In this document: positions 1 to 43,276 of the stretch, piece by piece
Layout of the letters: every line of letters begins with the position of its first letter
Numbering within the stretch: position 1 is the first letter of the stretch
Notes under the pieces: generated by a model
Database searches by the model: none
Told to the model about the DNA's origin: nothing
Seen by the model: the letters and a program-made list of their open reading frames with translations, nothing else
From: Marinobacterium arenosum
GTDB lineage: Bacteria > Pseudomonadota > Gammaproteobacteria > Pseudomonadales > Balneatricaceae
DNA: 43,276 nt
Assembly (NCBI RefSeq): GCF_019795155.1
Contig: NZ_JAILYN010000040.1
Span: 1-43,276 of the forward strand
Direction of reading: 5' to 3'
Program-made: the position numbers and the translations under genes

Positions 1-79
1 GGACGCTCAGAGTCGGCGTAGACAGGGGTGCCAGCGGCAAGCTTATGGCTAACGTAGAAATTTCCTAACAAGCAGCGAA

Positions 80-122
80 GAAACAAGAAAATGCCAGTCA
101 GTTGGCTTAACTGACTGGCATT
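80..122 (-). terminator. Intrinsic terminator downstream of aroG
   Basis: A perfect 14-bp stem (90-103 with 109-122) and 5-nt loop lie 37 bp past the DAHP synthase stop codon. Read on the minus strand the stem is followed by a T-rich tract. The same 33-nt palindrome occurs at 43156-43188 in the opposite orientation. I see no gene between 1 and 89. Confidence 0.85.
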
Positions 123-158
123 AGGCGATTGCCGGCTTTTCAACGCTTGAACCGCTGC

Positions 159-1226
159 TTAACGGTTCGGCAGCACATCCTTCAGTTTTTCATGCATGCC
201 GGTCAGGCACTTGTCGGTGGCCTCCCAGTCGATGCAGGCGTCGGTGATGGAGACGCCGTACTGCAGTTCCGACAGATCTGCCGGCACCTTCTGGTTGCCC
301 CAGCCCAGATTGCTCTCGATCATCAGGCTGGTGATCGAGCGGTTGCCTTCCAGGATCTGGTTGGCAACGTTGTCGGCAACCAGCGGTTGCAGCGCCGGAT
401 CCTTGTTGGAGTTGGCGTGGCTGCAGTCGACCATGATGTTGGCCAGCAGCTTGGCCTTGTCCAGAGCCTGCTCGGCCAGTGCCACACTGACGGAGTCGTA
501 GTTCGGCTTGCCGCCACCGCCACGCAGTACCACGTGGCCGTACTGGTTACCCTTGGTGTGCACGATGGACACCTGGCCGTCGCCGTTGATACCGAGGAAT
601 CGGTGCGGGTGGCTGACCGATTCCAGAGCGTTGATGGCGACATCCAGACTGCCGTCGGTGCCGTTCTTGAAGCCGACCGCGCAGGACAGGCCGGAGGACA
701 TCTCGCGGTGGGTCTGGGATTCGGTGGTACGGGCGCCGATCGCCGACCAGGAGATCAGGTCCTGCAAGTACTGCGGGCTGATCGGATCCAGTGCCTCGGT
801 GGCCAGCGGCAGGCCCATCTCGGCCAGGTCCAGCAGCAGCTTACGGGCGATATGCAGACCCTCTTCAATTTCGAAAGAGTCATCCAGATGAGGGTCGTTG
901 ATCAGGCCTTTCCAGCCCACGGTGGTGCGAGGTTTCTCAAAATAGACGCGCATGACCAGATAGAGAGAATCCTTGACCTTTTCCTGCAGGGCTTTGAGCT
1001 TGCGGCCATACTCGAGCGCGGCTTCCGGATCATGGATCGAGCAGGGGCCCACTACGATGAACAGGCGCTTATCTTTGCGGTCGAGAATATTGCGAATCAC
1101 ATTGCGGCCTTCCATTACGGAGGCGGCCGCCGCCTCGCTGAGCGGCATTTCACGCTTGAGCTCTTCCGGTGAGATCAGCGGCGTATTGGATTCGATATTA
1201 AGGTTTTCTACACGGTTATCGGTCAT
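159..1226 (-). CDS. aroG: 3-deoxy-7-phosphoheptulonate (DAHP) synthase, class I
   Basis: The protein condenses phosphoenolpyruvate and erythrose 4-phosphate to DAHP, the entry step of aromatic amino acid synthesis, in the cytoplasm. At 355 residues it has the usual length of the AroF/AroG/AroH family. GPCSIHD lies at 60-66 (metal-ligand Cys62), KPRTTVGWKG at 98-107, GARTTESQTHR at 164-174 and DCSHANSNKD at 267-276 (metal-ligand His270). The ATG at 1224-1226 is preceded by AGGA at a slightly long spacing. The gene stands alone, with its own terminator. Sequence alone does not tell which amino acid feedback-inhibits this isozyme, so the symbol marks the family rather than the isozyme. Confidence 0.93.
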   Translation of the reverse strand: MTDNRVENLNIESNTPLISPEELKREMPLSEAAAASVMEGRNVIRNILDRKDKRLFIVVGPCSIHDPEAALEYGRKLKALQEKVKDSLYLVMRVYFEKPRTTVGWKGLINDPHLDDSFEIEEGLHIARKLLLDLAEMGLPLATEALDPISPQYLQDLISWSAIGARTTESQTHREMSSGLSCAVGFKNGTDGSLDVAINALESVSHPHRFLGINGDGQVSIVHTKGNQYGHVVLRGGGGKPNYDSVSVALAEQALDKAKLLANIMVDCSHANSNKDPALQPLVADNVANQILEGNRSITSLMIESNLGWGNQKVPADLSELQYGVSITDACIDWEATDKCLTGMHEKLKDVLPNR

Positions 1227-1258
1227 GACTAGTTTTTTCCTGGTACGGCGCGGGCTTG

Positions 1259-1421
1259 ACAGACTGTTGAAAAACTACCTGCGTTGTCAACACTGCGTTA
1301 AAAATTGGCTCAAGTCGGTCATTTATAAGCCATAAACTCCCTCGTTTCGCCGATTATGTGCTTCGCCGCTCTGGCGAGTGCCTTGTGTTGACTGCCTCGC
1401 CAACGTTTTTCAACGGCCTGT
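1259..1421. repeat. MITE-like palindromic element
   Basis: The element ends in imperfect inverted repeats built around GTTGAAAAAC (1266-1275) and its perfect complement at 1405-1414, with ACAG/CTGT at the outer edges. It lies between the divergent aroG and dsbD genes and has no coding capacity. Such short non-coding units with terminal inverted repeats are usually dispersed through a genome. A second copy is not visible in this window, so the dispersed nature is inferred. Confidence 0.5.
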
Positions 1422-1540
1422 TCGGACTCCGCTTTATGCATACAGTCGCGTCTTGTCTTACGACCGTTCTGTTGTACCACATTCTCTGTGGCCTTCGTAA
1501 GTGGCTGAAAGGCTTAGGTCGAGCCCTGGTCTGTTGCCGG

Positions 1541-1549
1541 TGGTACAAT
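1541..1549 (+). promoter_or_regulatory. Candidate extended -10 promoter for dsbD
   Basis: TGGTACAAT matches an extended -10 element (TGn-TACAAT) about 95 bp before the dsbD start. No good -35 is visible. A 9-bp inverted repeat (TTGTACCAC at 1472-1480, GTGGTACAA at 1540-1548) ends on it and could be an operator. Confidence 0.35.
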
Positions 1550-1644
1550 GACGCACAGCTTGGCGGTGGCGAACTTGTCGGCCCGGCCGCTGTCTTAGAG
1601 CCAGTCCAAAGTTCTTACGTTGTCGGTCCAATAAGGGAAGAGCC

Positions 1645-3489
1645 GTGTTTCGCAAGTTGTCTTTTCATATTCTGCTGAGCCTGTTGCTGACCAGTTGGCT
1701 AGCTGTGCCGCTGGCCCGTGCCGGTTTGTTCGATAGCAACCCACTGGGTGGTGCAGACGGGCCGTTGCCGGTAGAGCAGGCGTTCGTCTTCCAGCCGCAG
1801 GAGTCGGAAAACGGCCAGTTGATGCTGTTCTGGAAGGTCACCGACGACTACTACCTGTATCGGGACCGGGTCAAGCTGGTGCCGTCCGATGGTATCGCCC
1901 TGCATGGCCGGGTGAATGCGCCGGCCCAGCAGAAAGATGATCCGCTGTTCGGGCGAGTCTGGGTCTACAAACACACCGGCCAGATCGATCTGCAGTTCGT
2001 CAGCACCACCGGTGAACCGGTCGACGGCAGTGTCGAAGTCTCCTACCAGGGTTGCTGGGAGGGTGGTATCTGCTACCCGCCGGTGACCCAGGTGGTGCCG
2101 CTCAGCCAGGTGCCGGTGGCAGCTTCCCTGCCAGCGCCGCTGGCTGAACCGGCCGCCCCGGTGGCTCCTGCCGTAACCGAAGCTCCGCAGCAGCCGGAGC
2201 AGGACCGGTTCGCGGCGATGATCGGCCAGGGCAGTTTCCTGTTGACGCTGGGCGCGTTCCTGCTGGCCGGATTGGGGCTCGCCTTTACCCCCTGCGTATT
2301 CCCGATGATTCCGATCCTGTCCAGTATCATCGCCGGGCAGGGCCATAAGATAACCACCGGCCGGGCCTTCGGCCTGTCGTTGGTCTACGTGCTGTCGGTC
2401 TCGGTCACCTACACCCTGGCCGGCGTGGCGGCGGGACTGTTTGGTGCCAACCTGCAGGCGGCATTCCAGAACCCCTGGATTATCGGCCTGTTCAGTGGCT
2501 TGTTCGTGGTGCTGGCACTGGCGATGTTCGGCTTTTACGAATTGCAGCTGCCCAGTCTTTGGCAGAGCCGGCTTAGCCACCTGACAAGCGGCCAGAAAGG
2601 GGGCTCCCTGCTGGGTGTCGCGATCATGGGTTTGCTGTCGGCGCTGATCGTCGGTCCCTGCATGGCAGCGCCGTTGGCCGGCGCGCTGATCTATATCGGC
2701 CAGACCGGCGATCCGCTACTCGGTGGCGCGGCGTTGTTCAGCCTGAGTCTGGGGATGGGGGTTCCACTGCTGCTGCTGGGCGTATCGGCCGGCAAGTTGC
2801 TGCCCAAGGCCGGCCCATGGATGGCGGGCGTCAAGGCGGCTTTCGGGGTGATGTTGCTGGCCATGGCGATCTGGATGCTGGACCGGGTGGTGCCGACCGA
2901 GCTGAGCATGCTGTTGGCAGCGGCCCTGCTGCTGGTAACGGCGGTTTATATGTCGGCGCTGGATCGGTTGCCGGAGAATGCTTCCGGCTGGCGCAAGCTG
3001 TGGAAAGGGTTGGGTGTAATCCTGCTGGTCTACGGTGGGGCGTTGTCGGTGGGCGTGCTGTCCGGCAGCCAGAGCTTCCTGCGGCCTTTGCAGGGCCTGG
3101 CCGGTAGTGCCGTTGAGCGGCCGGCATTGCCGTTCAATACCGTTACCACCGAGGCGGAACTGGACCGCTTGCTGGCGCAGGCGCAACAGAACGGCCAGCC
3201 GGTGATGCTCGATTTCTATGCTGACTGGTGCATCTCCTGTGTCGAACTGGAGGAGTTCACCTTCAAGGACAGCTCGGTGATGCAATCGCTGGATACGTTT
3301 ATGCTAATCCGGGTGGATGTCACCGCCAATGATGATGACGCCAAGGTGCTGAGCCGACGCTACGGGGTGATCGGCCCGCCGGCGCTGGTGTTCTACGACC
3401 GCCAGGGGCGCCAGCGTGATCATATGATGCTGATCGGGGTGATCGGTCCGGATGATTTCGTACGCCATCTGGGGCAGTTGGATAGCTGA
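1645..3489 (+). CDS. dsbD: Thiol:disulfide interchange protein DsbD
   Basis: DsbD carries electrons from cytoplasmic thioredoxin across the inner membrane to periplasmic DsbC/DsbG and to cytochrome c maturation. The layout is complete at 614 residues. An N-terminal signal peptide ends near the AxA at 23-26. The periplasmic alpha domain has GCWEGGIC near 136-142. The polytopic beta domain carries FTPC near 215 and VGPC near 336. The C-terminal thioredoxin-like gamma domain has CISC near 529-532. The start is GTG at 1645, preceded by AAGGGA at good spacing. The gene is monocistronic, divergent from aroG and convergent with scoAB. Confidence 0.95.
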   Translation: MFRKLSFHILLSLLLTSWLAVPLARAGLFDSNPLGGADGPLPVEQAFVFQPQESENGQLMLFWKVTDDYYLYRDRVKLVPSDGIALHGRVNAPAQQKDDPLFGRVWVYKHTGQIDLQFVSTTGEPVDGSVEVSYQGCWEGGICYPPVTQVVPLSQVPVAASLPAPLAEPAAPVAPAVTEAPQQPEQDRFAAMIGQGSFLLTLGAFLLAGLGLAFTPCVFPMIPILSSIIAGQGHKITTGRAFGLSLVYVLSVSVTYTLAGVAAGLFGANLQAAFQNPWIIGLFSGLFVVLALAMFGFYELQLPSLWQSRLSHLTSGQKGGSLLGVAIMGLLSALIVGPCMAAPLAGALIYIGQTGDPLLGGAALFSLSLGMGVPLLLLGVSAGKLLPKAGPWMAGVKAAFGVMLLAMAIWMLDRVVPTELSMLLAAALLLVTAVYMSALDRLPENASGWRKLWKGLGVILLVYGGALSVGVLSGSQSFLRPLQGLAGSAVERPALPFNTVTTEAELDRLLAQAQQNGQPVMLDFYADWCISCVELEEFTFKDSSVMQSLDTFMLIRVDVTANDDDAKVLSRRYGVIGPPALVFYDRQGRQRDHMMLIGVIGPDDFVRHLGQLDS

Positions 3490-3552
3490 ACGTTGTGAAG
3501 TCCCGCTTTCGAACAGGGGGTGTAGCCGCGAGCTGTTTTTTGGGTTCAAAAC

Positions 3553-3612
3553 GATCGCCGGACCGCCGGACCGCCGGACCGCCGGACCGCCGGACCGCCG
3601 GACCGCCGGACC
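3553..3612. repeat. Octamer tandem repeat (GACCGCCG)
   Basis: Six exact tandem copies of GACCGCCG occupy 3561-3608, flanked by one variant copy (3553-3560) and a half copy. The array lies in the 347-bp gap between the convergent dsbD and scoB genes, outside any reading frame I accept. The rest of that gap holds only the terminator at 3704-3734. Confidence 0.9.
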
Positions 3613-3703
3613 ACGCGGAGTGCGCCTCCCATCCGGTTATGCGCGCTCAGTACCGATGGCATTGGCCATTCGACTGTTGACTCAACACTGTTAACTGAAA
3701 GCG

Positions 3704-3734
3704 AATAAAAAATAACCCCGCACGGGGCGGGGTT
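3704..3734 (-). terminator. Terminator downstream of scoB
   Basis: AACCCCGC (3714-3721) pairs with GCGGGGTT (3727-3734). On the minus strand the hairpin is followed by a T-rich run (complement of 3704-3713). It lies about 100 bp past the scoB stop. Confidence 0.8.
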
Positions 3735-3836
3735 CACAATCTCTGGCCATCGCCGGCGGAGCATCTTCGCCGGCATCAGGCAGAGTTTTCAGGACGACAA
3801 CGGATTTGCCTGTCTAAAAAGCGGTTTTTGCGGAGT

Positions 3837-4511
3837 TTAAACCGGGATGACCGGCTCGAACTCCATCTCCGGCACGTGATCCGGCACGATCAGCTTGCCG
3901 GCGGTCTTGGCGACGATCTCCTCGACGGAGACACCCGGCGCGCGTTCTTTCAGGATGAAGGCGCCATCCTCGATCTCCAGGTAGGCCAGGTCGGTCAGTA
4001 CCTTCTTGATGCAGCCGGCGCCGGTCAGCGGCAGGCTGCATTCTTCCAGCAGCTTGGACTCACCGTGCTTGGAGGCGTGGGTCATGGTGACGATGATGTT
4101 GTCGGCACCGGCCACCAGGTCCATGGCACCACCCATCCCCTTGATCAGTTTGCCCGGGATCATCCAGGAGGCGATGTTGCCCTGCTGGTCGACCTCGAAG
4201 GCGCCCAGCACGGTCAGGTCGACGTGGCCGCCGCGGATCATCGCGAAGGACTCGGCGGAGGAGAAGATCGAGGCGCCGGTTACCGCGGTCACGGTCTGCT
4301 TGCCGGCGTTGATCATATCGGCGTCGACTTCGTCTTCGGTCGGGAAGGTGCCCATGCCCAGCAGGCCGTTTTCGGACTGCAGCATCACTTCCATCCCCTC
4401 CGGCACGTAGTTGGCGACCAGGGTCGGGATGCCGATGCCCAGGTTCACGTAGTAGCCATCTTTCAGTTCGCGCGCAACGCGCATTGCCATCTGTTCACGA
4501 GAGAGTGCCAT
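3837..4511 (-). CDS. scoB: 3-oxoacid CoA-transferase subunit B
   Basis: This is the catalytic beta subunit of a family I CoA-transferase, which moves CoA from succinyl-CoA to a 3-oxoacid such as acetoacetate. It has 224 residues, the usual length. SENGLLG at 46-52 contains the active-site glutamate (Glu47) that forms the acyl-CoA thioester in this family. An AGAGGGAA ribosome site precedes the ATG. It follows subunit A on the same strand after a 100-bp gap. Acetoacetate would be made by the fumarylacetoacetase at 25.1 kb, so an acetoacetate-activating role fits. 3-Oxoadipate (PcaIJ type) is the main alternative, and I cannot separate the two by eye. Confidence 0.88.
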   Translation of the reverse strand: MALSREQMAMRVARELKDGYYVNLGIGIPTLVANYVPEGMEVMLQSENGLLGMGTFPTEDEVDADMINAGKQTVTAVTGASIFSSAESFAMIRGGHVDLTVLGAFEVDQQGNIASWMIPGKLIKGMGGAMDLVAGADNIIVTMTHASKHGESKLLEECSLPLTGAGCIKKVLTDLAYLEIEDGAFILKERAPGVSVEEIVAKTAGKLIVPDHVPEMEFEPVIPV

Positions 4512-4611
4512 CTTTGTTCCCTCTAATCTCTGCGGGCCGGCCGTGCCGTCCCGGCTGATATCTGGTTTCAGTGCGGGCAGGTATAGGGCCTGCCATTCTG
4601 TTGAGCGGCGC

Positions 4612-5313
4612 TTAACCCTTGCGTACGGTACGCTGCTCGATACGCTTTTCGAACGTGCCCTGGATCAGGCGGTCGACGTAGATGCCCGGGGTGTGGATCT
4701 CGGACGGCTTCAGCTCGCCCGGCTCGACGATCTCTTCCACTTCCACCACGGTAATCTTGCCGGCAGTGGCGGCCATCGGGTTGAAGTTCTGGGCGGTGTC
4801 GCGGTAGACGACGTTGCCATAGCGGTCGGCTTTCCAGCCTTTGACGATGGCGAAGTCGCCGGTGATCGACTCTTCGAGGATATAGTTGCGACCGTTGAAT
4901 TCGCGCACTTCCTTGCCGTCGGCAACCGGCGTACCGTAACCGGTGGCGGTGTAGAACGCCGGGATACCGGCGCCGCCGGCGCGCATCTTCTCGGCCAGGG
5001 TGCCCTGCGGGGTCAGTTCCACTTCCAGCTCGCCGGCCAGCAGCTGCTGTTCGAACAGTGCGTTCTCGCCGACGTAGGAGGAGATCATCTTCTTGATCTG
5101 CTTATCGACCAGCAGGATGCCGAGGCCGAAATCGTCGACGCCGCAGTTGTTGGAAACCACGGTCAGGTTCTTGCTGCCCAGGCGCTTGATCTGGGCGATC
5201 AGGTTCTCCGGAATCCCGCAGAGGCCGAAACCGCCGGCGATGATGGTCATGCCATCTTCCAGTCCGGCCAGCGCTTCTTCGTAGCTGTTTACAACTTTGT
5301 CAAAACCCGACAT
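4612..5313 (-). CDS. scoA: 3-oxoacid CoA-transferase subunit A
   Basis: This is the alpha subunit of the family I CoA-transferase, partner of the next gene. It has 233 residues. The N-terminal segment at 24-38 contains the glycine-rich stretch [13 protein letters not shown] typical of the CoA-binding side. The start ATG at 5311-5313 is set by a strong GGAGG seven bases upstream. It is the first gene of the scoAB operon and is divergent from a LysR regulator, the usual arrangement for a locally controlled catabolic pair. The exact 3-oxoacid substrate is not determined by the sequence. Confidence 0.88.
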
Positions 5314-5459
5314 TGCAACACTCCTCCATGCGGCCTTTCAGTCACTGAGCGCCGCATTCAATTTTGTTGTTGTCATAGATAACGTGCAGTTTCCCAAGTC
5401 TCCTACACTGTTTTATATTTAGCTAATAAAAAGATTTGAATAACTTATTTGGAAATTAA
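5314..5459. promoter_or_regulatory. Divergent scoAB/lysR control region
   Basis: This is a 146-bp AT-rich gap between two divergent genes. It contains the 8-bp palindrome TTAGCTAA (5419-5426) within a run of A/T, a possible LysR site. No promoter boxes are convincing. Confidence 0.45.
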
Positions 5460-6389
5460 ATGAATATAACCGTCAAACAGCTGCGTGCTTTTGTTGCGGT
5501 TGCGAAAACACAGAGCTTTACCGAGGCCTGCGCGGCGGTCCATCTGTCGCAGCCGGCGCTCAGTATCGCCATCAAGAACCTGGAGGAGGAGATCGGCGGT
5601 AACCTGCTGGTGCGCACCACCCGCACGCTGTCGCTGAGCCCGGAAGGGGAGGCGTTCCTGCCCACCGCGCAACGTCTGCTGGCCGACTGGGATAACGCCC
5701 TGGAGGAGGTGCACAACCGTTTTGCACTGCGAAGAGGCAAGGTGGCGATCGCGGCGATGCCGTCGTTCGCGCTGAACCAGCTGCCGCTGGCGATGCTGCG
5801 GTACCGGGAAAAATATCCGCAGATCAACGTCACCGTACACGATGTGCTGGCCGAGGATGTGGTGGAGATGGTGCGCAATGGCCGGGTCGAGGTAGGGGTC
5901 AGCTTCGATCCCGGCGAGTCGGAAGACCTGCTGTTCGAACCATTGTTTCAGGATCGGCTGGTGGCGGTCCTGCCGGTGGAACATCCATTGTTGCAGCACG
6001 ACAGTATCAGCTGGCGGCAGTTGCTGGAGGGGGACTTCATCGCCCTGCAGCGGCCATCCAACCTGCGTCTGCTGATCGAGCAGCAGTTGGAGGAGCAGGG
6101 GATCTCGCTGGCGGTGGAGTTCGAAACCCACCAGCTGGCGACCATCGGCCGGATGGCCGCTACCGGCTTGGGCGTGGGGGCGGTGCCGTCGCTCTGTATC
6201 CGTCAGATGCGGGAGATGGGGGCGCACTGCCGAACGCTGGTGGAGCCTGAAATCTCGCGCCAGGTCGGAGTGATTACCCGGCGCCGCTATCCGCTGTCGA
6301 TGGCGGCCCAGGCGATGGTGCAGGTACTGCGCGACATGTCGCTGCAGGAATTGATCGCCCGGGAGGGGCAGGCGGTGGGCGTCGTCTGA
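5460..6389 (+). CDS. LysR-family regulator divergent from scoAB
   Basis: This is a 309-residue LysR-type transcriptional regulator. The N-terminal winged helix-turn-helix (about 1-60) contains FTEACAAVHLSQPALSIAIK. The rest is the periplasmic-binding-protein-like effector domain. The start ATG has GGA six bases upstream. By the common rule for divergent LysR genes it probably controls scoAB and itself. The effector is unknown; an intermediate of acetoacetate or aromatic breakdown would be reasonable. Confidence 0.9.
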   Translation: MNITVKQLRAFVAVAKTQSFTEACAAVHLSQPALSIAIKNLEEEIGGNLLVRTTRTLSLSPEGEAFLPTAQRLLADWDNALEEVHNRFALRRGKVAIAAMPSFALNQLPLAMLRYREKYPQINVTVHDVLAEDVVEMVRNGRVEVGVSFDPGESEDLLFEPLFQDRLVAVLPVEHPLLQHDSISWRQLLEGDFIALQRPSNLRLLIEQQLEEQGISLAVEFETHQLATIGRMAATGLGVGAVPSLCIRQMREMGAHCRTLVEPEISRQVGVITRRRYPLSMAAQAMVQVLRDMSLQELIAREGQAVGVV

Positions 6390-6406
6390 CGCCCTGCCCA
6401 TTGCTT

Positions 6407-6554
6407 AGAGCCTGTTCACGATCTTTTGCCAATTGCGTTGTCGCCGCAAAACGCGCCAGGCAAGGCGCGAGATGCGACGTTTAGTTGCTCTAAATGAGCG
6501 TCGAGCAACGCCGTATGGCGCTTTTTGCGGCACAACCCAAAGGGACGGGGCTCT
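6407..6554. repeat. Palindromic dispersed-type element
   Basis: The outer ends are AGAGCC (6407-6412) and GGCTCT (6549-6554). Inside, 6437-6458 and 6516-6536 form nearly perfect inverted arms of about 21 nt (core GCCGCAAAA). Smaller hairpins lie within. The right end overlaps the stop codon of the next gene. It fills the 164-bp gap after the LysR gene and has no coding signal. Confidence 0.6.
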
Positions 6555-7099
6555 TAGCGCAGGAATTCCCGGCTGATCTGGCGGAACTGTTCGGTGCCGG
6601 CTTTCTGCAGCCACTCAAATGCGACCATCTCGCGGGTCACCACATGGATGCCCAGCTGGCGCATCCGGGCCAGCGCGGCGGCCTTGTCGGTCGGGTTGCG
6701 CGAGCCGACCGCATCTTCCACCACGTATACCTCACGGGCCTGCTGTTTCAGCTGGATCGCGGTCTGCAGTACGCAGACGTGAGCTTCGCTGCCGATCACC
6801 ACCAGCTGGTCCGGGCGCAGCTGGTTGATCTTCGCATTGCAGGCCGGCTCCGACATGCAGGAGAAGTGGGTCTTCTCCATGATGCCAACGGCCGGCAGCA
6901 GCGGCCGCAGCTCGGCGACGGTGTGGCCGAGCCCCTGCGGATACTGTTCGGATGTCAGCACCGGCACCCGCAGCCGATTGGCGATCTCGATCAGCCATTT
7001 GGCGTTGGCGATCAGCTGTTCGCTGTCGTGGATCTTCGGTGCCAGCTTCTCCTGGATATCGACCACCAGCAGGCAGGATTTGTCGGGGTGGATCAGCAT
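6554..7099 (-). CDS. Isochorismatase-like cysteine hydrolase
   Basis: This 181-residue cytoplasmic protein belongs to the isochorismatase-like hydrolase superfamily (YcaC/nicotinamidase fold). The Asp-Lys-Cys triad is visible: Asp14 in LVVDIQEKL, Lys76 in IMEKTHFSC and Cys109 in EAHVCVLQTA. Family members hydrolyse amides or related bonds, and the substrate cannot be read from the sequence. The ATG has AAGGA upstream. It lies downstream of the drug exporter on the same strand with a GC-rich hairpin (7133-7151) between them. Its stop codon is embedded in the end of the palindromic element at 6407-6554. Confidence 0.88.
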   Translation of the reverse strand: MLIHPDKSCLLVVDIQEKLAPKIHDSEQLIANAKWLIEIANRLRVPVLTSEQYPQGLGHTVAELRPLLPAVGIMEKTHFSCMSEPACNAKINQLRPDQLVVIGSEAHVCVLQTAIQLKQQAREVYVVEDAVGSRNPTDKAAALARMRQLGIHVVTREMVAFEWLQKAGTEQFRQISREFLR

Positions 7100-7205
7100 C
7101 GTCTTTTCCTTGGATGTCGTTATAGGGTTCAGGGCCCCGACGCGCGGGGCCGGTACGGCTGCAGCGCCGCTCTGGCCACAGTATAACCGTCACCCCCGGG
7201 CTTGG

Positions 7206-8408
7206 TCAGGCCGCAGTTCCCTGGCGTTGTGGACGTTCCGGCACCAGTAGCTGGTAACTCAGCAGGGCGCACAATCCCATCGCCGCAATGGTGGTGACCA
7301 TGGTGGTCGGCGTACCGCTGTGCAGGTGGCCGACCACCAGGCCGACAGCGGCGGCGATGGTCGATTGCAGGAAGCCGAGCAGTGCCGAGGCGGTGCCGGC
7401 GATATGGCCGAACGGCGCCAGCGCGCCGGCCATCGCCTGGGGCATCAGGATGCCGACGCCGGCCATGAACAGGAACTGGCAGCCGATCAGCCAGTTGAGA
7501 TGGTGGATTCCCAGCCAGGCGGGAATCGCCATCGCCAGACCGGCCAGGGTAGCCAGCAGCGAGGCGAAGGCCAGCATCCGGTCGATACCGTAGCGGGGGC
7601 CGATCCGTTGGGCGATCTGGGTGCCGGACATGTAGCCGATAACCACGATGGCGAAATAGAGCCCGTAGTGCTGCTGTGCCACCTCGAAGTAGTCGATCAA
7701 TACGAACGAGGAGCCGGACAGGAACGAGAACAGGCCGGAGAAGATGAAGCTGCAGCTCAGTGTATAGCCCAGATACTGGCGGTGGCGGAGCAGCGCGCCG
7801 TAGTTACGCAAGATACCGGCGGGGTGGATACTGCCAACCCGGTCGGCGGGCAGGCTTTCCGGCACCTGGCGGGCGATCAGTAGCAGAGCCAGCATGCCGT
7901 AGCCGGCCAGGAAGACGAAGGTCGACTGCCAGTCGTACCAGAGCGCCAGGAAACCGCCAAGGATTGGCGCTATCGCCGGGGCCAGCGCCATGATGGTGCC
8001 CATCATCGACAGCACCTGGGCCGAGCGTTGCGGTCCGTACAGGTCGCGAACGATGGTGCGGCCCAGCACCGGACCGCTGCAGGCACCAAGCGCCTGCAGG
8101 AAGCGAAAACCGATCAGGGACTCGATACTGTCGGCCAGTGCGCAACCAACGGTTGCCAGCGAGAACAGCACCAACCCGCCGAGCAGAATCGGCTTGCGGC
8201 CGAAGCGGTCGGCCAGCGGGCCATAGACCAGCTGGGACAACGCGAAGCCGGCGAAGAATATCGACAATGTGAGCTGAACCTGCTCGACCGGCGCATCAAG
8301 CGCCTCCCCCAGCTGAGGCAGCGTGGGCAGGTACATATCGGTCGACAGCGGGCCGAGGGCGACCACCGTCGCCAGGATCCAGACAAGGGACTGGTTGGCT
8401 TGCGGCAT
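7206..8408 (-). CDS. Bcr/CflA-family MFS multidrug exporter
   Basis: This is a 400-residue inner-membrane transporter with about twelve hydrophobic segments. It has the signature DMYLPTLPQLGEAL in the first loop and GPLADRFGRKPILLGG as the MFS loop 2-3 motif. These features match the Bcr/CflA proton-driven drug-export group. I chose the ATG at 8406-8408 (MPQANQSLVW). A further in-frame start 39 bp upstream lacks a ribosome site and would add a hydrophilic tail. No dedicated regulator lies next to it, and the substrate is unknown. Confidence 0.88.
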   Translation of the reverse strand: MPQANQSLVWILATVVALGPLSTDMYLPTLPQLGEALDAPVEQVQLTLSIFFAGFALSQLVYGPLADRFGRKPILLGGLVLFSLATVGCALADSIESLIGFRFLQALGACSGPVLGRTIVRDLYGPQRSAQVLSMMGTIMALAPAIAPILGGFLALWYDWQSTFVFLAGYGMLALLLIARQVPESLPADRVGSIHPAGILRNYGALLRHRQYLGYTLSCSFIFSGLFSFLSGSSFVLIDYFEVAQQHYGLYFAIVVIGYMSGTQIAQRIGPRYGIDRMLAFASLLATLAGLAMAIPAWLGIHHLNWLIGCQFLFMAGVGILMPQAMAGALAPFGHIAGTASALLGFLQSTIAAAVGLVVGHLHSGTPTTMVTTIAAMGLCALLSYQLLVPERPQRQGTAA

Positions 8409-8586
8409 GTGACTATCCGTGATCGAAACCTGGTACCGGCGCGCCAAGGGTTGTGCTCGCGCCTTGATTGGGAAGGCGCACTATAGCAGATTGCGGCCGG
8501 GCCACTTTTGGCGAATCGTGCATGCTGTGCAGCGGTCCGGGAAAAAGTCGGCTTGCCGTCGATGGCACGCGCGTGGCTCTGGAATT

Positions 8587-8610
8587 AAAAAAGCAGGCCG
8601 AACGGCCTGC
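8587..8610 (-). terminator. Terminator downstream of the PaaC-like gene
   Basis: GCAGGCC (8593-8599) pairs with GGCCTGC (8604-8610) across GAAC. On the minus strand it is followed by six T. It lies about 210 bp past the PaaC-like stop. A second hairpin (CTGTCGAG 8629-8636 with CTCGACAG 8655-8662) lies before it. Confidence 0.8.
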
Positions 8611-8760
8611 AGTGCAAGGGCATAGTACCTGTCGAGTACCGGCCGGGGCCGGGGCTCGACAGTGGAACTGCCGGCAGCAGGTGCCGGCCATCGTGCTCGG
8701 GCTCCTTTAACCCAAAGGCTCAAAGGGGCCGGATCAACAGCTCAGGATATTCCGTTCAAC

Positions 8761-8850
8761 CTCAGGGCCGGTTTGGCTGGCTCAAGGCTTTTCAACTGGG
8801 CTCAGAGCTTTTGAATTGGGCTCAGGGCTGTTCGACCGGGCTCAGGCCCA
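8761..8850. repeat. Degenerate 20-bp tandem repeat at a gene 3' end
   Basis: Four successive 20-bp units start at 8761, 8781, 8801 and 8821, each beginning CTCA and ending in G-rich TGG or GGG. A partial fifth begins at 8841. The units from 8821 onward lie in the coding 3' end of the PaaC-like gene, the others beyond its stop. This looks like duplication of the gene terminus followed by drift. Confidence 0.75.
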
Positions 8851-9604
8851 GCCGGGTCAACATGTCGTCCACCTGGCCTTGCCACTGGGCCAGGCGGTAT
8901 TCATTGGTGTGCTTCAGCAGCCCGTAGCGGCGGAAACGGTCGTTGTGTTCGGAGTCGGCGCGACCGAAGCTGGCGGCGACCCGTGGATACCAGTATTCGA
9001 CTGCCGCCTGGGCGGCGCTGGTGCCGTCGCGCTCGATGGTAGCGGCCAGGCCGCGTTCACCCAGCTCGGCGTGACGGGCTTCGCCTTGGGCGATCTGCTG
9101 CATCAGTTCTGCCAGCGGTGCATAGGAGCACTGGCGCAGCTCTTTCAGCTGGATATTGGAGGCACTGCCCATCAGGGTGTTCATCACCAGCGAATCGGTC
9201 CAGCCTTCCAGCGGGTAGTGGAACACGTTCAGCCGCTTGTCACCGCCGATACGGCGGTTGCCCAGATCCAGCGCGCGGCTCAATCGGGCCGACCAGCAGT
9301 GGGAGGCCACATACAGGCTAGGGTCGACGCCAAAATCCTGCAGCAGGTCCAATACTTTCTCGGCGTGGTCGAACTTGTCGGCCACGATCTGGGCGGCCAC
9401 CTGGCGTTCGCGCAGCCCGGGGCCCTGATTGATCTGTTCGGCAAAACCGGCCGCGCCGGCCAGCTCGGAATCGGTGAATACCACCATCAGGCGCATCAGC
9501 TCGGAGCGGTAGCCGGCGGGCAGTTCCTCGCCGCGTTCGATCCGCTCGCCCTTGGCGACGCGCTCAATCAGTGTCTTATCGTCCATTGTCATAACTGGCC
9601 CCAT
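8822..9604 (-). CDS. PaaC-like (ferritin-like) oxygenase subunit
   Basis: This 260-residue, all-helical protein belongs to the PaaA/PaaC family of phenylacetyl-CoA epoxidase subunits. Of the di-iron ligands expected, Glu47 (DSELAG) and Glu175/His178 (GEARH) remain. The first ExxH is KFDH (Lys77, His80), and the third glutamate aligns with Thr136 when the shared W-x23-CSY spacing is used. This pattern fits a structural, non-catalytic subunit like PaaC. The start may be the ATG at 9592, which has GGGG six bases upstream; the coordinates give the longest form. Its likely partner is the PaaA-like gene at 15 kb. It is divergent from the flavodoxin gene and has its own terminator. Confidence 0.75.
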   Translation of the reverse strand: MGPVMTMDDKTLIERVAKGERIERGEELPAGYRSELMRLMVVFTDSELAGAAGFAEQINQGPGLRERQVAAQIVADKFDHAEKVLDLLQDFGVDPSLYVASHCWSARLSRALDLGNRRIGGDKRLNVFHYPLEGWTDSLVMNTLMGSASNIQLKELRQCSYAPLAELMQQIAQGEARHAELGERGLAATIERDGTSAAQAAVEYWYPRVAASFGRADSEHNDRFRRYGLLKHTNEYRLAQWQGQVDDMLTRLGLSPVEQP

Positions 9605-9919
9605 ATCTCGAAAATGAAAACCCTGTCCATCAGTCTACGAGCAACCGGGCGTATTCGCCGAACTTTCAGATCTCCGCGCTTATACTGGAGGTATGCGCGG
9701 ATTGGGCGGCGATTGCTGATAGCCGGTCGTGCCGATGTCGATCAGACTAACCCAAATGCACAAAGAGATACAAGATAAAGTTTTGATTGTGATCTTTTCG
9801 TATCGCTTTCTTTGTTGTATCGTTGCCGCTGTACTGATATTTGCCCGTCGGGCGAACCGTTACGTCAGGGGCGGTGTTGCGCGGCGGGTCATGCAAGATT
9901 GAATAAAGGCGGGAAATGA
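9605..9919. other. Divergent intergenic region, AT-rich
   Basis: This 315-bp gap lies between the PaaC-like gene and the flavodoxin gene. It must hold both promoters, but I could not identify convincing -35/-10 pairs or a palindromic operator. Confidence 0.4.
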
Positions 9920-10369
9920 ATGACTGATATCGCAATTCTGGTCGGCACCGAATCCGGCAATGCACAGATGGTGGCCGATGCGCTGCAGGAGGTGCTGGAG
10001 GGGATGGAGCACGAGGTGGTGCTGCATGAGGAGCCGGATCTGGATGAGATCGATTTTGCCAATCGCGATGTGGTGATCGTCAGTTGTTCGACCCACGGCG
10101 ATGGTGAGCTGCCGGACAATATCATTCCGCTGTGCGAAGCACTGCAGGAACAGCAGCCGAACCTGTCGCATATCCGTTACGGCGTTGTGGCGCTGGGTGA
10201 TCAGACCTACCACCAGACTTTCTGCCAGGCGGGTAAGGATGTCGATGCACTGCTGGCCGGCCTGGGCGCGGTACGGATCGGCGAGCGCTTCGAAGTGGAT
10301 GCCTGCACCCAGCCGTTGCCGGATGAGGATGCTCGCGAGTGGGTCAAGGGTTGGATAACCCAGCTCTGA
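9920..10369 (+). CDS. MioC-like flavodoxin
   Basis: This is a 149-residue single-domain flavodoxin. The FMN phosphate loop is GTESGNA at 9-15, and STHGDGELPDN at 58-68 forms the second FMN-binding loop seen in MioC and sulfite-reductase flavodoxin domains. It is a cytoplasmic one- or two-electron carrier. In this cluster it could carry electrons from the NADPH-dependent reductase at 12.4-13.7 kb to the di-iron oxygenase, but that is inference. ATG at 9920 has a GGGA upstream, and a strong terminator follows the gene, so it is probably transcribed alone. Confidence 0.85.
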   Translation: MTDIAILVGTESGNAQMVADALQEVLEGMEHEVVLHEEPDLDEIDFANRDVVIVSCSTHGDGELPDNIIPLCEALQEQQPNLSHIRYGVVALGDQTYHQTFCQAGKDVDALLAGLGAVRIGERFEVDACTQPLPDEDAREWVKGWITQL

Positions 10370-10397
10370 TCGCCACAGGCACTCGCTCGTAACGCAG

Positions 10398-10430
10398 AAG
10401 GCTGCCCGCACACTAGGGGCAGCCTTTTTT
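10398..10430 (+). terminator. Terminator after flavodoxin gene
   Basis: A 10-bp stem (10398-10407 with 10417-10426) runs into six T. It lies about 30 bp past the flavodoxin stop. Confidence 0.9.
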
Positions 10431-10661
10431 ATGTTCTTTGCAGTTTTCGGTCTTTTCAGCTGTCCAATGGCCGAGTCTTCGCCAGGCACGTCAGCTGAAA
10501 TCTATCACCGATAGCTTCATACCGTCAGGCTCCCTCGTCAAAGCCGTATTGGCATCGTCCGGTTGGTGGTGGGTTTGTCGAGATGATTAGGGTAAATTAG
10601 GGAAAATACCTATCTATTGAGAAGGGCGGGACTGGGTTCCGTCGTTGTAAGGAGTTGCTTG

Positions 10662-11282
10662 ATGAATGTCTATGCCATCGACGGGATTACCCCGGTGGTC
10701 GATCCGACCGCCTTTGTCCATCCGACCGCCGTGCTGATCGGCGATGTGATTGTCGGGCCGCGCTGCTATGTGGGGCCGGCGGCCTGCCTGCGCGGCGATT
10801 TCGGCCGGCTGGTTCTGAAGGAGGGGGCCAACCTGCAGGATACCTGCGTGATGCACGGCTTCCCGGGTACCGACACGGTGGTCGAGGAGGACGGTCATAT
10901 CGGTCATGGCGCGGTGCTGCACGGCTGCACCATCAAGCGTAACGCACTGGTGGGCATGAACGCGGTGGTGATGGACGGCGCGGTGGTTGGCGAATCGGCC
11001 ATCGTCGCGGCGATGGCGTTCGTCAAGGCCAAGGCGGAGATCCCGGCCCGCACGCTGGTGGCCGGTTCGCCGGCCAAGGTGATCCGCGAGCTGAGCGACA
11101 CCGATGTTGCCTGGAAGTCGGCCGGCACCCGCCAGTATCAGGATCTGGCGGTACGCAGCCTGACCACCATGGAGAAAGTGGAGCCGCTGACCGCGGTAGA
11201 GCCGGACCGCAAGCGGTTGCAGATCGATGCCGATGAGGTGATTCCGCTCTACAAGGTGAAAGAGCAGGAGCAGGCCAAATAA
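10662..11282 (+). CDS. paaY: PaaY-type gamma-carbonic-anhydrase-fold thioesterase
   Basis: This 206-residue protein has a left-handed beta-helix with hexapeptide repeats, followed by an alpha-helical tail. The putative zinc ligands are His65 (VMHG), His82 (GHG) and His87 (LHG). PaaY in phenylacetate degraders hydrolyses dead-end CoA thioesters formed from the ring epoxide or oxepin. Its presence suggests that the oxygenase in this cluster also acts on a CoA ester. The start ATG at 10662 is set by AAGGAG at 10649-10654; an in-frame TTG 45 bp upstream is less likely. No other paa catabolic gene is adjacent. Confidence 0.88.
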
Positions 11283-11319
11283 GGCCGGTTCGAAAAGATA
11301 CGGGATTAAAAAGAGTCTC

Positions 11320-11352
11320 GTAGGGTGGGCACAGACGACGTGCCCACCCTAC
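11320..11352. repeat. REP-like hairpin after paaY
   Basis: A perfect 13-bp stem GTAGGGTGGGCAC / GTGCCCACCCTAC with a 7-nt loop. No T-run follows on the plus strand, so it is more like a repetitive extragenic palindrome than a classical terminator. It may still protect or end the paaY transcript. Confidence 0.7.
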
Positions 11353-11416
11353 CGAGTAGCCTCTCGCTTGGCACTTGAAGCTTCACTAACCGGCTCTAAT
11401 CCGTGAAGAATCAAAC

Positions 11417-11707
11417 AAGAGCCGCTCAGGGAACCTGTGAATAAGTCCCTTATGTTCTCTGCAGGCTCTAGAACGGCCAGATGCGCGAAAGGCAGCGCAG
11501 CGGAATGACGCGTCTTTCCAAGCTGCCTGACAAAGCAGATGGCCGTTCTAGAGCCCGCCCTCCGGGGCTTGTGGAGCGACCAGAGCTCTGCGTTAACGAT
11601 TTTCGCCGGACAACCAGTACGCCTGTAATCGTTGCCTTGATCTCTGGTCGCTCCGAAAGCCAGAGGCCCAAGGGACTTGTTCACAGGTTCCTTAGCAAGC
11701 GGCTCTT
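11417..11707. repeat. MITE-like element with nested hairpins
   Basis: The 24-nt ends 11428-11451 and 11670-11693 are inverted repeats with two mismatches. A further 10 bp of inversion lies outside them (11417-11426 with 11698-11707). Inside are two side-by-side hairpins: 15 bp perfect (11465-11479 with 11540-11554) and 13 bp perfect (11573-11585 with 11642-11654). The right end supplies the stop codon and last codons of the DUF2889 gene. No protein is encoded. Confidence 0.7.
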
Positions 11708-12303
11708 TCATTTTCCGGGGTTGCTCTCACCAGCGGGATCAGCTCGGCGTTATCCCCCTCGTAAAAGTGCGGCCAGTGTTCGCGTACGACCGGGCCGTCG
11801 CTGGCCATGGTGTGACAGCTGTCCAGCATCGGCGGGCGCTGGTCACCGTCGGCCCAGTTTTCCTGCTGTTCGCGGGCCTGATGAGTGGCCTGGTAGGCGG
11901 TCGTCGCCACCGGGCCGAGCAGTTCCAGCAGGTGGGTACAGCCGTTGATGCCGCCGAACAGCTGACGCACCTTCTTGGTGAAGCCGGGCGCGATCTGCAG
12001 GCCGATCAGCTGTTTATAAGTCTCGGTGATCTGCGGGCAGATCCTGAACGGGGTGTAATCCATCGCCGCTTCGACGTCGAGGATATTCAAATCCAGATCG
12101 ACGGTGATCCGGATCGACATGCCGTGTAGCGGCTCGCCTACCGGGATAATGCCGTCGTTACGTTCTTTGCACTCCATCGCAAAGCTCTTGGTATCGGTCA
12201 GGTGGCCTTCGATATCCCACAGGCCATCGGTGCGCTGGAAGCCTTCGCAGCGAACCTGGCGGGTGTGCTGCAGGCTGCGCGGTTGCGGAGTGGAAAGGGG
12301 CAT
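11692..12303 (-). CDS. DUF2889 domain protein
   Basis: This 203-residue protein begins MPLSTPQPRSLQHTRQVRC and contains DGLWDIEGHLTDTKS near 26-40, the recognisable start of the DUF2889 family. No catalytic motif is known to me. It follows the ferredoxin-type reductase on the same strand after 72 bp, with a GC-rich hairpin (12331-12351) between, and is probably cotranscribed. DUF2889 genes occur next to aromatic catabolic genes, and this context agrees. Its C-terminus (ENERAAC) is encoded by the end of the MITE-like element, so the native tail may differ in relatives. Confidence 0.78.
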   Translation of the reverse strand: MPLSTPQPRSLQHTRQVRCEGFQRTDGLWDIEGHLTDTKSFAMECKERNDGIIPVGEPLHGMSIRITVDLDLNILDVEAAMDYTPFRICPQITETYKQLIGLQIAPGFTKKVRQLFGGINGCTHLLELLGPVATTAYQATHQAREQQENWADGDQRPPMLDSCHTMASDGPVVREHWPHFYEGDNAELIPLVRATPENERAAC

Positions 12304-12375
12304 GGAACGAACAATTCTCCTGAAACTGAACAGGGCCGCGATGCGGCCCTGTGATGGTAGATACGGGCCTGCGGC

Positions 12376-13689
12376 TTAATCGAGCAGCGCCAGCATCTCG
12401 TCGATACGGTTGAACTTCTCGCGTGGCTTGCCGTTCTCGGCGCGCGCCACTTCGGCCTGGTTGATCACCTGCCATTGCTCGAACGAGACCTGTTTGACGC
12501 CGCGCTGCTGCAGCAGGCTGTCGATGGTGCCATAGCCGCCACGCTCGCCGGCCGGCGGGTTGGCTTCCAGGTCGGCGATGATCTGCTTGGCCACCGCCAT
12601 CGAGTCGCTGCGGTTGGCCGGGATGACCCCCTGCGGGCCGCGCTTGCACCAGCCGGCGGTGTAGACGCCCGGTTCGACGACGCCGTCCTGGTTCTGGATG
12701 ATGCCGCGCTGCTGGTCGAACGGCATGCCGTCGATCGCTTCGCTGCGGTAGCCGATCGCCGGAATCACGGTCTGAACCTCCAGCTCGAAGGTTTCGCCGG
12801 TCGGCTGGGCACGGCCGTCGACCACCTGGTTCTTCTCCAGCCGCAGGCTGCTGACCTTGCCGTTGTCGCCGAGGATCTCCAGCGGCGAAGCGCAGAACAT
12901 CAGGTGCAGGCGGACCGGCTTGCTGTCGGCATCGTTGCTGGTATAGCTGCGCAGGGTGTCGAGGTTCTTCTCGATGGTGCGGGCAGCTTTCGGGTCCAGC
13001 CCCTCCGGCAGGCTGTCCGGCAGTTGGGCCGGATCGACCAGTGCCACGCAGCGCTCCAGTTCGCCGAACTCGCTCAGCTCGGCATTGGTGAAGCTGGCTT
13101 CCAGCGGGCCGCGTCGACCGATCAGGTAGATATCCTGAACCGGTGAAGCCGCGATCGACTGCTGGGCGGCGGCGGTGATATCGGAGCTATCCATCTCGGC
13201 GGAGGACTTGGCCAGTACGCGGGCGATATCCAGCGCCACGTTGCCGTTGCCGATGATGGCGATGCCGCGGCTGTTCAAATTCGGAGCCAGGTCGGCCTTG
13301 TCCGGGTGGCCGTTGTACCAGGCGACGAACTCGCCGGAGCCGTACACGCCGGTCAACTCTTCGCCGGGAATGCCGAGTTTGCGGTCGCAGAGCGCGCCGA
13401 TGGTCAGGGCGACCACGTCATAGCTGGCCTTCAACTCCTCGTAGCTGAGGTCCTGGCCGATGTTGACGTTGCCGACGAAGCGTACATTGTCGCGTTCGAA
13501 GGTTCGCTCGAACTGGCGCACGATGTTCTTGGTGCCCTGATGGTCGGGCGCCACGCCGGCGCGAACCAGGCCGAACGGAGTCGGCAGGCGATCAAAGATG
13601 TCAACCTGGGCATCGGCCACTTTCTTGGACAGCATATCGGCGATGTAGCAGCCGGACGGGCCACTGCCCACAATTGCGATATTGATCAT
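12376..13689 (-). CDS. Adrenodoxin-type ferredoxin/flavodoxin NADP+ reductase
   Basis: This 437-residue flavoprotein resembles mitochondrial adrenodoxin reductase and mycobacterial FprA. VGSGPSGCYIAD at the N-terminus binds FAD, FGLVRAGVAPDH is the conserved family segment, and GNGNVALDIAR binds NADP(H). It would pass electrons from NADPH to a ferredoxin or flavodoxin; no ferredoxin gene is present, but a flavodoxin lies 2 kb away. The start ATG at 13687-13689 (MINIAIVGS) has GGAGA upstream; a longer in-frame start is less likely. Position between PaaX and DUF2889 genes, on the same strand, suggests one operon serving the oxygenase. Confidence 0.85.
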   Translation of the reverse strand: MINIAIVGSGPSGCYIADMLSKKVADAQVDIFDRLPTPFGLVRAGVAPDHQGTKNIVRQFERTFERDNVRFVGNVNIGQDLSYEELKASYDVVALTIGALCDRKLGIPGEELTGVYGSGEFVAWYNGHPDKADLAPNLNSRGIAIIGNGNVALDIARVLAKSSAEMDSSDITAAAQQSIAASPVQDIYLIGRRGPLEASFTNAELSEFGELERCVALVDPAQLPDSLPEGLDPKAARTIEKNLDTLRSYTSNDADSKPVRLHLMFCASPLEILGDNGKVSSLRLEKNQVVDGRAQPTGETFELEVQTVIPAIGYRSEAIDGMPFDQQRGIIQNQDGVVEPGVYTAGWCKRGPQGVIPANRSDSMAVAKQIIADLEANPPAGERGGYGTIDSLLQQRGVKQVSFEQWQVINQAEVARAENGKPREKFNRIDEMLALLD

Positions 13690-13792
13690 CTCTAGGTCTC
13701 CAGACGTTGCCTGCACCGGCGCAGCGGTGCGTTGTTATTGTCGTTCGGTGCGGTGCATGGCAGCGGCGGGGAGCAGCGTCGCGACCATGGGA

Positions 13793-14713
13793 TTACAGCC
13801 CACCAAAGCGCTTGTAAAAACGGGGAGCCGGTTCCGGCAGGGCGCCGTCCGCGGTCTCCTGGGTTTGCGTCAGGTGTTGCTCCGCCCGGGCCTGAATCAG
13901 CCGGTAGATATTCCGGCACAGGATTCGGGCGGAGGTACCGGCCCAGTCGGCCGGCAACAGTTTTTCCGGTAGCAGCGGATCGCGCAGCAGCACTCGGCGA
14001 TAGTGATGGATCAGCAGCGTGCGCAGCTGGAAACACTGTTCAGGGGCCAGCGCGTCGGTGCTTTCCACCGCCCGCAGAATCGGCCGGAACTGGTCCAGGA
14101 AGGCCTGATAGTCTTCCGCCAGCTGCTGCAGGTTCCAGCACTCGTGTACCAGCTGCTTCAGCGGCGTCGAGGTCTGGCTGCCGACCAGTTGCGACTTCAT
14201 ATGGATGGTGTCGCCGGTCACGCAGAGATCCTGCAGGGTGTTGTTGACCTCCTGCATGTCGGCCATCGGGTGAGCCATCACCCCCGGCGCGATATTGCCG
14301 AAGCCCTGCCATTCCAGTTCTTTCTTGACCACCTTGCGCAGCTCGTTGTCGAGCTGGGTGGTAATCACCATATCCCACTGGCCGTCCCACTCCGGGTAGA
14401 GCTCGGCATAGATCCGCTTGAAGGCGCTCTCGAACCGGCGCCGGCCGGTATCGGTCAGGCTGTAATAGCTGCGCCGGCCCACCTGGGTCGAGGTCAGCCA
14501 GCCCTCCTTGGTCAGCCGGAATATCGAGGTCCTTACCAGTCGCTGGTTGAGGCCCAGCGGTTCAAGCAGTTTTATCAGGCTGCCGAGCCAGACGGTGCCG
14601 CCGCGCGGCGAGATCGCATCACCGTAGATGGTGATGATCAGTGAGCCGCCACGAATTGGGCGTTGTGCCTGGAACTCTTCGACGAGCTCTTCTATACAAC
14701 GGAGTCTGGTCAT
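13793..14713 (-). CDS. paaX: PaaX-family transcriptional repressor
   Basis: This 306-residue protein has a PaaX-like N-terminal winged helix (GTVWLGSLIKLLEPLG followed by LVRTSIFRLTKEGWL) and the PaaX central and C-terminal domains. PaaX represses phenylacetate genes until phenylacetyl-CoA binds. Here it is divergent from the PaaA-like gene, and a dyad overlapping that gene's promoter (14878-14921) is its likely operator. The start is the ATG at 14711-14713 (MTRLRCIEE). The ligand is probably an aryl-CoA but need not be phenylacetyl-CoA. Confidence 0.85.
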   Translation of the reverse strand: MTRLRCIEELVEEFQAQRPIRGGSLIITIYGDAISPRGGTVWLGSLIKLLEPLGLNQRLVRTSIFRLTKEGWLTSTQVGRRSYYSLTDTGRRRFESAFKRIYAELYPEWDGQWDMVITTQLDNELRKVVKKELEWQGFGNIAPGVMAHPMADMQEVNNTLQDLCVTGDTIHMKSQLVGSQTSTPLKQLVHECWNLQQLAEDYQAFLDQFRPILRAVESTDALAPEQCFQLRTLLIHHYRRVLLRDPLLPEKLLPADWAGTSARILCRNIYRLIQARAEQHLTQTQETADGALPEPAPRFYKRFGGL

Positions 14714-14863
14714 TAAAACTGTAACACGTTGGTGTTGATGGGACTCGCACATCGGACCGTACCGTCGGAGAGGTCCGCAAGTAGCGCGAATTCTACGGAC
14801 AATCGACTATACCGGCAACTTGGCCGGGCTGGGCGTTGATTGCCGAGCGCTACCACCAAACAG

Positions 14864-14921
14864 TTGACATGGAAGGAATGATACACTAATTTTGATCTCG
14901 GCGTCGAATTTTGTGTCACAT
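14864..14921 (+). promoter_or_regulatory. Promoter of the PaaA-like gene with overlapping dyad
   Basis: A consensus -35 TTGACA (14864-14869) is followed after 17 bp by TAATTT (14887-14892). A dyad ATGATACAC (14878-14886) / GTGTCACAT (14913-14921), with 7 of 9 positions symmetrical, covers the -10 and the expected start point. This is where a repressor such as PaaX would block RNA polymerase. Confidence 0.6.
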
Positions 14922-15008
14922 AAAGCGCAGGATTGGGAGAGCGGCGCTAATTAGGTTTGCCTTAATAAATAGTGCGATTTCTCGAACTTAGATCGGAGAT
15001 AACGGTTT

Positions 15009-15791
15009 ATGAAGACCTACGACAAAGGTGACAAGCTGCCAGAACACTACAAAGAGTGTCTGATCAACCTGATGACTTTCCAGGCTGACTCCGAGTACGC
15101 CGGTGCTCAGCGAGTTGCAGAAAACCATCGTTTCGCGCCGCGTCCGGAAGAAGCTTACCGCCTGTCCAAGAAAGTAATGGAAGAGATGGGTCACGGTTAC
15201 TACATCTGGAACCTGCTGCGCGATCTGGATGTGGACGTTGACGCCCGTCTGCACGAGCTGGCTTCCAACCCGGAAAACCCGGATCCGAAGAAAGTAAACG
15301 TGATCAACGGTTTCCGTAAGGAAAACTGGTCTGCGTTCTTCGAGTGCTGGGAAGACGTGGCACTGTTCTCCACCGTGGTAACGCCGGCGGCGGTGGCCTT
15401 CCTGGGGCAGTACCGCGAGTGTTCCTACCTGCCGTGGGCACGCGTAAACGTACGTATCCACAAGGAAGAGCACGGTCACCTGGCATTCGGTGTCTGGGCG
15501 TCCAAGCGTTGCATCGAGTTCGGTGGCGAAAAGACCCGTGAATTCATGCAGCAGCGTATTCCGAAATTCATGCAGATGGGGCTGGGCTTTTACGGTCGTC
15601 CGTCCAAGGGCGACAAGAAGTCCGAGATGTTCGATGTCTACCATGAATACGGCCTGAAGGTGAAAACACCGGAAGAGCTGCAGGCTGAATACCTGGAGCT
15701 GCTGGAAGACCGTCTGGGCGATATCGGCTTCGAACTGCCGCAGGGCGTTGAAGCGGACTACGATATGCGTATCGGTTACGGCGTAGAGTAA
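15009..15791 (+). CDS. PaaA-like di-iron oxygenase catalytic subunit
   Basis: This 260-residue ferritin-like protein is related to PaaA of phenylacetyl-CoA epoxidase. A full carboxylate di-iron site can be assigned: Glu29 (DSEYAG), Glu59 and His62 (EEMGHG), Glu115 (WEDVAL; Glu112 is the alternative) and Glu154/His157 (EEHGH). YRECSYLPWAR at 135-145 matches the RCSY region of PaaA. It is shorter than PaaA. GGAG precedes the ATG. It forms an operon with the 131-residue gene 25 bp downstream. It probably inserts oxygen into an aromatic, perhaps CoA-bound, substrate. PaaB, PaaD and PaaE are missing, so electron delivery and substrate are open. Confidence 0.72.
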   Translation: MKTYDKGDKLPEHYKECLINLMTFQADSEYAGAQRVAENHRFAPRPEEAYRLSKKVMEEMGHGYYIWNLLRDLDVDVDARLHELASNPENPDPKKVNVINGFRKENWSAFFECWEDVALFSTVVTPAAVAFLGQYRECSYLPWARVNVRIHKEEHGHLAFGVWASKRCIEFGGEKTREFMQQRIPKFMQMGLGFYGRPSKGDKKSEMFDVYHEYGLKVKTPEELQAEYLELLEDRLGDIGFELPQGVEADYDMRIGYGVE

Positions 15792-15816
15792 CTATATAGA
15801 TAAAGGAGTACCCACT

Positions 15817-16212
15817 ATGATCGTTCCATCTCCGGATAAGCTGGTCGAAGCCAATGCCAGTGTGCTTGCCAAGTTCGGTTACGAGCCTTTTGGCGGGGCC
15901 GAAGAGGATTGGTCGGGTATGTGGGCGCTGCTGAAGGGGGACTTCGCGTCAGCGGAGTTCCCTGATGTGCCTGATTATGCCGACCTGACGCTTTCCCAGC
16001 AGGAAGCGGCCAAAATCTACATGCGTCGCCGCCTGATCGCCGACCGGTTCTTTGAAGAGTGTCGCATGATCCAGGCCGATCTCTATAAAGGTATCGATAC
16101 CGAACAGGTGGAGCGCTATACCCTGGCGCGTGATGCCTATGAAGACAGCGTGAACCATTTCGGCGAAGCGCGTGAGAAGGTCGCCAGCGTGCTGCGAGGC
16201 ATCTACTGGTGA
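15817..16212 (+). CDS. Unrecognised partner protein of the PaaA-like subunit
   Basis: I do not recognise this 131-residue protein. It has no signal peptide or membrane segment and looks mostly helical and acidic, with tryptophans near the start (EEDWSGMWALL) and the extreme end (GIYW). A charged helix near 70-80 (IYMRRRLIADRFFEE) follows. It starts 25 bp after the PaaA-like gene with a strong AAGGAG, and a hairpin follows it, so the two form a tight operon. By position it is the best candidate for a small structural or coupling subunit in place of PaaB. That is inference from context. Confidence 0.7.
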   Translation: MIVPSPDKLVEANASVLAKFGYEPFGGAEEDWSGMWALLKGDFASAEFPDVPDYADLTLSQQEAAKIYMRRRLIADRFFEECRMIQADLYKGIDTEQVERYTLARDAYEDSVNHFGEAREKVASVLRGIYW

Positions 16213-16227
16213 TCTGCTGACAGTTTT

Positions 16228-16268
16228 GCTCCGAGGCTTGCCGTTGCCGGCCTCGGAGCGTCAGCCTT
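16228..16268 (+). terminator. Hairpin after the PaaA-like operon
   Basis: GCTCCGAGGC (16228-16237) pairs with GCCTCGGAGC (16250-16259), followed shortly by six T. The rest of the 556-bp gap up to the TRAP operon is AT-rich and carries the two sites listed next. Confidence 0.7.
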
Positions 16269-16459
16269 TTTTATCAGCCTGTCAGGCCAATCCTTTCCCT
16301 TAAACAGATGATTGCCAGCTGTCAGGTTGGACCGTCGTTACTGTTCTTGTGCTCCGTGGAGCGGCCGTTCGGCGATTGAAGCTGGATGGCAGTTGACTTT
16401 CTGTATTGTCATTAAGATGTTAACTAAAAACAGTGCAGAATGCTGTCGATGGTCTACCT

Positions 16460-16483
16460 TTTCCAAATGGGAAATAATCTTGT
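16460..16483 (+). promoter_or_regulatory. LysR-type box upstream of TRAP operon
   Basis: TTTC-N7-GAAA (16460-16474) contains a T-N11-A LysR core and runs directly into TAATCTTGT. Nearly the same block stands before the MBL-fold gene (20330) and the flavin monooxygenase gene (22767). It lies about 295 bp before dctP. Confidence 0.6.
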
Positions 16484-16525
16484 GATGCATCCTGCAGTTA
16501 TTCGCCCAGGCAAATACGCTATGGT

Positions 16526-16539
16526 TTGACCTTGATCAA
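16526..16539 (+). promoter_or_regulatory. FNR/Anr-like box upstream of TRAP operon
   Basis: TTGAC-CTTG-ATCAA matches the FNR/Anr consensus TTGAT-N4-ATCAA at nine of ten positions. A smaller palindrome TCTTG-TG-CAAGA follows at 16561-16572. Function is inferred from sequence only. Confidence 0.4.
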
Positions 16540-16768
16540 TTTATGGCTATTGCGATTTGTTCTTGTGCAAGATCATCATGAATTGATACAAATAACGACC
16601 AAAGCATTAGCTGTTTTGTAGCACGAGTTGAGTTAAGGTCTGCCCGGAAGGCAGATCGAGGGTGCGGACCGCCGCCGGCGGGATGGCCCACCGACACCAT
16701 AAAAACAACAGATAACAACAGATGTCCGCGTGGATTGCGCGTGTCCTACAAGCCAGGAGAAGAAACCA

Positions 16769-17794
16769 ATGATAAGAAGAACCTTCCTGAAAACCGCTGC
16801 CGCTGTATCCCTGGGGTTGACCCTGTCTGCTGGTGCGATGGCGGATAGCGTCATGCGCGTTGCCAGCTGGCTGCCGCCGACCCACCCGCAGAACGCGGTG
16901 GTCTTCCCGACCTGGGGTAAATGGATCGAGGAAGCGACCGAGGGCCGCGTCAAGCTGGAGATCGAATACGGCATGGGCCACCCGAAGACCATGTTCGAGC
17001 TGGTCGAAGATGGGGTGGTGGATGCCAGCTGGAGTTTCCACGGTTATGTTCCGGGTCGTTTCAAGCTGACCCAGGCGGTTGAGCAGCCGCTGCTGGGCGC
17101 TGACGCCGAAGCGGCATCGGTGGCGCACTGGCGGGTCAACGAAAAGTACTTCGCCAAGGCCAACGAGCACGACGGCCTGGTGCTGGCGGCGCTGTTCACC
17201 CACGGTCCGGGCCAGATCCACATGGCCCAGCCGATCAACTCGCTGGCAGATCTGAACGGCAAGAAAATCCGCCTGGGCGGCGGTGTCCAGGGTGTGATCG
17301 GCGAGCGGCTGCACGTCACTGCAGTGGGTGCGCCGGCACCGAAGGTCTACGAGATGATGCAGCAGGGGGTGATCGATGGCGTGTTCATCCCGATGGGCGA
17401 GCAGAAGACCCTGCGCCTGAACGAGGTGGCCCGCAACGTGGTCGCACTGCCGGGCGGCATGTACCTGGGTAGCTTCTCGATCTTCATCAACCCGGACTTC
17501 CTGGACAGCCTGAGCGAGAAAGACCGCCAGGCGGTGATGAGCGTCTCCGGCGAGAAACTGTCTGCCCTGGCCGGTCGTGCCTGGGACGAGGGTGACAAGG
17601 CCGGTTACGAGGCCGCCAAGGAAGCGGGCGTTAACGTCATGATGGTTGGCGAGAACGATCCGATCGCGAAAGAGTTCCGTGAAGTGGCCAAAGGCATGGA
17701 TGACGCCTGGATCGAGAGCGTTGCCGACCGTGGCGTCGATGCGAAAGCGGCTCTGGAAGAGCTGCGCTCCATCGCACGCAACTACGGTGAGTAA
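16769..17794 (+). CDS. dctP: TRAP transporter substrate-binding protein DctP
   Basis: This is the periplasmic solute receptor of a TRAP uptake system, 341 residues. The N-terminus MIRRTFLKTAAAV is a twin-arginine type signal (RRTFLK), so it may be exported folded through Tat. The mature protein has the usual DctP features, including LNGKKIRLGGGVQG near the middle. The ATG is set by AGGAGA at 16755-16760. It starts the dctPQM operon, followed by uspA. TRAP receptors mostly bind organic acids with a conserved arginine. Next to aromatic genes, an aromatic acid is the likely ligand, but this is inference. Confidence 0.88.
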   Translation: MIRRTFLKTAAAVSLGLTLSAGAMADSVMRVASWLPPTHPQNAVVFPTWGKWIEEATEGRVKLEIEYGMGHPKTMFELVEDGVVDASWSFHGYVPGRFKLTQAVEQPLLGADAEAASVAHWRVNEKYFAKANEHDGLVLAALFTHGPGQIHMAQPINSLADLNGKKIRLGGGVQGVIGERLHVTAVGAPAPKVYEMMQQGVIDGVFIPMGEQKTLRLNEVARNVVALPGGMYLGSFSIFINPDFLDSLSEKDRQAVMSVSGEKLSALAGRAWDEGDKAGYEAAKEAGVNVMMVGENDPIAKEFREVAKGMDDAWIESVADRGVDAKAALEELRSIARNYGE

Positions 17795-17805
17795 GGAGTC
17801 TCCGT

Positions 17806-18321
17806 ATGGCGTTTAGTGCCTGGCTGACAGCGCACTACGAAGAGAAGGGGCCGGTCAAGTGGCTGGCCTTTTCTCTGGAGTTGGTGGCTGCGGTAACCCT
17901 GTTCCTGCTGATGTTGCTGACCTGTGCAGACGTAATCGGCCGTTACTTCTTCGATAACTCGGTCGATGGCACGACCGAATTGACCGAGATCGGCATCGCG
18001 ATTCTGATCTTTGCCGAGATGCCGGTCATCACCTGGCGCGGTGGTCATGTGGTGGTCGACGTGCTCGATCGCATGTTGGGCAGCACGATGCTGAAAGTGC
18101 TCGGGCTGCTGTCGGCATTCCTGATCTCCACGTCGCTCTATTTTCTGGCCGTGCGCATCTATGAACTTGCGGAGCGTTCGTTGCGCCGTGAAGAGGTCAC
18201 CGAATACCTGCTGATTCCGGTTGGCCTGGTGGTTCAGTACATCGCGGTGATGAGCTGGATCACGGCCGGCGCCATGATCACCTATGGCGTCTACCGGCTG
18301 CTGTTCGCGTCTGACGATTAA
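17806..18321 (+). CDS. dctQ: TRAP transporter small membrane subunit DctQ
   Basis: This 171-residue inner-membrane protein has four hydrophobic segments and the DctQ signature LTCADVIGRYFFD near 36-50. It bridges the periplasmic receptor and the large permease. AAGGAG lies seven bases before its ATG and only eleven bases separate it from dctP, so the genes are cotranscribed. Confidence 0.9.
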   Translation: MAFSAWLTAHYEEKGPVKWLAFSLELVAAVTLFLLMLLTCADVIGRYFFDNSVDGTTELTEIGIAILIFAEMPVITWRGGHVVVDVLDRMLGSTMLKVLGLLSAFLISTSLYFLAVRIYELAERSLRREEVTEYLLIPVGLVVQYIAVMSWITAGAMITYGVYRLLFASDD

Positions 18322-18351
18322 AACGATAACAACGCTACAGGTATTTTCAGT

Positions 18352-19680
18352 ATGACAACTGCGTTGATCGGCTTTGGGATTCTGCTAATCCTGATCGTGG
18401 TGGTACGGATCCCGATCGCATTTTCCATGGGGATCGTCGGTTTCTTCGGTTTTGCCGCGACCATGGGGCTGACTTTTGACAATATTGGCGACTTTCGCTG
18501 GACCGGCCCACTGTCGATGGCCGCCAAGCGGGTGGTGGACACCGCGCAGGAGTATGGCCTGTCGGTGATTCCGCTGTTCATCCTGATGGGCAACCTGGTC
18601 ACCAAATCCGGGCTGTCCCACGAGCTTTACCGGGCATCCAATGCATTTCTCGGCCACCGCAAAGGCGGCCTGTCGATGGCCACGGTGGTCGCCTGCGGTG
18701 GCTTCTCGGCGATCTGCGGTTCCAGCCTGGCGACCTCGGCCACCATGGCCAAGGTGGCGATGCCGCCGATGCGTAAATACGGCTATGCCGATTCGCTGGC
18801 TACCGCTTCGATCGCCGCCGGCGGTACTCTGGGGATCCTGATCCCGCCCAGCGTGATCCTGGTGATCTACGGCCTTCTGACCGAAACCAGTATCCGTGAA
18901 CTGTTTGCAGCCGGCTTTATCCCTGGGTTCCTCGGCATCCTGCTGTACCTGGCGGCGGTGCGCTACGTGGTCTGGCGTAACCCGGAAGCCGGTCCCTGCG
19001 GCGAGAAGCTGGACTGGCCGGAGCGTATGCAGGCGCTGAGAGGCGTCTGGGGGGTACTGATCCTGTTCACTGTGGTGATGGGCGGTATCTACCTGGGGAT
19101 CTTCACGCCGACCGAAGCGGCCGGTATCGGGGCCGGCGGTGCCTTCGTGATTGCACTGTCGCGTAAGACGCTGACCTTCAGTAGCCTGTTCGACATTCTG
19201 ACCGACACCGCCCGTACCTCGGCGATGCTGTTCTCGGTGTTGATCGGCGCGCTGATCTTCTCCAACTTCATCAACCGTGCAGGGCTGCCGGCAGATCTAT
19301 TGGAGTTCGTCACCGGCCTGAATGTGTCGCCGATGATGGTGATCTTCGCGATCCTGCTGATCTACATCGTGCTGGGGATGGTGTTCGAGAGCCTGTCGAT
19401 GATGCTGCTGACGGTGCCGATCTTCTTCCCGCTGGTGCAGAGCCTGGGCTTCGACCTGGTTTGGTTCGGCATCGTGGTGGTGGTGGTGACCGAGATCAGC
19501 CTGATCACCCCGCCGGTGGGTATGAACGTGTTCGTGCTCAGCGCGGTGCTCAGGGATATCAAGGCATCGACCATTTTCAAGGGGGTGACCCCGTTCTGGT
19601 GCGCGGATATCGTCCGGCTGCTGCTGATTACGCTGATCGCACCGATCTCGCTGATCCTGCCGGAACTGCTGTACCGATAA
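18352..19680 (+). CDS. dctM: TRAP transporter large permease DctM
   Basis: This 442-residue permease has about twelve membrane segments and uses the sodium or proton gradient to move the solute delivered by DctP. Typical stretches include GGTLGILIPPSVILVIYG, FTPTEAAGIGAGGA and TPPVGMNVFV near the C-terminus. It starts 30 bp after dctQ with only a weak ribosome site, so translation may be coupled to dctQ. A strong terminator follows at 19691. Confidence 0.92.
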   Translation: MTTALIGFGILLILIVVVRIPIAFSMGIVGFFGFAATMGLTFDNIGDFRWTGPLSMAAKRVVDTAQEYGLSVIPLFILMGNLVTKSGLSHELYRASNAFLGHRKGGLSMATVVACGGFSAICGSSLATSATMAKVAMPPMRKYGYADSLATASIAAGGTLGILIPPSVILVIYGLLTETSIRELFAAGFIPGFLGILLYLAAVRYVVWRNPEAGPCGEKLDWPERMQALRGVWGVLILFTVVMGGIYLGIFTPTEAAGIGAGGAFVIALSRKTLTFSSLFDILTDTARTSAMLFSVLIGALIFSNFINRAGLPADLLEFVTGLNVSPMMVIFAILLIYIVLGMVFESLSMMLLTVPIFFPLVQSLGFDLVWFGIVVVVVTEISLITPPVGMNVFVLSAVLRDIKASTIFKGVTPFWCADIVRLLLITLIAPISLILPELLYR

Positions 19681-19690
19681 CAACCTTTTA

Positions 19691-19720
19691 AAAGAGCCCG
19701 CGACGGGCTCTTTGTTTTTT
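19691..19720 (+). terminator. Terminator after dctM
   Basis: AAAGAGCCCG / CGGGCTCTTT with a 3-nt loop, then a T-rich tail. It separates dctPQM from uspA, so uspA is reached by read-through or its own promoter. Confidence 0.9.
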
Positions 19721-19762
19721 CCGCTCTGCCGACCGTCTTCAGGTCGGCGAAGGAGTCTGATC

Positions 19763-20248
19763 ATGCTGCCTGACGTTAACAAGATACTGTATGCCTCGGA
19801 TATCGAGCAGGGCTCGCGGCCGGCCTTTCGTGCCGCTGTCAGCCTGGCCGGCCATTACGATGCCGAGGTCACCTTTCTGCACGTGATTGAGCCGCTCAGC
19901 GCCACGGCGCAGAGTATCGTCAAGACGATGATGAACGACGAATCGCTGCACGAGCTGCACGATGCCAGCGTCGATAACCTGCGTAAGAAGCTGATGGAGC
20001 GGATAGACCGCTTCTGTGAGAGCGAGCTGGATGACGGTGAAAAGATGCGCGAGGACCAGATCGTCGCCCGGGTGGAAGAAGGGGTTGCCGACCGGGTAAT
20101 CCTGAAAGTGGCCGAGGAGATCGACGCCGACGTGATCGTCATGGGGACTCGCACCCATACCGCGATGGGCCAGTTCCTGCTGGGCTCGACTGCCAACAAG
20201 GTGATGCATCAGTCGAAACGGCCGGTGCTGATCGTGCCGTTGAAATAA
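19763..20248 (+). CDS. TRAP-associated universal stress protein (UspA family)
   Basis: This 161-residue cytoplasmic protein has the UspA alpha/beta fold, with DVIVMGTRTHTAMGQF and LGSTANKV forming the ATP-binding loop region near the C-terminus. The ATG at 19763 has AAGGAG at 19750-19755; a longer in-frame start is unlikely because it crosses the terminator. UspA proteins encoded with TRAP systems, such as TeaD with the ectoine transporter TeaABC, modulate transport in response to nucleotide. The same role is inferred here. Confidence 0.88.
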   Translation: MLPDVNKILYASDIEQGSRPAFRAAVSLAGHYDAEVTFLHVIEPLSATAQSIVKTMMNDESLHELHDASVDNLRKKLMERIDRFCESELDDGEKMREDQIVARVEEGVADRVILKVAEEIDADVIVMGTRTHTAMGQFLLGSTANKVMHQSKRPVLIVPLK

Positions 20249-20329
20249 CGCCGGGGTCGTTGCCGTGTGCTTTTTGATGGGTGTCCAGCAGCTATTGGCC
20301 CGTATATGGCATGAATAACCAGTTTTTTG

Positions 20330-20356
20330 CTTCTATTATGGAAATAATGTTGTTCG
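20330..20356 (+). promoter_or_regulatory. LysR-type box upstream of the MBL-fold gene
   Basis: CTTC-N7-GAAA (20330-20344) is followed by TAATGTTGTTCG. The 16-nt block GAAATAATGTTGTTCG (20341-20356) is identical to 22778-22793 before the monooxygenase gene. It lies about 160 bp before the start codon. Confidence 0.65.
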
Positions 20357-20515
20357 TCTGAGGCGGGTTATCCGGTCGGATGGATTCGGTATCTTGGTGT
20401 TACCCGGGTATTGGCGTTACCGGTAACCACCAGCTGCCAGCCGCGCAGTGCGTCCTTACCCCTCTATGCTGTCTCTGCGGACATAATCAGAATCTAGTAA
20501 TTATAGGAAAACAAC

Positions 20516-21478
20516 ATGGCGAAGAAGCCCTTTGCGTCCTCGGCGGACCTCGGTGTAAAAACCGAAACTCTGGAAATCCTGGGTGATGGTATCTATGCCC
20601 TGACGGCGGAAGGTGACCCCAACATCGGTGCGGTGGAAGGGGAGGACTTTATCGTCGCCTTCGAAGCCCGTGCGACGCCGAAAGCTGCCAGCGACTGGCT
20701 GGAGAGACTGCGCGAGCACACCGACAAGCCGATCAAGTACCTGGTGCTGTCCCACTACCACGCCGTACGGGTGCTGGGTGCCTCCGCGTTCAACGCCGAG
20801 TCGATCATCGCCCATGAGAAGACCAAGTTCCTGATCGAAGAGCGGGGCATGCAGGACTGGGCCAGCGAATATGGCCGTATGCCGCGCCTGTTCCGCGAAC
20901 CGGACGGTATTCCGGGACTGACCCATCCGGACATCGTGTTCAACGACCGGCTGGAGATTCCGCTGGGCGGTGATCGTGGAAACCTGGTGCTGGAATACTG
21001 CGGCCGTGGCCACACTGCCGGCGATATCTGCGCCTGGATTCCGAAACAGAAAGTACTGTTCGCCGGCGATCTGGTCGAGGCGGAAGCGGCGCTTTACACC
21101 GGCGATGCGTTCCATTTCGACTGGGCCAGCAACACCCTGGACAAGGTCAAGGCCTATGAGGCGGAAGTGCTGGTCGGCGGCCGTGGTGCGGTCGCCCGTG
21201 GCCGAGAGGAGGTCGATGCGGCGATCGAGCAGACCCGTGGCTTCCTGAACGGCATGATCGAGAAGGTCGGTGAAGTACACAAGCGTGGCGGTACGCTGAA
21301 GGAGGCGTTCGAAGCGACTCACGAGCACCTGGCGCCGAAGTTCGGCATGTGGCCGATCTTCGAGCACTGCCTGCCGTTCGACGTGCAGCGCCTGTGGGAC
21401 GAGTTCGAAGGTGTCGACTGGCCGCGTATCTGGACCGCCGAGCGGGACCAGGAGGTTTGGGATCAGCTGCAGGACTGA
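20516..21478 (+). CDS. Variant metallo-beta-lactamase-fold hydrolase
   Basis: This 320-residue protein has the metallo-beta-lactamase fold, but the metal motif is altered. Where HxHxDH is expected it has HYHAVR (His80, His82), losing the Asp-His pair. His166 in GRGHTAGD and Asp185 in LFAGDLV are kept. It may bind one metal or use other ligands such as those in FEHCLPFD near the C-terminus. AGGAAA precedes the ATG. It shares a promoter element with the monooxygenase and TRAP genes, so a step in the same aromatic route, perhaps ester or lactone hydrolysis, is plausible. The reaction is unknown. Confidence 0.8.
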   Translation: MAKKPFASSADLGVKTETLEILGDGIYALTAEGDPNIGAVEGEDFIVAFEARATPKAASDWLERLREHTDKPIKYLVLSHYHAVRVLGASAFNAESIIAHEKTKFLIEERGMQDWASEYGRMPRLFREPDGIPGLTHPDIVFNDRLEIPLGGDRGNLVLEYCGRGHTAGDICAWIPKQKVLFAGDLVEAEAALYTGDAFHFDWASNTLDKVKAYEAEVLVGGRGAVARGREEVDAAIEQTRGFLNGMIEKVGEVHKRGGTLKEAFEATHEHLAPKFGMWPIFEHCLPFDVQRLWDEFEGVDWPRIWTAERDQEVWDQLQD

Positions 21479-21538
21479 GTCTGAACCCTGCGCATGCGGC
21501 CGTCTGAAGCCTTGGCGGCCGCCTGCCATTGACTTCCA

Positions 21539-21568
21539 TTACCCGCCGGTCGCAGGACCGGCGGGTAA
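21539..21568 (+). terminator. Hairpin between MBL-fold gene and lysR
   Basis: A 13-bp perfect stem TTACCCGCCGGTC / GACCGGCGGGTAA with loop GCAG, 60 bp past the MBL-fold stop. The T-tract is weak (AATTTG). Confidence 0.65.
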
Positions 21569-21706
21569 TTTGCTATCTGGCCTGGCGAAAATGTATGCCG
21601 ACGTCGGTTACGCGGCAGCCTGCAGAGCGACCGATATGACCGGCCGGCGGCGTTGTCCGCATTATCGGGTCTGGTGAACCAACGACAACAATCAACCGGA
21701 GTGGCT

Positions 21707-22621
21707 ATGGATGTTTTATCGGCGATGGGCGTGTTCGTCCGGGTGGTCGAGTTGAAGAGTTTTTCGCTGGCGGCCACCGAACTGGGGATCTCCAGTTCAT
21801 CGGTCAGCAAGCAGATCTCCCATCTGGAGAAGCATGTTGGGGCCCGTCTGCTGCAGCGTACCACCCGACGGCTCAGTGTCACCGAGGTTGGCGCGGTCTA
21901 CTACGACAAGTGTGTGCGCATCCTGTCGGACGTGGAGCAGGCGGAGGACCTGGTTTCCCAGCTGCAGGGGCAGGCGCGCGGGGTGCTGCGGATCAACTGC
22001 AACATGACCTTCGGCCAGATTCAGCTGTCCAAGGCGATTCCCGAGTTCATGCAGCAGTTTCCCGATATCCAGGTGGACGTGACCCTCGATGACCGTCCGC
22101 CCGATCTGATCCGCGACGGCTTTGATCTGGCGATCCGCATCGCCGATCCTCAATTGCCCGATTCCAGCCTGATCGCCCGCGAAATCTCGTCTATCCCTAT
22201 GTATATCTGCGCCACGCCGACCTATTTGGAACAAAACGGCTGGCCCAGCTGTGCCGAGGACCTGAAGCACCACAACTGCCTGGTGTTCGTGCATGCTGCC
22301 AATGCCAACCAGTGGACCCTGGAGCGCAACGGTCAGCGCTGCACTGTGCAGGTGGAAGGCGATATGAAGGCCAACAACAGCCTGGTGGTGCGCGAATCGG
22401 TACTGGCCCATCGCGGTATCGGCAACCTGGCCGATTTCGTGATCGCCCGCTTTGTCGCCTCCGGCGACCTGGTGCAGGTATTTCCGGACCACCAGCCCGA
22501 ACGGCTGTCGATCTTCGCCGTTTATCCCGACCGAAAGTACGTCTCGCCCAAGGTCAGCCACTTCATGGAGTTCTTCAAGGATTGGCTGGAGCGCAATATG
22601 AAGCGGGACCTGTGGCTCTGA
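21707..22621 (+). CDS. LysR-family regulator of the aromatic module
   Basis: This 304-residue LysR regulator has an N-terminal helix-turn-helix (FSLAATELGISSSSVSKQI near 25-43) and a substrate-binding domain of the group that includes DsdC- and AaeR-like proteins. The ATG at 21707 is preceded by CGGAG; an upstream in-frame start is unlikely. It lies between the MBL-fold and monooxygenase genes, all in the same direction. Both those genes and the TRAP operon carry a TTC-N7-GAA LysR box, and this protein is the most likely factor for it. No box is visible at its own start. Confidence 0.88.
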   Translation: MDVLSAMGVFVRVVELKSFSLAATELGISSSSVSKQISHLEKHVGARLLQRTTRRLSVTEVGAVYYDKCVRILSDVEQAEDLVSQLQGQARGVLRINCNMTFGQIQLSKAIPEFMQQFPDIQVDVTLDDRPPDLIRDGFDLAIRIADPQLPDSSLIAREISSIPMYICATPTYLEQNGWPSCAEDLKHHNCLVFVHAANANQWTLERNGQRCTVQVEGDMKANNSLVVRESVLAHRGIGNLADFVIARFVASGDLVQVFPDHQPERLSIFAVYPDRKYVSPKVSHFMEFFKDWLERNMKRDLWL

Positions 22622-22766
22622 AGGCAGGTTAATTTTTCGATACGTTCGTTAATGCCGGTAGGGTCGCGCCCAGGTGTTAACCCGCTTTGGGCGACATATT
22701 TGAGGTTAACTGGCTGAAATATAAGAAGAAGTATGTTTTAGCCAGCAAGAAGGCGTGACTGCTTTC

Positions 22767-22793
22767 TTTCTCTTCGAGAAATAATGTTGTTCG
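22767..22793 (+). promoter_or_regulatory. LysR-type box upstream of the flavin monooxygenase
   Basis: TTTCTC-TTC-GAGAAA (22767-22781) is a perfect 6-bp inverted repeat that fits T-N11-A and continues into TAATGTTGTTCG. Sixteen bases (22778-22793) are identical to the block before the MBL-fold gene. It lies about 100 bp before the start codon. Confidence 0.7.
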
Positions 22794-22890
22794 GCGCTGC
22801 TGGATTATCGATCAGCGTAGATACTTTATCTTAGAACCCGTTGAGGCTGTCCACTGACTGAATCGATAACAAGAACACGAGTGCCAAGCG

Positions 22891-24567
22891 ATGCTGAACA
22901 CATACACTTTTCCAGAATTTGATTATGTCCGCTCTGCGGACCAGGATGCACAACAGCCGGTGAAACATCCGGTGGTTGTGATCGGTGCGGGCCCGATCGG
23001 GATGGCTGCGGCCATCGACCTTGCCATCCATGATGTGCCGGTGGTGGTGCTGGATGACAACAACACCGTTTCCGTTGGCTCCCGCGCGGTCTGCTACGCC
23101 AAGCGGTTCCTCGATATCTCCGACCGGCTGGGCGTTGGCCAGCGGCTGGTCGACAAGGGTGTGACCTGGAACGTCGGCAAGGTGTTCTTCGAGAGCGAGC
23201 AGATCTACAGCTTCAACATGCTGCCGGAAGAGCACCACCGTCGTCCGGGCTTCATCAACCTGCAGCAGTACTACCTCGAAGAGTACATGGTCGACCGGAT
23301 CAACGAGCTGGACAAGGCCGACCTGCGCTGGAAGAACAAGCTGGTAGCAATCGAACAGGGCGACGACGAGGTCACCCTGACGGTGGAGACCCCGGAAGGT
23401 CCCTATACCATCAAGGCCGACTACGTGATCGCCTGTGATGGTGCCAACTCCAAGACCCGCGAAATGTGCGGCCTGGAATCCAAGGGCCAGATCTTCCACG
23501 ACCGCTTCCTGATCGCCGACGTGGTGATGGATCCGAAGAAATTCCCGCCGGAGCGCTGGTTCTGGTTCAACCCGCCGTTCCACAAGGGCCAGTCCACGCT
23601 GTTGCACCGCCAGGCGGACAACGTATGGCGAATCGACTTCGACCTGGGTTGGGATGCCGATCCGGAAGAGGAGAAAAAGCCGGAAAACATCATCCCGCGG
23701 GTGCGTGCCTTCCTCGGCCAGGATGTCGAGTTCGAGCTGGAGTGGGCGTCGGTCTACACCTTCACCTGCCGCCGGATGGACGAGTTCCGTCAGGGCCGGA
23801 TCTTCTTCGCCGGTGACGCGGCCCACCAGGTATCGCCGTTCGGTGCCCGGGGTGCCAACTCCGGTATCGAGGATACCGACAACCTGACCTGGAAACTGAA
23901 GCTGGTGATGGACGGCCAGGCGCCGGCCAGCCTGCTGGACAGCTACTCCGAAGAGCGTACCTTCGCGGCGGACGAGAACATCCTCAACTCGACCCGCAGT
24001 ACCGACTTCATCACGCCGAAAAACGAAGCCAGCCGCACCTTCCGTGACGCGGTGCTGAAACTGGCCAAGGACTATACCTTTGCCCGTCCGCTGGTCAACA
24101 GTGGTCGTCTGTCGGTGCCGCCGTTCCTGACCGAGTCGCCGCTCAACACTGCCGATCGCGACCGCTTCGACTGCAAGGTGGTGCCGGGTGCGCCCTGCAC
24201 CGACGGCCCGGTCATGCGCGATGGCAAAGACGACTTCCTGCTGACCTGCCTGGGTAACCGGTTCAACGGCGTGCTGTTTGTCGAAAACCGTACCGATCTG
24301 GATAAAGAGACCCTGGCGGCACTGGCGGAGTTGGCCCAGCAGCCGGTGCCGGTCAACACTTTCCTGATCGCCAGCCATGAGATGGACCTGGCGCTGCCGG
24401 AAGGCGTCGAGTTGCTGGTCGACAAGTATGGCGTGATCAAGGACCGCCTGGATGCCCGCGCCGGCACCTTCTACCTGACCCGTCCCGATCAGATGGTAAC
24501 CGCCCGCATGCGTAAGTTCGACAAGGCGGCGGTGGTTGAGGCCCAGAACAAGGCCATGGGCAAGTAA
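22891..24567 (+). CDS. Class A flavin monooxygenase (aromatic hydroxylase)
   Basis: This 558-residue enzyme belongs to the FAD_binding_3 family that includes MhpA (3-(3-hydroxyphenyl)propionate hydroxylase). GAGPIG at 32-37 is the Rossmann FAD motif, CDGAN near 182 is the DG motif, and FAGDAAHQVSPFGARG from about 306 is the GD motif. Such enzymes hydroxylate phenolic rings using NAD(P)H and oxygen. With FahA and MaiA downstream, a 3-hydroxyphenylacetate-type substrate giving homogentisate, or 3-hydroxybenzoate giving gentisate, is possible; the sequence does not decide. The ribosome site is weak. DUF2783 follows after 24 bp. Confidence 0.85.
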   Translation: MLNTYTFPEFDYVRSADQDAQQPVKHPVVVIGAGPIGMAAAIDLAIHDVPVVVLDDNNTVSVGSRAVCYAKRFLDISDRLGVGQRLVDKGVTWNVGKVFFESEQIYSFNMLPEEHHRRPGFINLQQYYLEEYMVDRINELDKADLRWKNKLVAIEQGDDEVTLTVETPEGPYTIKADYVIACDGANSKTREMCGLESKGQIFHDRFLIADVVMDPKKFPPERWFWFNPPFHKGQSTLLHRQADNVWRIDFDLGWDADPEEEKKPENIIPRVRAFLGQDVEFELEWASVYTFTCRRMDEFRQGRIFFAGDAAHQVSPFGARGANSGIEDTDNLTWKLKLVMDGQAPASLLDSYSEERTFAADENILNSTRSTDFITPKNEASRTFRDAVLKLAKDYTFARPLVNSGRLSVPPFLTESPLNTADRDRFDCKVVPGAPCTDGPVMRDGKDDFLLTCLGNRFNGVLFVENRTDLDKETLAALAELAQQPVPVNTFLIASHEMDLALPEGVELLVDKYGVIKDRLDARAGTFYLTRPDQMVTARMRKFDKAAVVEAQNKAMGK

Positions 24568-24591
24568 CGGATAACAAGAGAGAACAGACCA

Positions 24592-24795
24592 ATGAGCAAA
24601 CTGATTACTGAGCCGAACCTGCCGCGCCCGGACGATTTTTACCAGGAGCTGACCGACCTGCACCGTGACCTGACCCCGGAGCAGACTGCCGATGTAAACG
24701 CCCGGCTGATCCTGCTGCTGAGCAACCATATCGGTGACCAGCAGGTGCTGTCCGAAGCGATGAGAATCGCTCGCGAGCATATCCCGGCCGATTGA
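24592..24795 (+). CDS. DUF2783 small protein, monooxygenase partner
   Basis: This 67-residue protein matches the DUF2783 family pattern: PDDFYQELTDLHRDLTPEQ followed by NARLILLLSNHIGD and an EA-rich helix. It is cytoplasmic, with no known catalytic residues. It lies 24 bp after the flavin monooxygenase and before a terminator. DUF2783 genes are typically found beside this type of monooxygenase, so an accessory or stabilising role is likely but unproven. Confidence 0.82.
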   Translation: MSKLITEPNLPRPDDFYQELTDLHRDLTPEQTADVNARLILLLSNHIGDQQVLSEAMRIAREHIPAD

Positions 24796-24814
24796 TGCCA
24801 ACGGGGTAAAAACG

Positions 24815-24846
24815 ACAGGCCCACCTGAGTGTGGGCCTGTGCCGTT
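24815..24846 (+). terminator. Terminator after DUF2783 gene
   Basis: ACAGGCCCAC (24815-24824) pairs with GTGGGCCTGT (24831-24840), 20 bp past the stop codon. The following sequence is only moderately T-rich. Confidence 0.75.
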
Positions 24847-24849
24847 TCT

Positions 24850-24876
24850 ATAGTTTTTATAGTTTCAATAGTTTCG
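24850..24876. repeat. Triplicated 9-bp motif upstream of fahA
   Basis: ATAGTTT occurs three times at 24850, 24859 and 24868, at exact 9-bp spacing. The gap up to fahA (347 bp from the DUF2783 stop) also has three copies of TTGTTGC at about 24991, 25001 and 25023. These may be regulator sites or slippage products. Nothing else is visible there. Confidence 0.5.
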
Positions 24877-25148
24877 GCGACAGCCACTGCCAAATGGCAG
24901 CAGGGTGGAACAGGGTGAAGCCATCCGGCATCGGCTGGAACAGCGCCGAGTAAGAAATCGCCTGTGTCTATCAGGCTGCACTAAGAAAGGTTGTTGCGGG
25001 TTGTTGCAACTGTTCGGCGGATTGTTGCGCTGGGCGGCGTTGCAATAGCCGGTAGCAGACAGGACAATGCATCCAGGCCGCCAGCCGCTGTCGACGTGGA
25101 CCCGAGTGACGCGGTGTGCGGCAAAAAATTATTACAAAGGAGGGCACG

Positions 25149-26465
25149 ATGCCTGTATTGAACGAGACTCATGATCTGACGCTGACCAGCTGGGTCAGCT
25201 CTGCCAACGACGCCCAGACCGATTTCCCGATTCAGAACCTGCCGTTTGCGATTTTCCGTCGTCAGGGCAGCGACGAGGCGTTCCGCGGTGGGGTGGCCAT
25301 CGGTGACCAGATCGTCGACCTCGCCGCTGCCAAAGACAGCGGAGTATTCAACGGGCTGGCCCAGCAGGCGCTGGAAGCCTGCGCAGCTGATGAGCTCAAT
25401 GCTTTCATGGCGATGGGCAGCGAAGCCTGGTCGGCACTGCGTCTGGCACTGTCCCGCGCACTGCGCAGCGGCGCCGATGCCGAGGCGGCACTGAGCGCCT
25501 GCCTGGTGGCCCAGGCCGATGCCGAATACAAGCTGCCGTGCCGGATCGGCGACTACACCGATTTCTACACCTCGGTGCACCACGCCACCAGCGTGGGCAA
25601 ACTGTTCCGTCCGGACAACCCGCTGCTGCCGAACTACAAATGGGTACCGATCGGTTATCACGGCCGTTCCTCCTCGATCGACGTATCCGGCCAGGCATTC
25701 CGTCGTCCGCAGGGCCAGACCAAGGCGCCGGACGCCAGCGAGCCGAGCTTCGGCCCCTGCAAGCGACTGGACTACGAGCTGGAGATCGGTATCTACATCG
25801 GCGCCGGCAATGAGCTGGGCGAGCCGATCGCGCTGGATGCCGCCGACGATCACGTATTCGGCCTCTGCCTGTTCAACGACTGGTCGGCACGCGATATCCA
25901 GGCCTGGGAATACCAGCCGCTGGGTCCGTTCCTGGCCAAGAACTTCGCCTCCACCGTATCGCCGTGGATCGTCACCACCGAAGCCCTGGCGCCGTACCGT
26001 GTCGAGTGGACCCGCGACGCCGCCGATCCGCAGCCGCTGCCGTACCTGGATTCCGCTGCCACCCGCAGTGAAGGGGCCATCGATATCCAGCTGGAAGTGC
26101 TGCTGGAAACCGAGCAGATGCGCAACGCCGGAAGCGAGCCGGCCAAGCTGTCCGAGTCCAGCTTCCGCCACTCCTACTGGACCGTCAGCCAGATGGTGGC
26201 ACACCATACCGTCAACGGCTGTAACCTGCAGCCGGGTGACTTCTTCGGTAGCGGTACCCAGTCCGGTCCGCAGCATGAAGAGGCCGGTTCACTGCTGGAA
26301 CTGACCGTCGGCGGCAAGCAGCCGATCGAGCTGGCTAATGGCGAAACCCGCACCTTCCTGGACGATGGTGACGCGGTGATCCTGCGTGGCTGGTGCCAGA
26401 AAGAGGGTGCCGCCCGGATCGGTTTCGGCGAGTGTAAAGGCCTGGTACTGCCGGCCAAGGGCTGA
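25149..26465 (+). CDS. fahA: Fumarylacetoacetase
   Basis: This 438-residue cytoplasmic hydrolase splits fumarylacetoacetate into fumarate and acetoacetate, the last step of homogentisate breakdown. Length matches full fumarylacetoacetases rather than short FAH-domain enzymes. Asp138 in GDYTDFYTS and His145 in VHHATSVGKL stand at the metal and catalytic positions. YELEIGIYIG and FNDWSARDIQAWEYQPLGPF supply further metal and active-site residues. AAAGGAGG precedes the chosen ATG; an upstream in-frame start lacks one. MaiA follows after 67 bp. The acetoacetate product could be activated by ScoAB. Confidence 0.94.
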   Translation: MPVLNETHDLTLTSWVSSANDAQTDFPIQNLPFAIFRRQGSDEAFRGGVAIGDQIVDLAAAKDSGVFNGLAQQALEACAADELNAFMAMGSEAWSALRLALSRALRSGADAEAALSACLVAQADAEYKLPCRIGDYTDFYTSVHHATSVGKLFRPDNPLLPNYKWVPIGYHGRSSSIDVSGQAFRRPQGQTKAPDASEPSFGPCKRLDYELEIGIYIGAGNELGEPIALDAADDHVFGLCLFNDWSARDIQAWEYQPLGPFLAKNFASTVSPWIVTTEALAPYRVEWTRDAADPQPLPYLDSAATRSEGAIDIQLEVLLETEQMRNAGSEPAKLSESSFRHSYWTVSQMVAHHTVNGCNLQPGDFFGSGTQSGPQHEEAGSLLELTVGGKQPIELANGETRTFLDDGDAVILRGWCQKEGAARIGFGECKGLVLPAKG

Positions 26466-26489
26466 TCCGCACCCGTACGCGGCTTATCG

Positions 26490-26508
26490 CGCCCCGCATT
26501 GCGGGGCG
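26490..26508 (+). terminator. Hairpin between fahA and maiA
   Basis: CGCCCCGC (26490-26497) pairs with GCGGGGCG (26501-26508). No T-run follows (CTCTGTTTTG), so it is probably a weak terminator or an mRNA-processing hairpin inside the operon. Confidence 0.55.
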
Positions 26509-26532
26509 CTCTGTTTTGAACAGGAGTGAACG

Positions 26533-27171
26533 ATGATTCTGTACGATTACTGCCGCTCCTCGGCGGCCTACCGGGTGCGTATTGCCCTGAACCTGAAAGG
26601 GCTGGCCTATGAGCAGGTGCCGGTCAATCTGCTGCAGGCCGAGCACCGTGGTGAAGAACACCTGGCGCGCAATCCGCAGGGGCTGGTGCCGGCGTTCGAG
26701 GACAACGGCGTGATGATCAACCAGTCGCTGGCGATCTGCGAGTACCTGGATGACGCCTATCCGCAAACGGCACCATTGGTTGCCGGTACGCCGGCCGACA
26801 AGGCGCGTATCCGTGGCCTGGCGCAGTTGATCGCCTGCGATATCCACCCGGTCGACAACCTGCGGGTGCTGAAGTATCTGGTCGGTGAGCTGGGGGCCAG
26901 TGAAGAGCAGAAGTTGGAGTGGTACCGTCACTGGATCCATGAGGGCTTCAAGGGGCTGGAACGGCGCCTGGCGGAGTCCAATCAGACCGGCAAATTCTGT
27001 CACGGCGATACCCCGACCCTGGCCGATGTCTGCCTGGTGCCACAGGTGTTCAACGCCAACCGCTTTGAAACCGATCTGAGCGCTTACCCGACCATCGTGC
27101 GTATCAACGAGGCGTGCAATGAGCTGAAGGCGTTCGCCGACGCACACCCGAATCTGCAGCCGGGTGCGTAA
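26533..27171 (+). CDS. maiA: Maleylacetoacetate isomerase (zeta-class GST)
   Basis: This 212-residue glutathione-dependent isomerase converts maleylacetoacetate (or maleylpyruvate) to the fumaryl isomer. The N-terminal thioredoxin-like domain begins with YCRSSAAYRVRIALNLKG, the zeta GST SSxxxRVRIAL signature with Ala-Tyr in place of the common Cys-Ser/Trp positions. NPQGLVPAFEDNG and QSLAICEYLDD follow. The helical C-terminal half is complete. AGGAG precedes the ATG. It forms the end of the fahA-maiA operon. Maleylpyruvate (gentisate route) is an alternative substrate, but FahA next door favours maleylacetoacetate. Confidence 0.92.
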   Translation: MILYDYCRSSAAYRVRIALNLKGLAYEQVPVNLLQAEHRGEEHLARNPQGLVPAFEDNGVMINQSLAICEYLDDAYPQTAPLVAGTPADKARIRGLAQLIACDIHPVDNLRVLKYLVGELGASEEQKLEWYRHWIHEGFKGLERRLAESNQTGKFCHGDTPTLADVCLVPQVFNANRFETDLSAYPTIVRINEACNELKAFADAHPNLQPGA

Positions 27172-27220
27172 GCGGAATTACGGGCGAATCCAAGCCTTGT
27201 AGTTGAGGATATGCGTAATT

Positions 27221-27463
27221 AACAACCCAGCTTTGTAGCCTAATGCTGTTCTATTAAGGCAATCCCGCTTGCGAATGGAGCAAAGCCCGCTATCGGAGTG
27301 GTCACACCTTGTAGGGCGTACTTCAGTGCGCCACCGCCGTAGCCGGTTATGGAGCCCTGCGGGGTCCTGGTCGACTGATACCCAAAGGGCACACCGAGTC
27401 AACCCTACAGTCAAGGTCCCAGTTCCTGAAGTAGTCAGCATTACGCTTTGTCGCTGGGTTGTT
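27221..27463. repeat. MITE-like element with 28-bp terminal inverted repeats
   Basis: The ends 27221-27248 and 27436-27463 are inverted repeats matching at 22 of 28 positions. Both have AACAACCCAGC outermost and a TAATGCTG inner block. The inside has a TGTAGGG / CCCTACA pair typical of REP-like units. No protein is encoded. It occupies most of the gap between the convergent maiA and urea transporter genes. Target-site duplication is not evident. Confidence 0.6.
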
Positions 27464-27576
27464 TGTTTTTATAGTGCCCCGCTAGCGTCTTTCAGGCGTT
27501 TGTCCCATCCTTGCTGGGTTACTGGTCGGAGTATTGCTACCCGGCCGGAGCCCACCCGCCACCGTTTTAAAAACGG

Positions 27577-28503
27577 TTACTCGCCGGCAAGTTGTTGTCT
27601 GGATGATTGCCTGCGGGATTCGATCAGCTGGGTAATCAAAAAAAACAGCCAGGCGGCAACCACAAAGGGTGCCGTTAATGGCACCGCCAACCAGTTCTGT
27701 ATCAGCAGCATCAGCAGCTGGGCCAGCAGAATACCGCTGATAATCAGCAGCGGTTTACCGGGAAAGCGGATCGCCAGCGCCAGTGCGGCCAGCACCGGGT
27801 TGTAGCCATAGAGTCCGATGACCGCCGGATCAGCTAGCGCCAATGACTGTGCTAAAAAATAACCGCTCAGCGAGGCGGCCAGCGACCAGAGCAATAGTTG
27901 GCGGCCGCTGATCAGCAGTGCCAGCATAAGACAGAGTCCCGACCAGGGATTGGCCAGGAAAAACACCTGGCCGACACCGTTAGCGGCGGCGTCGAGCCAG
28001 GGAACAGTCAGCACGTCGTAGTTGCCAGCTGTTGCGGCTGGTGCCATCGAATAAAAATCGGCAATGCCGAACAGTAACCAGCTCAGCAGGATAAACGGGG
28101 CGGTATAGGGCGGTAGCGGGCCGCGAATCAGCAGTCGCAGCAAGGGCGACGACAAACTGGCTGCCGTAACCAATAGCAGTATGGGCCCAATGGATAGCTG
28201 GAAGAACGTTGGTACCGCCAGGCCGATCAGCACGCCGTTATAACCGTATAACCCGGCGAACAGGTCCGCTTTCTCATAGCGCAGCAGTGCGGCCGCCAGC
28301 AGGCTACTGACAGCGCCCAGTATGGCGCCCAACAGCAGGTGAGGGGCGGCCAGGCCGACGGCGACGATGCAAAGCAGGCCGGCGGAGAGTTTGTCGGTGA
28401 ATATCACCTGGCCGAAACTGCGGACCAGGGCGCCGCTGAAGTTTCTTGCGGCGGCTAATTTATCGACAGCTGTTTTATCGACAATTAGGCGATCAATGTG
28501 CAA
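27577..28503 (-). CDS. Urea transporter (UT family)
   Basis: This 308-residue inner-membrane channel has about ten hydrophobic segments and two internal repeats, each with the urea-transporter signature (LFAGLYGYNGVLIGLAVP and VIGLYGYNPVLAALALA). It allows passive urea entry. The start appears to be a TTG at 28501-28503 with GGAG nine bases upstream. It overlaps the last 11 bases of the HAD gene, so translation is probably coupled. No urease gene is in the window. Confidence 0.85.
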   Translation of the reverse strand: MHIDRLIVDKTAVDKLAAARNFSGALVRSFGQVIFTDKLSAGLLCIVAVGLAAPHLLLGAILGAVSSLLAAALLRYEKADLFAGLYGYNGVLIGLAVPTFFQLSIGPILLLVTAASLSSPLLRLLIRGPLPPYTAPFILLSWLLFGIADFYSMAPAATAGNYDVLTVPWLDAAANGVGQVFFLANPWSGLCLMLALLISGRQLLLWSLAASLSGYFLAQSLALADPAVIGLYGYNPVLAALALAIRFPGKPLLIISGILLAQLLMLLIQNWLAVPLTAPFVVAAWLFFLITQLIESRRQSSRQQLAGE

Positions 28504-29221
28504 CGAATCTGCTCCATGCCTGGGCGGACACCGGAAACAGCCGCAGCAGGGCGGCGGGCTGGTGGATCAGTTCATGACTGTCCGCGCGGCGCAGGGGTTC
28601 AAAATGGTCGAAGCCCCAGCTGACGGCCAAGGTCTTCATCCCGTGGTGACGACCGGCCCTGATATCCAGGTGATGGTCGCCGATCATCCAGCAGTGACGG
28701 GCCTCAAGCTGGTGGTTTTTTATGATCTTGTACAGCAGTTGGCGTTTATCGCTCAAACGGCCATCGGGTTGGCTACCGTAAACGTTTTGGAAATGCACTT
28801 TCAGGCCACTGTGCGCCAGCAACAGCTCAGCCTGCGCCTGCGGCTTGGCGGTCGCCAGTATCAGCCGATAGCCTCGCTGGCGAAGCGTTCTCAATATGTT
28901 ACTAATGTGCGGGTAGGCTTGATACTGATAAATACCCTGATCGAGGTAGTAGCGGCGAAACTCTATGACCGCTGTTTCGACGCGATCCTCTGTGTCGCTG
29001 GCCGACAGCAGCTGACCGAAGGTGGCTCTGAGTGACGGGCCGATCACGGATTCGGGCTGCAGTTCTCGAGCTTTGTCGGCGTGGCCGAGCTGCTGCAGCG
29101 CATATCTGAAAGCGTTCATGATCCCTTGCCGGGTATCGAGCAGGGTGCCGTCCAGATCGAACACCAGGGTGTTCACCGTTCTTTGGGGGTTATCTGATCT
29201 CTGCAATGCCGGTCTTCCCAT
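28493..29221 (-). CDS. HAD-family phosphatase (phosphoglycolate phosphatase-like)
   Basis: This 242-residue haloacid-dehalogenase-type hydrolase has motif I FDLDGTLLDT near the N-terminus, a helical cap, motif II in RLILATAKP, and motif IV GDHHLDIRAG. It resembles Gph/PpaX-like phosphatases. The ATG at 29219-29221 is chosen; a longer in-frame start would add an unrelated tail. It overlaps the urea transporter gene. Near the glyoxylate operon, a 2-phosphoglycolate substrate would make sense but is not proven. Confidence 0.82.
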   Translation of the reverse strand: MGRPALQRSDNPQRTVNTLVFDLDGTLLDTRQGIMNAFRYALQQLGHADKARELQPESVIGPSLRATFGQLLSASDTEDRVETAVIEFRRYYLDQGIYQYQAYPHISNILRTLRQRGYRLILATAKPQAQAELLLAHSGLKVHFQNVYGSQPDGRLSDKRQLLYKIIKNHQLEARHCWMIGDHHLDIRAGRHHGMKTLAVSWGFDHFEPLRRADSHELIHQPAALLRLFPVSAQAWSRFVAH

Positions 29222-29297
29222 AAAATAAACAAAGTGCACCCGCCCTGCGGCTCGCACCGTGCCGCCGTCAACTGTCCACTTCTCACTGTCTTCTGGT

Positions 29298-29329
29298 AAA
29301 AAAGAGGCTTTAAGCACGCTTAAAGCCTC
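29298..29329 (-). terminator. Terminator of the glyoxylate operon (after pyk)
   Basis: GAGGCTTTAAG (29304-29314) pairs with CTTAAAGCCTC (29319-29329). Read on the minus strand it is followed by six T. It lies 35 bp past the pyruvate kinase stop. Confidence 0.92.
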
Positions 29330-29363
29330 AAAACAGTCAGGGAGGTATCACCAGGTATCCTGA

Positions 29364-30794
29364 CTATGCCAGCGGAAAGGACTCAATACGCACCATATTG
29401 GTGGTGCCGGGTTTGCCGAACGGCACGCCGGCGGTGATCACCAGGGTGTCGCCCGGCTGGGCCATCTGGCGTTGGCCGGCGGCCTCGAAGGCGGCGTCGA
29501 TCAGGTGGCCGTCTTCCGAGAAGCGGGCGTCGACCACCGAGTGGATACCCCAGGCCACGCTTAGCCGGCGGGCGGTAACCAGGTTCGGGGTCAGGCTCAG
29601 GATCGGGGCCTTCGGCCGTTCGCGGGCCGCCCGCAGACTGGTGGTGCCGGAATTGGTGTAGTTGACCAGTACCGCCACCGGCAGAATCCGGCTGATGCGG
29701 CGGATCGCGCAGCAGAGCGCGTCGGACACCGTTGCCTCCGGCAGCGGCCGGTTCACATCCAGCCGGGCGTGGTAGTTGGGGTCGGCTTCCACCTCGTGGA
29801 TGATCTTGCTCATCATGCTGACCGCTTCCTGCGGATAGTCGCCGGAGGCGGTTTCCGCCGACAGCATCACCGCGTCGGCGCCCTCGTAAACCGCATTGGC
29901 CACGTCGGTAACCTCGGCGCGGGTCGGTGCCGGCGAGTTGCGCATCGATTCCAGCATCTGGGTGGCGACCACCACCGGCTTACCCTGCTGGCGACAGGTT
30001 TCGATGATCCGCTTCTGGATCGACGGAATGGTCTCGGCCGGCAGCTCCACCCCCAGGTCGCCGCGGGCGACCATGATGGCGTCGGAGCGCGCCACGATCT
30101 CGTCCAGATACTCCACCGCGGTGGGTTTCTCGATCTTTGCCATCAGGAAGGCGCGGCCCTGGATCAATTGCTGCGCCTCGGTGATATCTTCCGGCCGCTG
30201 GACGAACGACAGTGCCACCCAGTCGACCCCGATCTCCAGGCCGAAGGCCAGGTCGCGACGATCCTTGTCGGTCAGCGGGCTCAGCTGCAGCACCGCTTCA
30301 GGCACGTTGACCCCTTTGCGGTCGGACAGCTCGCCACCGACGATTACCTCGGTTTCCACCGACGCCTTGGTGCATTCCCGTACCCGCAGGCGCAGCTTGC
30401 CGTCGTCCAGCAGCAGGTCCATGCCCGGTTCGAGCGCCTCGATAATCTCCGGGTGGGGCAGGTTGACCCGCTGACTGTCACCCGGCTCGCTGTTCAGGTC
30501 GAGGGTGAAGGGCTGGCCGTTCTGCAGGTCTACCCGGCCGTCGGCGAAACGGCCGACGCGCAGTTTCGGCCCCTGCAGGTCCATCAGCACGCCGATCGGC
30601 GTGTTCAGCTCCTGCTCGACCGCACGGATCCAGTTGAGGCGCTCGGCGTGGTCGGCATGTTCGCCGTGGCTGAAGTTGAGGCGGAACACATTGGCACCGT
30701 TCTCCACCAGGCGGCGGATATCGTCCTGGCTGTTGATGGCCGGGCCAAGGGTGGCAACGATTTTTACTTTTTTTATTTTTCTATTCAGAGTCAT
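29364..30794 (-). CDS. pyk: Pyruvate kinase
   Basis: This 476-residue enzyme transfers phosphate from phosphoenolpyruvate to ADP. KIVATLGPA at the start, FRLNFSHG, KIEKPTAVEYLDEI (catalytic Lys and metal Glu), VARGDLGVELP and the allosteric C-terminal domain are all present. The start ATG at 30792-30794 (MTLNRKIKK) has GGGAGA upstream and lies inside the end of the glycerate kinase gene, so the two are translationally coupled. It is the last gene of the glyoxylate-to-pyruvate operon and would finish the path from 2-phosphoglycerate via enolase. Confidence 0.95.
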   Translation of the reverse strand: MTLNRKIKKVKIVATLGPAINSQDDIRRLVENGANVFRLNFSHGEHADHAERLNWIRAVEQELNTPIGVLMDLQGPKLRVGRFADGRVDLQNGQPFTLDLNSEPGDSQRVNLPHPEIIEALEPGMDLLLDDGKLRLRVRECTKASVETEVIVGGELSDRKGVNVPEAVLQLSPLTDKDRRDLAFGLEIGVDWVALSFVQRPEDITEAQQLIQGRAFLMAKIEKPTAVEYLDEIVARSDAIMVARGDLGVELPAETIPSIQKRIIETCRQQGKPVVVATQMLESMRNSPAPTRAEVTDVANAVYEGADAVMLSAETASGDYPQEAVSMMSKIIHEVEADPNYHARLDVNRPLPEATVSDALCCAIRRISRILPVAVLVNYTNSGTTSLRAARERPKAPILSLTPNLVTARRLSVAWGIHSVVDARFSEDGHLIDAAFEAAGQRQMAQPGDTLVITAGVPFGKPGTTNMVRIESFPLA

Positions 30795-32064
30795 TGGGCT
30801 GATCTCCCAGGATGAGAATGGCACGGAAGTCGTTCACGTTGGTCCGGGTCGGACCGGTCACGATCAGGCTGTCCAGCGCCGAAAAGAAGCCGTAGCCGTC
30901 GTTGTTGTCCAGCATATCGGTCGGGTTGATCCCCTGAGCCAGGGCGTCGCGGTAACTCTGCGGGGTCATGATGCAACCGGCATTGTCTTCGGAACCGTCG
31001 ATACCGTCGGTGTCCGCCGCCAGCGCGTAGACGCCCGGCTGGCCCCGCAGGTTTTCCGTCAGGCTGAGCAGGAACTCGGCGTTGCGGCCGCCACGGCCGT
31101 TACCGCGTACGGTCACCGTGGTTTCACCACCGGACAGGATTACGCAGGGCGGCTGGATCGGCTGGCCATGGTTGATGATCTGGCGGGCGATACCGGCATG
31201 CACCTTGGCGACCTCGCGCGATTCGCCCTCCAGGTCGCCCAGTACCAGCGCCGGAATGCCCCGCGACTCGCACTTGTCCAGCGCCGCCTGCAGCGACTGC
31301 TGCGGGGTGGCGATCAGCGCGAAGTGGCTGTTGGCCAGGCAGGGGTCGCCCGCTTTGACGGTTTCCGATTCCGGGCTCTCCAGCCAGGCGCGGATATGGG
31401 GCGCCACGTCGATCTCGTAGCGCGCCAGAATCGCCAGCGCCTGGGCGGAGGTGGTAGGGTCCGCCACACTCGGTCCCGAGGCGATGACCGTGGCTTCATC
31501 GCCGGGCACATCGGAGATGGCATAGGTGTAGAGTGTGGCGGGGAAGCAGGCCTTGGCCAGCCGGCCGCCCTTGATCGCCGACAGGTGCTTGCGCACGCAG
31601 TTCATCTCGCCGATGGTGGCGCCGGACTTGAGCAGCGCTTTGTTGATCTGTTGCTTGTCCGGCAGGCTGATGCCGGGTGCCGGCAACGACAGCAGGGCGG
31701 AACCACCGCCGGACAACAGGAAGATCACCCGGTCGTCCTTGCTGAGCCCGCTGACCAGCTCCATCACCCGGCCAGCCACCGCCAGTCCGGCATCGTCCGG
31801 TACCGGATGGGCGGCTTCCACCACTTCGATCTTGCGGCAGTTGGCACCGTGGCCGTAGCGGGTGACCACCAGACCGCTGATCTCCCCCTGCCAGGTGTTT
31901 TCGATCGCTTGTGCCATCGCCGCGGCCGCTTTGCCGGCGCCGATGACCACCGCCCGGCCGCTGGTGTCGGCAGGCAGGTGAGAGGCCAGCACATGGCGGG
32001 GATGCGCCGCGTTGACGGCGGTCTCAAACAGCTCGTTAAGGAAGGCTTTCGGGTCTGTAATCAT
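30781..32064 (-). CDS. ttuD: Glycerate 2-kinase (TtuD/GckA, MOFRL family)
   Basis: This 427-residue class II glycerate kinase phosphorylates glycerate to 2-phosphoglycerate. GAGKAAAAMAQA near the N-terminus, LSGGGSALLSLPAPG and the C-terminal GGETTVTVRGNGRGGRNAEF are typical of the family, which is often annotated as hydroxypyruvate reductase TtuD. The ATG at 32062-32064 (MITDPKAFL) has GGAG eight bases upstream; a longer frame is a GC-rich extension. It overlaps pyk by 14 bp and follows glxR after a 213-bp gap with hairpins. Confidence 0.92.
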   Translation of the reverse strand: MITDPKAFLNELFETAVNAAHPRHVLASHLPADTSGRAVVIGAGKAAAAMAQAIENTWQGEISGLVVTRYGHGANCRKIEVVEAAHPVPDDAGLAVAGRVMELVSGLSKDDRVIFLLSGGGSALLSLPAPGISLPDKQQINKALLKSGATIGEMNCVRKHLSAIKGGRLAKACFPATLYTYAISDVPGDEATVIASGPSVADPTTSAQALAILARYEIDVAPHIRAWLESPESETVKAGDPCLANSHFALIATPQQSLQAALDKCESRGIPALVLGDLEGESREVAKVHAGIARQIINHGQPIQPPCVILSGGETTVTVRGNGRGGRNAEFLLSLTENLRGQPGVYALAADTDGIDGSEDNAGCIMTPQSYRDALAQGINPTDMLDNNDGYGFFSALDSLIVTGPTRTNVNDFRAILILGDQPNDSE

Positions 32065-32193
32065 CGCATTACTCCAGGGCTTGCTCGGTCTTGGACATCG
32101 AGGCTTTCGAAAACCGGTGCGTTGCGCCGGTTTTTGGAAGTCCCGTTTGTGTAAGTCTTGTTTGATTCCCGCTATCAAATCGATCGCTGATCG

Positions 32194-32228
32194 AAGCCGA
32201 CCGGGGAGGGGAAAACCCCGGTCGGCTT
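32194..32228. other. Strong hairpin between glxR and ttuD
   Basis: A perfect 13-bp stem (32194-32206 with 32216-32228). A weaker AACCGG/CCGGTT hairpin lies nearby at about 32113-32136. Neither has a full T-tract on the minus strand. They may lower transcription or stabilise mRNA ends inside the operon. Confidence 0.55.
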
Positions 32229-32277
32229 GGTTCTGCGGATACCGGCACAGCGGTTAACTGTGCCCGCCACCGCCCGA

Positions 32278-33165
32278 TCAGTCGCGGATCGAGTGGTTGG
32301 CCATATGCTCCAGCGCCTTGATCAGTGCCGAGTGATCCCAGTTGGCACCGCCCAGCGCGGCACAGCTGTTGAACAGCTCCTGCGCGGTGGAGGTGTTCGG
32401 CAGGCTCAGCTGCAGTTCGCGGGCGCCGCTCAGCGCCAGGTTCAGGTCCTTCTGGTGCAGCGAGATACGGAAGCCCGGATCGAAGGTGCCCTTCACCATG
32501 CGCTCGCCGTGTACTTCCAGGATCTTGGAAGAGGCGAAACCACCCATCAGCGCTTCGCGTACCCGGGCCGGATCGGCACCCGCCTTGGAGGCGAACAGCA
32601 GCGCTTCGGCCACCGCCTGGATGTTCAGCGCCACGATGATCTGGTTGGCCACCTTGGCGGTCTGGCCGTCGCCGTTACCGCCGACCAGGGTGATGTTCTT
32701 GCCCATCGCCTCGAACAGCGGCTTGGCGCGCTCGAAGGCCGCGTCGGGACCGCCCACCATGATGCTCAGGGAGGCCGCCTTGGCGCCCACTTCACCGCCG
32801 GATACCGGAGCGTCCAGGTATTCGGCGCCGGTGGCGTTGATGCGCTCGGCGAAGCCCTTGGTGGCGATCGGTGAGATGGAGCTCATGTCGATGACGATCT
32901 TGCCGCTGGAAACGCCCTCGGCCACGCCGTTTTCACGGAACAGTACGTCTTCCACCTGCGGGGTGTCCGGTACCATCACGATGATGATTTCGGCTTCCTG
33001 GGCGACCTCTTTCGGGTTTGCCAGGGCGATGCCGTTGTCGCCGAGCAGCTCTGCCGGCGCTTTTTCGAAGTGCTCTGAGAAGAACAGGGTGTGACCTGCA
33101 TTCTGCAGGTTCGCCGCCATGGGTTTACCCATGATGCCGGTGCCGATAAAACCAATTTTAGCCAT
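32278..33165 (-). CDS. glxR: 2-hydroxy-3-oxopropionate (tartronate semialdehyde) reductase
   Basis: This 295-residue beta-hydroxyacid dehydrogenase reduces tartronate semialdehyde to glycerate. GFIGTGIMGKPMA binds NAD(P)H, DAPVSGGEVGAKAASLSI is the substrate-binding signature, and the catalytic lysine is in GQTAKVANQI. GGAGAA lies before the ATG. It follows hyi by 51 bp in the same operon as gcl, the usual arrangement in glyoxylate use. Confidence 0.94.
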   Translation of the reverse strand: MAKIGFIGTGIMGKPMAANLQNAGHTLFFSEHFEKAPAELLGDNGIALANPKEVAQEAEIIIVMVPDTPQVEDVLFRENGVAEGVSSGKIVIDMSSISPIATKGFAERINATGAEYLDAPVSGGEVGAKAASLSIMVGGPDAAFERAKPLFEAMGKNITLVGGNGDGQTAKVANQIIVALNIQAVAEALLFASKAGADPARVREALMGGFASSKILEVHGERMVKGTFDPGFRISLHQKDLNLALSGARELQLSLPNTSTAQELFNSCAALGGANWDHSALIKALEHMANHSIRD

Positions 33166-33216
33166 TTTTATTCTCCGGTCTTTGGACTTTTGATGCTCGG
33201 ATCTGATCGCTGGTGC

Positions 33217-33999
33217 TCAGATCTGGTTATGGGTTTTCAGCCAGCCGAGGCCCGCTTCGGTGGTGGTGGACGGCTTGTATTCGCAGCCGATCCAACCCTG
33301 ATAACCCTGCTGGTCGATGAAATCGAACAGGAACCGGTAGTTGATCTCGCCGGTTCCCGGCTCGTGACGACCCGGGTTGTCCGCCAGCTGGATATGGTTG
33401 ATCGCCTGCAGGTTGGCCTGGATGGTCGGTGCCAGGTCGCCTTCCATGATCTGCATGTGGTAGATGTCGTACTGCAGATACAGGTTGTCGCTGCCCACCG
33501 CGTCGCGAATCGCCAGGGCCTGCTTGGTGTTGTTCAGGAAGAAGCCCGGAATGTCGCGGGTGTTGATCGCCTCGACCACCAGTTTGATGCCGGCCTGCTT
33601 CAGCTTTTCGGCGGCGAACTTCAGGTTGGCGACGAAGGTCGCTTCAACCGCTTCGGCAGTCACGCCTTCGGGCTGGATACCGGCCAGGCAGTTGATCTGG
33701 CGGTTGCCCAGTACTTGGGCGTAGGCGATCGCCTGGTCGACACCGGCCTGGAACTCCTCGACCCGATCCGGGTGGCAGGCGATACCGCGCTCGCCGGCGG
33801 CCCAGTCACCGGCCGGCAGGTTGAACAACACCTGCTCCAGACCGTTGTCAGCCAGCTTCTGCTTGATCTGCTCGGCGTCGAAATCGTACGGGAACAGGTA
33901 CTCGACCCCTTTGAAGCCGGCCTGTGCGGCGGCGGCGAAACGGTCGAGGAAGTCGACTTCGGTAAACAGCATTGAGAGGTTTGCAGCTAAACGAGGCAT
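33217..33999 (-). CDS. hyi: Hydroxypyruvate isomerase
   Basis: This 260-residue TIM-barrel enzyme interconverts hydroxypyruvate and tartronate semialdehyde. It starts MPRLAANLSMLFTEVDFLDRF as in Hyi, with VVEAINTRDIPGFF and CEYKP carrying conserved glutamates. The ATG at 33997-33999 has AAGGAG at six bases; a longer frame is not needed. It lies between gcl and glxR in the operon. Confidence 0.94.
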   Translation of the reverse strand: MPRLAANLSMLFTEVDFLDRFAAAAQAGFKGVEYLFPYDFDAEQIKQKLADNGLEQVLFNLPAGDWAAGERGIACHPDRVEEFQAGVDQAIAYAQVLGNRQINCLAGIQPEGVTAEAVEATFVANLKFAAEKLKQAGIKLVVEAINTRDIPGFFLNNTKQALAIRDAVGSDNLYLQYDIYHMQIMEGDLAPTIQANLQAINHIQLADNPGRHEPGTGEINYRFLFDFIDQQGYQGWIGCEYKPSTTTEAGLGWLKTHNQI

Positions 34000-34079
34000 A
34001 AAGGCTCCTTGTTTCTTTGTGTTGCTGTCGTTACTTGGGGGAAGGGGCAACCCCGTGTCTGGGGCTGCCGCTACCGGAC

Positions 34080-35855
<1,776 letters not shown>

Positions 35856-35882
35856 TCTGAGTGCACCTCGTGTTACTTATAA

Positions 35883-36181
35883 TTGTATACAAGAATGTGT
35901 CCAGTGATTCTAAGAGGAATATGACTTTCGGGTCAAGAAATTGTTTTTGTCCGTTTTTTGACACTTTTAAGTTGATTTTCGCGAGGCTTTTCAGCGCCTT
36001 ATGCTACTTTGGTAGTGTATTATTTCTGGATTGTATTCAAAAATGGCTTGTAAATGTGCGAAATCTGGTAGTATTTCTTTCACATGCAAAGATGAGTTAT
36101 GTCCGGATGAACAGATGTGTCTGGCGGCTTGGATACAATTTGTATGTGCGAGTAGATATATAAGAACGGTGTATTGAATAC
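35883..36181. promoter_or_regulatory. gcl/aceB divergent control region with repeated operator
   Basis: Three related decamers lie in this 318-bp AT-rich gap: TTGTATACAA (35883-35892, perfect palindrome), TTGTATTCAA (36031-36040) and TTGGATACAA (36129-36138). A further palindrome GTATTGAATAC (36171-36181) abuts the aceB start. Spacing places one near each gene start. Such palindromes are typical of GntR-family operators; no GntR gene is in the window. Confidence 0.65.
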
Positions 36182-36182
36182 G

Positions 36183-37790
36183 ATGAAGAAGGCTGAGCAG
36201 TTAGAGCAAAGACTCTGCATTCATGGCGAAATGCAGGATGGGTTTGATCAGATCCTGAGTGCGGGCGCGCTGGCGTTTGTCGAGCAGCTGGTGGCGCGGT
36301 TCGCACCGCGGCTGGAACAGTTGTTGAAGCAGCGGCAGCTCCGTCAGGCGGAATACGATGGCGGCGCATTGCCGGACTTTCGCCCGGATACCGCCTGGAT
36401 TCGTGACGACAAGCAGTGGAAGATCGCCGGCATTCCGCAGGACCTGCAGGATCGCCGGGTGGAGATTACCGGCCCGGTGGATCGCAAGATGGTGATCAAC
36501 GGACTCAACTCCGGCGCCCGGGTGTTCATGTGCTGTTTCGAGGATGCCACGGCACCCACCTGGCAGAACATGGTGCAGGGCCAGATCAACCTACGCGATG
36601 CCAACAACGGCACCATCGACTATGTGAACCCGGCCAACGGCAAGCATTACCGGTTGAATGACAACCCCGCCGTGCTGATCTGCCGACCGCGCGGCCTGCA
36701 TCTGTCGGAGCGCCATATCACCTTTGACGGGCAGGCGATTCCCGGCTGCCTGATGGATTTCGGACTGTACTTCTACCACAACTACCGGGCCCGCCTGGCC
36801 CAGGGCAGCGGTATCTACTATTACCTGCCCAAGCTGCAGTCGATGGAGGAGGCGGCCTGGTGGAGCGAACTGTTCAGCTTTACCGAAGATCGCTTCGAGC
36901 TGCCGCGCGGCAGCATCAAAGCGACGGTGCTGATCGAGACGCTGCCGGCGGTGTTCCAGATGGACGAGATCCTGTACGCGATGCGCGAACATATCGTGGC
37001 GATGAACTGCGGCCGCTGGGATTACATCTTCAGCTACATCAAGTCCCTGCGCAGCCACGGCGACCGCATCCTGCCGGATCGCCAGGCGCTGACCATGGAC
37101 AAGCCTTTCCTCGATGCGTACAGCCGTCTGCTGATCCGCACCACCCATCGGCGCGGCGCGCTGGCGATGGGCGGCATGGCCGCCTATATCCCGGCGAAAG
37201 ATCCGCAGCAGATGGAGCAGGTGCTGATCATGGTTCAGGAAGACAAGGAGCGTGAAGCGCTGAACGGCCACGACGGCACCTGGGTGGCGCACCCCGGCCT
37301 GGTGAGCACCGCGATGGAGGTGTTCGACCGCCACCTGGCCGGGCGGGCCAACCAGCTGGATCTGCTGCGCGAACAGGATCAACCGATCGACGCCGCGATG
37401 CTGCTGACCCCCTGCGAGGGGCAGCGCAGCGAAGCCGGCGTGCGGAAAAACATCCGCATTGCGTTGCGCTATATCGAGGCCTGGATCTCCGGCAGGGGCT
37501 GCGTGCCGATCTACGGCCTGATGGAGGATGCCGCGACGGCGGAGATCTCCCGCACCGCCATCTGGCAGTGGATCAGCAACCGGGTGGCGCTGGATGACGG
37601 CCGCGAGATGACCCCGGCATTGTTCCGTGAGTTGCTGGATGAGGAGTATGACGCCGTACAGCGGGAGGTGGGCGAACTGCATGCCGGTCAGGGACGATTT
37701 GCACAAGCGAAGCAGATTCTGGATCAGATCACGGTGGCCGAGGAGCTGGTGGAGTTCCTGACGCTGCCCGGCTATCGCTACCTGCAATAA
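36183..37790 (+). CDS. aceB: Malate synthase A
   Basis: This 535-residue enzyme condenses glyoxylate and acetyl-CoA to malate. Length and layout match malate synthase A rather than the larger G form. MCCFEDATAPTWQNM, KATVLIETLPAVFQMDEIL and the C-terminal catalytic region are present. I chose the ATG at 36183; an in-frame TTG nine bases upstream is less likely. Divergence from gcl over shared operator-like sites suggests glyoxylate is split between the two routes under common control. No isocitrate lyase gene is adjacent. Confidence 0.95.
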   Translation: MKKAEQLEQRLCIHGEMQDGFDQILSAGALAFVEQLVARFAPRLEQLLKQRQLRQAEYDGGALPDFRPDTAWIRDDKQWKIAGIPQDLQDRRVEITGPVDRKMVINGLNSGARVFMCCFEDATAPTWQNMVQGQINLRDANNGTIDYVNPANGKHYRLNDNPAVLICRPRGLHLSERHITFDGQAIPGCLMDFGLYFYHNYRARLAQGSGIYYYLPKLQSMEEAAWWSELFSFTEDRFELPRGSIKATVLIETLPAVFQMDEILYAMREHIVAMNCGRWDYIFSYIKSLRSHGDRILPDRQALTMDKPFLDAYSRLLIRTTHRRGALAMGGMAAYIPAKDPQQMEQVLIMVQEDKEREALNGHDGTWVAHPGLVSTAMEVFDRHLAGRANQLDLLREQDQPIDAAMLLTPCEGQRSEAGVRKNIRIALRYIEAWISGRGCVPIYGLMEDAATAEISRTAIWQWISNRVALDDGREMTPALFRELLDEEYDAVQREVGELHAGQGRFAQAKQILDQITVAEELVEFLTLPGYRYLQ

Positions 37791-37800
37791 CCGGAACCCG

Positions 37801-37832
37801 GGCCGGCCTGCGCTCACGCCAGCCGGCCTTTT
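37801..37832 (+). terminator. Terminator after aceB
   Basis: GGCCGGC (37801-37807) pairs with GCCGGCC (37822-37828) with partial pairing inside, followed by four T. Confidence 0.75.
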
Positions 37833-38016
37833 AAAACGATAACAACAACTAGCAGTCGTTTACCTGTCGGATGCCGGAGTCATGGCCGCCAGCCGGTAAA
37901 CAGGCACAGCGAAGCGTTTAAGCAGTAGCAGATAACACCGGCCGAAGCCGGGATGCCTCAGCGGAGAATGAGATTTTTTTATCACAGTTTCCTTTTGAAA
38001 TCTGGAGGTTGACCTC

Positions 38017-38445
38017 ATGGGTGCTTTGAAACTCAACGAATCTATCGAAATTACCCGCAAGGCCTTTGACCACGGCTGCGAGCTGGGTGCTGCGCCTTTA
38101 ACGGTGGCGGTGCTGGATGCCGGCGGCAAGCTGGTTTCGCTGCAGCGCCAGGATGGCTCCAGCATGCTGCGGCCCGACGTGGCCACCGCCAAGGCCTGGG
38201 GCGCACTGGCGATGGGCAAGTCGTCCCGCGCGCTGGCGGATGATGCCGCCCAGCGGCCGGCGTTCGTGTCGGCGCTCAATACCCTGGCCCACGGCAACCT
38301 GGTGCCGGTGCCCGGCGGGGTGCTGGTGCTCGACAACGAACGCCAGGTGGTGGGGGCCGTCGGTATCAGCGGCGATACCTCGGATATCGATGAGCTGTGC
38401 GCCATTGCCGGTATCCGCGGCGCCGGGCTGTACTGCGATGCTTGA
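38017..38445 (+). CDS. GlcG/HbpS-like protein
   Basis: This 142-residue protein belongs to the GlcG/HbpS (haem-degrading Pfam) family: TVAVLDAGGKLVSLQRQDGSS, followed by KAWGALAMGKSSRAL and the glycine-rich PVPGGVLVLD and GAVGISGDTSDIDE. No signal peptide is visible. E. coli glcG lies with the glycolate oxidase and malate synthase genes, and this copy likewise follows a malate synthase. TGGAGGT sets the ATG. Its biochemical role is not established. Confidence 0.88.
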   Translation: MGALKLNESIEITRKAFDHGCELGAAPLTVAVLDAGGKLVSLQRQDGSSMLRPDVATAKAWGALAMGKSSRALADDAAQRPAFVSALNTLAHGNLVPVPGGVLVLDNERQVVGAVGISGDTSDIDELCAIAGIRGAGLYCDA

Positions 38446-38480
38446 CCGGATGCCTGGTTGAGCAGAGTACTTGGAAGGAA

Positions 38481-38511
38481 AAAGGGAGCTGATCAGTCGG
38501 CTCCCTTTTAT
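38481..38511 (+). terminator. Terminator after the GlcG-like gene
   Basis: AAAGGGAGC (38481-38489) pairs with GCTCCCTTT (38500-38508), continuing into a T/A-rich tail. Confidence 0.85.
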
Positions 38512-38629
38512 ATATAACCCCCGGAGCAGGGATGCCCGGGAGTGATGACTGAAGGGAAAATTTTGATCTGGCCAACGGCCGTCATATGACAGTTCGGGCG
38601 TCGATCTGCTGTGGGTGAGGGGGAATGCA

Positions 38630-40561
38630 ATGAAGTCTATGGGCGCGTTATCGATTCAGAAAAAGCTGACGCTACTGTTTGGCATGGCACTGCTGTTGTC
38701 GCTTAGCGCCGTGGCTGGGCTGGCGGTCTACCAGGCCAGTTCGGTCGCCGAGAAGCGGCTGGTGGAGCAGGAGCTGCCCAGTATGCTCGGGCGTATAGCG
38801 GTGACCGTCGACCAGAAGATCATGGATACCCTCAGTGCCGGTCGCAGCATCGCGCAGAATACCTTGCTGGCGCGGGAGGTCGAGCGGGGCATTGCCGAGC
38901 CGGAACTGCTGCTCGAGCAGCTGCGGCAGGTCAAGACCAGTCAGGGCGCGGATATGGCGTTCCTGGTGGCGGCCAGCGGGCAGTATTTTACCGACCAGGG
39001 GTTTTTGAAGACCGTCAGTCCCGACCGGCCGCGGGACCAGTGGTTCTACAACTTTCTCAACAGTGGCAAGGACTATGAGCTGGCGCTGGATGTGGATGAG
39101 AGCAGCGGCAAGATGATGGCGTTCGTCAACTACCGCATGCAGCGCGGCCAGCGGAGCCTGGCCGTGGCCGGTGTTGGCGTCAACCTGACCAGTGTGGCCG
39201 AGCTGGTCAACAGCTATCGCATTGGTGACACAGGGGTGGTGTTCCTGGTGAACCAGGATGGCCTGATCAAGGTACACCCCGATGCGGCGCTGGTAAACAA
39301 AGCGACATTGCACGACTTGCAGGGCGTATCGCAGCTGGCGGGCAAGCTGCTGGCCCATGGTGATTTTACTGTGCAGGACTCTGAATTGGCCGGTAACGGG
39401 CAGTTCCTGGCATCCAGCTATATCCCCAGCCTTGGCTGGTTTCTGGTCGCCAGTGTGCCGAAAGCCGCCGTGTTGGCCGAACTGGAGCGGACTTTCCAGC
39501 AGGTGTTGCTGTTCGTGCTCTGCCTGTCGCTGCTGCTGCTGTTGCCGGTGTTCTGGATCAGCCGCAGTGTTTCCTCGCCGATTCGACACGTGGCCGGGCT
39601 GTTGCGCGAAATTGGCGAGGGAGAAGGCGATCTGCGCAGCCGGTTGGAGGTGAAGGAGCGCAACGAGCTCGGACAGCTGGCGGAGGGGTTCAACGGTTTC
39701 GTCGGCAAGATCCAGGGCTCGATCCGCGAGGTCGATAGCGTGACCCGGCAGGTGGAGGTGACCCTGCGGGAGGTGACCGAAGGTGCTGAATCCACTATTC
39801 AGGATGTGAACACCCAGCAGCAGCGGGTGCTGCAGATGGCGTCCTCGATAGAGCAGATGCGTGCCTCGATTCAGGAGATCGCGCGCGGTGCGGAGGAGGC
39901 GTCGCAGACCAGTACTGCGGTGCTGGAACAGGCGACGACCGGTGTCGGTCTGCTGACCGACGCCAGCCAGTCGATCGACTGTCTGGCGCAGACAATTGGC
40001 AACGCCAATGCGGTGATCAGGCAGCTCGACCAGGATATTCAGGGGATCAGCAACCTGCTGGTGGTGATCAGGGAGGTGTCCGACAACACCAACCTGCTGG
40101 CGTTGAATGCCTCGATCGAAGCGGCCCGGGCGGGTGAGCAGGGACGCGGTTTCGCCGTGGTAGCGGACGAGGTGCGAGGTCTGGCGATGAAGAGCAATCA
40201 GCTGACCAATCAGATTCAGCAGATCATCAACCAGCTGCAGCAGGGCGCCAGCAATGCGATGGAGGCGATGGAACAGGCGCTGAAGAATACCACGGCTTCG
40301 GTGCAGCTGGCTGGTGGCGCGGGCGAAGCCTTCGAAACCATCCGTGTCGAGATCAATACCATCAGTGAGAAGAACGACCTGATGGCGGAGAACCTCAGTC
40401 AGCAGTCGCTGGCGGTGGAGGAGGTGGCCGACAGCGCCAATCAGATCAGTGACGCTGGTGATCGCACGGTCGCGGCGGCCGGTCAATCCTCGGCGGCCTG
40501 TCGCAGCCTGCGGGACTCGGTGGAGCGGTTGACTGCCACCATGTCCCAGTTCAGGTATTAA
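38630..40561 (+). CDS. Methyl-accepting chemotaxis protein with Cache sensor
   Basis: This 643-residue receptor has a first membrane helix at about 13-35, a periplasmic Cache-type sensor domain to about 285, a second helix near 289-309, a HAMP domain, and a methyl-accepting signalling domain. Its tip [20 protein letters not shown] near 486 is the CheA/CheW contact region. No C-terminal CheR-binding pentapeptide is seen. GAGGGGG precedes the ATG at 38630; a GTG 15 bp upstream is possible. Ligand unknown; genomic context suggests an organic acid. Confidence 0.93.
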
Positions 40562-40672
40562 TAGCTCAGCTACTAAGAACTCGGATATTAAGAGTTCGGC
40601 GATTAAGTGCTTTTAACCGGCGGCCGGCTCATCGGAGCCCGTCGCCGGTTGCGCGTTGTTGGGCTGATTGCC

Positions 40673-41095
40673 TCACTCGGTGCTAGGGGTAAAGCGCTGG
40701 CCGGACAGGGCCGGATGGTAGAGCGGCTGTACGACATTGCCGGCCGGATCCTGGCAGTAGAAACTGCGGGCGCCATCGCGATGGTCATGCGGTTGTTGCA
40801 GCATCCGGACATCTTTCGATTTCAGATAGCGGTACCACTGGTCCAGCTCCTCCCGGGAATCCACCACAAAGCCGAAGTGGTCCAGCAGGCCACCGTCGGC
40901 TCTCTCGGTCATATCGGTCTGCCGACTCAGCGACAGGTTGTCGTTACCCAGTGTCAGGTACACCAGGTCGTCGTGGGGGCGGAACAGTACCGCCATGCCC
41001 AGCAGTTCCACGTAGAAACGTTCGCAGGCTTCCAGGTTCGGTACTTTGAAGGCGATATGGCGCATTCCGTTCAAGGTGCGTTCGGGACGGTTCAT
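40673..41095 (-). CDS. VOC-superfamily (glyoxalase-like) protein
   Basis: This 140-residue vicinal-oxygen-chelate protein has two beta-alpha-beta modules: MRHIAFKVPNLEACERFYVE and later DHFGFVVDSREELDQWYRYL, ending with FYCQDPAGNVVQPL. Metal ligands could be the histidines in these blocks and a late glutamate or aspartate. AAGGAG lies before the ATG. It is third in the same-strand series cyclophilin-like, ABM, VOC. Substrate unknown; lactoylglutathione-lyase-like and dioxygenase-like activities are both possible. Confidence 0.85.
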   Translation of the reverse strand: MNRPERTLNGMRHIAFKVPNLEACERFYVELLGMAVLFRPHDDLVYLTLGNDNLSLSRQTDMTERADGGLLDHFGFVVDSREELDQWYRYLKSKDVRMLQQPHDHRDGARSFYCQDPAGNVVQPLYHPALSGQRFTPSTE

Positions 41096-41202
41096 CAGGC
41101 TCTCTCCTTATCTTTTTAATAAATGTCTTAGTCCTTGCAGCGGCGCTGCAGGGGGCGATCAGAGGCTGCTTGGATTAACTGAAAAGCGCGGCGAAAGCGG
41201 CG

Positions 41203-41505
41203 TTAACGCGATGGGTTGGCCGAGACAAGATCGGCACGCAGCACCGTCTGCCGGGCGATCAGCTCGTTGATCCGAGGCCGGTCTTTCAGGTAGTGGGCCG
41301 TCTCCTTATGCGTCTGCAGGGCCGCCGGGCTTTCATAGAGTTCGTACAGGTAGTTCAGGTTCGGCGCTTCGCGGTCTTCCAGTACATCGAACTGGTGACA
41401 GCCGGGTTCGTCACGTACCGACGCGGCAGCGTTTTCGCTGATGATCTTCAGATACTCCGCCTTGGCACCCTCTTTGAGTTCGACTTTGATAAAAATGCAG
41501 TACAT
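41203..41505 (-). CDS. ABM-domain (LsrG/YgiN-like) monooxygenase or isomerase
   Basis: This 100-residue protein is of the antibiotic-biosynthesis-monooxygenase (ABM) ferredoxin-like fold. It has the pattern EPGCHQFDVLEDREAPNLNY and YELYESPAALQTHKET, including the conserved HxxxxxHxxxxxxxL-like segment. Family members are cofactor-free quinol or aldehyde-processing enzymes. It lies 63 bp after the cyclophilin-like gene and before the VOC gene. The precise reaction is unknown. Confidence 0.88.
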   Translation of the reverse strand: MYCIFIKVELKEGAKAEYLKIISENAAASVRDEPGCHQFDVLEDREAPNLNYLYELYESPAALQTHKETAHYLKDRPRINELIARQTVLRADLVSANPSR

Positions 41506-41568
41506 ATCCTGGTTATCTTTTTTGCGTGTGGGACTTAGGGGACTCAGCCTGGTATGTCGGGGCTGAGT

Positions 41569-41940
41569 TTAGAGCGCTCGGATGGTTATGCGGGCGCCAT
41601 CGCGTACCCGTTTAAGTGCCGAGGCGTCGCCCTCGATCCGGCCAAACGGGTTCACCGGGCTGGCCGCGCGGGGCACCTCCGAGGTGCTGGCCGGTGTCGG
41701 GCCGAAAAAGAGGCAGAAGGCTCGACCCGGTGGCCAATAAGCCAGCTCGCCGACGGCGAGCTCTTCGATCGCATCGTCCGAACTGTCCAGCCGCAACGGA
41801 ATATCGAAATAGATCTCCTCGCCCCAGACATTGGCCCGTCCTTCGATCGGCAGGGCTTCGGCGATGGCGTTGGCGGTGCCGTTGTTTTCCAGGGTGGCGG
41901 AGAGGGTGATGCCGTCGACGTCGATAGAGATTTTCTGCAT
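41569..41940 (-). CDS. Cyclophilin-like fold protein (TM1367 type)
   Basis: This 123-residue protein matches the cyclophilin-like Pfam group of bacterial stand-alone proteins: NGTANAIAEALPIEGRANVW, then GEEIYFDIPL and GELAYWPPGRAFCLFFGPTP. These proteins lack the proline-isomerase active site of true cyclophilins and have no assigned function. GGAGAA precedes the ATG. It is first in the operon under the double operator at 42115-42153 and the leader terminator at 41994-42020. Confidence 0.82.
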   Translation of the reverse strand: MQKISIDVDGITLSATLENNGTANAIAEALPIEGRANVWGEEIYFDIPLRLDSSDDAIEELAVGELAYWPPGRAFCLFFGPTPASTSEVPRAASPVNPFGRIEGDASALKRVRDGARITIRAL

Positions 41941-42095
41941 GGAATTCTCCGTGATTGAAGGGGTCGGGATCTCTGTTCAGCCCCGCAGGAGCTAAAAAAA
42001 ACCCCATCGGGTGATGGGGTCGAAATACCAACTGAATTGCAGGGTTTACCTAGTTGCAAAGACCATCATCTAGTTCTGCAGACTTCGGTTAGAGC
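41941..42095 (-). promoter_or_regulatory. Structured leader of the cyclophilin-like operon
   Basis: The predicted transcript start near 42095 leaves about 155 nt before the first gene. On the minus strand it contains the hairpin TTGCA...TGCAA (about 42038-42060) enclosing GG/CC, a repeated AACTAG, and then the terminator at 41994-42020. No known riboswitch class is recognised. It could be an attenuator. Confidence 0.45.
41994..42020 (-). terminator. Intrinsic terminator inside the leader
   Basis: ACCCCATC (42001-42008) pairs with GATGGGGT (42013-42020). The minus strand continues with eight T. It stands 54 bp before the cyclophilin-like start and about 400 bp after the tetR stop. Confidence 0.85.
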
Positions 42096-42101
42096 CCCTC
42101 C

Positions 42102-42153
42102 ATTACAGCAAGAGCTGACTTTTGGGTCAATATTTATTTGACCTAAAAGTCAG
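42102..42153 (-). promoter_or_regulatory. Promoter with double TetR-type operator
   Basis: On the minus strand TTGACC (42125-42130) and TGTAAT (42102-42107) form a sigma-70 promoter with a 17-bp spacer. The -35 lies in one arm of a large inverted repeat: 42115-42130 and 42138-42153 match at 15 of 16 positions. Each arm, TTGACC-(C/T)AAAA-GTCAG, is itself a partial palindrome resembling RutR half-sites. Confidence 0.7.
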
Positions 42154-42372
42154 GTTGTTGGTTATTAAAATTCGAACCCTATTCGGGATGGGAAAGTGAG
42201 GGATAAGTGAGGGGGATAAGGGGAGGACTCGTTCTTATGGGGCGTCACCCGGGACACCACCGCCGCAGGCGGTTAAAAACGCCCGCCGGCGCTTGGCCGG
42301 CCGGACCTAGACGGACAGGATCAGCCTTACATTAGACCACTACACATCGCACCGGTCTTTCAGATTCGATCA

Positions 42373-42407
42373 GCTGCTTGCTGCTTGCTGCTTGCTGCTT
42401 GCCGCTG
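42373..42407. repeat. Heptamer repeat after tetR
   Basis: Four perfect copies of GCTGCTT (42373-42400) followed by a variant copy, 15 bp past the tetR stop. The rest of 42154-42421 holds a CCGCC/GGCGG hairpin near 42260 and nothing coding. Confidence 0.85.
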
Positions 42408-42421
42408 ACTGCTTATCGCTT

Positions 42422-43030
42422 TCAGCGCCTGGGCAGGCAGCCGGCCAGTACCAGCCGGGTGATCAGTTCGGCGGCATCGTCATAATCCTGCTGGTCCAGC
42501 TTGTCCTTGCCGGTCACCGAGGTGATCTGCCAGTCGAAGTCGGCGTAGGTCTGGGTGGAGGCCCAGATGGTGAACAGCAGGTGGCGTGGGTTGACCGGTT
42601 CCATCAGGCCCCGCTCAATCCACTGTTCCAGGCGGGCAATGCACTCCTGGGCCTGGTTGTTCAGCTGATCGACGATGTCCTGCGGTAGATGGGGGGCGCC
42701 ATGCATGATCTCGCTGGCGAATACCTTGGAGGCATCGGGGTGATTCTGGGAGATGGTGATCTTGGCGCGAATATACTGACGCAGCGCGGTTTCAGGGTCG
42801 TCATAGTGCTCGAAGGGTTCGGCCGCTTCGAGCAGCGGCTCGACCACGCTTTCCAGCACCGAGCGATAGAGGTTCTCTTTACTCTTGAAGTAGTAGTAGA
42901 CGTTCGGCTTGGGCAGCTTGGCCTTGTTGGCGATATCGATGATCTTGGTTGCGGCAAAGCCTTTCTCGGCAAACTCTTCGCTGGCCACTTTAAGGATGAT
43001 GGAACGGTTGCGTTCGCGAATGCTGGCCAT
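42422..43030 (-). CDS. TetR-family regulator (RutR-like)
   Basis: This 202-residue regulator has an N-terminal TetR helix-turn-helix (FAATKIIDIANKAKLPKPNVYYYF near 25-48) and a C-terminal domain with ITISQNHPDASKVFASEIMHGAP, as in RutR and relatives. The ATG lies at 43028-43030. A candidate operator box at 43053-43068 lies between its promoter and start codon, and two better copies stand at 42115-42153, so it probably controls itself and the cyclophilin-like operon. RutR responds to uracil; the ligand here is unknown. Confidence 0.88.
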   Translation of the reverse strand: MASIRERNRSIILKVASEEFAEKGFAATKIIDIANKAKLPKPNVYYYFKSKENLYRSVLESVVEPLLEAAEPFEHYDDPETALRQYIRAKITISQNHPDASKVFASEIMHGAPHLPQDIVDQLNNQAQECIARLEQWIERGLMEPVNPRHLLFTIWASTQTYADFDWQITSVTGKDKLDQQDYDDAAELITRLVLAGCLPRR

Positions 43031-43052
43031 GCCTGCCGGACTCCCTGATTAC

Positions 43053-43110
43053 CTGATCTGCGGGTCAAAAATTGCCGGCAATAGTATCACTGCGTTTTGT
43101 AGGTACTCAA
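43053..43110 (-). promoter_or_regulatory. tetR promoter and autoregulatory box
   Basis: On the minus strand TTGAGT (43105-43110) and TACTAT (43081-43086) have an 18-bp spacer. Just downstream, 43053-43068 (CTGA-N5-GGGTCAA on the plus strand) matches the 42115-42130 arm at 12 of 16 positions. Confidence 0.5.
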
Positions 43111-43153
43111 GGGCGTAGCCTATTGGCCAGGACACAAAAAAGCCAGCGGATGC

Positions 43154-43276
43154 TTAATGCCAGTCAGTTAAGCCAACTGACTGGCATTTTTCTTTCTCAC
43201 GGGGTAGCGGCATGGGCAGCTCTTTAATGCCCGGGGATAACGCCGCTCTCGCCTTGTCGGCAACACGAAAGTGGCT
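43154..43276 (-). other. Open frame at window edge, possibly a gene end
   Basis: A minus-strand frame without stops runs from the window edge to TAA at 43154-43156, ending in the palindromic repeat (last residues KCQSVGLTDWH). The same last residues are read from the left copy of the palindrome, so this tail is repeat-derived. I cannot identify the gene; it may be chance. Confidence 0.25.
43156..43196 (+). terminator. Terminator-like 33-nt palindrome, right copy
   Basis: A 14-bp perfect stem (43156-43169 with 43175-43188) followed by a T-rich tract on the plus strand. It is the exact reverse complement of 90-122. No plus-strand gene ends before it. Confidence 0.8.

Follow-up and report, generated by a model that had tools for sequence, protein, structure and literature searches.

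A PaaA/PaaC-like protein pair linked to flavodoxin as a candidate phenylacetyl-CoA mono-oxygenase in Marinobacterium arenosum

Results

A 43,276-nt stretch of a Marinobacterium arenosum contig (here, the window) encodes a PaaA-like protein, PaaA2, and a PaaC-like protein, PaaC2, in a genome with no PaaB and no PaaC above the model cut-off. Together with the gene content, separate phylogeny, conserved neighborhoods, and altered metal ligands described below, this leads us to regard the PaaA2 system as a likely non-orthologous phenylacetyl-CoA mono-oxygenase that would receive its electrons from NADPH through an adrenodoxin-type reductase and flavodoxin. The original prediction of a distinct aryl-CoA oxygenase supplied by an NADPH reductase and flavodoxin gains support from the phylogeny, the neighborhoods, and the absence of PaaB; that the substrates are CoA esters is what we infer. 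The features of the locus are as follows.

8822 to 9604, minus strand: PaaC2, PaaC-like partner (PF05138, 74.2 bits), with Lys77 and Gly146 at two ligand positions
9605 to 9919: paaC2/flavodoxin intergenic region, with three GATAC sites, from 9767, 9799, and 9816
9920 to 10369, plus strand: short flavodoxin, putative electron donor (PF00258, 103.5 bits)
10650 to 11282 (open reading frame from 10617), plus strand: PaaY-type thioesterase (TIGR02287, 335.8 bits; cut-off, 319.6)
11692 to 12303, minus strand: DUF2889 protein (PF11136, 150.6 bits), present in 9 of 53 loci
12376 to 13716, minus strand: adrenodoxin reductase/FprA-type NADPH reductase
13793 to 14752, minus strand: PaaX-type repressor (TIGR02277, 335.7 bits; cut-off, 264.55)
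14753 to 15008: divergent paaX/paaA2 intergenic region, with GATACA at 14880 to 14885
15009 to 15791, plus strand: PaaA2, PaaA-like putative catalytic subunit (PF05138, 80.6 bits; ligand columns), in a clade of its own
15817 to 16212, plus strand: ORF131, helical conserved 131-amino-acid protein, candidate extra subunit
16730 to 19680, plus strand: TRAP transporter genes, candidate uptake system (DctP by PF03480; the next two genes named by eye)

Both predicted PaaA_PaaC family proteins of the window exceed the Pfam cut-off for PF05138 (28.5 bits), and the genome holds three such proteins in all. Profile or homology matches likewise bore out the flavodoxin, adrenodoxin-type reductase, DUF2889, PaaX, and PaaY assignments.

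PaaA2 had been credited with all six di-iron ligands. In our alignment, five of the six positions of PaaA and BoxB, which in PaaA run E, ExxH, D, and ExxH, are kept (E29, E59, H62, E154, and H157), and these residues are conserved in 53/53 orthologs along with Lys55, which corresponds to the lysine-bridge residue Lys68 of PaaA. The sixth ligand, the helix-E Asp (D126 in PaaA and D211 in BoxB), is instead Thr125 in all 53, so oxygenase chemistry should not be taken for granted. E115 is not a conserved ligand, as Glu occupies this position in only 26 of the 53 sequences, and the invariant D116 (53/53) aligns with D117 of PaaA and not with the ligand D126. The lysine-bridge Glu49 is replaced by Val36. 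Against the NCBIfam PaaA equivalog (TIGR02156), PaaA2 scored 68.3 bits, far under the cut-off of 280, and it gave no match to BoxB (TIGR03225) at an E value of 0.001.

PaaC2 also fell far below the cut-offs of these models (71.5 bits against TIGR02156 and 23.8 bits against TIGR03225, with a cut-off of 499.1 for the latter), and its predicted single-chain structure matches chains of the PaaAC complex. Of the two ligand replacements proposed earlier, Lys77 stands, with Lys in 27 and Arg in 1 of 28 sequences at this Glu position, but the second falls at Gly146 in the alignment rather than at Thr136. PaaC2, in which Lys replaces the bridging Glu, is probably a metal-free partner.

For the phylogeny, we reduced 138 rows to 79 and added two from E. 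coli. The first tree of these 81 rows, which still contained one highly divergent row and one BoxB row in the wrong reading frame, gave a support of only 68 for PaaA2. The final tree (76 rows) left out L117_BoxB, L060_C2, and L023_C2 as well as two E. coli duplicates and resolved PaaA2 (100/99), PaaC2 (99/99), and BoxB (100/99) as separate clades, with canonical PaaA and PaaC drawn only from the order of the window and from E. coli and with BoxB drawn from PaaA2 genomes. Both subunits stand apart from PaaA, PaaC, and BoxB.

PaaB (PF06243) is absent from the M. arenosum genome, and the best match to PaaC (TIGR02158) genome-wide reached 21.6 bits against a cut-off of 133.35; a full paaABC set elsewhere in the genome, which would have spoken against a distinct system, was not found. 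PaaE and PaaD are missing from the window. The original prediction had also listed PaaK and the ring-opening genes as missing. This part was an artifact of the window, because those genes sit on another contig (C30) in a paaKJIHGF-paaC2-flavodoxin-paaN cluster, where PaaK, the thiolase, PaaI, PaaH, PaaG, PaaF, and PaaN_2 exceed their cut-offs. The hydratase encoded on C30 scored 180.3 bits with the oxepin-CoA hydrolase model, below the cut-off of 300. The PaaC2 encoded there is 78% identical to the window copy.

We identified 53 PaaA2 loci and searched 50 PaaA2 genomes. PaaB was not found in 43 of these and was found in 7, and PaaC2 was present in 39 and not found in 11, three Azospirillum genomes among the latter. 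A PaaK-family match occurred in 47 genomes and was not found in the other 3; PaaK can feed anaerobic routes too. PaaN_2 was above its cut-off in 30/50. Within the 39 PaaC2 genomes, PaaK lies within 12 kb and PaaN within 4 kb of paaC2 in 22 each. Some PaaA2 genomes have further PF05138-like matches, and BoxB exceeded its cut-off in 9 of the 12 genomes in which it was sought, indicating that other CoA-ester routes exist in them. A plasmid collection yielded 11 records (24 to 29% identical) and no PaaA2.

The neighborhood survey recovered a conserved context in related genomes: ORF131 adjoins PaaA2 in 41/53 loci, and the reductase is part of 33/53. In the remaining 20 loci, some of which end at contig ends, the reductase is not beside PaaA2. 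The reductase shows full-length homology to the adrenodoxin reductase/FprA family, with residues 12 to 445 matching 1cjc (E value, 4.8e-91) and FprA matching as 1lqt (E value, 4.8e-86). The flavodoxin passes the PF00258 threshold and falls just under those of NF005989 (152.2 of 160 bits) and MioC (144.9 of 158 bits). It was found in 39 of the 50 genomes, and it is located within 1.5 kb of paaC2 in 33/39. Ten Obscuribacterales-type loci have a ferredoxin-like gene beside paaA2 in place of the flavodoxin.

Directly downstream of paaA2, ORF131 had been overlooked in the original prediction. It belongs to no Pfam or NCBIfam family, its predicted single-chain structure consists of four helices (pLDDT, 81.5), and a Foldseek search of the PDB returned no match at an E value of ≤0.001. 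Fold assignment by sequence gave three chance-level matches only (best E value, 0.33) and was rejected. ORF131 may be a stand-in for PaaB.

The GATACA and GATAC sites of the two intergenic regions are descriptive only. As a query we used the 15-letter E. coli PaaX operator consensus; its best match among 12 regions was 12/15, a score equaled or exceeded by 70 of 2,000 background stretches, and the candidate was dismissed. A promoter scan of the paaX/paaA2 gap found two sites on the minus strand, compared with a mean of 0.3 in shuffled sequence, and was likewise set aside.

Discussion

We propose that PaaA2 and PaaC2 would form a PaaAC-like oxygenase core that activates the ring in aerobic phenylacetate catabolism in place of PaaABCDE. 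PaaK, encoded on contig C30, would supply phenylacetyl-CoA, and electrons would pass from NADPH through the adrenodoxin-type FAD reductase and flavodoxin to a putative metal site in PaaA2. There, O2 would be activated and one oxygen atom placed onto the ring, most likely yielding 1,2-epoxyphenylacetyl-CoA. PaaG, PaaN with a separate hydratase, PaaJ, PaaF, and PaaH would then act as in the known pathway, presumably under regulation by PaaX. Several observations speak against this reading: the invariant Thr125, the genomes with no PaaC2 or no PaaK-family match, the 20 loci with no reductase next to PaaA2, the seven genomes that encode PaaB as well, the BoxB and further PF05138-like matches in some genomes, the use of PaaK by anaerobic routes, and the low score of the C30 hydratase. 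More broadly, and with slightly less than even confidence, we suggest a second, non-orthologous class of CoA-ester aromatic-ring mono-oxygenase that combines a PaaA fold with five protein ligands, an invariant Thr for the helix-E carboxylate, flavodoxin or (in other lineages) a 2[4Fe-4S] ferredoxin as reductant, a metal-free PaaC2 that is missing in some lineages, the new helical subunit ORF131, and a full phenylacetate pathway without PaaB.

The same electron chain and fold might instead serve another main substrate, such as an aryl- or acyl-CoA (e.g., hydroxyphenylacetyl-CoA), with the paa genes serving the lower steps only. This seems unlikely, although a hydroxyphenyl-acid-type FAD mono-oxygenase is encoded downstream of the window cluster, and Phenylobacterium and Rhodoferax loci (L046 and L049) pair PaaA2 with a crotonase-type gene in genomes without a PaaK-family match or PaaC2. 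PaaA and BoxB are also each strict for their own substrate (PMC4498308). Set against this, paaC2 and the flavodoxin gene cluster with paaK, paaG, paaH, and paaJ both on C30 and in a further locus (L106), a PaaK-family match occurs in 40 of the 43 genomes without PaaB, and homogentisate dioxygenase (PF04209) is absent from the M. arenosum genome, which led us to reject the homogentisate route.

The invariant Thr in place of Asp and the loss of the lysine-bridge Glu would fit a PaaA2 that is no oxygenase and has another redox or binding role, for example, in reducing the epoxide back or in O2 or peroxide handling. We regard this as improbable given the invariance of the other five ligands and Lys55, and the genomes would then be left without a known phenylacetyl-CoA ring-activating enzyme, judged by PaaB and PaaC. 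That PaaA2 and PaaC2 are functionless, decayed paralogs of PaaA and PaaC is scarcely credible: weak model scores and ligand losses would be expected of such remnants, but 25 aligned relatives encode a PaaA2 63 to 94% identical to that of the window, with many invariant positions and conserved neighbors, and this conservation disfavors decay.

PaaA and PaaC are markers by which phenylacetate catabolism is recognized in genomes, and a 2026 survey groups partial, PaaA-PaaC-only configurations in a class of their own (PMC13186573). If the phenylacetyl-CoA mono-oxygenase reading is true, various Oceanospirillaceae, Rhodocyclales, Rhodospirillales, and Obscuribacterales-type genomes would have a working route that PaaABCDE-based rules would call incomplete. 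It would also offer a natural experiment on the arene epoxidase di-iron site, in which the helix-E carboxylate is replaced, and show how flavodoxin or ferredoxin can feed the same enzyme type. Our search of open-access full-text literature found no description of the PaaA2 system.

With PaaABCE (and PaaD), the PaaA2 system shares the PaaA/PaaC-type pair of folds, five of the six ligand positions, the lysine of the lysine bridge, and linkage to paaK, paaG, paaF, paaH, paaJ, paaX, and paaY. It differs in its separate clades, in the helix-E Thr instead of Asp, in the lack of PaaB in the genome, and in the adrenodoxin-type reductase, flavodoxin, and extra ORF131 encoded beside its genes. Adrenodoxin reductase/FprA and flavodoxin chains are known for cytochromes P450, and the PaaA2 locus has such a reductase near a short flavodoxin; to our knowledge, no such chain feeds a PaaA or BoxB relative, and none was found in the open-access literature searched. 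BoxB is related to PaaA2 in fold and ligand pattern and needs no structural subunit, much as some PaaA2 lineages are without PaaC2. However, BoxB forms its own clade and keeps Asp211, and BoxA is not an adrenodoxin-type reductase. As proposed for the PaaA2 system, BoxB/BoxA uses a separate reductase system and not a bound PaaE-type one (PMC4498308).

Genes of the window

Ten window proteins were scanned against Pfam and NCBIfam. The PaaA-like and PaaC-like proteins, PaaA2 and PaaC2, both matched PF05138, yet their scores of 68.3 and 71.5 bits fell far short of the 280-bit PaaA equivalog cut-off. Encoded between them are a short flavodoxin, PaaY, DUF2889, an adrenodoxin-reductase/FprA-type reductase (E = 4.8e-91 to 1cjc), and PaaX. 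The predicted structure of PaaC2 (pLDDT 82.1) best matched chains of the PaaAC complex (3pvr_A; E = 1.4e-9; TM 0.83 by query). The model of ORF131, a conserved protein, consisted of four helices (pLDDT 81.5) and had no significant structural match.

8822-9604, minus strand: PaaC2, PF05138
15009-15791, plus strand: PaaA2, PF05138
15817-16212: ORF131, next after PaaA2, 131 amino acids, no Pfam or NCBIfam match

Elsewhere in the window, two neighboring ORFs upstream of these genes (3837-5313, minus strand) resemble, as judged by eye, the subunits of a 3-oxoacid CoA-transferase. The protein at 20516-21478 (plus strand) has a metallo-beta-lactamase-fold look by eye and no NCBIfam match at an E value of 1e-40; its family (cluster 7) was seen again near PaaA2 in 16 loci. 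At 22891-27171 (plus strand), an FAD mono-oxygenase gene (NF006002, over the cut-off) precedes genes that by eye resemble those for fumarylacetoacetase and maleylacetoacetate isomerase. Despite the latter two, the homogentisate dioxygenase C-terminal domain PF04209 was not found in G000, the genome of the window.

Rest of the pathway in the same genome

G000, at 4.80 Mb in 115 contigs and 99.95% completeness, has three proteins that match PF05138; the one outside the window is encoded on another contig, C30. Genome-wide searches found no match to PaaB and no PaaC over the cut-off. C30 carries, in order, paaK, paaJ, paaI, paaH, paaG, paaF, and a second paaC2, followed divergently by a second flavodoxin gene and paaN; PaaK, the thiolase, PaaI, PaaH, PaaG, PaaF, and PaaN_2 exceed curated cut-offs. 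An extra enoyl-CoA hydratase on C30, at 395.9 of 396, narrowly missed the cut-off of its best model and, at 180.3 of 300, was far below that of the alternative model, for oxepin-CoA hydrolase. On these scores it is not assigned as the oxepin-hydrolysing enzyme.

Conservation and gene content

A single-protein scan of a species-genome collection with PaaA2, which reaches close relatives only, yielded 52 loci in Oceanospirillaceae, Rhodocyclales, Rhodospirillales, and others, and in Obscuribacterales-type records. Across 53 loci (window included), several of them cut by contig ends, the neighbors were ORF131 (41), PaaX (34), the reductase (33), DUF2889 (9), and PaaY (8). A paa catabolic gene was labeled in 15 of the 53 by a permissive BLAST criterion, weakly in loci L046 and L057.

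Whole-genome searches covered 50 of the 52 PaaA2 genomes (those of L024 and L051 were left out). PaaB was present in 7. PaaC2 exceeded 250 bits in 39, with the next best match at 92 bits, and flavodoxin was found at an E value of ≤1e-15 in 39. The PaaK family was matched at ≤1e-60 in 47 (over the cut-off in 35), and PaaN_2 was over the cut-off in 30. A PaaK-family match occurred in 40 of the 43 PaaB-less genomes (29 of the 40 over the cut-off), and PaaB-less named isolates include two Terasakiella, two Roseospira, three Azospirillum, and Phenylobacterium sp. J367. Absences among the 50 genomes are soft, as completeness was not given and many are MAGs. Some genomes had additional PF05138-like matches besides those counted, and BoxB was over the cut-off in 9 of the 12 tested.

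In 33 of the 39 genomes with PaaC2, no more than 1.5 kb separated flavodoxin from paaC2; five of the other six are Obscuribacterales-type, and the sixth (G316) has the genes on separate contigs. Other genes near paaC2 were PaaN (at most 4 kb away in 22 of the 39), PaaK (at most 12 kb away in 22), and PaaA2 (at most 20 kb away in 15).

The intergenic stretches examined comprised eight that precede paaA2 and four that separate paaC2 from flavodoxin, and all 12 contain the motif GATAC[AG] (background, 0.34 per 300 bases). Most of them are orthologous rather than independent. Each of the four paaC2/flavodoxin gaps contained three or four sites. This suggests common control of the paaA2 and paaC2/flavodoxin clusters, with PaaX as a candidate regulator.

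Among 293 sampled genomes of the window's order, 44 matched PaaA2, all but G000 at 23 to 28% identity. PaaB was found in 42 of the 293, G000 not among them, and in 41 of the 43 other matching genomes. On this evidence, those sampled close relatives that have a PaaA homologue possess the canonical form, a pattern consistent with either horizontal spread or differential loss. Within the window's family, PaaB was present in 7 of 11 other genomes.

Lineage variants

Ten Obscuribacterales-type loci share a family of ORFs, 78 to 94 amino acids long, located after paaA2 or after a paaC2 that itself comes behind paaA2; Pfam identifies the one member scanned as a 2[4Fe-4S] ferredoxin. PaaC2 stands between paaA2 and this ORF in five of the ten and was not seen in the remaining searched Obscuribacterales-type genomes with the ORF. 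Example loci with paaA2 and the ferredoxin-like gene, with or without PaaC2 between, are L045:7045-8856 and L055:9977-11003.

Genome searches of three Azospirillum genomes found flavodoxin, PaaN, and PaaK in all and PaaC2 in none. A PaaE-like reductase lies near paaA2 in two of the three; the one that was scanned is Fer2-FAD-NAD according to Pfam. One paaA2 stretch encodes a protein whose AurF match is weak and under the cut-off (22.8 of 29.6 bits). These genes possibly represent another oxygenase or another electron donor.

L104:15311-16402, minus strand, and L103:6187-7254, plus strand: Azospirillum AurF-like protein and Fer2-FAD-NAD reductase near PaaA2

In Pontibacterium (G330), PaaB adjoins a paaK on contig C19, and another paaK, on C12, has paaC2 about 5 kb away, as if two routes existed side by side. 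In Phenylobacterium (L046:8759-12274) and Rhodoferax (L049:8775-11599), PaaA2 has crotonase-like neighbors as well as flavodoxin- or reductase-like ones. Searches of both genomes found no PaaC2 and no PaaK-family match; this type is perhaps a subtype acting on another substrate.

Overall reading and comparison with known systems

Read most simply, these genes encode a putative phenylacetyl-CoA mono-oxygenase that would replace the standard enzyme and draw on an electron chain of its own. The strongest arguments are the location of paaC2 and flavodoxin inside a paa cluster, the lack of PaaB in G000 and in 43 of 50 other PaaA2 genomes, and, in a different lineage, the ferredoxin-like gene that stands next to paaA2 instead. 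The weak points of this reading are a lost metal ligand and the absence of PaaC2 or PaaK from some lineages.

In a 76-row tree, PaaA2 (100/99), PaaC2 (99/99), PaaA (100/100), PaaC (100/100), and BoxB (100/99) each formed one clade. PaaA2 and PaaA grouped at 95/83, joined by branches 2.6 and 2.4 changes per column long. The program warned that long branches meet there, so confidence in this deep node is lower than in the single clades.

PMC5489048 gives the BoxB ligands as E120, E150, H153, D211, E240, and H243. The ligand columns read E-E-H-D-E-H in PaaA and BoxB but E-E-H-T-E-H in PaaA2, where Thr125 is invariant (53/53), as are E29, K55, E59, H62, D116, E154, and H157. The helix-E position lies 29 residues from the last ExxH in all three families. 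Position 115 is Glu in just 26 of the 53, and no acidic residue occurs at positions 117 to 130 of the window's PaaA2. Among 28 PaaC2 sequences, position 77 is Lys in 27 and Arg in 1, Glu occupies the first ligand position in 23 and Gln in the other 5, and 23 retain the first His. In six PaaC2 rows of the alignment, Gly or Ala takes the helix-E position. Of the PaaA lysine bridge, described in PMC4498308 as including Lys68 and Glu49, PaaA2 keeps the lysine as Lys55, whereas Glu49 is replaced by Val36 (53/53).

The available portion of a 2026 survey (PMC13186573) makes no mention of flavodoxin; it retains PaaA and PaaC as markers and includes a class of partial, PaaA-PaaC-only configurations.
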